Origin: Spirogloea muscicola
Taxonomy: Eukaryota > Streptophyta > Zygnematophyceae > Spirogloeales > Spirogloeaceae
Direction of reading: 5' to 3'
Assembly: GCA_009602725.1 (NCBI GenBank)
Contig: WELB01000028.1
Location: 523,972 to 587,971 of the forward strand
DNA length: 64,000 bases
The notes beneath the pieces are model-generated. The model did no database searches. It was not told the DNA's origin and was given only the letters and a program-made list of their open reading frames with translations. Of this stretch, positions 1 to 64,000 are shown in pieces; positions within the stretch are counted from its first letter, which is position 1, and the number at the start of each line of letters is the position of its first letter. Position numbers and translations under genes: made by a program.

Positions 1-1560
1 GCGGCGGCCATGCCGGCGGCCGGACAACGCCGCCGCCGCTCGCGGAGGTGCAGTCGTGCGGCTCGGAGGAGGAACGGCGACGGCGGCTGCAGCGGCTCGT
101 CGCCGGGCTGCGCGACTCGGCCGGCCGCGAGGACCTCGTGGAGGCCTTCCGCATGGAGCTCCTGCAGCAGGTGGCCAGTGTGCACGGCTACACCAAGCTC
201 GTCCTCGGGCTCTGCGCCACCCGCCTCGCTGCGCGCAGCCTGGCTGCCGTCGCCAAGGTCGGGCTGCACCGCTCCCCAGCGCGCACCTCGTGGCCGCCCG
301 CTGGCTTCCCTGCATCACCTCCAGCCGTCTGCCATGCTGAAGTCGTGATGACGTTGAAATTGGCGTTTGCTGCCGTGGCCAGGGCCGGGGTTTTGCACTG
401 CCGGCGGACGTGCAGTGCTTCGACGCACGGCACCCTGTTCCCGTCGTGCTCCCACTGCGGGACTGCCTCGCCCGAGAGCTCGCCCTCCACTGCCACTTAG
501 CGAGGTCGGACGTTCAGACAGCCGCATCCTTCTCATGGCCGTGTGACAGTTCAGCGGCGCTGCAGCCCAGGGGCTCCACTTTCGGCCGACAGGCCTTTGC
601 CTGCCCTGCTTACCTACCAATCAGCGAACTCTACTTGCTAAGTGTGGTTGTTTATGCGGGTCAGCTTAACAGCCGGTGGTGAAGATCTGTAGATGTGCTT
701 GCCTGTGTATACGGACTTGCAGGCCCTCCATCATTCAATGCATTTTCTCCATTCTCCACAGGCTGCAGACGGCATTCGTTCCTGTGCTTGCGGCGATGGC
801 ACCGCCAAACGCCAGCATTAACAGCCTCGCCCACAACTTTGTCACGCTCCTCCAGGTTGGGCTTTCTCAGCTGTGCCACCTCTGCTGATGGGGGTGTGCC
901 TACTTCTCTTCGACAAGCCACGGATGTGTCTGCTGGCCACACGAGACGAGGTCGAGGGGGCATGTGCTGCCATCTGTCAGCGCAACTTTGCTGTCCTTAA
1001 TTTGAAGTCCTTTGCCTGATAGCTGGACCCTCGAAGACCATGAATTGATGTCGTAAACCCCAGAATCTCCAAGTACTGTTGTGCAGGAAGATAATCCATC
1101 ACGTGTGCACACGATCCTGCGCACAGTGCTAAAGCTCAAGGCGTTCCCGTGCAATCAACCGCCGGGGATGAACGCTATGAACAAGGACGGCGTTGCACCC
1201 CCGCCTACTGGCGGGCCCGATGCCAGCGACCTTTGCACATGCTCGATCTGCTCAGCACCTCTCAACGCCAAGGATTGTGCTATCGCCCAAGCAGACGACT
1301 TCACCCCGCCTGGCAGGGAGATGGACGCCTTGGAAGAGGCATTCCGCCGCAGCACCTGCCGCAGCTGCCGGCACCAGGTCCTGGGGGCCGGGGGCGGTGG
1401 CAGCGCCAAGACCTCTGGCGGTGGTATTGGCAGCCTTCTGCCCCCCACCTTGCAGGTTCGGGCACTGGCAGCGGTCTCCTCCGCTGCTGCAGATCGCCGT
1501 GAGGCCGTGAGGTCAGCTGGCTCCTCCTCTCCCTGCAACGAGTGTCGGGGCTTGGGGTAG
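1..1560 (+). CDS. CTU2: Cytoplasmic tRNA 2-thiolation protein 2, 5'-partial
   Basis: CTU2 (Ncs2/ROL5 partner) works with CTU1 to thiolate U34 of Lys, Glu and Gln tRNAs in the cytosol. Four exons fit in frame: 1-257, 383-504, 762-855 and 1087-1560. Visible CTU2 blocks are GREDLVEAFRMELLQQVA followed by GYTKLVLGLCATRLA, then VPVVLPLRDC, then SINSLAHNFVTLLQ joined to EDNPSRVHTILRT, and near the C-terminus a Cys cluster (CTCSIC, later CRSCRHQVLG) followed by GSLLPP. These match the C-terminal two thirds of plant CTU2. The N-terminal part with the SGGxxS PP-loop-like motif lies before the window. The stop is TAG at 1558-1560. The intron 505-761 contains a retroelement tail fragment. Identification comes from remembered family blocks; no search was run. 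Confidence 0.88.
600..745 (+). mobile_element. Retroelement 3'-tail fragment inside a CTU2 intron
   Basis: The stretch reads like the ends at 8245-8310, 8430-8530 and 61925-62040: a degraded CTACTTGCT..GTGGTT..stop region, then GCGGGTCAGCTTA(A/G)CAG, a GATGTGCTTGC-like segment and GGCCCTCCATC. It lies within intron 505-761 of CTU2, and the intron's 3' splice site is just downstream. It is short and diverged, so it is probably old. Confidence 0.5.
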
Positions 1561-2493
1561 TCTTAGCAGTATCAGCCTGTCCTTGGCTCTGGCACTGGCA
1601 TAGAACTGGGGGCCTGAAGCAGACTTCGTCAATGGCGGTGTCAATGGGCGCTTTGCTTGTGGTGTTGCAGGTCTCAGATCCAGGAGCATCTGCTGGACGA
1701 TGGTGGTGAAGACAGTGTTACATAATGCCGCAGATTGCTGCCAGATTGATGGCTGCCGGCAAAAGACACCCCAAGGGCGGCAGTCGGTGCATTGAAAGTG
1801 AGCTCTCCATACCCGCCTCTTTCCTTGTCCTTGTTGCAAGTGCCTAGACCTTGATTCCTGCCCTGCATATCAACCACATGTCATTGTATCTGGATGGCGT
1901 CCCTCAGTCATCTGCTGGCACTTACTCGACATCAGAGGCCGGCTTGGAGGCAGGTCGAGCTCGACCGAAGCCAATTAGCAACCTACTCGCTGCCACCATG
2001 GAGACCATCAGATTGAGGTGACAATGTGCATCGCACGCTTCTCTGAGCCAATCTGGCTGGCCTGGGTTAGACATCAAAGGCTCAGCACTGCTCAACATGC
2101 GTGCCTCCTCACTGAGTTGCCTTATTGGAGCCATCTTCCACTCTGTGCTGCCGTGCTCCCAGCGGGGCTCCACACATTGTCCACATTCGGCGCCTCTGGC
2201 TGAGTTGCGCTCGCAGGTGAGTGCAAGGCCTGGAAGGACAACTTTGCAACTCTTGGCCCCCTGTGCCAATGGCCGCGTGGATCAGACATTTGGCAGTCCG
2301 AGGGCTCAAGTGTATGGCTGCTTAAGTCCTTGCAAGGCGGCATCTTTTGCATGCTTGGGCCTGACACCTCATGCTGCCACTGCTCGGGTTCTTGTAGCAA
2401 ACTGTGCTGTCACTGCATGAGGTGCTTTTAGAGCCGCACTGGTCAGGGCCATAAGCAGAGGTGACAAATGTGACGAATGAATTTATTATCTGC
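1561..2493. other. Intergenic, convergent 3' ends of CTU2 and the BAHD gene
   Basis: I see no protein-coding block or structured repeat here. CTU2 (+) ends at 1560 and the BAHD gene (-) ends at 2494, so the stretch presumably holds both 3' untranslated regions. Confidence 0.5.
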
Positions 2494-5400
2494 TTATTTA
2501 ACTTCGCCAAGAAAGGTGGCATCCATGCGCAGAGCGCTGCTCACTGGCGAAGTCAAGGCGGCAGTGACTATACGGCCGCCGCCGCTTGAGCGCATGATGA
2601 TTGTGGTACCATCAAGAAAGCTGGGGATCCAGCCGTACAACGGGCTGACCAGGGCTGGCCTGCCATTGCCAAAATCGAGGCTGTGCATGTCAAAGCGCGC
2701 CCAGGAGGAGAGGATCAGGCCATGGCCTGGCGGCCCAGCTGTCTCCATGATTGGCGGTGGCGGTGCGTTGGGATCAAAAGTGTGCTGTGCCTTTGCGTAG
2801 GCTGCATCAACGGCCGCCACTCGGCTCCTCATCAAGCGCGCCACCTGGCCTGCTGACAGCCTGCAGCAATTTGTGCACTGAGCGAGGGTGAGGGCGCTCA
2901 TTAAGACGATTAGTTCAGCTTATGATCGACATATCTGGCACATGTTGAGTTGTTCACAGGTTGTGAGCTCTACTTAGAATTGCCACATCTGAAGGTCTGA
3001 CATACGTGTCATGCTTGGAGTGTTGAGGAAGGAGCATCGAGGGATGACGCTTAGGAATCCAGTGATGCACATGACGAGGCAGCCTTGGTTAGGGTGGGCA
3101 TGGTTGTGCTTACCTCAGGAGTGTCATGGAGGTGAGCACAATGTTGGGCCCACCCAGCACGGCGTTGCCAAAGTAAGTGGCTGGCAATGGCGGCAGCAGC
3201 CGTGGCCGCAGGTCCACTGCCCGCTTGCACATCAGCCGCCGAGCCGATTGCAGGCTGCTGGAAGGCGCTGCCCGTGCCCTCTCCACTGCCTGCCGCCATG
3301 CAGCATGCCGCGCCGCTACCCACGAGCTGGCCGGTCAGAAGGCATCCACCAGCCGCAACTGGCCAACGACAGTGGGCCAAGCCATGAGCAACTCGAGGAT
3401 GAGGGGCTATCTAGTTGCCACCGCACTTTGCCATCGCTGGGCTTGGTGCCCTTGCTGTGGCAAGCATGCTAGGGGCCAAGTATGGCGCAGAGGCTTGCTA
3501 GAAGGTGGCGCAGCTGCAGATAGTCAATAACTAAGGAACACAATCAACAGAGACCCGGGAGGGTTTGGTTGACGGGGCGCTGGAGGATGGAGGGAGAGAG
3601 GGAGAGAGGGCAGGAAGTAAGAAAGAGAGGGTGGCAAGACAAAGAGGCAAAAGGTTGGCAAGGTGCTGCGTACGAGCCAGAGGTGTGCGCTGAGGGCGTC
3701 GTCGGTCGAGACCCAATCGACCATGGCGGCCTCGGCACACAAACTTTCCAGCTCTGAGCTGTGGTGGCAGTGGTCGGCAGCGACATCTCTATTAGACACT
3801 TTCGTTGCCTGGTCACTGATGACACTGGCGTCTTCGCTGCCGCGCATGGCCTCGCTCTTCAAGCGCTTGAGCTTTTCCTCGGTGAATGTCAGCTGCACTG
3901 CAGCCGGGCATGCTGACATCCAGTGAGTGTATGCGGCAACACACTGTCACTCGAAGCCCCTGAAGCCTGCAATTGGGCTTTGGGACTTTTTGGAAAAAAA
4001 GGGTCAACGGATTGCTGCAGCAGCACAGAGTTGCGGCTCCAGGCAGCATGCTCAGGGCCGCGGCAGCGGCGGCTCACCAGCAAGGACCTTGGGCTGGGCC
4101 ACCGAGGCCGCCAGCTGGAGCACGAGCTGAGCAACCGGCCACATCCCCTTGGCCCATGCAACCAGACTCCCGGCCAGGGTGCCGGTGCGGCGACGGGAGC
4201 TCTTACGTCGCCCCTGGGCCCCCTCCGCCTCCCTCTGCCCGCCGGCCATGGCAATCTCAAAGAGAGCGCGGTCGTGCACAGGCTGGTCGGCAGGTGCGAC
4301 GACCTCGCTTCGCGCAAGCGCGCCCCAGGCGGTCGTGAGGCGTGCTATGCTGGCGGCATCGCACACGCGGTGGTCCCAAGCAAGCGCCACGACGACGCCG
4401 CCGCACTGGAACGCCGTGCACTGCACGGAGAGCAGGGGGCGCGCTCCCAAAATGCCCTGGGAGAAAAAGAGGACTCCAGCCGCCGCCGCCGCAGCCGCCG
4501 CCGCCGCCGCCGGAAGACACGAACCTGCAAAGGTCAGGCGTTGCTCGAGCAATCTCAAGCCATCTCAAGCGAACAAGGTGATGGCCAATGAGGGTGATTG
4601 GCTGTGGGGACTGGTAGCAGGGCAGGGACTAGTGAGCTCACAAAGGGCGGGAGAGGTGCGAGCAGGCCTGGCGGCAGATTGCATGGCTCAAGCCGGGGGA
4701 CGGCCTCCGCCAGCGTCGCATCTGCTACTGCCTCGACAAAGTCCACACCTGCACCATCAAAATTGCCCTGGTGTGTAGATTAGCGCCCAGCTCGAGCATG
4801 AGCGATGCAGCTTACGTCACAGACAACCCTCATCTCGATAACAAGTTCAGCAAACCTCTACACCCTGTAATGCTCAAGCTAGTATTCTTCTACGTATCTC
4901 TGTTGTAGTGGCAAACCTGCATTATTGCAGTGGATGTGCTTGCAGCCATCGATGTCCTTGAGCCGGCCTGCGAAGCGCGAGCACCGTCGCAAGCGCATCA
5001 GGTATTGCTGGTGTGTTGCATTACAGCAGGTGGGTGATGACAATCCTGCTCTGCCACCCAGCCCTGAGGTACACCGAGGCGCCACAGCTGCCAAGGGCAC
5101 TGGTGACGGCAGCGGCGGCGATGCTCGCCTGCAAACGGGTAATAGAGGGCCAGCGCTGCCGCCAGTGATGCCTGCATGCGTGCATATGCAATCAACAAGC
5201 TCAGCCAACAGTGCGGCTGCCACAAGCAGTCCTAACAGCCGCATCACAAGGCCTCATGTAAACAACAACGCCTATTGGGCGGGCAAAGGTGGACCTTGAG
5301 CGTGGCAGATACTGTCCCGGCGGCAGGGACAGTGGGAGGGCAAGCTGGCGGCTTGTACGCGTAGATGATAGGCACGTAGAAGGGCGGCATACGGAGGTCA

Positions 5401-5656
5401 TTGGGGCTGCCATGGTGGACGCAGAGCGAAAGCTTTCAGCTGCTGAGAACCCAAAGGCGGCTGCTGCCTCCAGCAGTGGCTCAAGTGGGGGTGCGAGGCG
5501 TGCAAGTGGGTGCTCGTGAGAGAGCTCACCTGAGGGGCAGCAGGTCGCCGAGGCGGTGGTCTGGCGGTAGCGGCCCCGCCGCGGCCACGGTACCCGCCCA
5601 AAGGCGGCGGATCCTCACGGCGGCGGCTGCAAAGAGTGGGGGCCTGTGACGGACAT
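2494..5656 (-). CDS. BAHD-family (HXXXD) acyltransferase
   Basis: BAHD enzymes transfer acyl groups from acyl-CoA to alcohols or amines in the cytosol (HCT-like and related enzymes). Blocks on the minus strand, in gene order: RLWAG..GPLPPDHRLGDLLPL (exon 5626-5530); MPPFYVPIIYAYKPP (near 5395-5350); SLAAALALYYPFAG ending at 5129; GRLKDIDGCKHIHCNNAG (about 4970); RPLLSVQCTAFQCGG with HRVCD, the HXXXD catalytic motif (about 4440-4350); a LTFTEEKLKRLKSEA..WVSTDDALSAHLWL block (about 3890-3680); YFGNAVLGGPNIVLTSMTLL (about 3185-3115); and a last exon with LDFGNGRP, the DFGWG structural motif with Asn for Trp, ending at TAA 2494-2496. The first ATG is not resolved; 5656 marks an ATG just before the first recognised exon, but it is not in frame without another splice. 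The intron after 5129 appears to start with GC. Substrate is unknown. Confidence 0.82.
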
Positions 5657-5873
5657 GGGGAGGAGGCGGAGGCGGGAGGCGCGTCGCCAGGGCGCCGCCC
5701 CTAGCCGCGCACCTCCTTTGCCTCGTCCCCTTCTCTTCGTCCTCTCACGCCACCCCTGCAGCAGCCCGCGCAGGTTGGCGCGCAGGCAAGCAGATGCGGC
5801 TTGTTCAAGGAGCCGGGGGAAGGAGTGGTTTGTTGGTGAAGGGGCGGAAGGGAATACCGGGGGAGGAAGGGAG

Positions 5874-5905
5874 GGGGAGAGAGAGAGAGAGAGGAGGGAG
5901 GGAGA

Positions 5906-5976
<71 letters not shown>

Positions 5977-5996
5977 AGGGAGAGGGAGAGGAGAGG
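5874..5996. repeat. (GA)n microsatellite
   Basis: An interrupted GA/GGGAGA run of about 120 bp. It directly follows the 3' end of a minus-strand retroelement tail (AGCAGCCGC... at about 6010-6000), so it may have grown from that element's 3' terminus. Long reading frames across it are low-complexity artefacts. Confidence 0.9.
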
Positions 5997-6175
5997 GGGG
6001 GGAGGTAGAGAGTGCGGCTGCTGATATCGAAAGAGCGGCTGGGAAAGCCGGCCAGATGCATACAGGTGTTCTTGACGGAGCAACAGGGTGGGGCAGACAG
6101 GGCGCGCTCTGGTACCCCCCGGGTCAGCAGTAGCACGTCAGATGAGCTGAGGGGAGGGTCGAGGGGGGAGCTGGC
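5990..6175 (-). mobile_element. LINE-like element, 3' end only (tail class I)
   Basis: Reading the minus strand, a DELLLLTRG-like end of the conserved domain is followed by a tail: CTCCGTCAAGAACACCTG, TATGCATCTGGC, a GGCTTTCCCAGCC hairpin, GCTCTTTCGATATCAGCAGCC. The same tail occurs at 43717-43814 (+), 42005-42130 (-) and 48400-48520 (-). Only the last residues of the coding region remain, as expected for a strongly 5'-truncated copy. Confidence 0.65.
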
Positions 6176-6284
6176 CCTTCAGCGGGCCCTCCAGCTGGCG
6201 TCCCATGCTACAACACCCATCCTTCCCCTCACCTTAATCCTCCTTGCAGGGCAACCCCTTTCCAGACAACAGCTTTTCCAATCA

Positions 6285-6530
6285 CGGCAATGGCTGTGAG
6301 AGGCCAGCCCAAAGGAAAGACACTTCCAGTAGAGGGCGGTGGCTGTGAGAGGCCAGCCCAGAAATAGAATTGAAATAAGTTCGAAGAGAATGGCGCGCCC
6401 TGAGAGAAGAGGGGCTAGCAAAGCCAGCCCAGGAAAGAATGGACAAAGTTCGAAGGGGACAGAGAATGAGAGAAAGCTCTGAAGCACACAGTGAATCTAG
6501 TGGCCACGAAGCACTCAGCACCTTCTGTTG
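6285..6530 (-). mobile_element. Retroelement tails (class II/III), stacked
   Basis: On the minus strand three GGGCTGGC hairpin modules lie in a row: two of the GGCCTCTCACAGCC type (about 6290-6360) and one GGGCTGGCTTTGCTAGCCCC followed by TCTTCTCTCAGGGCGCGCCATTC (about 6385-6425). The uninterrupted GGCGCGCCCTGAGAGAAGAG segment here is the reference for reconstructing the nested insertion at 43.2 kb. Confidence 0.6.
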
Positions 6531-6534
6531 AGTT

Positions 6535-6760
6535 CCGGGTCCCAGGTTCCGTCATGGCGACGTCTTTTCGCCCTCTAGCTATTCCGACCTGCACTCAGTG
6601 ACCAGAGGTTACTGAAAGCCTACTTGCTGACGTCTTAGCGATTAGTATCTTGCTTCTTGCGCCATCCGGCCCTTTCAGACCTTGTCCATCTCTTTATCGC
6701 TGGCCTCTCACAGCCACTGCTGTCAATCTGGAGGCGCTGTTGAGCAGCCGCAGGTCAGAG
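6535..6760 (+). mobile_element. LINE-like element, 3' end with class III tail
   Basis: The plus strand shows a diverged end of the domain (..GACGTCTTTTCGCC.., TCCGACCTGCACTCAGTGACC, AGAGGTTACTGA) equivalent to the 60200-60281 copy. It is followed by GACCTTGTCCATCTC and a CTGGCCTCTCACAGCC hairpin, then GTCAATCTGG, the class III tail. Confidence 0.6.
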
Positions 6761-7119
6761 AAACTAGTCTCCGGTAAGCGGAGAAAGAAATGTATAGATA
6801 CAGGAATGTACAATTGTGTGGAATACCACACGAATGGGCGGCCTGGGCTGCGGTCGTTGGAACAACTGGCGCAGGCAGCCTAAGTGGGTTGCCGGCACCA
6901 GGCTGCCTCCCTACTTCCCTTGCAATTTAATGGCTCAATCTGGCCACCCTTCATATCACGAGCAACGCGCGCCTTCTCTCCTTGCACTTCCCTTGTCTGG
7001 CTGGCCCTGCAGCCGAGGTAGAGGAAGGCTCCGCACTGCAAGCGCAACTGAGGAGCATCCGCGAGTCCGCTATCTGCTCCTTCCCCACCCTGAAATTCCT
7101 CCTCACTCCTCTCTCAGGG

Positions 7120-7375
7120 CTGAAGTGGCTCTCCCAGTGGGGGCAAGGGCTGTGAGAAGCCAGCCCAGCTCTCTCAGCGCTTGCCCAAAGAAGAAAGTGC
7201 GCGCCCATAGAGAAGAGGGGCTGGCAAAGCCAGCCCAAAAAAGAATGGACAATGTCCAAAGCCAAAGAAAGAGGAGCCGGAAAAAGGACTACACTACAGA
7301 ACACTGCAGAACACATGGACGATGCAGAGGGAAGCTCAGTACCCACGAGTGAGCAACATCAGGTCTGATGCCCAA
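7120..7375 (-). mobile_element. LINE-like element, 3' end with class II tail
   Basis: On the minus strand SDLMLLTRGY and a stop (about 7370-7345) precede TGAGCTTCCCTCTGC, GGACATTGTCCATTC and a perfect 19-nt stem-loop at 7218-7236 (GGGCTGGC, 3-nt loop, GCCAGCCC). Then comes TCTTCTCTATGGGCGCGC, followed by a second tail module with GGGCTGGCTTCTCACAGCCC and CCCCCACTGGGAGAGCCAC. This is a 5'-truncated copy beside or fused with another tail. Confidence 0.65.
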
Positions 7376-7499
7376 AACCCGGACAAAGGGGCACAGGCTA
7401 GACTTATTGCTGCAGTCGACGTTTCACGTCGCAAGTTTAAGAAGGACGCCAGAAAACAGAAACAACTCAAGGAGTTTGGCACGACTCACCTCTCTTGCA

Positions 7500-7940
7500 A
7501 CACCTGGGGCTACTGACTGGCTCAATGATGACGCCATCCACACTGCCTCAAGATCAGCCCCGATGCATATCGGACGAACCTCCAATCTGTGCCTTGGCCT
7601 GCCTTCCACTGGCTGTCCGGTGTCCGTCAGTGTTCGCGCGCGTGGAGGGCGGAGACCTCGCTACGCATATGCTGCGATGTTCCACTGGCCTGAAGTGGTG
7701 AGCGTTCACAATCTACGACAAAATGCCCCGGCGGAATTGATGCGTGACGCCGGCTACAACGCTATTGTGGAAGTGAGCAACATCATGCCCATCACCACGG
7801 ACGCTCAGGGACGCCTTCACCGTCGCACCGTAGACATTGTGGGTGTAGGACCTGGCAGAGGCTCACGAGCCTTGGTCGATGTGGTTGTGTTGGAGGCGTA
7901 CAAGAGTCCAGCATCGACCCACATTGCTGGACACTAGTGG
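7500..7940 (+). mobile_element. LINE-like element, coding fragment of the C-terminal domain
   Basis: An open frame at about 7677-7937 gives a segment with ELMRDAGYNAIVEVSNIMP, then RRTVDIVGVGPGRGSRALVD and VVVLEAY. The minus-strand copy at 47.7-48.36 kb has the same order (MYGFMREAGYHAAMEV.., RRLDVVATPRSGGPRLLLD, VVLFDAF). I take this as the N-terminal half of the conserved element domain: a D-V-V core strand pair reminiscent of PD-(D/E)XK nucleases, which is inference. The part with DHPxGD and LLTRGY is missing here. Confidence 0.55.
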
Positions 7941-8089
7941 GAAGTGCAGAGCAGAGAAAGCTGCAGCACTATTCTGACTACTCACGTAGCGATCACCTCC
8001 TACCAGCCGCAATTGACACCTTTGGCTTATGAGTCCTCCTTTTCATACCCTACTTGAGAACATCGCCAGTCTAGGTTATGCAAGTCTTG

Positions 8090-9000
8090 AGGATATGCTT
8101 CCAGCCGAAATGGGCATGCCTATTTGTCGTTTTTGCGACGTTGTGTGTCAGCCAGTTTGCCGCGAGCTCAGGCTCATGCATTGCACCAGAAAGCTGGTCG
8201 AGCTGTAGCTGAAGTCAAGTGCCGTCTGGTATTCGGGCATCAGTTAGCGACCTCTCTTTCTACGTGCTGACTCGTGGTTACTGAGCGGGTCAGCTTAGCA
8301 GCAGTGATGTACACTTAGTCAATAGAAAACAGGCGCGCGTACGCATGGTATCAAAGGCAGGCCAATACGAGCTTTACAAAGTGTAACAGGGCATTATGCT
8401 GCCGTCCGGTAACTGCCGTCCAGTATTCAGACGTTTATTCGCGACCTCTACTTGCTGACCCGTGGTTCCTGAGCTCTTCCGACGAGCAGCAGATCATCGA
8501 TGTGCTTGCTGTGTCCCACCATTCTCCTTCCCCTCTCTACTGGCTTTCACAGCCACTTTTTGACATCAGCAGTCGCGTTCTCTGGTTCTCGGGCACATCA
8601 GGCCCTCCAACAGTCGATGGCGTCTGTACAAAGAAGAACGATTCTTCTAGTAGAGGGCGATGGCTGTGATTAGCCAGCCCAGGAAAGGATGGAAAGTAAA
8701 CTTATAGAAGCTTCTCAATACAAGCTTTACCACCTTGACGCTGCGCTGTGAGCGGGCCCTCGACACGTTCTCCTCACCCTCTCCTCTATATGCCCTCTGC
8801 ATGCACCCACCAAAAAGAATACTATTAAGAGAAAGCTAGGCTAGCTTTTACAGGCGCACGCTCTCTCTAGCCTGTGGCTCTGCTAATGTAGTCATAAACA
8901 CCCTCTGCATGCACCTGGTGGGCTTTCACAGCCGCTCTCTTGAAATCAGCTTTTTCGGCCCCTTGTTTTAATATAAGCAGCCACATTCTTATCTCTCCTT
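8090..9000 (+). mobile_element. Cluster of diverged retroelement 3' ends
   Basis: Two domain ends lie in tandem (stops at about 8282 and 8471: TACGTGCTGACTCGTGGTTACTGA and CTTGCTGACCCGTGGTTCCTGA), each preceded by CATGCATTGCACCAGAAAGCTG-like coding remnants. GCGGGTCAGCTTAGCAG follows the first. Further tail modules with CTTTCACAGCC hairpins lie at about 8545-8585 and 8920-8960, and one minus-strand module at 8640-8690. The 8140-8310 part is similar over about 170 bp to 61805-61980, so this is a distinct older subfamily. Confidence 0.5.
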
Positions 9001-9243
9001 ACTCGAGCACGTCCCTCCCCTGCCGCCCCTTGCTGCGGTGGCCACTGCAGGCCCACCGCCGTTTCAGCCATGGCGACTGAAAGCCTCCCTGCGACACTTC
9101 CAGGTCAGTCCCGCCCCCCGCCAAGGAGCCCTGCTGGACAACTCTTCCTGCAGTGATGGCAGGTGCCGCCGTAGCCGCGAGCTGGGGAGCGTCTCCTCGT
9201 TGCACTGCGGCGTTGCATAGGGCGAGCACGCTGAAAGAGGGCG

Positions 9244-10773
9244 ATGGCGAGTGTGCTGCGGCGTGGCGGCGCAGGCAAGCGCACGAGAGTCGAGGCTGCC
9301 GGTGTCCAGAGCGGAGCATCCGACGACGGTGGAGTTGGCGACCGCGGTGATGAGGGGGAGCTCTCGTCGCAGTTCCGAGTCTACGCCGGCCAGTTGGACG
9401 CCATCGTCAGACCCTACTCTGAATCCTAAGCTCAGAGACGAAAACTTCAATCTATTTTCCATCTTGAAGACTGTAACCCCTACCCGCCCTCTTCTCTGGG
9501 CCTGCCGCTCGCTGCTGCTGCTGCGGCCGCCCTGGACGTCGTTGCAGCTTGGCCCACCAGTTCCCTGATGGCGTCAGCGTGGCAGGCGTGCCCATGGCGG
9601 CATAGAACGAGCGCCGTGAGCTCCTCGTCAAGGCGAGCCGCGACGTCACCATACACAGCAAGAAGGTCATCTTTGCAATCCACCGGTGTGTACCGCCACC
9701 TCTTCTGCTGCCGCCAAGGCTGGTCCGACAGCACCCTCACTTCATCATCCACTCAATACACACTCGCAACCTGCGCCGCAGGATGTCAGCGGGCACGCGG
9801 GCGGCGGTGCTGGAGTCGGCGTCTGCCGAATTGGGCACCGTGCGTGGCCGCCACGTGGCGCGTATCGCCGCGGAGCTCCGCGCAGAGGACTACTGGCGGC
9901 TGCGCGGCGCTTTCTCACCGGGGGCAAGCACACTCAAACCCAGCCACAGCCGCTGTGTACTTCATTTGCCATCTGGCTGCCTCCCCAGCTCGTGGGGCAC
10001 AATTGCTGACGCCTGCAACGGTCGCACAGATGCAGGAGTATATTGAGGCCGCAACTCTGTTGGAGTACTGCCGAAAGGGGCGGCTGCTGACGCCTGCAGA
10101 GCTGGACAGCGGTCTGGCGGAGCTGGCGGATGCAGACGGCTGCCCATTCCGCTCCAGCTTGGCAGACTACCTCCTCGGCGTGAGGGCCGGCGCTGCAAAT
10201 CGGAAGCGCACCCACCCAAAGACCAAGCCATGGCGCCAGCTCGCCGCTGGTTTGGAGCAGGGATATAATACGACTGATCTGCGTGTGGCTTGGTTGCCTG
10301 GCTACCCAGGTTGCTGATCTCACTGGCGAGCTCATGCGCCTGGCTATCGGCAGCGTTGCTGGCGCTGGGAGCGTCGGCTCCGCAGGCAATGAGGCGGCAG
10401 AATCATGCAGTTTCGTTCGCGCGGTGCATAGTGGTTTCAGCCAGCTACCGAAGGCTGGCGAGCTGGCCCGCGAGCTGCCGCGCAAGCTCGAGGTCATGCT
10501 GCAGAGTCTTGGGAAGATTGAAAACGGTAAAATAATTGCTGCTGCCAGTGTGCCTCCGCCGTGCCGCGCTGTTGCTGGCATTATTGGATGTCATGGTGGG
10601 CAGCAAGAGATCAGCTGACCATCAGGGACACTGGCTCGTCGTGGCGGCTGGCTGCTGCGTGTGCAGCGAGCTACGCAGTGCACGTGCGTGGATGCGAGTA
10701 CCCGGCCGACATGCTGGCTGCCCAACTCCTAGGTGGCGGCGGTGGTGATGGCGACATGCTGGAGATGTTGTGA
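9244..10773 (+). CDS. TSNAX: Translin-associated factor X (TRAX), C3PO catalytic subunit
   Basis: TRAX pairs with translin to form the C3PO endoribonuclease, which removes passenger strands in RNA silencing and processes pre-tRNA fragments in other eukaryotes. Six exons (9244-9405, 9606-9685, 9782-9923, 10030-10179, 10310-10526, 10667-10773) add up to exactly 286 codons, giving 285 residues; human TRAX has 290. Hallmarks are NERRELLVKASRDVTIHSKK, DYWRLRGAFSPG, QEYIEAATLLEYCRKGRLL, DYLLGVADLTGELMRLAIGS and SYAVHVRGCEY. The acidic residues that form the metal site in known TRAX are kept as E131 and E134 (QEYIEA) and D181 and E185 (DLTGE), so the protein looks catalytically competent. Intron 3 starts with GC (9924-9925) and ends in AG. 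The start is the first in-frame ATG before SSQFRVYAGQLDAI. Candidate TGTAA polyadenylation signals lie near 10872 and 10941. Confidence 0.95.
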
Positions 10774-11600
10774 AGCGGTGTGATGCTCATGCATTTGGTT
10801 GCTTGTGACCGCCTAAGCAGCAGATGGGGTAGCTCGGGTGGTGAAAGGACTGCAGCTGCCCTTTAGTCCTGCTTGTAAATACCAGGTGCCTGCGCCCGGT
10901 TGTGCCAGCTCGCACCAAGTGGACGGGAGGAACACAATGCTGTAACCACACTCTGCCTGTCTACGAGCAACCTGCCAGAGTGAAGGAGGTATGCTGTCCT
11001 AAGGAAGGACCTTGGAGAGCTCAGACAGTGCTGAATTCAGCTGTAAGTCTCAAGCCGACAGTCTCGAGCTGACTCAAGGCTGGCATCCGCGACTAAAATT
11101 CCGTGTCAATTACTTCGCCACTCAAGAGAGCATGCTGCCCATGGAGGCCTCAGAGGTCGTTGCTTGTAAGGCGTCATGGTGCTGACGACCACCTCAGCGA
11201 CAGCTGTCAGGGTTGATGAGCTGCTGTGAGCGCCACAGTGCGCTAAGCTTGCAAAGCAAGCAAGATGAAGTCGCAGATGACAGTTTCGCCCGTCCAAAGA
11301 GCCGAAGCTCCTCCTAGCACTTGCAAGGTCTTTGCAGCACATTCTGACTTTGAACCACCAGGTCAAGCCCTGAGTCTTGCATTGGCACGTCGGGCTGGCT
11401 GCGCTGCACCAACACTTTCGCTACCACCACTGTGCAATCTGCAAATCATCTCATGTACTGGCTCAAATAGGCCTCCGTTCATCTCAGGTGCACACCGCGC
11501 CTACACAGACAACCATCGCCGCCGTTTGTAAGAGCGTAAACCTCTTGTGGAGCTGGCCTTGCCGTCGTAAAGAGAAGGCCCACGGTTGCGCATGAACCGA
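10774..11600. other. Intergenic between TRAX and SEC24C/D
   Basis: No coding block is recognised on either strand. It should contain the TRAX 3' UTR and the upstream region of the next gene; a TATATGGGG sequence at about 11771 could be a TATA element for SEC24C/D. Confidence 0.5.
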
Positions 11601-11616
11601 AAGGGAGGCCAAAGCG

Positions 11617-11844
11617 TTGGGGCCAAGTGGGGAGGCGCCGAGACGAGAACCCGCCCAACGACGTTCTGACCGCTCAGACAAGCCCACAAGGGCCTTAAGC
11701 GCCGTCGGCTCGACGGCCGCAGCCCATGCTTCCCCGAACGTGATGCTCGTTGTTGGGCCGACGCTGCGAGTATATGGGGAGAGGGCGACTTTTGACGACG
11801 GCGGGCCCGCCCGACCCTGCTATCGGCAGTTGAGGCCGGGTGTC

Positions 11845-11881
<37 letters not shown>

Positions 11882-14800
11882 TGCCGCGGCCGCGATCACA
11901 GGGGGAGGCTCTCGCTCTCTGCGCCGACGATGTCGCCGCCCTGAGCCGCCCGCCCTGGCCGCGATGCCCGCCGCGGTTATCGCCGCAGCAGCCGCGCCAC
12001 GGGTTCTGGCCCGACGGCGGAATGCTGGCCTACCGAGCGCAAGGCGGCGGAGCCGACCTGGCCCTGCCGGCCGGATATGGACCAGGTACGTGCTGGCCGA
12101 CGCCCAAGCTCCCCACTTTTCCCGCCGGCTCGCCCGCCGCCGTGGCCGCCGGTGGCCGTGTGCCGCCAGCGGGCCAGCGCCGTCGCCTGCGGCGGCATAG
12201 CATTAGGGCAGAGCCCGGCCACCGTCTGCAGCGTCTGCAGCCTCTGATCNGGGGCCTCCGCAGCAGGGCTCGGCGATGCCCGGCCCTCCCCGCGGCGGCG
12301 GCGGCGGCAGCGGCGGCGGGGTACAGCCGCCGCCGGCTTTCGGAGCCAGGTTTGCCGGCCCACCGGCGGCGGAGATGCAGCACATGTCGCTGGGATCGGC
12401 GGGCGGCCCGGGGCCGCCGCCGCCAGCGACTGGGCCGTCGCCGACGTCCTGGGGGGCTCCTCCTCCCGGCACCGTGGTGGGGACGGCTCAGCGGCGTGTG
12501 TACCCCGAGGCGTACGCAGCTCAGGTCAGCTGTCAGCGCCAGCAGCATCGTGGCCGTCGCTGGGAGGCAGCAAGCTTGCCCTCGGCCGCTTCTTGCTGCT
12601 CGTGGCCCTGGCCGCGAGGCTGATGTCGGGGTTGGTAGGGCCGCTGCTGGCTTTGATTCGTTCTCAGTCTGTAGAGTGCTCTAAGTGCATCTACTGAGTG
12701 CTCTAATTGCAACTATCAAATAGTTTGAGACTTTGCTGGTAAGCCCTGCATCAATGTGCATTGCCAATCACTGCCGTGGCAGCGGCTGCTGTTGCGCCCC
12801 ATGTAGCCTGAGGACGGCCTTGCCGCCATTGTTTCTGCAGAGGCAGGGCGGGCCCGCCCCAGGGCAGGGTATGCCGCCGCCGCTGCTCCCGGGCATGCCC
12901 CACGTCGCCTCGCCCCACAGTCCGAATGAAGGCGGTGGCAATCGCATCGACCCCACGCAGATGCCGCGGCCTACGGCGTCAGACTCTGTGCTGGTCTTCG
13001 AGACACGAGTGGCCGGCGCTGCCAACCTCCCCCCCGTAAGTGCATCTCGCTACTCCCTGTCCAAGTCCTTGCTCGCCGCTTTTCAGCAAGGAGCTCGAAA
13101 GCCCGCTACTGTGCCCAAGTGCAGAGCATGGCTGGACCTTGAACAGAAGCACAAGGGCGCACTCCTGTATCCTGCTTGTGGCCCTGGCGGTGTAGTGGCT
13201 CTTGCTGCATGTTCATCCTTGCAGCAAGCTCTCTGATATGTAACAAATCTGCCTGCCCATCATGCCCGATCAGCCGGCCACAACATCATTCGTGGTCCGG
13301 GACACTGGCAACTGCAGCCCGCGCATGATGCGCTGCACTCTCAACCAGGTGCGCAAGAGAATTCACAACCTTTCGAGACTTACTGCGAGCTCTTGCCAGG
13401 CATTCTAGGCGTATCTTAATGGCTGCTGCCACTCACAAGTGACCCTTGCTTGCCCATCTCTGGACAGCTCCCAGGGTCAGCCGACCTCCATGCAACGTCC
13501 TCCATGCCGCTCGCATTGCTGGTGCAGCCCCTGGCGCTGCAGGACCCTAAGGAAGATCCTGTCCCGGTAAGGCCCTGCTCGTCTCCGCTGACGTATTGTG
13601 CTTGCTCTGACATGTCCGGAGCCGTTGACGTGCAATGCTATATCAACTCTCTGCCTGGACCCTAGACCCTAGATCGACCTCCCAACCAGCCTAAATAGCT
13701 GGAAGCCCGCACGTCAATATGTTGGCGAAATTGTTGCGCAGGCTGACATGTTTAGATCCATGCTTCTTGTTCCTCACGGTTGTGCTAATTGGCACACGTT
13801 GGGCAGGTGGTGGACTTTGGTGAGTCTGGGCCGGTCCGCTGCCAGCGGTGCAAGGCGTACATCAACCCGTTCATGCGATTCGTAGACCAGGGCCACCGCT
13901 TCATCTGCAACCTCTGCAGTCAGCACCTCTCTTCCCTCTGCCCTCAAGCTTTGCACCTCGCTGCCTTTGTGGAGGCCAAGAAGACCTCGATTTTCCAGCC
14001 TGTACTTCCATGTGATCAAGCAGAAGCTGAGGCGTGCTTGTGGTGACCCGCACTCACTCACCTTGTACAGGTCACTCTAATGAGACCCCTCGGGATTACA
14101 TGTGCAACCTTGGGCCGGACGGACGGCGTCGCGACGCTGATGAGAGGCCCGAGTTGTCGCGGGGCTCTGTCGAATTCGTCGCCCCGACCGAGTTCATTGT
14201 AAGTGGGTCCTTGTAGCAGGGCCATCTTTGAGGAACATCTTGATTAGGTGTTTGAGTTTGCTGCCGAGCTGGTCTACAGCAAGATATGGGAGATGCCAGT
14301 GACTGTGCATTTGCTTTGAGACGCAATTTGCAAGATTTTCAGTCTTGTCTGTATGGTGGCACCTCCTGTCTCACTGGGAAGCTGTATGTAGCTGTACAAC
14401 GTCAGACTGTCTGACTACTGTCTTTCTCTGACAGGTGCGGCCCCCTATGCCGCCAGTGTACTTTTTCCTGGTGGACGTTTCTGCCAATGCCGTCCAGATT
14501 GGCGCGACTGCCTCGGCCTGCAGCGCCATCTCTCAAGTTCTCTCGGCGCTGCCGGTGAGGCCACCTTTTCCTGTTCATATTCAACCCTGTGTACATGCCC
14601 TTGTATCGTCTAGCAGTCCGCGTGTGTGTGTAAGTATTGCTTCAGCTTGCCTGTTGTCACAGACAGCTCTATTCACAACTCCAGTAATAGCAACCACGTA
14701 CATCTGTAAGCTTGCGATAGTTTGGATGTTGGACCCTGTGCTCGGTGTTGACTTCACTGTCATTGGTTCACTTGGTGTTGCATCAAATCCTGTGTGATTG

Positions 14801-17800
14801 CATCTAAACAACTGAAGAGCTCGTCATTGTCTTTCTCGTGCCACTCTTTATGTGATACTGCTGGTCACTTGTGGTTGCAGGAAGGGGACCGGACTCATGT
14901 TGCCTTTGCTACATTTGACAGCACAATACACTTCTATAACCTGAATCCTTCTCTTCAGCAGGTAACATCATAACACTGTTTTTGCAGTTGTGCATCAAGT
15001 TGTGCATTGCAGTTCTGGTAAGAAGACTGCTTGCCACTCATGTAGCACATGGGCCTCAAGGCTTGCCACTGGCATACTTGTGGGCACTCATCTCAACTCA
15101 TTTTCAAACAGATTAGTGTACGTCTCTGGTTGCTTCTAATGGTTGGTCAATCATTGTTGACCTTTGATTATGCAGCCGTCAATGCTCGTGGTACCTGATA
15201 TTCAAGATCCATATACACCGCTACCCTCCGATGTTGTCGTGCCCCTGCTCAAGGTAGGTTGTACCAATGTTTCATGTTCTTAGCATGATATTGCAGTGGA
15301 GGTTCATTGTGTCTGCCGCAAATGCTGGCTGCCACTCCATGCATCTTCGTCCTTCTTGACTTTCTTGTGAGGCTTGATCCTGGGCGTTCTCAACAATCGC
15401 ACCTAATCCAGTCTGCAAAGCGGATATGAATCTAGTACAAGTGATTGCAATACTAAACGCATCCGCTACACAACAACAGTGTCGAGCAAATCTGGAGCAA
15501 TTGCTAGAGAATGTCCCCAACATGTTCCAGGCTGCTCGTGTGGCTGATTCCGCATTTGGTGCAGCTGTGAAAGTGAGTTTCCACTTAGGTTCGATCATTG
15601 CTGCTTTCATCTGCAACTTTCATTGAACAATTAAGGAAGTTGGTTGCATGCGAGGTTGCATCACAGTCCAGCGAAGGCATCGTAATTCACTAGAGATGGA
15701 AGAAAGTATAAGTGCAAATTTACTCGCAGCCCATAATGTAGCTTTCTGTGAGCAGGAAAGGTCAAACTTGGTCAACCATTGTGCTCCACTGCTTGCAGGC
15801 TGCATATCTTGCGATGAAGTCCACAGGTGGCAAGCTCCTTGTGTTCCAGTCTGGTAATGTCACCATACTACACATTCAGCACAATCTTTCCAGCATAGCA
15901 TCGTCCTATAGGACGTTAACCTTGATTCAAGAAGTCAATGTATGCAGAAATTTTCATCAGAAGAGGGTTGCGCATTGGCTATAGTGAGCAGCTACAGGAA
16001 GACAGTAGCTTCTGGGCCTTGGCCAGACACTCACGACAATGTCTGATACTGCCATCTGAGCCTCGTGCAGCATTGCCATCTGTGGGCTTTGGGTCGTTGA
16101 TTGGCAGAGAAGCTGAGGGCAGGACTGGCAGTGTCATGAATGAGAAGGTACTGGCTGCATCCTTGATATCCATTCATCATATGTGATCTTTCGCTTCTCT
16201 ATCTCTGGAAGGTGATGTTAGTGCATAAGTAAGCTATACAAGGACTAGTACAACTGCACATCTCCTGTGCAATGAGAGATTCGCATGCAGTCAATAGTAC
16301 TGCTCTTCGGTGAAGTTGATTGTACATTTCCAATGATAAGGTATTGCTATGTCATTGTCATTCTTTCAAATCCATAAGCCAACAGTGGGGATCAACATGT
16401 TGAGGCCTTGACTTTTTGCATTCTGTTGTATGCTCACAGGAGGCACATAAGATGCTGTCACCTGCTGACAAGACTTTCAAGACTCTGGCATTTGAGCTGG
16501 CGGAATTTCAGGTAAGCATCTTCCTTCTGAAGATAGTCTTGACTTCCAACTAGCCAATGTGGTTGCAGCATGATATATTAACGTACTTTGTCTCTCCTTT
16601 GGCTTGGGAATGCACTGGTCATCAACCATAGTCTGCAGCATACATGACCAGAGAAAGGACTCCTCCCCACCCCAATAGGCCCACAGCCCCCCAAATGTTT
16701 CTCACTGTCAATTTGAGAATTCCCTCCTTGCTGCCTTCCGCCCTCCTTATTTTCCCCTTGCTTCTACCCTCTCTCACCTTCTTTGCTCTCCATTGTAACT
16801 TCCTTTCCCAACTTCCCCCCCTCACTGGGGGTCTGTCGTGCCTTGTCCTGTACTGAAGCAAAATGCAGATGCCTGCCTTGACTTGTGATGTTCCAGGTCT
16901 CTGTTGACCTCTTTCTGATGACTCAGTCATTTGTGGACATTGCTTCGCAAGCTTCTGTACCCAGAACGACCGGTGGGCAGGTACTGGTGCTATTCACATT
17001 CATTCCCAGTGTCTTCGTAATCAAGAAGGCGCACTGGGATACACTTTTGCCATGAGAAGCACACAGCCCTGATAGATAGAACATTTCCACTTCTAGCATG
17101 TTCATAATCACCCCATGCTAGCGTCAACTTGATTGAATTAAGTGGTGATTCGGTTTGCTTGGAATATGTGCTACTTTTATCTTGAAACGTGAGTGGTGCT
17201 TGATAGCAACTGATAAGTTGCTATCCCCGCTATCCCCGCACCTGGCACTACTGCCAATGTGTCAAGTAATCTGTCTATGTGGTGCTCTTTGGGGCGCCTC
17301 TGCACGGACAGAGGTCCTAGAAGCACAGCTGCAGCCATCCTGTAGCAAAGCAATGTCCGTCTTTTCAAGAGAGGTAAACTCGGAGCAATGCCTAAAAGCT
17401 GAGGGCTAGCAGTCGTTGTCCTGCAGGTCTATTACTACTTCCCTTTCCATGCTGGCGTAGACAGCGCGAAGGTGTTCAATGACCTGAGATGGAATGTCTG
17501 CCGGCCCCAGGGCTTTGAAGCCATCATGCGAGTCCGATGCTCTGCTGTACGTATCTACAATTTTATGTTTGTAACAGTAGCTCTAGCACTTTGCTTGATG
17601 TGCGTGCGGTGCTCACTGAGCCTACGCGTCAGATTGTCACTGCAAAGTTTGCAAATGCAGGTGCACAGCAACAGAGTTCCATCTCAAAATTTGACTAAGC
17701 ATTTGGGTTGCTTGTTGGTGCAGGGTTTGCAAGTGGTTGACTACTTCGGCAGCTTCTGCAAGCGAATCCCCACGGACATTGATCTCCCTGCTGTAAGAGT

Positions 17801-20247
17801 CACATTGTTCTTAGCTGAGCTTGTGTTAGTTGCACAAAACACTAGTTTTTGTGTTTGACACACTCGTCAACTAGCAGGATGTTCACGTAACGAGCTCATT
17901 GCACGGCTTTGGGAGATGGCAAATATTGCTTCTGAGGCATGTCTACAAGGTTTTGTCTTTGACTTGGATCTGCTCATGACTCCTTAAGAGTATCACAAGC
18001 ATGCAGCCTTTACTGCTACATCCTTGAAAAGCCTCTTCCTGATTTGCCAGGTTGACTGCGACAAGGCAGTGATGGTCACGTTCAAGCACGACGACAAGTT
18101 CCAGGAGGGCACTGAGGCTTGCTTTCAGGCAAGTCAAGTACTCAGCATTTTGGCTAGTACGTTGATAAGCAGGCCCTTCTTGCAATGCGCGTACATATCA
18201 AGAGCTGCTCAAAATGGTCAGCTCCTGACAATTTGCTGGTCAGTTTGTCGACTTGATGCTCAGGTCCCTTGCTACTCAGTGACACTCATCACATCTGTCT
18301 TTCTCAGAGTGCAACCTTGTACACAACCCTTAGCGGCGAGAAGAGGATCAGGGTGCACACGCTCTCCCTCCCAGTGACAACGGTCTTGGGTCACCTCTTC
18401 CGCGGGGCTGACCTTGACGCGCAGTTCTCCTACTTTCTCAAGCAAGGTTAGCACATCTGTCTGAACTTCCTTCACACAAGCTCAAGCACAGTCAAGATAG
18501 CATGCGACATAAAGGTGAAGCATGCCTACCTACGTCAGAAAAAGCCTGTGCTCACGAGTGTCTCTAGTTCCTTACAACAACACCCTGGATGACTGTGTCG
18601 GCTGTTGTCTTTAATAATATACTTATGTATGCATGTGCTAGCCGCCTTGGATGTCGTCACCACCGGCCTTCCTCAAGTCAAGGACTCGGTCGTCCAGCAC
18701 TGCATAAATATCCTGGCAACCTATCGCAAATTCTGTGCCGCGGCGTCATCTTCCGGCCAGCTCATCCTCCCTGAGGCTCTCAAGCTGCTTCCTCTTTACT
18801 CGCTTGGTACTTGTCACATTAACTCTCGTTGACGGGGTTTTCAAGGATAGCTAGGGAACTAAGAATTTCTTTACTTGCTTTGTCGTTGCTGTGCTGAGAT
18901 GATCAGCTTCGCTAATTATGCAGTGCTCAGCATCTCCGGGGGACCTATTTCGTGTTCTTGATTGCCCTGATAAATTTCCCGTGGCGTACATCTGGCAGCC
19001 CTGACCAAGAGCATAGGATTGCGAAACGAGACGCGGCTTGATGAGCGGTCCTACTGGCTGTCCAAGGTGGCCAGTATAAGTGCGCCTCTAGCTGTGCCTC
19101 TCGTCTACCCCTGCATGTACCCCGTCCACAAGCTTCCTCCCGCTCAGGTCCACCATGCTGCCTCCTAACCAATTATGCCACTTGTTTAGGCGCCTCTGGT
19201 GCTCCCAAGCTCACCTCAAGCAGGCCTTCTTGGGATCAGCATTGCAGCATCCAGCATCCATGGAATCAAGGTTCAAATCTTGTGGGCTTGACTGACTGGT
19301 GAGACCACACCTGTTTATGGGTGCGCAGGAGGGTGTCTCGGTGTTGCCTCCTGTCGTGTCGCTGTCAAGCGAGCACCTTGACCACGAGGGCATGTTCTTG
19401 TTGGAGAACGGTGAGGATGCCTATCTATGGACTGGCAAGGCGGTGCCAGCCGACTTGTTGAAGCAGCTGATTGGATACTCATCTGTTGACGAGATTGCCT
19501 CCAGTCAGGTGAGTCTGGGCACCGCGCTTGCAGGCAGTCCAGCTCACAATGTATACAGTCAGCCTTTGTGGATGGTCCTACGTTCAGCAATGCTTAGCTA
19601 CCATGCGTGCCTTATTGATAGAGATTGGTTTCATCACCACATTCTTGAACGCAGCTCAGATGTCAAGTGCTCATAGCTCTCCTCAAAGCTGATGAAAGGC
19701 TGATAATGTTATCAATTTCCTGCTCTGCAGTTCCTGCTTCGTGAGTTTGACAATCCAGCCAGCAAGCGTTTGAACGAGCTCGTAAATGAAATACGCCGCC
19801 ATAGATGCTCCTACCTCAGGTCAGCTTCAAGTGCTTTGACAGACCAGATGATGTATATATGGCCTGCTGCTGTGATGCCTATTGGTGTTTCTATGTCCCA
19901 GCCTAATGACATCTTGAGGGCATCTAAGCGACCTGGATTTTGAGCAAAGCTATGAGCTTGTGTTGCTGTTGCGCAGTTTATACCTGGTCAAGAAAGGCAA
20001 TGCAAGTGGTGAGCAGCTCTTGACCTTCTGTGCTGTTGTAGTAAGGAAATGCACACATAGACTGCTGTGAGTGTGCACATCCTTCCTCACCATTAATATC
20101 TCAGACTCTGCCTCACCTTTTGATCTCTCAACATCTGCAGAAACACGATTCTTCTCATTCCTCACTGAAGACCGAGGAGCAACGGGGATGTCTTATGTCG
20201 AGTTCCTGGTCAACCTGCACCGACAAATTCAGAACAAGATGACATAG
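11617..20247 (+). CDS. SEC24C/D-like: COPII coat cargo adaptor SEC24, C/D (CEF) class
   Basis: SEC24 binds cargo signals and pairs with SEC23 in the inner COPII coat at ER exit sites. Twenty-four exons from 12241 to 20247 were traced with matching phases; main ones are 12241-12524, 12841-13035, 13274-13348, 13807-13918, 14435-14554, 16897-16980, 17427-17546, 18308-18446, 18642-18806, 19329-19508 and 20141-20247. A proline/glycine-rich N-terminus precedes FVVRDTGNCSPRMMRCTLNQ, a zinc-finger [117 protein letters not shown] and a gelsolin-like C-terminus with EHLDHEGMFLLENGEDAYLW. This spelling matches the plant CEF (SEC24C/D) branch rather than SEC24A. The first exon and start are unresolved: the frame ending at 12085 (GYGPG) is open back to 11617 through a CCG repeat, with possible ATGs at 11743 and 12022. 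Intron 18129-18307 starts with GC. Confidence 0.92.
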
Positions 20248-20725
20248 CCATTGAGGATAGGTCAAGCAGCTGGTCACTGAATTGAGTTAGCCATAACGAG
20301 ACATGTCTTAGTCAGGTGGGCCCCTCAATCCATTCTTCGCCCCCACATTTTCTGCCAAAGTCACTGTTGTTGGGGAGATTAAGATGGACCGCATCGGTCT
20401 TTCTTTTTGAGAGAACTGCTGCAACCTCAAAGGCGACTGGGTTTGCTGGGTAAGTTTGAAAGCGGCACTTGCTTTTGGTCATCGCAATCATGTGGTGGCT
20501 GTCAAGAAAAGCAGCGGCAAAGAAACCTGCACGGGCGAGCTCTGCATCTTGTACACATGCAAGTTCCGTTGATCTAGCAATTGATACAGAACTGACTCAT
20601 AGTCTTGCATGGGCCAGCAATTTGCTCATCATTGAATGGGAGAAGTGAAATTTGTACAGAAGAAGGTTGGCAGGACACGACAGATTGTTGAAATGGGTAA
20701 CGAGCTTGCATCTGTGAGACCTCAG
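20248..20725. other. Short convergent intergenic region
   Basis: SEC24C/D (+) stops at 20247 and translin (-) stops at 20726, so these 478 bp must hold both 3' UTRs. No other gene is seen. Confidence 0.6.
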
Positions 20726-22922
20726 TCAAGTCATCTGGACTGTATCATCTTTCTGCTCTAGAAGGCCTCGTATCTTCACATCGTACAATACCTCCTCTAC
20801 TCTCTTCAAGTCGTACTTCAATCCTACAGCATTTGCAAAGACAAGCAGAGAAGGAAATAAATGTTCAGATCAAAGGAGGACTGCATATAGCATAGCAGCC
20901 GAAAAGACAGCGTGCATTGGTGAGATTGATGTGTCAGTATGCCACAAGACTTCATGCTCATGAGCTCCAATGGCAGACTAGGGATCTGCATTCAACAATG
21001 CCCCAGGATATTTCCGCAGCTTCCATTCAAGCTAAAGCATGTCTTGGAGCAGCTCAATTGGCAGCAGGAATGAAGGTCAGTACCATCAAATCGTTTTCGA
21101 AGGAAGTCATTGCGGAGGTTGAGGAGGCGGAATGCTGCAAAGAGCTCGCTCAGGAAGGATGAGACACGTCTGGGGCAGTCGTAGTCACCAGCTGTCACCT
21201 GGTTGACCACATACCTTGGCTGCAACAAGTCGAGGTATACGTAAGGAACCTCGCAGGATCACATATCCGCAGCAGCTGCGGTTGTTACATGTCCATACCT
21301 AGCCAGAGTGCAAGGGTGTGGGATGACAACGTTCTTTGAGCGAAGATCAGACCATCAAACTTTGACTACTATTTCCTTTGGTGCAGCTGCTTATGTCTCC
21401 AGACACAAATCTAGTGCTGCTTCAGCAACACGACATTCTCGAGGACTTGCAGGTGAATATAAAGCGTGGCGGACTGTGGGCAACAAGTGGCATGAACAAG
21501 AACCCCTGGCCCCTGGGATAGACCGCCTGCTGACCATCTCATTGGAGACGCTGCAGACACCTGCACATTCGCAGCCAGAGCACAGAGGTATGGAGCTTAA
21601 TGCCTGTAACAAATACCACAAAGAGCCAGCCATGCTTTTTGCAATTGTCGCGAGCATTTATGCTGTTTTCATCTATCTCCAAGTGGCGGATGAGGGTTCG
21701 ACTTGCAAGAGTCAGGTTCCAATGCGTGAGTACCAAGCAGGTAGTCTTCCAAGTCCAAGGGAAACTCTGGAGTCACTGCCACATGGGGCTTCAGAGCCCG
21801 TCACAGAGCACGAGAGCACATAAGAAGAAGGCTCCCAGCTCGCACATCAAGCACGCTTAATAATATCCTCATTAGAGCTTAGGCCTGGATCAGATCAATG
21901 AACCAGAAATTCCACGTGCAATCTCGTGATGTGCAGGTCTTTGGCGGCGCTCACATCCCAGACGCTCCTGCAGCTCCTGGTGTGAGTGGAGGGACCCCGT
22001 GCGGAGCCAGCCGATGAACGCCAGCAAGAAGACGGCCGTCTGCGTCTGGTGCCTCCAGTGGTCGTGGTATCTGTGATGACGCCGGTTGCCCAACGTCAGC
22101 GCTTGTGAAGCCTAGCGCAGCTATGCTCGTCTCGCTGTCTCGGTCCTGCGCCCGGCAAGCTCGGCAGAGCTTCTGGGCGCTGCTGGCGGTGGCATCCGCC
22201 ACGGCGGTCATGACAAGAGCTTTCGTCGTGCGCTGGCCCAGAGGCTGAGCACAGCTCTGCCAGCTCTCGCTGCGACGGCCTGAGACCGCAGCTTCGAGAC
22301 GGGGGCCGGCGGCATGGCCGCTCTCTCGGTGCAGCGACGTCAACGGGCTTGCTCACAGCGCGGGAGCTCGGCAGCAGCCAGCATCGGACCTGTAGAATTG
22401 GCCAGGGCGGTCAGCCATGATGGCGGCCAGCTCGGCGTAGACGCCGCGCAGCTCCGGCAGGTGGGCCTCGGCGCGCTCCAGCGCCTGCGCGGCTGCCAGC
22501 GCCGCCGCCGCGGCCGTCAGCGGCGGCGGCCGCCTATCGCGCATCGTAGGTTTGGGCCAGGAGGCCGAGGCCGAGGCCGAGGCCAAGCTTCTGCGAAGCT
22601 CCGCGGAGAAGCCATGGCTGGTGGGCGGCCCTCCACTCCATGGACTGGACTCGATGCTCCACCTAAACCCCAAACCCTGGACCAGCGACGTGCCGAGGGA
22701 TTGCAGGCGGGGAGCGGGCCCTCCGAGCCGCGGCGCACCGGCGCGCGGCGCGGCGCCGTGGACGGGCAGCAGTGCGGAGTGCATGCGCCGCGCGGCGTCC
22801 TCCAGAGGCGCGACCGCGTCGCGCAGCCGCTCCTTCACGGCGCTCGCCGCCTCCAGCTGCGCCCGGAACGACGCGAACAGCGCCGCGATTTCGTCGTCGC
22901 CGACGCCGCCGGGCGTCGCCAT
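20726..22922 (-). CDS. TSN: Translin, C3PO scaffold and RNA-binding subunit
   Basis: Translin forms the octameric nucleic-acid-binding shell of C3PO together with TRAX. The start (ATG at 22922) reads MATPGGVGDDEIAALFASF, followed by RLRDAVAPLEDAARRMHSAL and VHGAAP, the usual translin N-terminus. A second exon ends with AAIMADRPGQFYR at 22390. Then come 22070-21955 (YHDHWRHQTQTAVFLLAFIG, TGSLHSHQELQERLG), 21775-21734 (LTPEFPLDLEDYLLG), 21560-21535 (VCSVSNEM), 21219-21084 (PRYVVNQVTAGDYDCP, FRLLNLRNDFLRKRFDG) and 20823-20726 (LKYDLKRVEEVLYDVKIRGL, stop TGA). Phases agree through the last five exons. The junction between the first two exons is not resolved. An in-frame upstream ATG at 22985 would add an alanine-rich stretch. 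It is divergent to SEC24A/B, whose 5' end is in the gap beyond 23368. Confidence 0.94.
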
Positions 22923-23243
22923 GGCGGAGGCTGGCCCTGCCGCCGCCGCCACCGCCGCCGCCGTCGCCGCCGCAGGTCGCGCCACAATATGCCCCGCGGG
23001 TTGGGGGCTGGGGTTCAGCTGGCGGCAGCCATGGCGGACTCCCGTGGCAGCATGGGAGAGAGGTTCTAATGCCTGCTAACAGTGGGCTGTTAGCTCCATC
23101 ACGACCAGAAGCGCCGGTTAGCTGCTCGAAACACTGCAGCCTGGCCGCCGCTTAGCCTTCGCTAACCGCCGGTTTGCAGAGCCACGGTCAGGCAGGTCCC
23201 GCGCAGTGCCGCCGCTGCCGCCGTCGCCGCCGCCGCCGCCGCC

Positions 23244-23867
<624 letters not shown>

Positions 23868-26800
23868 CCTGCCAGCGCCGGTGGCACCCTCGGCCAGCCG
23901 CTGGCGAGGCCCTCGGTGGCGCCACCCACCGCCGGGCTCTCCTCCCCCACCGCCGCAGCCGGCGGCAGACTGGCATACCCTCCCGGCCCGCCACCGCAGC
24001 AGCCGCCGCCAACGCAGGTCATGCATGCCGGCGGCGGCCCTCGGCCCTTCGCTGTCGGCGGGCCCCCGGCCTTCGGCTCTGTGCGAGCCAGCGCCCCGGC
24101 GTACGCCGCGGGTGCGCCGCCACTGTACCAGGGCAGCATGGACCCCAGCGCTGCGGTGCGGCAGCCGCTGCTCGACGGCCACGGGCCCGCGCCGCCGCCT
24201 CTGGGGGGCCAGTACCCTGCAGCGGGTGCCTACGACGCAGCGGCGGACGATGGCTGCCAGTTCCTGGAGGTGGTGCCGTCGCCGGGCTCGGCCGCTGGGG
24301 GGCTGAACGTCTTCGCCCTGCCCCGGCCGACCGACAGCCCGGACGTCGCGCCGAGCACGGGCGCCGCCAACTGCGACGCCCGCTTCGTGCGCATGACCAC
24401 CAACGTGATGCCCAACTCCGAGAGCCTCCGGCGGCGGTGGCAACCCCCGCTTGGCGCAGTGATCCACCCCCTCGCCAAGATGCCAACTGGGGTACGCTCC
24501 TCCTCCTCCTCTCTGCTCTGCGCATGCAGTCGCTGTCATCCACGACTCGCTGGCACTGATGGAGGAGGAGAGAATGGTGCATGCCTTGGATACCTGCTGC
24601 GATGGCTCTGTCAAGCTTACGAACGCCCATAAATGTCTGTGCACGCCTGCTGGCTTTCGAGAGCAGAAGTTCAGGGGGTTCACAATGGACACCCAGCTTC
24701 TTGGAGATTTTGGGTTTTGCTGGTGGTGCTGTTGGGGAGGGCTTTGCCAGGTTCAGGATGCTCGTTCGAAGGCTTTGGAGTACAGGTCCTGAGGGCTACT
24801 GCGGTGAAGCTGCTGCCCACAAGCTGTCCTTTGTTGTTCTGTTTCACTAGGAGGACGTCCCGGTGGCGAATCCAGGAGGAGGCGGCATCGTCCGCTGCCG
24901 CCGGTGCAGGACATACGTCAACCCCTACGTAGAGTTCACCGACGCCGGGCGCCGCTGGAAGTGCAACGTCTGCGGGCTCCTCAACGAGGGTGAGAGCTGC
25001 TCCCTGTCTGTAGTGCTCCGCATTGTCACCTTGTGTAGTGCTCCGTGCCTTGGCTTTTGTAGCAGTCAGTCATTTGAATCAAGAGCGCCGTACTTGGTGT
25101 CGAACTTGCATTGGCTTGCCTTCTTTGTATGAAGAGAGAGGCGATCAGACAATATCCTGTCTCCAAGATGTCTGCTCCATCCTGATGTCAGCCCGTATCG
25201 CACGACGTGGGCGTGCACTCCTGAGGCTGGTCAAATATGAAACAATATATTTACAAGTGGTTGGGCTTTTAGGTGGCGACCAACTCAGACATATTACGGT
25301 AGGACTTAGAGCATCAAAGCCCCTGGACCTGTTAACAGCATCTCAATTAAAATTCTGATAGTAATGCGCAATGTTGATCAGTGCCGGCGGACTATTTCTG
25401 TCCATTGGATCCTTCCGGACGAAGGAGGGACGCGGAGGAGCGGCCGGAGTTGGCCAAAGGCAGCGTGGAGTTCATTGCCTCTGCCGAGTACATGGTCCGG
25501 CCACCAATGCCTCCCGTATACTTCTTCCTCATTGACGTCTCCTTCTTCTCGATATTTTCCGGCATGCTGCAGGTACTGCTTCCCACCACATCAATCTGTT
25601 TCTCTACCATGCAGCACGTATTGCTCCTGTGCTTGATTTTATATATCAGCAGGGCCACAAGTCAATCTGGATGTTGAGTGCTGTGCATGCTGCAGAGCTG
25701 TCTTTTGAAGAGTCAGGGGTGTGGGATGTAGAGCTGGCAAGTAGCTTGCAGTACAGGATAGCATATCGATAAGATTGCACTTTTCAAGTATCCCAGACAG
25801 ATGAACTCATTCTCTTCATATGTGGTGACTGTTCTGGCATCAATCTGTGTTGAATGGATGTGTAGGTGACTGTGGACACGATCAAGGCCTGCCTCAAAAA
25901 ACTTCCTGGAGACTCCAGGACGCAGATTGGCTTCCTCGCGGTGGACTCCTCCCTCCATTTCTTCAACCTCAAGGCCTCCCTCAGCCAGCCCCAGCTCATG
26001 GTCGTGGCGGACCTTGAGGAGCCCTTCCTGCCGCTACCAGACGACCTCCTGGTCAATCTGTCGGAGTCGCAGGGTGTGGTGGAATCACTGCTGGACTTGA
26101 TGCCAGCTATCTATGCTGCAAACACCAATCCTGACTCGGCACTGGGACCCGCCATCAAGGCAGCTTACCTGATTCTGGTGTGAGATACAGTCCTGCAATG
26201 TGTGCCACACTCAATCAGCTCAGCATCACTGAGAGTACTTTATCATTTCTCCCATTGTTGATGAATTTTATGTCTAACAAATACTTCATGCATGCCTGAC
26301 CTCAGCATTTGTACTTGGCTTCCGTATTTTTCAGAATCAGCTGGGTGGCAAGTTGATGATATTCCAGAGCACGCTGCCTTCGTTGGGGCCTGGCCGACTG
26401 AAGCTTCGGGGCGAGGATGCACGCGTCTATGGGACTGACAGGGAGCACATCCTCAGAACAGCGGAGGATCCGTTCTACAAGCAGATGGCTGCAGACCTCT
26501 CGCGAGTCCAAATCTGCGTCGACGTTTTTGCCTTCTCCGACCACTATACTGACATTGCCAGTCTTGGTGAGGTGCAAACAAGCAGAAAGCAGGTCGAACT
26601 TGCTCGTGCAAATGAACATCGCAAGCTTGCTCAATTACTTATTCATGTGATCTCTGAGACAAATTACATTCTATGTCGTGATCACAGTCATGTGAACTCA
26701 GTGTTGCTAAACGTGTACGTGCTCTACTGCTTTACCTCAACAGGCACACTGGCAAGATATACAGGCGGGCAAGTCAATCACTACCCTGGTTTCAGGATTG

Positions 26801-29002
26801 GCAGGGACGGGGACAAGTTTAGCCGAGAATTTGCACGGGTGCTCGTTCGTGAGACGGGGTGGGAAGCTGTTATGCGGATACGGTGCGGCAAGGGTAAGTA
26901 TAGGCCGGCAGTCATCACTCACTTATGCGCCTACTTTGAGTGGCGGGCCCCTTTTGTTGCAGAGAGCAATGCCACGATGACTATGTCACTCGGTCTGACT
27001 GCATGCTCCATATATGTACAGGGCTGAAGATTTCCAGCTTTCACGGCCACTTCTTCATCAGAAGTACAGACCTTCTGGCAATGCCAGCCGTCGACTGCGA
27101 CAAGGCCTTTGCAATCCAGATTTCTCACGAGGAGACATTGCTGACAACACCAACCGTATACCTACAAGCTGCCCTCCTGTATAGCCGAGCTACCCTGCTA
27201 CCTTTTACCATCTCGGATACCCCACTAATGTTGCAGAATAAGCAAGTCTAGATTTCGATTGCACAGAAGAGACTTTGACATACTTTTATTCCTTTAGCAA
27301 CTGCCCACTTCATAATCTGAATGAATGTGCTTGACAACTTGGTATTATTTGACGCCACGTACATACAGGTACACCTCATCCTCTGGTGAGAGGAGGATTC
27401 GTGTACACACAATGGCTATCCCGGTGGTTGCAGACCTTGGAGAAATGTATCGGGCTGCTGATGCTGCAGCGATCACCGCTGTCATGTCAAAACTTGGTGG
27501 GTCCATCTACCTCCTCATGCCTATGACAAATTCCACAATTCATAGTCGGCAGGGCTCATCAGAGGACTAGTGTGCAGTAAAGAGGCAAGGTTGCACTGGA
27601 AGCATCGCTGGCTGGCTGGCTAACAGCCTGACTTTGTGCATTGCAGCCATTGAGAGGTGCCTCACAAGCCGCCTGGAGGATGCAAGGCAGATGGTTCAGA
27701 CCAAGTGCATACAGGCCTTACGAGAGTACCGTGGGCTGCGCCACCCGCGGTACTCGAACAGAGGCGGCGTGCTTCTGTTCCCTGAGAGCCTGAAACTCTA
27801 CCCGCTCTTCTCCCTGGCGCTCTGCAAGACCTCAGTCCTGCGAGGTGGCTTCCAGGAAGTGAGCATTGATGAGCGGTCGGCTGCCCTTTTCGAGATGATG
27901 AACATGCCAGTCCACCGATTGCTGAAATACCTTTACCCCTCGTTCATGCGGATCGACGACATGGACGCTGATGTAAGTTATCAACACCTACAAGACCCAA
28001 TATCAGCTAGTCCTGTGTGACACACGAATAGTGCTCAACCTTGGCTTGCACAGGCATTGTTGGACTGTGATTCGATGGTAAATGTAGCCAGTATGTTGGC
28101 TCATCAGCTCACATAGTGGACGCCAGATGTAAGCGAATTGAGTTGCTTCTGACGGCAGGCTTCTGTGGCATCATCTGTTGATGCCACAATAAATTGCAGC
28201 CCATCATAGAATCAACCTTTGCTTAAACTCAGCTTTCAAAGGCTCCAACATCTGAAGCAGTAGCTAGCATCTAGGCTCCTTACTCAGATTGTGCAGGCCA
28301 GGATCATTGCTTCACTGGCTCAGTTGCTGACGAGAACAACCTGCGTGGCAGTGTGGCAAGGTCATAGATGGGTCTGTCAAGTTGCCCCGTGTACTCCCTC
28401 TCATCAGTAAGCTGCTGGATGGGGCCGGGGCCTACCTCCTGGATGATGGGTTACGGATTCTATTGTGGCTAGGGCGGGAGCTCCTGCCTCAGTTTCAGGA
28501 GCGATTGCTTGGGCCAGCTGCTGGCATTCCGAATCTCAGCCAGGTGAGTCGCCTGGCTCTTTGAGGAGCATCTTCACCTGAAATTCTTGGATGGGGCCCT
28601 TGTTGTGCCGAGTGTCCACATTGCGAATGAATGTTCCAACTTTGTGGTGAATGGAGTTTGCCCTCAATGACTTGTACAATGAGCATGCTTGCAAAATGGA
28701 ATGATTATGTTCAACATAATCCACCTTGAGCGCATACTAATAGCTGTAATACCCCCTGCTGGCTGCCCAAGCAGGTCCCCGTTATTCCGCAGGACAATCC
28801 TCTGTCTCGGCAGGTCTTTGCCATAACGGAGGAGCTGAGGCGGGAGAACCCCGTCTACCAGCAAGTAATGGCCATTCGGCAAGGCGAGTCAAGCAGGGAA
28901 CTGCTCCTCTATCACAACATGGTGGAGGACCGCAGCGCAGCAGGTTTGAGCTATGAGGAGTTCATGAGACATGTGTACAACCAAGTCCAAGCGAGGGCCT
29001 GA
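23868..29002 (+). CDS. SEC24A/B-like: COPII coat cargo adaptor SEC24, A/B class, 5' end in gap
   Basis: Eleven exons join in frame: up to 24491, 24851-24989, 25382-25572, 25866-26177, 26335-26566, 26744-26893, 27022-27178, 27369-27496, 27647-27972, 28352-28543 and 28775-29002, about 890 residues after the gap. A Pro/Gly-rich N-terminus leads to [19 protein letters not shown], zinc finger [20 protein letters not shown] with [20 protein letters not shown], trunk/vWA-like [103 protein letters not shown] and a gelsolin-like end with [20 protein letters not shown]. It is the SEC24A-type paralogue, clearly different from the CEF-type gene upstream; the two share only family-level motifs, so this is not a recent tandem duplicate. 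Confidence 0.94.
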
Positions 29003-30112
29003 GGCATGTCCCTGGCCTTGGCTCAAGCTCCATTGAGACGGCTGAGGAGGGCACCCCATATCAGGGTTGACCTCTCTCCTTAGATTCGGGCACCTTAAAT
29101 CATGCCCGCTGGATCGGTCCAGCTCCTAGGTTCTGCTCTATGGGTGCACACTGACAAGGGTTGCGAGATTGGGTTGCTACATCGCGCACTTGAGGTTGCC
29201 CTGGCGAAGTGCATCTTATGGTACCGATGCCACTTCGACTGAATGCATTGGGGCCTGACATCACAGTCTGACTCAATAATTGGAGGGTCAACATGCGCAG
29301 CAGCAACATAGAGTTATCATAGACCCGCATCTAAACATCCCAGCTGGGCAACAAGAGAGCTGATTCATATGTGACAGGGTGGAGGATGTAAGTCCGCGCA
29401 TACTCGTCTGTCAAGAAGCTAACAAGGTAAGGGGTTGACATTGACAGGCCTCCTACTCTATCGAATAGATCTGCAGTCCTTCACCATTGCAGACTGGTTG
29501 ACTGAGATAGGAAATACAGCCAATGTGTCCTCTCACAGCTCGTAGACAAAAGCAACACCCAGTGGTCTGTGACATGAATGAGAGCTTTAGCTTGTGACCT
29601 GCTCATATGCGTCCTTCTTTAGCACTCCCCTGGCGGTCCAATCCGAATAACTACTAATCAGGATAGATATAAAACGCATCTTGCAAATGACGCTCAATGA
29701 CCAGATGTAAGACTGCTTCCTCCGTCCTCCGTGCCTTCTCCAGAAACGCTCCAAAGACTGCGATGCTGATGCATTGAACCTACAGATATATAGATCTCCT
29801 TGCGAGTGCAAAGCATGTGCATTTGCATGTATAGTAGACAGACCCACACGGCAGGCCACAACAAAGCCATTATCTAACCAAGCAGGGTCAATGGAGTCAA
29901 GGCAGGATGAGGCTCCACAGACACTTGGCTGGGAGCCTGTACGGCGCGCGCAGCGGGACGGGCGCCGCCCAAATCAATGAAGATTGTACGCCAGCAGCCA
30001 ATGGTAGCTGCTGCAGCAGAGACACATTCAGATCCCGCTATGATGGCTGTAGCTGATAAGTGCCATCTAACCTTAAGCAACACGAGTGATTAAAGGCTGC
30101 GTGGCAGCAGCT
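29003..30112. other. Intergenic between SEC24A/B and CP12 (convergent)
   Basis: Both flanking genes end here. I find no conserved coding segment or element tail in these 1.1 kb; a short minus-strand open frame at 29587-29859 has no recognisable motif. Confidence 0.5.
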
Positions 30113-30376
30113 CTAGTCTTCGTAAGTGCGGCACTCGTCGGCCTCGGGGGATTCCTGGCAGAACTTCTCGAGCGGGTCGGACGACTCCGGGCTCTTGGCC
30201 CGCAGCCGCTCGTCCGCGAGCGTGGCCGAAACCTCCTCCACCTCGTCCCAGGCGGCGGCGCACTCCCCGTCCTGCGTCGGGTGCGCGCACGCCTCCTCCG
30301 CGTCCGAGATCATCTTCTGGATGTCCACCTTGCTCGGCGGCGGGCTGGCCATAGCCACCACGNCGGCGGCGGCCAT
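30113..30376 (-). CDS. CP12: CP12, redox regulator of GAPDH and PRK
   Basis: CP12 is a small disordered chloroplast protein that, when oxidised, ties GAPDH and phosphoribulokinase into an inactive Calvin-cycle complex. Counting from the ATG at 30352 it has 79 residues with both redox Cys pairs, C22/C31 (EACAHPTQDGEC) and C65/C74 (FCQESPEADEC), the AWDEVEE core at 34-40 and the terminal RTYED that inserts into GAPDH. It is a single exon. Two further in-frame ATGs lie upstream, at 30376 and 30469; the longest form (118 residues) would carry a Pro/Ala-rich leader that might be a transit peptide, but one base (30363) is N and a telo-box-like AAACCCTAG at about 30413-30423 would fall inside that leader. 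The true start is therefore open. It is divergent to NIT1. Confidence 0.93.
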   Translation of the reverse strand: MAAAXVVAMASPPPSKVDIQKMISDAEEACAHPTQDGECAAAWDEVEEVSATLADERLRAKSPESSDPLEKFCQESPEADECRTYED

Positions 30377-30704
30377 GGCGGCGGCGGCAGCGGGGGCGGG
30401 GGGAAGGCGGGGGAGGCTAGGGTTTGAAGGCCGGGTGTGGTGGTCGGGGGGCTGAGCGGGCCTTGCCACTTATGAGACGGCGATCGGATTGGTGGTACCG
30501 GCCTTTTCCAGGCGCCGCCCGGAATGGGCCGCGAAGGGGGGTTCGGGCCCAACAGCCTTAAAGGAAAGCCCTGGAACGGAAATGACGACGGGTTGGAGTA
30601 CCGATCCTTCCCGAAGCGGAGCGGGGGGTGGCGAGGAAACGTCCGGCTGGCGACGGGACGGAACGGTGCGACGACGTCACCGTTGGCGCCGTTCCGCTGG
30701 CTCC
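30377..30704. promoter_or_regulatory. Probable shared promoter region of CP12 and NIT1
   Basis: About 330 bp separate the divergent CP12 and NIT1 starts. A telo-box-like motif (AAACCCTAG on the minus strand, about 30413-30423) lies near the CP12 start. Telo boxes are known promoter elements of housekeeping genes in plants; the role here is inferred. Confidence 0.4.
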
Positions 30705-32906
30705 ATGGCCATCTCCGCGCCGCGCCTGGCCCTCAGGCCTGCGCCGCCGCCGCCGCCGCCGCCGCTCGCGCTGTCCGCAGCGCACTGCCGTGCGGCGGCG
30801 GCGCCGCCGACGGAGGGCCGCGCGGGCTCCATGGTCAAGGTGGCGGTCGGCCAGATGACGGCGTCGGGCGACCCGGATGCCAACTTCCGGGTCTGCCGTG
30901 GCCTCGCACTGGTGCGCACGAAGGGCCTTGACAGTGCTCAAAGAGGGTCCTATCGTTTGAGCTAGCTTGATCTGAGAGGTTTCGTGCATGCGCTGCTTCT
31001 GAGGACACCTAGGCAGAGGTACCTGCGATGCCAATAGGTTGGCGCTGCTGCACTTGCCGTACCAGGAAGCTGCCGCAGCGGATGCCAAGCTGCTCAGCCT
31101 GCCAGAGTGCTTCTCGTTCATCGGTGCCCGGGACGGCGAGTCTTTAGCAAGGGCCGAAGCTCTGGACGGATCGGTGATGCAGCGGTACCAGGCTTTGGCC
31201 AGGTGAGCATGTTGTTTATGACAACTCCTGTCTGAGCCAATGCTACGCCCTCTTGGCCGATCAACCCCCGAAAAGCTTGAAGCGTGCAGCCGCTGATAAA
31301 TAGTCTTGAATGTACTTGGATAATGAAGAAATTAGTCTGTCTGAACCACTCATTGACTTCCCTGTGCAGGGAGACGGGCATTTGGCTGGCCCTTGGGGGC
31401 TTCCAGGAGATTGGGCCAGATAGCTCGCATCTGTACAATTCTCATGTAATCCTCGACAGCGAAGGCTCCATTCGTGCTTGCTATCGTAAGATCCACTTGT
31501 GAGCGCCTGAACATACATACTGCGCTCTTGGAGGGAATAGCCGTATATGGAGCATCGGCTATGAAGTAATACAATGCACCGTCTGCACAGACTTGCACTC
31601 TCTAATCTGTAGGTAGAATACTGTAGGTAGAATACCGCCTTTGTAAGCTTGTAGATGCATGCAGCCTACACAGATTGGCTGAAAGAGCAATTCAATTGGT
31701 GAAGAGAGCCCTTGTTGAGCTATGTGCATCCAGGTTTGACCTTGACATCCCTGGACAAACCCGCTTGAAAGAAAGCAACTCAACAGCAGCGGGCGACGAA
31801 GTCATGGCAGTTGACAGCCCTGCTGGCCGACTTGGTTTGACAATATGCTATGATCTTCGCTTCCCTGAGCTTTACCAGCGACTGAGATATTGCGAGGATG
31901 CTGAGGTAGGTATCAGCAGTCTGCCAACTGTAAATGAGGACCTCTGAAGAGAGCTGTTATTCTAATCATTGTCCAATAAGATCTCCTCTGTGCTGGTTGG
32001 GGTGGACATGAAGTCATGCATACTAGCTGCAACATCAAAAGGTCTAACGTCCGATTGATGCAGCACCATCAATTCATGAATGATGTACAAGACATTGATC
32101 ACATATCTTGGGTCATTAAGAAGCAGTGAGTTGTGACCCTCAAGGTCATGTGCTAATTTTACAGATACTCCTCGTCCCGTCAGCGTTTACCAAGAAAACG
32201 GGAGAGGCACATTGGGAAGTTCTCCTTCGAGCACGTGCTATAGAATGTCAATGTTATGTGAGTGAAATCTTCCGCTGCTCATTCATCACAGGGGCTGGTG
32301 ACAGTGCTCTTTGATGTGCCTGCATTGATATGCCCAGCTCCAGGGCATTCCAGTTGACAAGTATTCGATCTGAGCATTCCTTCAACCGCAAATGAGCAGG
32401 TTGTTGCTGCTGCGCAAGCAGGGAGGCACAATGATCGCAGAGAAAGTTTCGGCCATGCTCTGATCATTGACCCTTGGGGTAATGTAATAGCTCGCTGCGA
32501 AGGTATAGCTGCATGCCGTCTCCTGACAAGCATTTTCCTGCAGTGGCTGAGCGAACGAATTCTGAGAAGGATGTGTATTTGTGAGCCTCTTCTATGCTCA
32601 TGTGGATGACATGTTTGCTTGCGCCCTGCTGGCAGATCCTCTGGCCACAGGCATTGCTGTGGCTGACATTGATCACGACTTCCTTACCTCAGTCCGGACA
32701 AACATACCTGTAGAGCAGGTGCAAGCACAATACCCCGGCCTTATTATGACAATATATGTGAAATCTGCCGTTACTGTCAGTGCACATTTTTGTCAGTGTC
32801 TTGACTGGCTGGGAGCTTTCCAAGTGACTCACGAATTGTATTTATGACATAACAGCACCGGCGCTATGACATATACGGGATGAGAAGGTCAGATGCCAGA
32901 ATGTGA
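30705..32906 (+). CDS. NIT1: NIT1-type deaminated glutathione amidase
   Basis: Nit1 hydrolyses deaminated glutathione, a side product of transaminases, and belongs to the nitrilase superfamily. Eight exons (30705-30911, 31066-31202, 31370-31498, 31734-31905, 32165-32257, 32400-32502, 32636-32718, 32856-32906) sum to 975 nt, 324 residues. The Glu-Lys-Cys triad is visible: E83 in LSLPECF, K155 in YRKIHLFD and C196 in [12 protein letters not shown]. Other Nit1 blocks are [57 protein letters not shown] and a [11 protein letters not shown] end. Residues 1-42 ([12 protein letters not shown], a Pro run, then Ala-rich sequence) precede the enzyme and could be an organelle-targeting peptide; a second ATG (MVKVAVGQ) would give the cytosolic form. 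A TGTAA polyadenylation-like signal follows the stop at about 32930. Confidence 0.93.
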
Positions 32907-33341
32907 CAAATCTTCGAATCCTCTGAGCTCTGTAATTTTCATACCGGCAATGGTGTTGTAGCAGTATCCAAGTCAACATAGCCAATAGTCAACTTCAGCA
33001 GAGTCATAGCTAGTGCCCCCCTCATACTCTTGCAAGAATATTGCAACCAGCTGTACTCTATCAGACCTTGCATAACTAGTGGTCATGCTTGTACCATGCC
33101 AACCGTCAAGTCGCCTAGTAAACTTCTTGTCAAGGGCCTGCCACTGTACAGAAGGGATTGAAATAGTACTTTGGTAACAAACCCATGCAAACTAAATCAT
33201 CATGACTTCCCGATTTAAATGATTACCTTGCTATATGCCGAAGACAATTTGCAACAAGACGTGTGCCAGGAGTATCTTGCAATACACTGCATGCTATATG
33301 TTCATACTGGCAGTGGCCTCTTCGAGCAAGCTGCCTATGCA
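32907..33341. other. Convergent intergenic region NIT1/USP
   Basis: 435 bp between the stops of NIT1 (+) and the universal stress protein gene (-). No other gene is seen. Confidence 0.55.
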
Positions 33342-34750
33342 TCACGCCAAAAAAGCCTTTACAACGAGGACAGGGCAATGAGCAAGATGTACGCAGTAGT
33401 CACTAACACTCCCAATCAACAACCTGGAGATAGAAACAAGTCTTTAGAAAAGCGACCGGCATTTAATAAGCAAAGTTACTCCCGTGCATTCAAAGAGTTA
33501 CGCAGCCTGCAAAGCGTGTGGGCTTGATAGCTTCCACGTCATCTCCGCTGCTATTTTACAATAAGAACTGTCAACCTGCAACAGAAGTCGAGTATGCTGC
33601 CCACTCTTGCAACTTTTTTCCACATGTACACGGATATGATGAGAGGGAACAAGCACGGAGCTGGCGTTAAAGAAGCAAGTACCTTGAAAATGTACCTCGC
33701 TCATGAGAACCCAGAACAAGCAAGTCCGCCTTCATGGCAATGGCAGCCATACAAAGGCTTTCCCCTGCATCTCCCACTGCGACCTCTCCGGTTGCATCAA
33801 CCTGGGAAATGGAGCAGAGGCAGATGACTGTACAGGACATATCCTTGTCACAGTCCCCCGCATCTGATGCCCTCTCTCAGCCTGCAGCAAGCAAGTGTTT
33901 GGATCATATCTAGCTCCATTACACTAAAGACCTGCCAACCGGGGCTACCACGTGTACGCAGGGGCCAAACTTGTGGCCGTGACGTCCTGGAAAGGTGGTG
34001 CTGGGCTCTCATCTCAAGCATGGGCATTCACCTGCCTTAGCAAGCAGGAGCTGATGGCTTCCTTCATCAAGTTGTTCGCCTCCAGTGACCGGCTTGTCTC
34101 GGGCAAGTGCACAGCACTGGCAGACAAGGGGAAGGCTGCCAAGGAAACATGTGAATGAAGTCCAATGCAGTTCATGTTGGGGTAATTTAAGGGATGTGGA
34201 TTCAGCGAGGAGGATGCCTTTGACATCTCCCTGGTGGACAAGGCACGTTGAGTTGCTCAATGAGTCATTGGGGTTGTGCCTTCAAGGGTGTTTGATGGCT
34301 AGCTCGTGACGCTGTTGCTGCAGACTGACTTTCACTGAGTCTAGGAACATTAACGTACTGGGTGTGCCTTCCCATTAGTTGCATGCTGAAGCTTCGCATG
34401 AATCGAAGCAATGGGGCTCAAACCACGACAAATAGCCAAAGGCAGAGCGCGAGCTTTCGAGCATCTAGGAGCAAATGTCAACTGGCACCCTTATAACGAT
34501 AAGGCGCTGCTGATACGCTCATGAATTGGGGACGACGCTCTGCGAGCGCGGAGCTAAGGCGGAGTGGGAGATGGGGCGCAGCACCTGGGCCGGGGTCCAT
34601 GATGCTGGGGAGCGGCAGGACGTGGAGGAGGTGCAGCTCGTCGCGCGGGTCCAGCAGGAAGTCCAGCGCCCAGGCCAGCGCGGCGCGGCCGCGGCGCCCG
34701 CCGTCCAGCGCCACCAGCAGCCGCCGGCCGCGCCGCGAGCTCTCGCCCAT
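33342..34750 (-). CDS. Universal stress protein (UspA family)
   Basis: USP proteins are small Rossmann-like nucleotide-binding stress proteins. Exon 1 starts at ATG 34750 (MGESSRRGRRLLVALDGGRR, then AALAWALDFLLDPRDELHLL and HVLPLPS), the usual USP beta1-alpha1-beta2. An exon at 33801-33683 encodes VDATGEVAVGDAGES and KADLLVLGSHERGTFSR. The last exon, 33423-33342, encodes LLIGSVSDYCVHLAHCPVLV and ends VKAFLA-stop. The LGSxxRG...R..LIGSV string is the ATP-binding signature of the ATP-type USPs. One middle exon, probably around 34100-34030 (LEANNLMKEAISSCLLRQ), is tentative. A gap begins 20 bp upstream of the ATG, so promoter and any longer N-terminus are hidden. Confidence 0.87.
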
Positions 34751-34769
34751 GCCCGCCGCCGCGCCCGCC

Positions 34770-35294
34770 NNNNNNNNNNNNNNNNNNNNNNNNNNNNNNN
34801 NNNNNNNNNNNNNNNNNNNNNNNNNNNNNNNNNNNNNNNNNNNNNNNNNNNNNNNNNNNNNNNNNNNNNNNNNNNNNNNNNNNNNNNNNNNNNNNNNNNN
34901 NNNNNNNNNNNNNNNNNNNNNNNNNNNNNNNNNNNNNNNNNNNNNNNNNNNNNNNNNNNNNNNNNNNNNNNNNNNNNNNNNNNNNNNNNNNNNNNNNNNN
35001 NNNNNNNNNNNNNNNNNNNNNNNNNNNNNNNNNNNNNNNNNNNNNNNNNNNNNNNNNNNNNNNNNNNNNNNNNNNNNNNNNNNNNNNNNNNNNNNNNNNN
35101 NNNNNNNNNNNNNNNNNNNNNNNNNNNNNNNNNNNNNNNNNNNNNNNNNNNNNNNNNNNNNNNNNNNNNNNNNNNNNNNNNNNNNNNNNNNNNNNNNNNN
35201 NNNNNNNNNNNNNNNNNNNNNNNNNNNNNNNNNNNNNNNNNNNNNNNNNNNNNNNNNNNNNNNNNNNNNNNNNNNNNNNNNNNNNNNNNNNNNN
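34770..35294. other. Assembly gap, 525 Ns
   Basis: Unresolved sequence between the USP start and a retroelement 3' end; the missing 5' part of that element copy may lie in it. Confidence 0.95.
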
Positions 35295-35790
35295 GTCTGT
35301 CGGATCTGAGGCTCCTCACTCGTACTTATTGAGTGATCCATCCTCCCCCTGTTTTACCATTGCATCCTCAGGCCCCTTTGTAGCTGCTCACCGCTCTTAG
35401 GCCCCTCTGAACCTTTGTGAATTCTTTTTGGGCTGGCTTTTCGCAGCCCTTGCCCCCATTGGGAGTGCCACTTCTTCTTTAAGTCAGGCCTCCGGCTTTC
35501 GTGGCGGCGCTCCAGCTCCCCAAGTCAGCTTGTCGGTTTTGTTTGTGCTCACCCGTGGATACTGATGTCACCTTAGGCACCTTGGTTTCGGTTTCCGTAT
35601 TGTGTAGCCCTGTTTACTTTGCCCTAGACTGTGCCTGAACATTGTGTCGGCTTGAATTGGCCTCCATTTCATTTTATGCGCCCCGCGCGCCTTCTCCCAG
35701 TGAAGAAAGGGCTCGCCCATTGAGGATAGGAGCTGGACAAGCCAGCCCAAAAAAGAATGAACAAAGAACGAGAAGGGGGCCAGAGGAAGC
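35295..35790 (+). mobile_element. Retroelement 3' ends (tail classes IV and V) plus an opposing tail
   Basis: SDLRLLTRTY-stop ends at about 35331, followed by a class IV tail with TTTTTGGGCTGGCTTTTCGCAGCCC and TTGCCCCCATTGGGAGTGCC (about 35410-35480). A second domain end (GTGCTCACCCGTGGATACTGA, stop about 35566) has a class V tail: GGCTTGAATTGGCCTCC, ATTTTATGCGCCCCGCGCGCC. At 35695-35760 a minus-strand tail module (GGAGCTGGACAAGCCAGCCC) abuts. The cluster sits about 200 bp upstream of the TML start. Confidence 0.6.
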
Positions 35791-35994
35791 CAGAGGAAGC
35801 GCTAAGAAACCAAAGCAGACAAAGAAAGAAAAGTGGGGGTCTTCCGACTGGGTGAGCTTCAATTCCTGCTCAGCCATTTCAGGCCGCAGCTGGGGCAAGC
35901 CCCTTCACGCCCCCACGCCCGCGGCCTCGCGCCGCCGGTCGTCAGCGGCGGCGGAGGCGGCGGCGGCGGCGGCGGCGGCGGTGAAGGCGCGGGC

Positions 35995-38900
35995 ATGGCG
36001 TGCCTGGCGCTGGCGCTGCAGCCGGAGCAAGGGCCCGACATCCTGCTGCAGACGTGAGCTCGCCCAGCGCTCGCCCTCGCCGCTCGTGCTGCGCTTCACT
36101 GCCATCACTGCCAGGTCGCGGCTCTGTTTGCCCCGCTGACTACCGTCCTGCGGCTGGTCCTCGCGGCGGCGGCGGCGGCGGCGGCGGCGGGTGCTCGGCT
36201 CGTCAGGCGCGCGTGGTTCCCGCTGGCGCGCGCCATCGCGGCGTCGGCGAGCTTCCGGGCGACGCGCAAGGCGTACGCACTACGCGGCGAGGATGCCGCC
36301 GGGGACGATGCCAACGAGAGGTGCGCCGGCGACTCCAGATGATACTGGTTGACGTGCTGACAGCCGCACTCCTCTGGCTTCAGCCCTTTGCTCCGCGTGC
36401 ACACAATGCACGGAAGCAGCGATTTCATAGGCCAGTTTGCAAAAGACTGGAGCCTGGAGCATCTCGGTGCATTGTCAAGGCCACAGAAGGGGTCCTTTGG
36501 ACCTTGCGCTCTCACTGCTGGCCACTGAGCTCTGCTTGTGAGGCGCAACCGCTTGAAAGCTCGAAGCTCCACAGGCACTTTCATGCTCTGTTGACAATGC
36601 TGGAGCCAGATAGACTGGCTGAGTGCAGCTGGCCCTTGCTCGTTGTGTGCGGCTGCGCTCAGGCTCGGCGACGACCCCTTGGCCGCGTCAAGCGGCCAGG
36701 TCGTGGTCGGCAGTGACAATAAGTGAGAAGCCTCTCCCGGCCTGGACTGTTTGTGGGACTGAAGGATGCAGGCGAAGCAAAAAGGTCCTGGTTATTGGTG
36801 CTCTAACTTGCTGGTGTGCAGATGGATATCCATCGTGGCAAGCTCAATCGTAGTGTCCGACAAGCTCTAGTGAACACTCCTAGCACTGTGAGCTAGGACA
36901 GCAGGGTTGATCACTTTCACCGAGCCCTTGGCTTACCCCTACACTGGTGCTGCTCGAGAGATAGGGGCTGCCACCGTTATGAGCAGCAGTATTTGTATAG
37001 GCGCTGGTGGTATGGAAACGAGTAAAAGAATCTTGCTTAAGGGCGTGTCTACTAAGGTTGAATCTTTGACCTCGCCGTGCTCTCTGAGCACAACAGCTGA
37101 CAAGCCTGGGAGACCTCCAGGTATCGGGTGGTGTACCGGTTGGTAAACAGCGTGTACGTGCTTGGGATCACCAGTGCAGACGAGAGGGACATCTTCAACA
37201 ACGTTTTCGACTGTGCTGCTACTGTCAACAGAGCTGTCGCCATTCTCGTCTCCACCTGCAGGGGGGTTGACGTCACGGCCGAGAAGCTTGCTCGAAAGTA
37301 CCCCGAGGTCAGAGTTTTCCAAGACGAAATGCAGATGCTCACTGTGGGCTTGCACATGTGCCATCTGCATGGCTGCATTTACTGCATTCGTGGTCTTTTG
37401 AGACACTTGTGTGCACCAAAGTGAAACTATTGTACCTACTGGATCTTCAACGCTGGAATGATTTGCGCTGCTGCCTTGGGCTACAGGTCTACATCAGGTT
37501 GGATGCAGTGCTGGCAGGAGGCCCTGCCTTTCGCTTGGCAAATGCTTATGCCGTTGCACAAGCTGACAGCGAGAGCAAAGCTCGAGGAGCTGAGAGCTGG
37601 AACCAAGTACGACATATATCTGTGGAGCGGCTGGCCAACATAGAGGTAAACCGTAAACCCTAAACCCAAAACCCTAAACAAGTTCTCTCTCTGCAGCCCT
37701 GCCTACGTGACCAATATTTTGCAGCTGTCCTTGCTCTCATAAATTGGCCAACAATTGGACAGCCGAAAGCCCAAAAAATCTCACCCATGCTTTCCCACAG
37801 GAGCGGCTGTTTCAACCCATGAAAGCGCAAATCTTTGCCGCAGGTTCTTTCTTCGTCAATGTTTGAGCTTCCCAAAGAGACCCTGGCGGCTGGGGACGAG
37901 GTTGCTGCACAGCAGGCACTGCCATTTCAGCAACTGGGCAAAGATGCTAGTCAGCCTGCAACTGAGAAGTTGGCAGCAGAATCAGACGACCCATTTGCTG
38001 CAAGCGCAATTGTGCCGGCCTCCACTGCAGACCTAGCAGGAACATTCAAGCGGGATGGGGCAGCCACGGCCTCAGATCCTGCAGCTCTGCTGGCAGGGCT
38101 GAAGGTTTCACCTATTGACAAGGATGCAGTTGAAAGCGTGGTGGTCACAGAGGAGGGCTTCGAGGGAGAGTATGGCGGCCTGGACTTCAACGATAGCGAC
38201 CGAAATTTCCTGGGCGAGGGCTTCGGCGGAGGGGCTGCTGCTTTCGGCGGAGGCTTGGATGCCTCCGAATTTGGGGCGGAGGCTGTGAAGGAAGATGCAT
38301 TCGGAGGAGGCCTAGGGGGCCTGGCGGGCAGCGGCCTCACCGGTGCACCAGGGGCTGCAGCTGGAGCTGAAGCTGCCAGGGACAAGACTGCTGCCGTGCC
38401 TATCACCGAGTTCTCAACAGCAAGCACACGTAAGGCAGACGCTTGTCTGGATCTGCAGTATCTTCCTAGTATCTCCCTGCAGGTAGAGGAGCCTTTGTGC
38501 TAGGCCGTCTCTCATCTTGGCTCGTTGATGCTTAGCCTACCTCTTTCTGTGAGCACTTCTAGCTGATTCGTGAGCTTGGTGGGTCTGGACCTCGGCCACT
38601 AGAAGGGGCACACACTTGAGTGACCTCCTTCCAAAGCTCCTCAAGGCTCCTCTCAGTCACCTTACATTGTCTCTTGCTGATTTTGTGCACTCTTTTGCAT
38701 CAATAGGTGGAGCCCCTGAATTCGACCCTGGTTTGCCAACTTTGTGGATCTCCGAAGAAATCAACGCAGACTTCCGAGGAACTAGATTGCAGAGAGTGGG
38801 CTTGCACGGCACTGTCCACATGTCCCCGCCACCTCAAGCGCTGGCCACTAACAGCAGCAATGACATTGATGTCTCGTTCCGCCTCGAAGGTGCCATGGGC

Positions 38901-40411
38901 ATTAAGGTGATTGTGGCATTTATTGCTCATCACTCATTCATAATCTGAGCAATTTATTGTCAGTTTAGCAGGTTCTCCTTGTTTGCTGTTGGAAGTTTTC
39001 CCAATCCTGATGTAACGATTTGGGCATGCACATGCAGAGAGCTGCTGTCCGAAGTGCGGTGGCCAGCTCTTTAGGAGAGAACGCCTACCATGCTCGCATG
39101 GGCCCAGCAGATGAACCAACAGCTATCTTGAAGTACCAACTCCAGCCGCGTTTCTCGCCAATTCCTCTCCTCCTAAGGTTAGCAGTAAAGATAAGGTTTA
39201 ATGTTATGTGTTGCTGTGATGTTCGTCAGGATATATTGACCACATTGACCTGCATTGACCAGCATTGATTGTCATGTGTTCCAGCCTTTGGGCCTGGGCC
39301 TTCACTCTTTCTTGCATGTCCTTCTGACTCCCTTGATCCTAGTTGTCTGCCAAAGTAGCACTCAGCTCTCTTTATTGTTGCAAACAGATTGACCACAAGG
39401 CGAGGTGACGGCTCAGTGTGTGTCATGATTCAGGTTTGTAAGAGGTTGTCGGTGATGCATAAGCCTTGGACCTTTAGCATGCATGTCTGTAGTCATGGAT
39501 TATTTGGTCTATGAAGCAAGCAGCTCAAGGACTTAGTGACTATGACCTCTACATGTGTGACAGTATGTTGCAAACCCGTACCTTACTGGTGAACTTAGAG
39601 ATGTGGTCTTTACTTTGACTCTTCCAGCTGACCCGTCAACAGTAAGGATGAGCCCAAGGTGAGCTGTTCCTTGCTGATCTGAGACTCCTCGTCTTTGCGT
39701 GTTCTCTTTAATAGAGATGCCGCTGCGATGTATGATATATGGTCACTCTGGTCCTTATACATTTGCCATAAAAGACAAGTCTTTGACACATTCATGCGCG
39801 TCCATTTGGCACACAGGGGTCTGTTTGATCGAGCAACCAAAGAAGTGCGATGGCAGGTCCAACAAATCAAGGTACCTGCAAATTATCATTGGTTGAAGGG
39901 AGATTCCTTCAGACTTTCAACCTGACACTGCCAGTTGTTCTGGAGATGCATCAGCAGCACAGATCAATCTATCAATGACATTGGAGACCACGCAAGGATC
40001 ACGTGCTCTTCGTTAATCAGGGTTATACTCGATGCGAGTGGTGATTTCATTCTTTTCTGTGAAGTGGTCAATCTGGAAGGTAGTCACATCAAGGTGATAT
40101 TAATCTGCTATTGGGCTTTGCAGGCACAAGATGGGCCACAGAGGCTTCGCTTGGAGATGACAAGTGAGGCCAAAGGAATTGGGCTTGCCTTTGAGGAGGA
40201 TGAGGAGATCAGCAAGGGGGACAAGACAAACGAAGAAGACGAGAGACGCAATAGGCTAGAAGCTCTCAGAAACATTAAAGGCTGTGTACAGTTTTCCTTC
40301 ACAGGGCAGTCACTGTCAGGAATCACACTTGCTCCAGCTGCCGAGCAGGCAGTTGTGGACTTTAATAGAGGGGAAAATAATTACAGGGCGGGGAAATTCC
40401 TCTGCTCATAG
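35995..40411 (+). CDS. TML: TML, muniscin-like subunit of the TPLATE endocytic complex
   Basis: TML is a core subunit of the TPLATE (TSET-related) complex that drives clathrin-mediated endocytosis at the plasma membrane. Twelve exons (35995-36053, 36207-36320, 36663-36722, 37121-37307, 37487-37645, 37844-38429, 38707-38906, 39038-39177, 39388-39433, 39564-39658, 39817-39871, 40124-40411) total 1989 nt, 662 residues. The N-terminus (MACLALALQPEQGPDILLQT) and the longin-like region with DDPLAASSGQ, YRVVYRLVNSVYVLGITSAD and STCRGVDVTAEKLARKY closely follow plant TML. Then FELPKETLAAGDEVAA, DPFAAS, EEGFEGEYGGLDF and GGGLDASEFG form the linker. A C-terminal mu-homology domain runs from about residue 389 (WISEEINADFRG, LKYQLQPRFSPIPL) to SLSGITLAPAAEQAVVDF and the stop. 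Intron 5 holds telomere-like repeats. It is full length. Confidence 0.95.
37648..37683 (+). repeat. Interstitial plant-type telomere repeats (CCCTAAA)
   Basis: Within TML intron 5 (37646-37843), just after the donor site, three short degenerate CCCTAAA units occur (AAACCCTAAACCC, then AAAACCCTAAAC). This is the Arabidopsis-type telomere unit. Confidence 0.8.
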
Positions 40412-41800
40412 ATACGTCTACACGAATCGCAATCATGCATGTCTGTCAGACACTTTGTATATAAGGTTTCACAACGTCAAGCAGGTGAAAGAAAGAAAGG
40501 CGGGATTGCCTGTGGAGGGCAAAGAAGTCGCTGGTACAAGGCTTGCAAGTACAAAGCATACAAGCCCCCTTTTACACAAAGAGCAGCCTTTAAGATGGGG
40601 GCAGCCCAACTATATACTGAGAAACGTATCAAGGATGAGGCTAGCAATGATGCTTATAGATTGGCCCCATCGCAGGACACATAGAGGCAATAATAGATGA
40701 GAAGCAAGACAAACTGTAAGTGCTAGAAGAAGCCCTCAGATAGCAGATTGGTCAGCTACTGCGCTGCCAAACAATGCCAAGGATAGCACAGAGGAGTACG
40801 AGGCTGTGTCAGCCGTGAGAGGAGGCTGCGCTCGCTGCAAGGATTGGGGGGGGGGTGGCGGAGGGTGGCCCGAAAGGGCGTGATATGGCCTGACCGAATG
40901 AAAGCAGGACACACCAGAGGTAGAGCACCCGCCTCCACCTCCTCGTGCCACTGCCTCAGCACAAGCTAGAACAGCAGCAGCCACCGTGCCAGCGCTTTGC
41001 TCATCTGTTCCATCATGCAGGACCAAACGGATATGCAGGATAAGCGAAACTGCTGCAGAGGTTGGAGGACGGGTATAAATAGCCTGTCAAGTTGCAAAGG
41101 AACGAGAGTTGTCTTTGATGACCCTTTTGGAGAGAGGGCTGAGGAAAGCCACGACTTCATTCTCACGAGTACACTGATTGTCGAGACCAAAAGGGAGAGA
41201 CAAGGACCAAGCGAGAAGGTGGAGGCAAGGCCGTCGTGATTGAAGGAGTAGGTCCTGCTAATCGGACCGGTAGCCTCCAAGCAAAAGCTGGACACTGAAC
41301 ACGCTGGCAAACGAAGGAGAAGCCGAAGCACGACATAGGAGCCACAGTGCGCCGTAGCACTGTAGTGCATGATCGCAAAGCCTGCGACTGTAGTAGGAAC
41401 GATTACAGGTGCAAAGAGGACACTCACATGATTGAGGTAAGCAGATGTAGCCCGGATGCTCACACTAAATGGCAGTGCCACGTGACATCAGCACAGCTAC
41501 CATCTGGAGGAGGCCGTTCCAAACACGTCGTGCATGACAATGACCAGCGGGAAAAAGAGGCAATTGCATTTCGTTTTCGTTTGTAAAGCTCAGCCTGATT
41601 CAATCAAATCCAGCCCACTCCAATGCCTGGCAAGATTAGGTGCTGACTCAAGGTTTTAGCTCTATCTGTGGAATCTCGTATTGAGATAGTGGTAGATATC
41701 AAGAGGGATGACACTACCACCGAGGTATTGCTCCTGTCTAGTCCCACCTATCGGCATAGCCAGGTTGTATTACTTAGCCACTGAGCCACCTAGCAAAAGC
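40412..41800. other. Intergenic, no recognised gene
   Basis: After the TML stop no known coding block is found on either strand. A 171-codon minus-strand open frame at 40966-41481 has no motif and ordinary composition, so it is not called. Confidence 0.5.
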
Positions 41801-41814
41801 CGTCTTCCATATGT

Positions 41815-42310
41815 CAACGTCGTGGGCCTCTCTTTCTGGGCTAGCTTTCAAAGCCCCCGCCCCCTCTTGGAAGAGCTCACTTTCCTGGAAATTTCTGTTT
41901 CATCTATTTTATTAAAGAAGGAATGCGGCTGCTGCTATCATTAGAGCGGCTGTAAATGCCAGCCAGGTGCACACAGAGAGTATTCGATGACTGTCTTAGC
42001 AGAGCCAAAACTTGGGGAGGAGAAATGCGGCTGCTAATATTAAAAGAGCGACTGGAAAAGCCAGCTAGATGCGTACAGGTGTTCATGACGGAGCCACAGG
42101 GTGGGCAGACAGGGCGCTCTTAGTACCCCCGTGTCAGCAGTAGCAAGTCAGATGAGCTGAGGGGAGGAGGAGAGAAGGCATCGCCCATTGAGGATAGGGG
42201 CTGGGAATTGCCAGCCTAAGGAAGAATGAACAAAGTACGAGAAGGGGCCAGGGGAAGCACTAAGAAAATCAAGCACAAGAAGAAACTAAGCAGCTACGAA
42301 GCAATCAGTG
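41815..42310 (-). mobile_element. Cluster of class I tails and a short domain end
   Basis: On the minus strand SDLLLLTRGY-stop (about 42155-42125) precedes a class I tail with CTCCGTCATGAACACCTG, TACGCATCTAGCTGGC, TTTTCCAGTCGCTC and AATATTAGCAGCCGC (to about 42010). A second class I tail lies at 41925-41990. A plus-strand GGGCTAGCTTTCAAAGCCC module lies at 41835-41860, and a minus-strand CATTGAGGATAGG tail at 42180-42240. Confidence 0.55.
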
Positions 42311-43020
42311 ACCCCTGCTAAGCACCCTCAGGTCAAAGAAATTTGGCTCCTGGAAGCGGGCCCCTGGCCAGAGCCAGAGGCAGCAGCGAGAGCTCTTCCA
42401 GCAAGCAGGTGCAACGCGCGGGCCATTGTCCTCTGCAGCGAGACGGCCAAGCGCGTGCGGTACACCTGCGCTAGCGACCCAGCTGCATGAAAGTCCACCG
42501 GCTCCCCATGGAAGCGGCGGACGATGGCGTGACGGGAGAGCTGGTTGAGCAGCTCGAGCAACCGAGCACCCAAAGCCCCGTGCGTGTCGATGGCGAGCGG
42601 GAAGAACACTTCCCGCGGGTGATCTGCGTATTTTAGCTCCTTGGCCCGAGCGGCGCAAGCTACCGCATACCCAGCCTTGGAGGTGCGGGGCGTGTGCGGT
42701 CGTCGGAGCAACCCCCGCTGCGCAAGCCAGAGGTGGCTGCTGCAAGGGCGCGACCGGCCCGGCGGTGCAAAGCAAGAAGAAGTGGCTCTCCCAATGGAGG
42801 CAAGGGCTGTGAAAGCCCAGCCCGACCCGAAAGCCCAGCCCAGCCCAGCCCGAAAGACTAGACAAAGGTCCGAAGGGGCCAAATGACGGAAGGAGCCTAA
42901 AGCTGCTATGTCAGAACGGTTGTAGGATGGCCCACTCAGTAGCTACGAGTGAGGAGGCAAGCGCTTAGGACCGCTGTAAGGACATAGACAGACGCATGCG
43001 GTGGCAGGACACAAGACCCG
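42311..43020 (-). mobile_element. LINE-like element, conserved domain copies
   Basis: On the minus strand an open segment (42882-42305) has KYADHPREVFFPLAIDTHGA, then LLNQLSRHAIVRR, FHAAGSLAQVYRTRLAVSLQ and LHLLAGRALAAASG, the C-terminal domain of the element. Next to it (42930-43020) is a shorter piece with GLVSCHRMRLSMSLQ and a TRSY-stop end. These lie at the left edge of the GST duplication. Confidence 0.6.
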
Positions 43021-43164
43021 GAGGCACCGAGCCGGGAGACGGTGTCGAGGGGAGGCGCCCGGCGCCCGCCGCTCGGCCAGCGCGGGGGGCGACAGCACGT
43101 GGCCGGCAGCCCTGCCGGCCCTACGTGCGCACGTGGGAGGAGAGCCCCGGGCCGCCGTAGCTTC

Positions 43165-43172
43165 CCTAGAAG
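43165..43172. repeat. Target-site duplication, left (outer element)
   Basis: CCTAGAAG here is repeated at 44303-44310. The duplicate GST promoter at about 48970 has a single uninterrupted counterpart (AGCTTC, 8 bases, CTGCCGGCGC), i.e. the empty site. Confidence 0.85.
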
Positions 43173-44302
43173 AATGGCGCGCCCTGAGAGAAGATGCCCG
43201 TCCACCTCCGCAACGGGGTCCCTCGGACGCGGCGTGTCGATCTTGGTCGGCGTCCCCCTGGGAGGTGGCAAGCGGCTTCTCATGGACGTCGTCCTAACCG
43301 ACAGCTTCCGGACGAAGGGCCCCGTAACTTCTGAGACCGGCTATGCCGTGAAGGTGGCCGAACAGAAGAAGTTGCACAAGTACAAGGACCACCCGGCGGG
43401 TGATACCTTTTACCCCCTGGCCATGGACATCCATGGGTGTTACGGGGGTCGGTGGTCCTCGTTACTTTCGCTGCTGGCATCTCAAGCTGACCAGCGGCGC
43501 CGGGAACAGGGTGCAGCCCTTCCCGGTGGCTCGGTGCCTTTGGGTCTTGTGTCCTGCTACCGTATGCGTTTGTCTATGTCGCTACAGCGTTCCCAAGCGC
43601 TTGCTTTGCATCGCCGCGCTGGTCGTGCCCTTGCAGCAGCCTCTGGCTTGCGCAGCGGGGTTGCTATTCCTCCCCTCAGCTCATCTGACTTCCTACTGCT
43701 GACACGGGGTTACTAAGAGCGCCCTGGCTGTCTAGCCTGTGGCTCCGTCATGAACACCTGTATGCATCTGGCTGGCTTTCACAGCCGCTCTTTTAATATC
43801 AGCAGCCGCTTTCCGAGAAGAGGGGCTAGCAAAGCCAGCCCAGAAAAGAATGGACAACGTCCGCAGGCCTCAAAGGCCACAAAACGGTGCCCGGAAAGAC
43901 AAAACTACACACCAATAATGATGCAGATGGATGCTCAGTAACCACGAGTGAGCAACAGCAAATCAGAGTAACTCGAAGCAGGAAAAGCGGCACTCCGCCG
44001 AGAGAAGGGCTCGCCCATTGAGGATAGGGGCTGGAAGCCGAGACCCTTGAGGCAGCAGGCATAGCGCGGCCAGCGCGCGTGTGGACCGGTGAAGCGCTGG
44101 AACGAGACCGCCAGCCTCATACGAAATACCTGGGCGAGGGAGCCGGCAGCGTTGAAGCCTGGCAAACCCGGCCGCCGCTTGCCGCTCGATGGCCTGCCAA
44201 GCAAGCCGCTGGAGGAGATCCAACCAGCCACTGCCGAAGGCCCCGTGAACGTCAATGGCCAGGGCCGCGAAGACATCGCCTGGAGGGTGGTCTGCGTACT
44301 TG
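43173..44302 (-). mobile_element. LINE-like element, 5'-truncated, with class II tail; split by a nested copy
   Basis: The outer element runs on the minus strand. It begins abruptly at 44302 with KYADHPPGDVFAALAIDVHG (5' truncation), passes through the domain, reaches LLTRGY-stop at about 43940, and continues into a class II tail (GACGTTGTCCATTCTTTTC, GGGCTGGCTTTGCTAGCCCC). The tail resumes after the nested element with CTTCTCTCAGGGCGCGCCATT at 43193-43173. It is flanked by the 8-bp duplication CCTAGAAG. A 3' tail at one border and truncated coding sequence at the other is what target-primed reverse transcription leaves. Confidence 0.8.
43194..43814 (+). mobile_element. Nested LINE-like element, 5'-truncated, class I tail
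   Basis: This 621-bp plus-strand insert is flanked by GAGAAG (43188-43193 and 43815-43820) inside the class II tail of the outer element; the intact tail at about 6390-6410 reads straight through. Its open frame to 43716 gives LLMDVVLTDSFR, KYKDHPAGDTFYPLAMDIHG, LVSCYRMRLSMSLQRSQALA, HRRAGRALAAASG and SSDFLLLTRGY-stop. The class I tail follows: CATGAACACCTGTATGCATC, GGCTTTCACAGCC and AATATCAGCAGCCGCTTTCC. Confidence 0.82.
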
Positions 44303-44763
44303 CCTAGAAGCTGCAGGCGCACGCGCGCGGCCCGCCTCGCCTCTCTTGCGCCGTCCGATGCGGCATCGCTCGATACGGCGGCTCCCGCTTCTGGAGACCC
44401 TTTCCCCCCCCAGCCGGTGACGGCAGCACGGCCAACCGTCCCCAGCCGGCCCCCCCGGGCGATTTGCCGAGGGAGCCTCAGGAGCGCCACGAGAAGCGCC
44501 GACCAAATCCCCCCACCCCCCCCACCCGTGGCACATTTTCCCGAAATGATAGAAAGTGCTCTTCTCCAGATGCTCGCTCACCCGCCCCCCCTCGGCGCTC
44601 CTGGCCCTCCATGACTACGTATAAAGCTTGCCCCTCCATACTTGCGTACAAGACGTGCCCCTCTCCCCCTCCTCCTCCACAGCAGCGCCCGCCAAGCCCA
44701 GCCCAGCCCCTGATCCGCCAAGCCCCACTCATCTTCGCCAAGGCCCACCACCAGCTGCTCGCC

Positions 44764-46244
44764 ATGGCGCTCATCACCATCTACGGCCACCCCATCTCGA
44801 CGCACGTCCGGCGCGTCCTCACCGCCGCATACGAGAAGGGCCTCACTGAGCAGGACATTGTGCTGCAGCCGGTCAACATCTTCGAGTTGAAACACCGGGA
44901 GAGCGAGTATCTCGAGAAGCAAGCAAGTGGACCTGCTCTGTAGTCCTCAGCAGCGCCCGTGGGGGTGGCCACTCTGCAATGTGCAGCTTGGCCTAGATGC
45001 TCTCTGCTTACCCGCCTTGGAACATCTGCGAGCACTTGAGCTAGCTCCTCTCCCGATTGAGCTTGTCATCTGACAATCGTCATACTGGAGGAGCCAACAT
45101 TGATATATTCGTCTTCCTCCGTGCAGCCATTCGGCCTTATCCCAGTCATGGAGGACGGGCAATTCATGCTCTATGGTCAGTTCCCTTTTCCTACATGATG
45201 TCTTACATCACACTGAGGGTAGTAGGGGGTTGAGGGTTGAGGGGGTAGTACATATAGCCCATGAATGTGCAGGTGGTTACATGGACAAGGACCGTGGTAC
45301 ATTGTAGACTTGCTTACGCTCGTTCCAATAATTAATCCAACTTGATGTGTGTGGACAGAGTCCAGGGCAATCGCAAGATACATCGCTGAGAAGTATGAGG
45401 GCCAAGGGACCGACCTGCTCGGCTCCAACCTAGAGGAAAGGGCTCTGGTCGAGCAGTGGCTTCAGGTGGAAGGCCAGGAGTTCAACAAACACATCTCTAT
45501 CATCGTGCGGGAGCTGGTGAGCTTTTGACTCTGCCCGGTTGCCCACCAAGCTGCAGGTCACCGTCTGATGCGTTGGACGTATGCCGAGGTCGGTATCTCT
45601 AATCGTTCCTGCAGGTAGCTGGTCAGAAAGAGTCTTCAGATTGTTGTCCTTATGTCTGCCTCCCATGGCACAGCAAACCTGCCAAGCTCGGTGCTCTGCA
45701 TCACCCATATTACTGCGTCAAGCATAGACTCTAGAGAGTTGCCTTGTCTCCTGCAGGGCTTCAAGAAAGCGGTTGGGCCACCTCTGTTCCCTGAAGAGGT
45801 GAACGACTGGCTGGCCACCGACGCACAACAAAAACTTGAAAAAGTGCTGGACGTCTATGAGAAGCACTTGGCAAAGCACGAGTATCTTGCACTGGACAGG
45901 TTCACGTGAGTGTCTCTGTCCCACTCAAGCAGCTTGGGCAGCCCCCGACGCAAAGGGAACCTAATCTAGATAGCTAGTACTGAGCTTCTTGTCGAGATTG
46001 CTGGAGCAAGCTATTTGTTGTTCTGTGAGCACCACTTTGATATAAAGTCCACTGGGCTGTCATGCATCCTGGACTGACACTTGCTTATCGTACTGGCAGC
46101 ATGGCTGATCTTTCGCATATACCATTCACGGATTACCTGTTCAAGTTGGCCAAGAAGGGTGACCTTATCGAGAGCAGACCCAACGTCAATGCATGGTGGA
46201 AGCGCATAAGTAGCCGTCCTTCTTGGATGAAGGCTGATGCCTAA
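44764..46244 (+). CDS. Glutathione S-transferase, phi-like, copy 1
   Basis: GSTs conjugate glutathione to electrophiles and peroxides in the cytosol. Five exons (44764-44922, 45127-45175, 45359-45516, 45757-45905, 46100-46244) give 219 residues, the usual phi length. The N-terminal thioredoxin fold has IYGHPISTHVRRVLTAAYEK with S12 at the phi-class catalytic position, PFGLIPVMEDGQFMLY with the cis-Pro, and ESRAIARYIAEKYEGQG (GSH gamma-glutamyl binding). The helical C-terminal domain contains VEGQEFNKHI, GPPLFPEEVNDW, YLALDRFTMADLSHIPFTDY and a WWKRISSRPSW end. Intron 1 begins GCAAGT (44923), whereas the paralogue has GTAAGT. A TGTAA signal follows at about 46345. Membership in phi rather than a neighbouring class rests on the Ser and the ESRAI block. 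Confidence 0.92.
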
Positions 46245-47499
46245 ACGACGAAGGGGCTCGTCCACATCTACCTGGCGACAGTTTGTGGTTGAAGCTCTCC
46301 GAATAGCAAAACGAGCAGCTGGTACTACGTACCTGCTCATTGACCTGTGTAACATTGAGTCCTCCTTACCGAGATTTTGCATGTCAAAGAGTCTTACGGT
46401 CACAGTGGCTGGTGCTAGTCAAGCATGAGCTTACTAGAGCTTGCACTCCTTTTTCAAACTCTGTGCAACTTTTGTACTTTGTGGCAACCTGCTCTTTCCT
46501 GTTATGCTGGCATATGAAAAACATGGCTCCTACGGGCAACCATAGCCATGAGAAGCCCACCGGAAGACACCCAAAGAGCCTCTAGGTATAGCTTGTCCGC
46601 AAAGACTGCAAAGATTAGAAACTCAGTAAAGACTGCAGACACTGCACAAACCACACACCAACAACTAAGCATAAGAAAGTTACTGGAAGGCAGATCAGTC
46701 GAGAGCACCGGCGTTGTCTTAAGTGCCACGAGTCACAAAGTTGTGCAAACTGTTCTTCAATAAGGTCTCAGTAATCTTCAGATAGTGCACTTCCTTGCGC
46801 TGAGCCGTGGTTACCAAGCCGGTATACAGAATCCTCATGGAGAGGGGCAAGGCTCAGAAGTACATGCATTTCTGTCTTATGCCCTTGCTTTGCGCAAACT
46901 CGGCCGCAGGGAATGCTGCTTTACACAGAAGAGGTACCGTAGGTTCAAAGCTCGAGCACTCTCACAATAACATACGTTGTCATACATACGAATTGGAACC
47001 AGGCAGTGATAGTGCGGAAAGGAGCAGTCTGACATTTGCTCGCTGAAAGCTGCCAGCACAGAAGATTCTGAAGAGGCTACACAATCCTTCACACTCAGAA
47101 GGCTGCTGCCACCTGATGTTACAGGATGAGCGCAAACCAGCAGCATTTGCCCGCAGTGACCAAGAAGGTGTCACATGAGCATGAAACGTGGCTGAGTACA
47201 AGGTGTTGAGCCTGGTCCTGCCGGAGCAGCTCGTTAATATGGTGATCCAGGGCCCCACTGCTTGCTCCCACATGCTTGTTGAGCCTCGGTACTGGCCACT
47301 CACAATCATGGCCGCACCCAAAAGAAGCAGCGCTCCCAATGGGGGCGAGGGCTGTAAAAAGCCAGCTCACAGAAGACCGAACAAGGTCCAGAGAAGCTGA
47401 GAAAAATGTGGAGACCAATGAGGGTGCCTGCACAGCCAGCAGTCGCAAGTCGGAGAGACCAGCAGCAGCAAAGTAAAAATCTAAGTCTTTCAAAGGGCA
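46245..47499. other. Downstream flank of GST1, duplicated
   Basis: This is similar to 51011-52300 after GST2 (for example GAGAGGGGCAAGGCTCAGAA at about 46840 and 51630). No coding gene is recognised. A retroelement-like tail module (GAGGGCTGTAAAAAGCCAGC, about 47345) is present in both copies and so predates the duplication. Confidence 0.6.
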
Positions 47500-48360
47500 G
47501 GGAGAAGGTGCGCGGTGCGCATGAAATTTATATAAGGAGGCCAATTCTAGCCTTACAAAATTCCTGTTTACGGGGTAATGAGCTGGCTAAGGAGACACTA
47601 ACATCCCCGAGTGAGCACATGCATGTCTGACAAGCTAAGCTGAGGAGCCAGACCACCATCGTGGAAGCCATTAGTTTGGGCTAATGCACGCCCAGCACGC
47701 TGGTGTATCGCGAGTGCCTAGGAGCGCTGTAGACTCGAAGATAGCCGCATTCAATGATGGCTTGCGGGACGCCAGAATGCCCTAAGCTACCAACTCGACT
47801 ACTTTGGCGGGCATCGACAGGCAGTCCAGGCGATGGAGGAGGGGAGACCACTTCGTACCGTAGCCGCCGTATATGTCCATGGCGCATGGGAAGAAGTCGC
47901 CCCGGGGGTGGTCATTATAGTGCCTCTCCTGCTTCCTTTTGGCGTGATGTGTCGCCCAACCTGGCACAGTCGGTGTGGGTGCCCCTGGTTGGAATGCGTC
48001 GAAGAGAACGACGTCGAGGAGAAGACGAGGCCCACCACTCCGGGGGGTGGCCACCACATCCAGACGCCTGACGTAAGGCCTGCCACGCTTCTGGAGCACC
48101 GGCATGATGCCCGGCACCTCCATGGCTGCATGATAACCTGCCTCGCGCATAAAGCCATACATTGCGTCTCTGAGAAGATTGTGGGAGGCATTTCATTCAC
48201 TTCCCTCAAAACATCGAAGCATGTGGGCTGCCAGCGATATCTCATCCTCCGAATGATGGCCACGGCCACATTCACACTGTCCAATGCCAGCCAAACAAAG
48301 TGGAGGGAGGCCGAGGTGGTGGACGACAGCCGTCCGGAAGTAATAGCGCTTCTATATTGA
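47500..48360 (-). mobile_element. LINE-like element, 5'-truncated, class V tail
   Basis: Minus-strand coding sequence from about 48360 includes MYGFMREAGYHAAMEVPGIM, RRLDVVATPRSGGPRLLLD, VVLFDAFQPG, HYNDHPRGDFFPCAMDIYGG and YGTKWSPLLHRL. Domain-end remnants and a GTGCTCACTCGGGGATGTTAG end (about 47600) are followed by the class V tail GAATTGGCCTCC..AAATTTCATGCGCACCGCGC. It is the longest stretch of the domain's N-terminal half in the window and separates the two GST duplicates. Confidence 0.65.
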
Positions 48361-48394
48361 CTTGTAGTCGGAGAGCCGAAGCGAAAAACAAGAA

Positions 48395-48825
48395 GAAAGC
48401 GGCTGCTGATTCAAAAAGAGCGGCTGTAAGAGGCCAGCCAGATGCATACAGGTGTTCATGACGGAGCCACCAGGCTAGGCAGACATGGCGCTCTTAGTAC
48501 CCCGGTGTCAGCAGTAGGAAGTCAGATGAGCTGAGGGGAGGAAAAGCGACCCCGCTCCGCATGCCAGAGGCTGCTGCAGGGGCGCGACCGGCTCGGCGGT
48601 GCAAAGCAAGCGCTTGGGACCGCTGTAGGGAAAATGCATGCGGTAGCAGGACACAAGACCCGAAGGCACCGAGCCTCCAGAGGTGCCACACACAGCCGGG
48701 TGGTCCTTGTACTTGTGCAACTTGAAAGACGGAGAGCCGAAGACAATACACTACCAATCAGCTACCCCACACACAACCGCAGATGGAAGCTCAGTACCCG
48801 CGAGTGAGCAGAGAGAAAGACGGTT
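48395..48825 (-). mobile_element. LINE-like element, short 3' end with class I tail, plus a second end
   Basis: On the minus strand HKYKDHPA, LVSCYRMHF and SSDFLLLTPGY-like segments (48720-48500) are followed by a class I tail (CTCCGTCATGAACACCTG, TATGCATCTGGCTGGC, GAATCAGCAGCCGCTTTC). A further CTCACTCGCGGGTACTGAGC end lies at about 48815-48790. The sequence is nearest to the nested copy at 43.2-43.8 kb. Confidence 0.6.
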
Positions 48826-48828
48826 GGG

Positions 48829-51800
48829 GAGACGGTGTCGAGGTGACTCGCCCGGCGCCCGTCGCTCCGCCAGCGTCTAGCGCCGGCTAGCGCGGGCGGC
48901 GGCAGCCGGGGGCCGGGCGCACTGCCGTCCCCACGTGCGCACGTGGGGTGAGCCCCGAGGCTTGCGAAGCTTCGTCGGAAGCTGCCGGCGCGTGCGCGCG
49001 CCCTCTCCGCCTTTTGTGCGCCGTCCGATGTGGAGCGCGGGCCCCGCGGCGCCGCCCGATGCGGCGGGTCTCCCGCTTCTGGAGACCCCCCACCCCGGTT
49101 TGTGACGGCAGGCTCGGCTCAAACTCCCCCCCCACGCATACCCCCTGGGGGCGATTGCAGCAGGAGCCGGAGAACCACGACAGGTGCCAACCAAATCCCC
49201 CCCACCCCCCCCCCCCCCATGCTTATAACGGAATTTCTTCAATCCCGTGGCACTTTCCCAGAAAGAATAAAGAGTGCTTTTCCAGATGCTCGCCCACCCG
49301 CCCCCAGCCTCCCTTCGGCGCTCTGGCCCTCCATAACTGCGTATAAGGCTTGCTCCTCCGTAACTTCGTACAAGACTTGCCCCAACCTCCCTCCTCCCCA
49401 GCAGCGCCCGCCAAGCCCAGGCCCGATCCGCCAAGCCCCACCACCTTCGCTCGCCAGCAGCGTGCCATGGCGCCCATCACCCTCTACGGCCACCCCATCT
49501 CGGTGCACGTCCGGCGCGTCCTCACCACTGCGTACGAGAAGGGCCTCACCGAGCAGGACATTGTGCTGCAGCCGGTGGACATATTCGAGATGAAGCACAG
49601 GGAGGGCGAGTTTCTCGAGAAGCAAGTAAGTGAACCTGCTCTGTTGTCCTCAGCAGCGGCCATGGGGGTTGCCACTCTGCAATGTGCAGCTTGGCCTAGA
49701 TGCTCTCTGCTTACCCGCCTTGGAACATCTGCAAGCACTTGAGCTAGCTCCTCTCCGATTGAGCTTGTCATCTGAGAATCTTCATACTGGAGGAGCCAAC
49801 AATAATTTAGTCGTCGTCCTCCGTGCAGCCATTCGGCCTTATCCCAGTCATGGAGGACGGGCAATTCATGCTCTATGGTCAGTTCCCTTTTCCTACATAA
49901 TGTGTTACATCACACTACTGAATCATTACACAAGTGAAGCTGCACGCGTGTGTGCAACTGCATTGATAAAGCAGCCAGTGTTCTTGAGCAGCGATGCCTG
50001 ATGCAGGTTGATGTGTAGTATATATTGCCCATGAATGTGAAGGTGATTACATGGACAAGGCCGTGGTACATTGTGACTTGCTTACGCTCGTTGCTACTTA
50101 CAGTCCGTCTTGATGTGTGTGGACAGAGTCCAGGGCGATCGCAAGGTACATCGCTGAGAAGTATGAGGGCCAAGGGACCGACCTGATTGGCTCCAACCTA
50201 GAGGAACGGGCTCTGGTCGAGCAGTGGCTTCAGGTGGAAGGCCAAGAGTTTAACAAGCACGTTTCTATCATTGTGCGGGAGCTGGTGAGCTTTTGACTCT
50301 GCCCAATTGCCCACCAAGCTGCAGGTCACTGTCTGATGCAGTGGACATATGCCTAGGTCGGTATTTCTGGTTGTTCCTGCAGGTAGCTGGTCAGAAAGAG
50401 TCTTCAGATTGTTGTCCTGATGTCTGCCTATCATGGCACAGCAAACCTGCCATGCTCGGTGCTCTGCATCACCCAGTATGACTGCGTCAAGCATAGACTC
50501 TAGAGAGTTGCCTTGTCTCCTGCAGGGCTTCAAGAAAGCGGTAGGGCCACCTCTGTTCCCTGAAGAGGTGAACGACTGGCTGGCCACCGACGCACAACAA
50601 AAACTTGAAAAAGTGCTGGACGTCTATGAGAAGCACTTGGCAAAGCACGAGTACCTTGCACTGGACAGGTTCACGTGAGTGCCTCTGTCCCACCCAAGCA
50701 ATTTGGGCAGCACCTGACACAAGGGAATGCCACATACTAGTACTAAGATTCTAGAGTCTGCTGGAGCATGCTTATTGTTGTCCTATGAGCATCATTCTGA
50801 ATGAAACTCCACCTTTACTGGGCTGTCGTGCACCCTGGACTGACAGCTGCTTATCGTACTGGCAGCATGGCTGATCTTTCGCATCTACCATTCACGAATT
50901 ACCTGTTCAAGTTGGCCAAGAAGGGTGACCTAATTGAGAGCAGACCCAATGTCAATGCATGGTGGAAGCGCATAAGTAGCCGTCCTTCTTGGAAAAAGGC
51001 TGATGTCTAAATGACGGAGGTGCTCGCTGGATGTGCACCTGGCGACAGTTTGTGCTTGAGGCTCTCTAAATTGCAAATAGAGCAGCTGGCATTATGTACC
51101 TGCTCATTGGCCTGTATAACACTGAGTCCTTGTTCTCGAACTTTTGCACGTCAAAGAGTCTCACTCTCACAGTAAATGGTGCTAGTCAAGCATGAGATTA
51201 GCAGAGCTTCCACTCCTTTTTCATGCTCTGTGCGACTTGTACATGTTGTAGCAACCTGCTCTTTCCTGTTGTTCTGGCATGAAGAATACATGGCACCTAC
51301 AGGCAATTATGGTTGTAAGAAGCCCGCAGGAAGACACCCAAAGAACTTCTAGAATATATAGCTGGTCGCAAAGACTGCAAAGACTAGAAACTCAATCAAG
51401 ACTGCACAGACTGCACAGACCACACACGAACAAACAACCCTATAAAAGATACTGGATGGCAGAGCAACTCCTCAAAGGCAGAGCCCTTTAAGGAGAGCAC
51501 CGGTGTCGTGTCAAGTGCCACGAGACACAAACTCGTGCAGAGTGTTCTTCACGAAGGTTTCAGTGATCTTCAGATAGTGCACTTCCTTGTGCTGAGCCGT
51601 GCTTCCCAAGCCGGTTTCAACAATGCTGATGGAGAGGGGCAAGGCTCAGAAGTACATGCACTTCTATGTTATGCCCTTGCCTTGCGCAAAGTCGGATGCT
51701 GAGAATGCTACTTTGCACAGAAGAGGCACTATAGGTCCAAACTTCGATCACTTCACAATAGAATACATAGTCATACATTCGCATGGGAACCAGGCAGTAT

Positions 51801-52310
51801 TGGTGCAGTAAGGAGCAGTCTGAGACTTGCTCGCTGAAAGCTGCCAGCACAGAAGACTCTGAAGAGGCTGGTCCTTCACACAGGTCCTTGACACCCAAAA
51901 GGCTGCAGCCCACTGATTTGACCGGATGAGCGCAAACCAGCAGCAGTCACCGACCGTCACCAAGAGGGTGCCACATCAGAGCAGGGGAGTTGGCTAAGTA
52001 CAAGGTGCAGAGCCTGGTCAAGCTGGAGCAGCTCGTTCATTGATAAGGTGATCCAGGGCCCCACTGCTTGCTTCCACATGCTTATTGCGGCACCCCCGCA
52101 CTGGCCACTTACAATCATGGCTGCACCCAAAAGTAGCAGCACTCCCAAGGTGGGCGAGGGCGAGGGCCAGCCCACAGAAGACTGAACAAGGTCCAGAGGA
52201 GCCGGGAAATTTGTGAGGACCACTGAGGGTGCCTGCTCAGTCAGCAGTCGCAAGTCGGAGAGACTATTAGCAGGAAAGAAAAAGTCAAGTCTTCCAGATT
52301 GGGCGAGGGC
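48829..52310. repeat. Segmental duplication, copy B (contains GST2)
   Basis: Counterpart of copy A (43030-47510). It lacks the nested retroelement insertion in the promoter and so preserves the pre-insertion arrangement around 48970. Confidence 0.85.
49467..51010 (+). CDS. Glutathione S-transferase, phi-like, copy 2
   Basis: Same five-exon structure and length (219 residues) as copy 1: 49467-49625, 49829-49877, 50127-50284, 50526-50674 and 50866-51010. Differences are few and mostly near the N-terminus (LYGHPISVHVRRVLTTAYEK) and in the ending KKADV. The catalytic Ser12, VMEDGQF and ESRAIARYIAEKY blocks are unchanged, so both genes should be active enzymes. Intron 1 uses a normal GT donor. 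The promoter is free of the insertion seen in copy 1, so the two genes may differ in expression more than in activity. Confidence 0.92.
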
Positions 52311-52329
52311 TGGAAAGCCAGTCCGAGAA
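51011..52329. other. Downstream flank of GST2, duplicated
   Basis: Parallel to 46245-47499, with no recognised gene. Tail-like modules (GAGGGCGAGGGCCAGCCC at about 52155 and GGGCTGGAAAGCC-type hairpin at about 52308) occur near its right edge. Confidence 0.55.
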
Positions 52330-53090
52330 GCTGCTTAGCAGGGGTTACTGACTTTCCCGTTGCGTCGTCTTGTGTAGCTGTGTCATTTTTCGTGTAGGCA
52401 TCTTTTTGGCTCTTTGGGTTTTGTCCATTCTTTTCGGGCTGGCCTCCTCTTCTCTATGGGCGCGCACTTTCTTCTTTCCGAATAGAATGGACAAGGTCCG
52501 AAGGGGCCGGGAAGTGCTGAAAGCAGCAAGCAAGTAGGAAAGGAGTTGCCCGGCCTAACCTGGAGGCAGCAGCCATAACACTGAGAAACAGCTCTTTCAT
52601 AACACTGGGGCTATAAGCTGTAAAGGCTGCGCATGCAGCAGCAAACGCCGCTCGTGGCAAGGAGGCCAAGTACGCCAAACACGCTGACCACCCGGCTGGG
52701 GACGAGTTCGTACCCCTGGCCGTGGATGTGCACGGGGCTCTCGGGTGCCAGTGGCTCGACCTGCTGGCCAGGCTTGCGCAACGCGCTGTGTCCCGCAGGC
52801 CAGGTGAGCAGGCTGACTTCAATGCCGCTGGCTCGTTGGCCCAAGTCTATCGCATGCGACTAGCTGTATCCTTTAACTCGCGATACACCAGCGTGCTGGT
52901 CGTGCATTAGCCCAGGCTAATGGCTTCCGTGGTGGTGGTTTGGCGCCTCAGTATAGCTTGTCAGTCATGCATGTGCTCACTCCGGGATACTAGTGTCCTC
53001 CTTAGCCGGCTCATAACCCAGTTAACCGGACATTTGTAAGGCTAGAATTGGCCTCCCTTTCAGTTTGATGCGCACCGCGCGCCTTCTCTC
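52330..53090 (+). mobile_element. LINE-like element, domain copy with class V tail
   Basis: After tail modules at 52390-52550 the plus strand encodes YAKHADHPAGDEFVPLAVD, VHGALGCQWLDLLARLAQ and FNAAGSLAQVYRMRLAVS (52665-52880). It then passes into a CGATACACCAGCGTGCTGG segment, a CATGTGCTCACTCCGGGATA end (about 52990) and the class V tail (CTAGAATTGGCCTCCC, GCGCACCGCGCGCC). The change of sequence type inside the copy suggests recombination between subfamilies. Confidence 0.6.
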
Positions 53091-53560
53091 CATCAGCGAT
53101 CCCTGGCCCACGCTTTGCACCTGCGTGCTGGCCGTGCTCTCGCTGCTGCCTCTGGCTTTCGTCAGGGGGATTGTTTTCCACCAGCTAGTCTTTCGGATTT
53201 GCGGCTCCTCACTCGGTGTTATGCCCACGCCGTCCACACGCGAGCAGGCCGTGCTATGGCCGCCGCCTCTGGGTCTCGGCGCAGTGCCTCTTTCCCTGCA
53301 GCGAGCTACTCAGACCTGATGTTGCTCACTCGTGGGTACTGAGCTTCCCTCTGCACCGTCTATGTGTTCTGCAGTGTTCTGTGGTGTAGTCCATTTTCCG
53401 GCTCCTCTTTCTTTGGCTTTGGCCATTGTCCATTCTTTTTTGGGCTGGCTTTGCCAGCCCCTCTTCTCTATGGGCGCGCACTTCCTCCTATGCAGCAAGC
53501 GCGGCCAGAACTGGTGGCTGGGAGCGGCCAGCCCAAAGGAATGGACAAGGTCTGAAGGAG
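53091..53560 (+). mobile_element. LINE-like element, two fused domain ends with class II tail
   Basis: An open frame carries ALHLRAGRALAAASGFRQGD and SDLRLLTRCY, which runs directly into VHTRAGRAMAAASGSRRSAS and SDLMLLTRGY-stop (53342). The class II tail follows, with CATTGTCCATTC and the perfect stem-loop at 53442-53460, then CTCTTCTCTATGGGCGCGC. Two domain ends in a row without the intervening stop point to fusion of two copies. Confidence 0.65.
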
Positions 53561-54300
53561 CCGGAGTGTTATTGAGTGATTCATCCTTTCCTAGTTTAGC
53601 GCTGGCGCCTCTGGCACCTTCGTAAATTGGCCCCTTCGAACCTTGTCAATTCCTTTTGGGCTGGCTTCTTACAGCCCTTGCCCCCATTGGAAGAGCCACT
53701 TCTTCAAGTACGCGGACCATCCAGACGGGGACGAGTTCTTTCCACTGGCCATCGATGTGCACGGGGCTTTTCGGGTCTCAGTGGCTGGACCCTGTCTTTA
53801 CCCACACCGACTGTGCCAGGTTGGGCGACACATCATGCGGAGAGGAAGAAGGAGAGGCACTACAATGACCACCCCCGGGGCGACCACTTCTTCCCATATG
53901 CCATGGACATCTACGGCGGCTACGGAACGAAGTGGTCTTCCCTCCTCCATTGCTTGGCACTGCATGTCGATGCCCGCCGACGTAGTCGGGCGGATAGCTT
54001 GGGGCATTCTAGCGTCCCGCAAGCCATTGTTGCATGCTATAGAATGCGGTTATCATTGAGTCTACAGCGCTCCCAGGCACTCGCGATACACCAGCGTGCT
54101 GGTCGTGCATTAGCACAGGCTAATGGCTTCCGTGGTGGTGGTTTGGCACCTCAGCTTAGCTCGTCAGATATGCATGTGCTCACTCGGGGATATTAGTGTC
54201 CCCCTTAGCCAGCTCATTACCCAGTTAACAGGTCAGTTGTAAGGCTTGAATTGGCCTCCCTTTCAATTTCATGCGCACCGCGCGCCTTCTCTCTGTCTTT
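53561..54300 (+). mobile_element. LINE-like element, chimeric copy with class IV and V tails
   Basis: A class IV tail (GTCAATTCCTTTTGGGCTGG..CAGCCC) abuts coding segments YADHPDGDEFFPLAIDVHGA, then HYNDHPRGDHFFPYAMDIYG, RMRLSLSLQRSQALAIHQRA and MHVLTRGY-stop (54196). A class V tail follows (GGCTTGAATTGGCCTCCC, CATGCGCACCGCGCGCC). Two different versions of the DHPxGD block in one copy indicate a chimera. Confidence 0.6.
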
Positions 54301-54847
54301 ACATCAATGTGGACAAATTTGGGCTTAGCTTGGCCTCCTCCGTTTCATTCACTACCCGCCCTCTCGCTCCTGTTAATTCCGTCTAAGGCTCGGTGCAAGG
54401 GGTTCTAGGGTTTAGGCCAGGCCGCCTGCTTGTGGGACCATTGGCCTGCAGAAACTCCGAGGTCCAGCGGGAGCGGCAGCTCGAGGACCCCGAACGTGTC
54501 CATGGCTTTCAGGCTGCGTTACTTTGCCGTCTCACGGTCCCATGCGAGGCCATAAGCGGCCCCCCCCCGGTATCAGGGCGAGCCGCCCGATTTCTCCAAG
54601 AGGCCGACTCTGACGCTGCACAGCCAACGAGAAGAACGAGGAGAGGCGGGGTCTGCGGGGTCACGCGCCTCACTGAGTAATGAGGGTGGCTGTGCTACCA
54701 GGGTTGCGCGTCGCGAGCTTGACAGCTCAGTGCTTGCCAGTGTTGGACTCCTGCCGCCACTGGCCACGCAGCATGTTCCGCGCCCTTGCCAAGGGGTGCG
54801 GTTGTGCTGTCGCAGCGCGGCTCGTGAGACTGTGAGGAGGCTGCGCT
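54301..54847. other. Upstream region of the PPR gene
   Basis: Contains a telo-box-like CTAGGGTTTAGG at about 54405 and an ATG at about 54511 that opens MAFRLRYFAVSRSHARP, a targeting-peptide-like stretch ending at a stop unless spliced. It may hold the true first exon of the PPR gene. Nothing else is recognised. Confidence 0.4.
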
Positions 54848-56680
54848 GTGACGTATATCGAAGAGGCGCTCAGCATGGCTGACATGAGGACCCTTGCGCC
54901 GCCCAAGTGGGCAGTGGGGACTGTCCCGCTGCTTCGAGGCCGACCGGCACCCATGCATGGCGGGCGCCCAGCAGGAGCATCCGGCGCAGGGGCAGCTGGC
55001 GTGGACCGACCAATCGCTACCGCCATGGAAGGCACAGACGAGGTGGTGCCGCCTGGACAAGGCCAGGAGGAGGCCAATCTTCGCAGGCTGGGGCAGCTCC
55101 AGCTCCAGCGGCGACCGAAGAACTCTCGTGTGCCGCCCCGGCCGGTGCCACTGCCCCAGCTCCGAGCTACGCCGCGATTGCGGCGCAGACCCACGAATGA
55201 AGGCCTGCCAGGAGCTGCTACTGACCCAGCACTTTTGTTTAGTCTGGCCAGGGGTGGCTCACCCGGACTTTCGACCGATGCAGTGGCCCTACTGTGGCGG
55301 CTGGAACACAGGGGCCATGGCATTCACGACCGCGTGCTCTCCCGGCAGGCCACTGGCGCCCAGGTCCAGCAGGTCTGCAGTTAACGCCTGGTCTATATGT
55401 CTGACTGCTGCAGAGGTGACCGGGTGCCTTGCTGTTATGCTTCGAGCCACTTGAGTTGTTCGGCCCCAAGAAGAGTATGGCGACGATTCTGCAACATATG
55501 ATGTGGCAATTGGACCATTGGCACTCCGCATTATTGTCACTGATTTCCGGAATCTGCACATGTCACCTCTATCCCAATTTAAAACTGTACCTAAGTATAG
55601 CCTTTTCTATCAGGTATATAATTACATGCTAGCGCGGTTCTGAGTTGGCGAGCACATTGGTTGCAGGAAGCCCAGCCAAAGCCATCGGGCACGAAGGAGG
55701 AAAGGCCAGCTTCATCTTGCGATCTTGAGCTCAGGCACCTTTGCATCCAGGCATATGCTGAGAGTGGGGCGGTCCAGGAGGCTATGGACGTCCTGCAAGG
55801 ATTCCAGCGTCGCGGCTTCCGACCAGGGAGGCACCTGTACAGGGACCTCATAGAGGCTGGCAGCCAGTGCGGCAACGGGCGCCTCGTGTTGCAGCTGCTG
55901 GAGGAGGTGAAGGCGGCAAGAATAAGCTTGAGCTCGGACAACGTATTTCGCATCATTGCCGCTTGCTCCAAGGTTGGGCTTGTGGTGGAGGTGGTTGAGC
56001 TTGTCAAGTTCGTCAGACTGTCAGGCCTGCAGCTCGGCCTTGTTGCCAGAACCGCCCTCATTGATGCGCTGGCCAGGGTTGGACGCCTTCGCGATGCGGA
56101 GCTGGAAATTCAGGCACTCCTCCAAACAAACATCAAGCTTGACTTGCTGGCGTTCCAGTCTGCAATGGGCGTCTATGCAAGGACGTCGGGTAACTCGGAC
56201 AAGGCCACTGCTCTGCTGACAAAGATGAAGAAAGTCGGCATCAAGCCCTCGCTGGCAGTTTACAATAGCCTTCTGCAAGTCCTCTGCACAGACCAGTGTC
56301 CGCAGAAAGGCTTGCAGGTCCTCAAGGAAATGCAGGCGTCTGGATGTGTACCGACAGCGACGACGTACAACATGCTCATGGAATGCTTCCGCCAGCTGGA
56401 CCTGGATGAGGAGGCCATGCAGGTCCAGCACCAAATGCAACGTGCTGGTTGTAGTCCCAGTAGGGCCACCTTCGAGGCGCTGGTGGCGTTGCACACAAAA
56501 GCCGGAAGGCATGATCAGGCAATTAGGGAGCTTGTGGTCATGCACCGGCAAGGCTTGCCTGCGGATGGCCTGGCCAGACAGCTGCTCAAGGCTCATGCAC
56601 AGGCCGGTCGCACAGAGGAGGCGATGAAGCTTGAAGGAATATTGGGGGCAGAGTGGCTGGAGCACGTGCATGCAGGCTAG
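54848..56680 (+). CDS. P-class pentatricopeptide repeat (PPR) protein
   Basis: PPR proteins bind specific organellar RNAs. The last exon (55667-56680) encodes about nine consecutive P-type PPR motifs of about 35 residues, each with the helix pair and a typical end: LCIQAYAESGAVQEAMDVLQ, RTALIDALARVGRLRDAELE, YNSLLQVLCTDQCPQKGLQV, YNMLMECFRQLDLDEEAMQV, FEALVALHTKAGRHDQAIRE, LLKAHAQAGRTEEAMKLEGI. No E, DYW or SMR domain follows, so it is a P-class protein, probably acting in RNA stability or translation in plastid or mitochondrion. An upstream open stretch from ATG 54848 to about 55372 (ending ALLWRLEHRGHGIHDRVLSR, QATGAQVQQ) is a plausible first exon, but the donor is weak and the targeting peptide is not confirmed. 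Confidence 0.8.
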
Positions 56681-57646
56681 CCACTGTTTGTCTACACATG
56701 TTGAACATGACGACGCGAGAGAGGCAGGTCTTTCACGTTGCTTGCTGATGCCTACATGTGATTGGCTGCGCCTTCTCAACTCAGTTGCAGCATCTGCTCG
56801 ACATTTACCTTTGCAATTGCAAGTGCTTGTTTGGTTGCATGCAAATGTCCTTTGATATCAATTTTTTGAACAAGAGGTGTGTTACGTCAGACTCGTAGCC
56901 GCTGCATGTGCCATGCATTCTACTACTCTTTGCATGGTCCTTCGGTCCTCAGCACGCTGGAACTCATTGTCTGAGCTTTTCACATGCTGTGACCAGGATA
57001 TACGGGACTGTTGTGGCAGCACCATGAGCTGCACAACGGAGATCGTGGCCGTCAGGCTTTGACATAGACTCGACTTATCAACATACATTTCTCCCCCCTT
57101 ATGTAGGCATTTGGTAGCTTCGAAGTTGGTGAAGTGACATTCATTCCATTTGCCTCACAAGTGACCTGCTTGACTACGGGATGATGTGACCATTGCTCCA
57201 GACTTGGTCATGAAGCTAAGGTCCTTCTGACATTCAATAGCAAGCTGTACAAATTAGGATGAATGAAAAGCTCTAACAAGCTGACAGGCCTTAGCCTGCT
57301 TAGCCGCTACCAGCCTAGACATTGTGTAAGTTCCTATTTCAAGAGACAAGACTAGACAATGTGTAAGAGAACACACAATGCCAACGAATTGCATCTATAG
57401 TAGAGCTCCAGTGGCAGCCACAGCCAGGAAAGGGAAGCCATATGCCAGCCATGAGGGTAAGCTGCGGCTGTAGCCTCCACCTGCCAGCATGTGCCCAGAC
57501 TTTGACCTTTGCATCAAGAGGATGGCTGTGCAAGAAGGTCCATGAAAAGACAAGGTCGTACGTATCTTTGCGTCTCATTCAGGGCCGCAATGTTGGGGAA
57601 TTCGTTTTCAATTGCACTTTTTAACCTACAGGAGATGCATTTGCAG
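56681..57646. other. Convergent intergenic region PPR/CHRD
   Basis: 966 bp between two stop codons on opposite strands. No coding segment, hairpin tail or other repeat is recognised. Confidence 0.5.
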
Positions 57647-59299
57647 TCACTGACCAGTCATGTTGACAAAGGGTGGGGGCGCAGAATTGCTTCCTGAAGT
57701 GGTGTTAGCTGCAAGCTGACCTCGCACAGCTCCTGCTCATCCACAGGGAGTGTCAGAGCGGCGAGACAAGCAACCTTTCGCCTTCAAGTCATGCTACACA
57801 TCTTATTCAGTGAAATCACAATCTGCAGGCTTAAATGGGACTGAGGACTTCTACATCTTGCTGAAGACTACAGTGCAATCGCTCTCGGTCGTTTCCTTAC
57901 AAGCACATGTATCTCTCACCAGCAGGATATTTGTTTGTATGAATATTGGTGTAGTAATTATCAGGCGTGGCACTGATGTTATCCACAAGCGTCTTGTTTG
58001 TTGTCACGTAGCCTCGGTAGTAATGGTTGGTGTTGAACGAGCCAAACCTGCCGTTGAGGTTGGTGAGAGAATAAGACGGAAGCTCAAGCTGAAATCAGTC
58101 GGTCTTAAGCACAGTCATGGTTGGCCTTCAGTACATCTCTGATGGGACCAATTGTTGAATGTAAGAAAGGTCAGCAGAGTTACCTGATGGCAGGAACAAA
58201 GTCGATGACGACAGGCCCACTGACAGATGCAGCACCAGCGTGGATGTGGGCCAGGAAGATGAAGTCCAAACCGGTAACATTCAAGAGAAACTCAACCAGC
58301 TCCGTTGTTGAGTTTATGGATGAGAAGGCAAACTTGGCAGTGCCAGAGCCGTTTGAGGTGCTATTTGGCTCATTGCTTCCCAACAGGGCGGATGAGAACC
58401 GTACTGCAAAAGGCAAGCCACACATCTTTACAGTGAGTGAGTGAGTGAGTGAGTGATTGAGGAGTGAGTGAGTGAGTGAGTGAGTGAGCAAGATAGAAGG
58501 CTGACTGAAGCTTTGCCATACTTTGCAGTCACAGGCTTGAACTCACGGAAGTTGGCTGCTGGCTGTTGGTCGGCAGAATATGGATCAGCGAGCTGGCCTC
58601 TTATCAGGCCTGCATTGGCATGGAGTCTCGTGAGGGGCGGGGGCATAAGGGAAGAGCTACCGCCATGCTCTTGCAGTGGGCCAATAGAGGAGCATCATGC
58701 GAATGGCAGTCTGCTCCAATGAGCACGACGTCTTTCAAGCAGCTACTGGAGTGGCTGCTCTGCTGCTTCATTTCCGTCGACATCTTGGCTGGATTTGCTG
58801 ACACATTTTCTCATGCAAGGGCGGAGCGCGTACCGGCTGGGTAGACGTTGGAGTGAACATTGACATAGTAACCTTTAGGGTTGCTGTAAATAGCATCAGC
58901 AAGCGCAGCGTCGATGGCCAGCCGGCCCGCGGCAGCTCCCGTGAGCGTGAAGTCGGTGAAGTTGATGTATGGCACCAGGTTGACGACAACCTTGCCGTCG
59001 TGAACGTCCACAGTACCGACGTGGATGTGCGCCAGGATGAGCTTGTCGCCCGCTGGCAAGCCCGAGACCCCCGTGATAGCGAATCCCATGGTGGTCTTGC
59101 CGTTGGCGTGGTACGTCAAGTTGAAGCGCGATGAGCCGACCGCATCAGCGGGGCCATTGTCGTTTTGGCCCGACAGCGTGGCCGTCAGCACTGGCTTGGG
59201 TATCTGCGCCGCAGCCGAGGTAGCAGCTACGAGGAAGAGGAGCGACTGGAGGAGCAGGGCCGAGAGGGCAAGCGGAGAGCGTGGCCATGGGACCCCCAT
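57647..59299 (-). CDS. Secreted protein with two CHRD domains
   Basis: CHRD domains are beta-rich extracellular modules, first seen in chordin and common in bacterial and algal secreted proteins; the ligand is unknown. Five exons (59299-58834, 58609-58547, 58403-58184, 58047-57920, 57732-57647) total 963 nt, 320 residues, with all phases matching. A signal peptide (LALSALLLQSLLFLVAATSA, cleavage near AAAQ) starts the protein. CHRD 1 has FNLTYHANGKTTMGFAITGV, LILAHIHVGTVDVHDGKVVV and NVHSNVYPAG followed by LIRGQL. CHRD 2 has FSSALLGSNE, FIFLAHIHAGAASVSGPVVI, NIHTNKYPAG and AVRGQL. The two AHIHxG / YPAG..RGQL pairs are nearly parallel, with splice sites at the same place (YPA-G) in both, pointing to internal duplication. 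The start was chosen as the Met directly before the signal peptide. Confidence 0.92.
58431..58490. repeat. (GAGT)n microsatellite in a CHRD intron
   Basis: A run of GAGT/TGAG units interrupted once, inside the intron 58404-58546 between CHRD exons 2 and 3. Confidence 0.85.
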
Positions 59300-59620
59300 C
59301 TGGACGGAAAAGGCGCAGCAGGAGAGGCTTCCCGTGGCTACGAGGGGGGCAGCGGGAGCCGCAGGCGTGGGGAGGTGAGGCAGGCAGCGCGCGCCGCCCG
59401 GTGCGTGGCCGCCGCCGCCGCCGCCGACGACGTCCAGGACGGCGAGGGGCTGTGGAGATGGAGGTGTGGCGGGCAAGGCGAGGAGGCGGGAGTGGTGCGC
59501 GCGTGGCGCCGGAGCTCGGCCGAGCGCAGCCGCTGGAGATGGGGTAGGGGCGCGCGCTCTTGCGTAGGTGGCCGGTGGCCGGGCAAAAAGTGGCGGGTAG
59601 ACTCTTCCAATATGGAATAA
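59300..59620. other. Upstream GC-rich region of the CHRD gene
   Basis: GC-rich, with a (CCG)n stretch at about 59408-59430. It should contain the CHRD 5' UTR and promoter. No other gene is seen. Confidence 0.4.
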
Positions 59621-60300
59621 TCAAAGGGGCAGAGGGCTGTGGAAGGCCTGCCCGAAATGAATGGACAAGGTCCAGTGATAACCACTTTCGTGGTATGCAA
59701 GGTTTCCGGCCCCTTTCGGGCCCCATTGCCCCATACACGACGCGCCGACCTGGTCGCCATCCCGCCCGGCGGCGGTCCCCGCATCATCGCCGGTGTGATG
59801 ACAACTGACAGCTTCGTCCTGCTTCGGCTCCTCCAGACCTGTCCACTCCTTTGGAGATTGGGCTGCCATCTCCCAGTCACCAGTTTATCTGGCCGCGCTT
59901 GCTTTCGTCCGCCAAGCGCCGCCGGCAGGCGCCAAGGAACGGAAATACTCGGATTCCCCAGTGGGAGACGAGTTTGTCCCACTCGCCGTCGATGTCCGCG
60001 GCGCCTATGGCACAAAATGGCTTGACCTGCTTCACCGCCTTGCGCGGCGAGCAGCGGCCCGCCGCCACGGGCAGCAGGGCGAGCAGCCAGGCTTCAATGT
60101 CGCCGAGTCCCTCGCCCAAGTCTTCCGGATGCGCCTGGCCGTCTCTTTGCAGCGGTCCCTAGCTTTCGCGGTCCACTTGCGCGCAGGCCGCGCTCTGGCG
60201 GCGGCCTCCGGCTTCCGCCAGGGCGACGTCTTTCCGCCTGCTACCTATTCAGACTTGCATCTACTGACTAGAGGTTACTGAGAGTCCGCTTGCTGCTGTC
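59621..60300 (+). mobile_element. LINE-like element, well-preserved domain copy, class III tail
   Basis: Upstream remnants carry RRADLVAIPPGGGPRIIAGV (about 59740-59800). From 59961 an open frame reads VPLAVDVRGAYGTKWLDLLH, RLARRAAARRHGQQGEQPGF, SLAQVFRMRLAVSLQRSLAF, HLRAGRALAAASGFRQGDVF and SDLHLLTRGY-stop (60281). The class III tail follows at 60282-60400. A tail segment (CCTGTCCACTCCTTTGG.., GTTTATCTGGCCGCGCTTGC) also lies within the upstream part, so two copies are interleaved. This is the best reference for the domain's C-terminal half. Confidence 0.7.
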
Positions 60301-61380
60301 TCAGTCCTTAGCACTCCGGCTCCTTCCGACCTTGTCCACTCCTTTGGGCTGGCCTCTCCCAGCCACCAGTCAATCTGGCCGCGCTTGCTTCGACTCCGCC
60401 GATCTCACAGATCGGCGTCGTTTCCAGGGGCACGCGGTCGGCCTGGCGGCCCGGGGCAAGGAGCGAAAACATGCCGATCACCCGGTTGGTGAATTCGCGG
60501 CCCTGGCAATAGATGTACACGGGGCTTTCGGCAGCCGCTGGCTTGGATCTCCTTTCGGCGGCTTGCCCGCCAGGCCATTGACCGGCGGCCGGGTCTGCCA
60601 GGGCCGATGCCCGGTTTCAACGCCGGCGGTTGGCTCGCCCAAGTCTTCCGCATGCGCCTGGCGGCATCGCTTCCACGCTTTGCCCACGCCGTCCACACGC
60701 GAGCAGGCCGTGCTATGGCCGCCACCTTGGGTCTCGGCGGAGTGCCTCTTTCCCTGCAGCGAGCTACTCAGACCTGCTCTTGCTCACTCGTGGGTACTGA
60801 GCTTCCCTCTGCATCGTCTTTGTGTTTTGCAGTGTTTTATAGAGTAGTCCTTTTTCCGGCTCCTCTTTCTTTGGCTTTGGACATTGTCCATTCTTTATTG
60901 AGCTGGCTTTGCCAGCCCCTCTTCTCTATGGGCGAGCACTTTCTTTTCTTCTTGCCACAGCTGCCCTCCACAGCGATCGCCCTCTGCTGGAAGAGCGTCG
61001 CTTTCCGCTGGAGCTTTCGGTGGACTTTGTCCGCGCCTGCTGGCCATTTCACCTTCAGACCTTGTCCATTCCTTTGGGCTGGCCTCTCTTAGCCACCAGT
61101 TAATCTGGCCGCCCTTGCTTGCCTGCTGGCCATTTCACAGCCACTTTTGGAAGGAGCATTCTTGTTCCCACACACCCGGGCGGCGGCCAATCGGCGCCAA
61201 AGAGACACCCTCCCCGCCGCGCGTGCCGACGATTTGCACGCCCCCCGCCCACGTGCGCCCGATAGCCGACGGCCCGTCTCCACGTGCGCCCCATTTGCCT
61301 CCACCGCCACCCCTAGAAGGCCGATGCCGACGCCCGCGGCTGACGCTGCTCGGGATGACGCTGACGCTCCCCTAGAGCAT
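60301..61380 (+). mobile_element. LINE-like element copies with class III and II tails
   Basis: A class III tail (CTTGTCCACTCCTTTGGGCT, GGCCTCTCCCAGCC, GTCAATCTGGCCGCGC) precedes coding pieces KHADHPVGEFAALAIDVHGA and LAQVFRMRLAASLPRF, then VHTRAGRAMAATLG and a TGCTCACTCGTGGGTACTGAG end (about 60800). A class II tail follows (ACATTGTCCATTCTTTATTG, AGCTGGCTTTGCCAGCCC, TCTTCTCTATGGGCG), then another class III tail at 61050-61110. Confidence 0.6.
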
Positions 61381-62440
61381 CCCTGAGCATCACCCCCCGG
61401 CTCCTCGGCTTTTGTTCTAACAGAGGTTACTGAGTGCCCCGTGGCCACTAAAGTCACTGTTGTGAAGCAGTTCCGAGACTACGTAGATTGGCTTCCGGTG
61501 CCGAAAGGCCCTAGTCCTTTCGAGGCTGGCTTTTCACACCCCTCGCCAACTTGGCAGAGCTTACTACTACGGACCTTATCCATCAGGAGAGAAGGAGGTC
61601 CTTGGGCTGCCCTCTCACAATCGTCGCCCCGTCCGAGGAACTCTTCCTTTAGCACTTACTCGTTAGAAATCTGATTCCAGATATGCACGACGTGAGCTTA
61701 TGCCTCCGGCTAAGATGGGCTCGCCAGAAGAGAGAAAGGCGCGCGGGGCGCATGAAATGAAAAGGGAGGCCAATTCAAGCCAATAAAGCCAGAAGCATTG
61801 TTATTGTTCTTGCGCCGCTGTGCCTCAGTGTGTTTGCAGCGAGCTCAGGCTCATGCTTTGCACCAGAAAGCCGAAAGAGCTCTAGTTGGTGGTACAAGAG
61901 CTAACAAGTGACATCCAGTGTTCAGGCATTGAAGCAACCTCTACTTGCTGCCCCGTGGTTTCTGAGCGGGTCAGCTTAGCAGGTCATGTGCATCTGTCGA
62001 TGCGTTGCCTTTGTACTTAGGCACTCAGGCCCTCAATCGCTCAGCACATTGACGTTGTAGTCCTGTCGTGAAGGAGCTGCATCTCTCACAGCCATTGCTC
62101 CCTTAGAACAGACTCTCTCGTTACAAAGAGCGGCTGTCAAAGAAAAAACGGCTGTAGATGCCAGCCAGGTGCATACAGAGGGAGGTGTTCATAAATGTGT
62201 TGCAAAGCACAGGCTAAGCAAAGGGTGCTCTTAGTACGCCCGTGTCAGCAATAGGAAGTCAGATGGGCGCGCAAATTCTTCTGATGAGCTGAGGGGAGGA
62301 AGAGCAAGCCCGCTGCGCAAGCCAGAAAATGGCGTGTGCACTGAATGATGGTGGACTGAGTGGCCAAGGCAAGCACATTGACAGATGTACATCACCAAAA
62401 CTGCTAAACTGATCCACTCAGTAAGCCAAGCCAGAGGTCC
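61381..62440. mobile_element. Mixed retroelement 3' ends, both strands
   Basis: A plus-strand domain end (AACAGAGGTTACTGAGTGCC, about 61420) has a tail with GAGGCTGGCTTTTCACACCCC. A minus-strand class V tail lies at 61735-61790. A plus-strand end with GCGGGTCAGCTTAGCAG (61925-61985) is the sister of the 8.2-kb copy. A minus-strand class I tail with a LLTRAY-like end lies at 62130-62300. All are short and old-looking. Confidence 0.5.
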
Positions 62441-62641
62441 TTGTGCGGAGAGCGAGACATCCCTTTTGGTCTCCTAGAGTCCCGCTAAGGCCGCCAGGCC
62501 GCCGCCGCCGCCGCCGCCGNGCAGCAGCGAGCGCGGCCGCCGACGCCGGCGGCCGAGCCGGCGGGGCTCTGGCCGGCCTCGACGACGACGACCTGGTGCG
62601 CCGCCCCGCTGCAGCGCTGGCGGCGCGGCAGTCATTAGCGC

Positions 62642-64000
62642 GTGAAGCCCGTCTTGGCTGCCGGTGATGGCGGCGCGCCGTCGCTGACGGCGCCGCCAGT
62701 CTCGCCCTCCGTCGGCACCGGCGGCCCTCTGGTTGGCCAGGAGTTCCTGAAGCGCGCGCAGGAGCTCAAGGGGGAGGGCAACGCGCGCTTCGCGGCGCGC
62801 GACCTGGCGGGCGCGCTGGAGGCCTACGCCGCCGCGCTGCGCCTCACGCCGGCGCGCCACCCGGACCGCGCCCTCCTGCACAGGCACCGCACACATCCCT
62901 TCTAGCCGGCCTGACACGGCCTATCGAAGCCTATCACATAAGGACGTCGTTTGATGGATGAGGGTTACGTTAGAGCTGCCGTTTGAGCTCAGGGCTTGGC
63001 TGAGCGCAACAGCTCTGAGTCAAGGGGGTCAGGGTTTAGGCCGTCAGGCTCTGCAATCGAAGCCTTGCAGTTCAGCCCCCTTTGGAGAAGTGCGCTGCTG
63101 GCCGCCGGCTGCTGCTGCTGAGCATGCTTGCCCGGTTCCTAAGTTGAGATAACTGACGTCAAGGAAAGCTGAGCTGCTGAGCTAAGCTGAAGCGCACCCA
63201 GTGTCTCACCTGATATGGCTCATGTCAATTGAAGCTGAGCTGCTGAGCTGCTGAGCTGAGCTGCTGAGCTGAGGCAAGCTGAGGTGGGCTGCTCCTCGTC
63301 CTCCCCTCCTCCAGCAACCGGGCCGCCTGCCTGCTGCTGAGCACGCCCCCAGCCTACCGGGACGTCGTAAACGAGTGCACATTGGCACTGGATGCGCACC
63401 CGGGATTTGCCAAGGCGTTGCTGCGGCGCGCTAGGGCGTACGCCCACCTTGGCCAGGCCCGTGCCGCACTGGCGGACCTCGCCGCTCTCCTGCAGGTGAC
63501 ATATGGAGCTCTGCTTCTTCGCTCGGCAACATGTCGCAACGGTTGGCCTCAGGCCTGCCGATTGATTGCCGATGTCCTGTTGCTGGCAGGTGGAACCAGC
63601 GAACCAGGATGCTCTGGACCTGATGCGAAGGCTACGAAGCCAGCCAAAAGGGCCAAAGGCTGCGGCGGCGTCCGCTGTCACGCTGAAGGTCAGCACCTTA
63701 AGCAAGCCGGCACCAGGCTCAGTCTCGTCTGCGGCCGTGGCAGCAAGCGGCAGCCGGAATGGGAGCTCGCAACCAGCGGCTGTCACAACCACCAGTTCCA
63801 AGGAGGACAACAGCGCTGCCGAGGAACCTGAGGACATGAGGCCTGCTGCTAGGCGGCCAACTCAGGAGGCGGAGAGCGTGTCAGTTGCCAGAGCTGGCCT
63901 GTCACGGGCGGGAAAGGAGCAGGGAGGCGGGCTCGCCAAGCGGCATGGCCAGCAGGCAAGGGGGGCACTTGTGACGCTGAAACTCGTGTACGGTGGTGAC
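62642..64000 (+). CDS. TPR-PB1 domain protein (plant Phox/CLMP1-like), 3'-partial
   Basis: Plant TPR-PB1 proteins are cytosolic co-chaperone-like factors (PHOX1-4, CLMP1). Recognised exons: up to 62883 (FLKRAQELKGEGNARFAARD, LAGALEAYAAALRLTP), 63315-63495 (NRAACLLLSTPPAYRDVVNE, CTLALDAHPGFAKALLRRAR, AYAHLGQARAALADLAALLQ) and 63590 to the window end (VEPANQDALDLMRRL, a Ser/Ala-rich linker, then ALVTLKLVYGGD, where the PB1 domain begins). Three TPR units are visible. The gene runs past the window, so most of PB1 is absent. The start is unresolved: the frame before FLKRAQ has no ATG after its last stop (about 62635), so an upstream exon, possibly near the N at 62520, is likely. The first intron may use a GC donor (62884). 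Confidence 0.85.
63022..63036 (+). promoter_or_regulatory. Telo-box-like motif
   Basis: CAGGGTTTAGG in the first intron of the TPR-PB1 gene. Similar motifs occur near the CP12 and PPR gene starts. A regulatory role is inferred. Confidence 0.3.
63165..63290. repeat. GCTGAG minisatellite in the first TPR-PB1 intron
   Basis: Irregular tandem GCTGAGCTGCTGAGCT units fill the 3' part of the intron 62884-63314. The minisatellite has no coding meaning. Confidence 0.75.

What the first reader, a model, noticed from the sequence alone, without database searches (positions are those of the whole stretch)
9244..29002. Two ancient paralogue pairs interleaved: TRAX, SEC24C/D, translin, SEC24A/B
In 20 kb the order is TRAX (+), SEC24C/D type (+), translin (-), SEC24A/B type (+). 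Translin and TRAX are ancient paralogues, and so are the two SEC24 classes; both splits predate plants. Finding one member of each pair side by side, twice, is hard to put down to chance. It could be a relic of a very old two-gene block duplication (followed by inversion of translin), a later coming-together kept by selection, or coincidence. I know of no described link between C3PO and COPII.
Basis: partly seen in the sequence, partly recalled or inferred. Interest (0 to 1): 0.85.

Follow-up and report, generated by a model that had tools for sequence, protein, structure and literature searches.

The report
Four-gene neighbourhood: translins beside SEC24s
In what is probably the alga Spirogloea muscicola, the only two translin-family genes found and the only two SEC24 genes found sit next to each other in one 20-kb block, in each of three copies of the genome region; the block is real and unusual, but it is more likely a lineage-specific arrangement than a relic from the earliest eukaryotes.

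Summary
The order is TRAX (+), SEC24 class C/D (+), translin (-), SEC24 class A/B (+), at about 9.3-29.0 kb; no further gene was recognised between them. In whole-genome searches the translin domain was found only here, and SEC24-type proteins only here (the other Sec23_helical loci are SEC23). The same order lies on three homeologous contigs (C28, C30, C76; about 85-91% identity, dS 0.11-0.18). A one-off scaffolding error is therefore unlikely, although both SEC24 5' ends fall at assembly gaps in all three. Small trees put the SEC24s in the ancient A/B and C/D classes, and TSN and TRAX in theirs (bootstrap 100 each); intron positions show no sign of recent duplication. About 20 other ancient-paralogue pairs checked in this genome are not close together. 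A rough random-order estimate is 7e-6 to 8e-4 such blocks per genome. The pre-LECA block-duplication reading lacks support: my literature searches showed no such linkage elsewhere, and Arabidopsis SEC24 locus numbers are far apart. I favour a lineage-specific neighbourhood formed before the subgenomes diverged, kept passively or by weak co-regulation of C3PO partners. No other eukaryote genome could be searched, so the key test is open.

The parts
9310..10773 (+). TRAX (translin-associated factor X), 6 exons modelled; true start and the 3' end of exon 1 (9402 or 9405) unsure
   Evidence: acidic residues E/E in QEYIEA and D/E in VADLTGEL match positions 126, 129, 193, 197 of TRAX chain 3pja_J (their catalytic role is recalled)
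12841..20247 (+). SEC24 class II (C/D, Lst1-type), 23 exons modelled; the proline-rich N-terminus lies upstream, around the break at 12250
   Evidence: stop codon TAG ends at 20247
20726..22922 (-). Translin (TSN), 7 exons modelled, ATG at 22922
24102..29002 (+). SEC24 class I (A/B type), 11 exons modelled; an open frame continues back to the gap edge at 23868, start codon not in the assembly
23368..23867 (.). Assembly gap of 500 N after a long poly-A run, between the translin and SEC24 class I 5' ends; 1 N in C30, 963 N in C76
12250..12250 (.). Second break: single N in the SEC24 class II 5' region (281 N in C30, 177 N in C76)

Best explanation
A real four-gene neighbourhood that holds all translin-family and SEC24-type genes found in the genome. 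It was put together by ordinary chromosome rearrangement in this alga's lineage before its three subgenomes diverged, then inherited in the same order by all three. The proteins are inferred to do their usual jobs: TSN and TRAX form the C3PO RNase, and the two SEC24s are alternative cargo adaptors of the COPII coat. The TSN-TRAX closeness may be helped by selection for matched expression of two subunits of one complex. The interleaving with SEC24 is most likely incidental. Shown: identity, class, order, presence on three homeologous contigs, purifying selection. Inferred: origin by rearrangement, timing beyond the subgenome split, function, absence of a direct C3PO-COPII partnership.
For: Same order on three homeologous contigs. 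dN/dS below 0.3 in all 10 comparisons made: TRAX 0.23-0.27 (3), SEC24 II 0.05-0.09 (3), TSN exons 2-7 0.03-0.09 (3), SEC24 I 0.06 (1; the two comparisons with C30 were left out because its frame is shifted). The SEC24 split (alga A/B + human A | alga C/D + human C, D) has bootstrap 100 in a 5-sequence tree; TSN|TRAX has bootstrap 100 and branch length 1.64 in a 6-sequence tree; species names of the chains are recalled. Intron positions: 2 of 10 SEC24 I introns match a SEC24 II intron within 2 columns and in phase (expected 0.68, P 0.15); none is shared in position and phase between TSN (6) and TRAX (5). A published case of linkage between members of two paralogous families that arose within the green lineage: sMYB-PRR (PMC9516744, abstract and passages).
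Against: The random-order expectation is very low: by formula, 7e-6 blocks per genome for 1000 two-gene families and 8e-4 for 10,900 paralogue pairs; 2.4e-4 for 1000 pairs if any 8-gene span is allowed. These rest on my guess of 12,000 genes per subgenome and on assumed family counts; 400 simulated genomes gave 0 blocks, which at these rates says little. So 'incidental' leans on the many windows and genomes that a scan looks at. About 20 control pairs of ancient paralogues are not close together, so this genome does not generally cluster them. No outgroup was available to date the arrangement.
Confidence: 0.72

Rival explanations
1. Selection-driven neighbourhood: C3PO and COPII work together, for example in RNA processing or silencing at ER exit sites, and the genes were gathered for shared regulation, with translin and SEC24 class I transcribed head to head from one promoter.
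For: Improbable by chance; the gene sets of both families, as far as found, are in one place; Argonaute genes are present; a 1999 title links translin and Trax with transitional-ER ATPase (reference list only); translin and SEC24 class I are divergent, 946 bases from the translin ATG to the far edge of the gap, 500 of them N.
Against: No paper in the library holds translin, TRAX and Sec24 together. The stretch between translin and SEC24 class I is interrupted by a gap in all three copies. No expression data were at hand. SEC23 genes are elsewhere.
Confidence: 0.13
2. Relic of a two-gene block (translin-like + SEC24-like) duplicated before the last common ancestor of eukaryotes, with later inversion of translin.
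For: Both splits are ancient (three SEC24 paralogues in LECA per PMC4419792) and each half-block holds one member of each family; one exactly shared SEC24 intron (alignment column 596, phase 1) could be ancestral.
Against: Requires linkage kept for over a billion years here and lost elsewhere. Arabidopsis SEC24 classes are At3g07100 versus At3g44340 and At4g32640; human TSN, TSNAX and SEC24 loci are not linked (recalled; one search gave nothing usable). The orientation of the two half-blocks differs. Gene order decays fast in algae (general knowledge).
Confidence: 0.05
3. Scaffolding artefact across the gaps.
For: Both SEC24 5' regions are at gaps in all three contigs. A scaffolder that used homeologue order could copy one error.
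Against: Three contigs agree, with different gap sizes (500, 1, 963 N and 1, 281, 177 N). Alignments are collinear from the left end of the window to about 41.6 kb. The SEC24 C/D to translin junction has no N in any of the three copies.
Confidence: 0.04
4. Recent tandem duplication of SEC24 and of translin inside the alga.
For: SEC24 I and II of the alga are 39% identical, close to alga-human identity within a class (40%).
Against: Trees with bootstrap 100 for the ancient split; differing intron sets, 10 versus 22.
Confidence: 0.01

Closest known systems
[quoted passage not shown]
   Same: Members of two paralogous families linked repeatedly (LHY/CCA1-PRR5/9 and RVE4/8-PRR3/7), with linkage arising within the green lineage
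   Different: There the linkage was traced across many genomes and the genes share pathways; here there is one genome in triplicate and no known shared pathway
Sec24I / Sec24II ancient paralogues (PMC4419792); AtSec24A versus AtLst1A/B (PMC3934973)
   Same: The two algal SEC24 genes fall in these two classes
   Different: No linkage is described in the passages read
C3PO (translin-TRAX RNase)
   Same: One TSN and one TRAX; the four TRAX acidic residues are conserved
   Different: Genes lie about 10 kb apart with a SEC24 gene between; no such linkage is known to me

Membership tests
TRAX | Best match TRAX rather than translin; acidic residues of the RNase site | tested here: met
   (3 of 3 hits are TRAX), tree, residues; catalytic role recalled
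Translin (TSN) | Best match translin; groups with animal translin | tested here: met
SEC24 class II (C/D, Lst1-type) | Full SEC24 domain set and grouping with human SEC24C/D | tested here: met
   (bootstrap 100); N-terminus not modelled
SEC24 class I (A/B) | Full SEC24 domain set and grouping with human SEC24A | tested here: met
   (bootstrap 100); start codon in gap
C3PO complex | TSN and TRAX proteins form a hetero-octameric RNase | not testable with these tools
   only the genes are seen
Ancient (pre-LECA) syntenic block | Same linkage in distant eukaryotes | not testable with these tools
   no eukaryote genomes held; IMG/VR gave 0 SEC24 relatives; literature searches showed none
Spirogloea muscicola genome | Triplicated zygnematophycean genome | tested here: inconclusive
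   Two or three homeologues for most loci searched; three plus one AGO loci fit PMC7994812; table row in PMC11096116 read as 174 Mb, N50 566 kb (headings not seen) versus 153 Mb in 471 contigs held; 18S 3' part streptophyte-like by recall

The most novel reading that the evidence does not exclude
The block is a surviving fragment of a pre-LECA two-gene duplication (a translin-like gene beside a SEC24-like gene), so that this alga preserves the original linkage from which both C3PO and the SEC24 adaptor classes were born.
Probability: 0.05. Interest if true: 0.9.

Novelty: new member of a known kind. Interest (0 to 1): 0.42.

Why it matters
If the linkage recurs in other streptophyte algae or beyond, it would be among the oldest conserved gene neighbourhoods in eukaryotes or a first hint of a C3PO-COPII connection; both are directly testable with public genomes. 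If it is confined to this species it is a striking example of how interleaved paralogue pairs can arise by rearrangement, and a caution against reading relics from one genome.

Tried and rejected
IMG/VR was scanned with a SEC24 alignment for stray algal contigs: 23 pattern matches, 0 relatives. GTDB contigs were scanned with TRAX, hoping for Asgard archaea or stray eukaryotes: 170 pattern matches, 15 loci kept, all titled Woesearchaeota, Nanoarchaeota or Altiarchaeales. So whether translin sits near Sec23/24-like genes in Asgard archaea could not be tested. Recent tandem duplication was rejected. Local gene conversion between the SEC24s was considered, because alignment columns 166-240 are 64% identical between the algal copies, more than either is to its human class-mate there (49% and 44%). 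I left it aside because that stretch looks shared by plant SEC24A and SEC24C (recalled); it was not tested. A third SEC24 class was looked for: the C158/C32 locus gives only weak matches, best to Sec23A (42 bits), with no SEC24 chain at E 0.001 or better (only one open frame of the locus was given). It may be like the divergent AtSec23/Sec24L1/L2 of PMC3934973, not tested. Human chromosome positions were looked for in papers (listing only): nothing usable. A search for a triploid trebouxiophyte genome (listing only) gave no algal paper among the 12 listed.
Full report
What is there. The window is part of contig C28 of a 153-Mb genome held in 471 contigs. Exon models were made by aligning the window with its two homeologous contigs and following codon conservation and splice sites. 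They give four neighbouring genes: TRAX 9310-10773 (+), SEC24 class II 12841-20247 (+), translin 22922-20726 (-), SEC24 class I 24102-29002 (+). I recognised no other gene between them, by eye on the frames and predicted exons; the stretches between were not scanned against families. The SEC24 class II stop lies about 480 bases from the translin stop, and translin and SEC24 class I point away from each other. Flanking genes are a CTU2-like protein (24.8 bits, below the Pfam cut-off of 27.9) and a transferase-family protein on the left; CP12, a carbon-nitrogen hydrolase, a universal stress protein and a muHD-like protein (21.8 bits, below the cut-off of 25) on the right.

Identity and class. 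Pfam gives Translin for genes 1 and 3, and five SEC23/24-type domains for genes 2 and 4. Against solved structures, gene 2 is nearest Sec24C (549 bits; Sec24A 459) and gene 4 nearest Sec24A (571 bits; Sec24C 447). Gene 1 matches only TRAX (3 of 3 hits) and gene 3 translin first. Small maximum-likelihood trees of 5 and 6 sequences give bootstrap 100 for the SEC24 A/B versus C/D split and for translin versus TRAX; inside TRAX the branching is unresolved (53). PMC4419792 (passages) reports three SEC24 paralogues in LECA, the first two being these classes. TRAX keeps the four acidic residues at positions 126, 129, 193 and 197 of TRAX chain 3pja_J.

Copy number. The translin domain was found at 14 places, all in this block on C28, C30 and C76. 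Sec23_helical was found at 12 places: six in this block, and six at two sets of loci (C168/C234/C256 and C4/C45/C13). One model of each set is SEC23: 610 bits to Sec23A against 48 to the best Sec24, and 313 against 37. Sec23_trunk adds a divergent locus on C158 and C32, weakly nearest Sec23A. So, within the limits of an exon-by-exon search that scores only the best candidates, each subgenome has one TSN, one TRAX and two SEC24s, all here.

Is it an assembly error? All three contigs have the same order. The aligned stretches of the first comparison are 83-92% identical, about 85-91% inside the block. Alignments are collinear from the left end of the window to about 41.6 kb; beyond 44 kb there are duplications and inversions. 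The join between translin and SEC24 class I is 500 N in C28, 1 N in C30 and 963 N in C76. The join before SEC24 class II is 1 N, 281 N and 177 N. The SEC24 class II to translin junction carries no N in any copy. By eye both gaps sit in GC-rich, proline-coding 5' ends. A scaffolder guided by homeologues could repeat one mistake, so I leave about 4% for an artefact. SEC24 class I in C30 carries a one-base shift in its second modelled exon; the C28 and C76 copies read through.

Age and constraint. dS between subgenomes is 0.11-0.18 and dN/dS 0.03-0.27 over the 10 comparisons made; two comparisons of SEC24 class I with C30 were left out for the frame shift. The linkage is therefore at least as old as the subgenome split. 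Older evidence is missing: no eukaryote outgroup was available. SEC24 intron positions share 2 of 10 within two columns and in phase (expected 0.68, P 0.15), and translin and TRAX share none in position and phase, so there is no trace of a recent block duplication.

Chance. With 12,000 genes per subgenome (my estimate), a formula for random order gives 7e-6 four-gene blocks of two paralogue pairs per genome for 1000 pairs, and 8e-4 for 10,900 pairs; 400 simulated genomes gave none, which is uninformative at such rates. An 8-gene span gives 2.4e-4 for 1000 pairs. As a control I looked at other families in the same genome, grouping hits into genes by eye from contig and profile range; that these are ancient paralogues is recalled. 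Mu-adaptins: 32 matches on 12 contigs, taken as 5 genes, 10 pairs. IF-2B: 15 matches on 8 contigs, taken as 3 genes, 3 pairs. Rpb2: 40 matches on 13 contigs, of which I took at least 3 nuclear classes, 3 pairs, and set aside a plastid-like contig and some unplaced ones. SEC23-type: 3 loci, 3 pairs. Argonaute: 2 groups, 1 pair. That makes about 20 pairs, none with two different genes within 100 kb on one contig. Contigs are of limited length, so this is a test of closeness only. Two Rpb2 loci share contig C6 about 1 Mb apart, and C121 has a second partial Rpb2 match about 23 kb from the first that repeats the same profile region, perhaps a partial copy. So clustering of ancient paralogues does not look like a habit of this genome. 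A scan over many windows and genomes raises the odds of meeting one such case, so coincidence is disfavoured but not excluded.

Organism. Most loci looked at have two or three homeologues. The 18S 3' part (Rfam SSU_rRNA_eukarya) looks streptophyte by recall. Argonaute loci number three plus one, which fits the three AGO1/5/10 genes and the AGO2/3/7 clade reported for Spirogloea muscicola, whose genome is triplicated (PMC7994812, passages); I did not class the Argonautes. A table row for that species, headings not seen, reads 174 and 566.4, taken as Mb and N50 in kb (PMC11096116). I take the species to be Spirogloea muscicola, about 85% sure.

Interpretation. Arabidopsis has its SEC24 classes at At3g07100 and at At3g44340/At4g32640 (PMC3934973, passages), far apart by locus number; human loci are recalled as unlinked. 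sMYB-PRR (PMC9516744, abstract and passages) shows that linkage between members of two paralogous families can arise late, in land plants. I therefore favour a lineage-specific neighbourhood, with possible weak selection for balanced expression of TSN and TRAX as partners. A direct C3PO-COPII coupling is possible but unsupported. No paper in the open-licence library holds translin, TRAX and Sec24; [quoted passage not shown]

Noticed in passing
window 44584-47364 and 49243-52161: Local duplication: both stretches match the same C30 region (about 61.9-64.8 kb of the joined C30 stretch) and the same C76 region; the first carries a glutathione-S-transferase-like frame (by eye, no family search).
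   Followed up: no
window 35995-40411: Muniscin-type mu-homology protein (muHD, 21.8 bits, below cut-off), perhaps the TML/TCUP subunit of TSET (recalled): possibly another vesicle-coat gene, 7 kb from SEC24 class I.
   Followed up: no
window, about 23245-23367: A run of over 100 A immediately before the 500-N gap, likely an assembly artefact.
   Followed up: no
L012 (C30:166000-175999), second modelled exon of SEC24 class I: One-base shift breaks the frame in the C30 copy; real mutation or sequencing error not decided.
   Followed up: no
L025 (C158:118000-126000) and L026 (C32:71000-80000): Divergent Sec23/Sec24-like gene with a zinc-finger-like stretch and weak trunk match, weakly nearest Sec23A (42 bits); perhaps like the unplaced plant AtSec23/Sec24L1/L2 group.
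   Followed up: partly
L053 (C33:97060-98860): 18S matches Rfam only over bases 1-581 (model 1117-1697); the sequence upstream does not match, so an intron or a broken copy.
   Followed up: partly
L012, about C30:167.3-168.45 kb: Roughly 1.1 kb between translin exon 1 and the N in C30 gave no blastn match in the window and contains degenerate CCCTAAA-like repeats.
   Followed up: no
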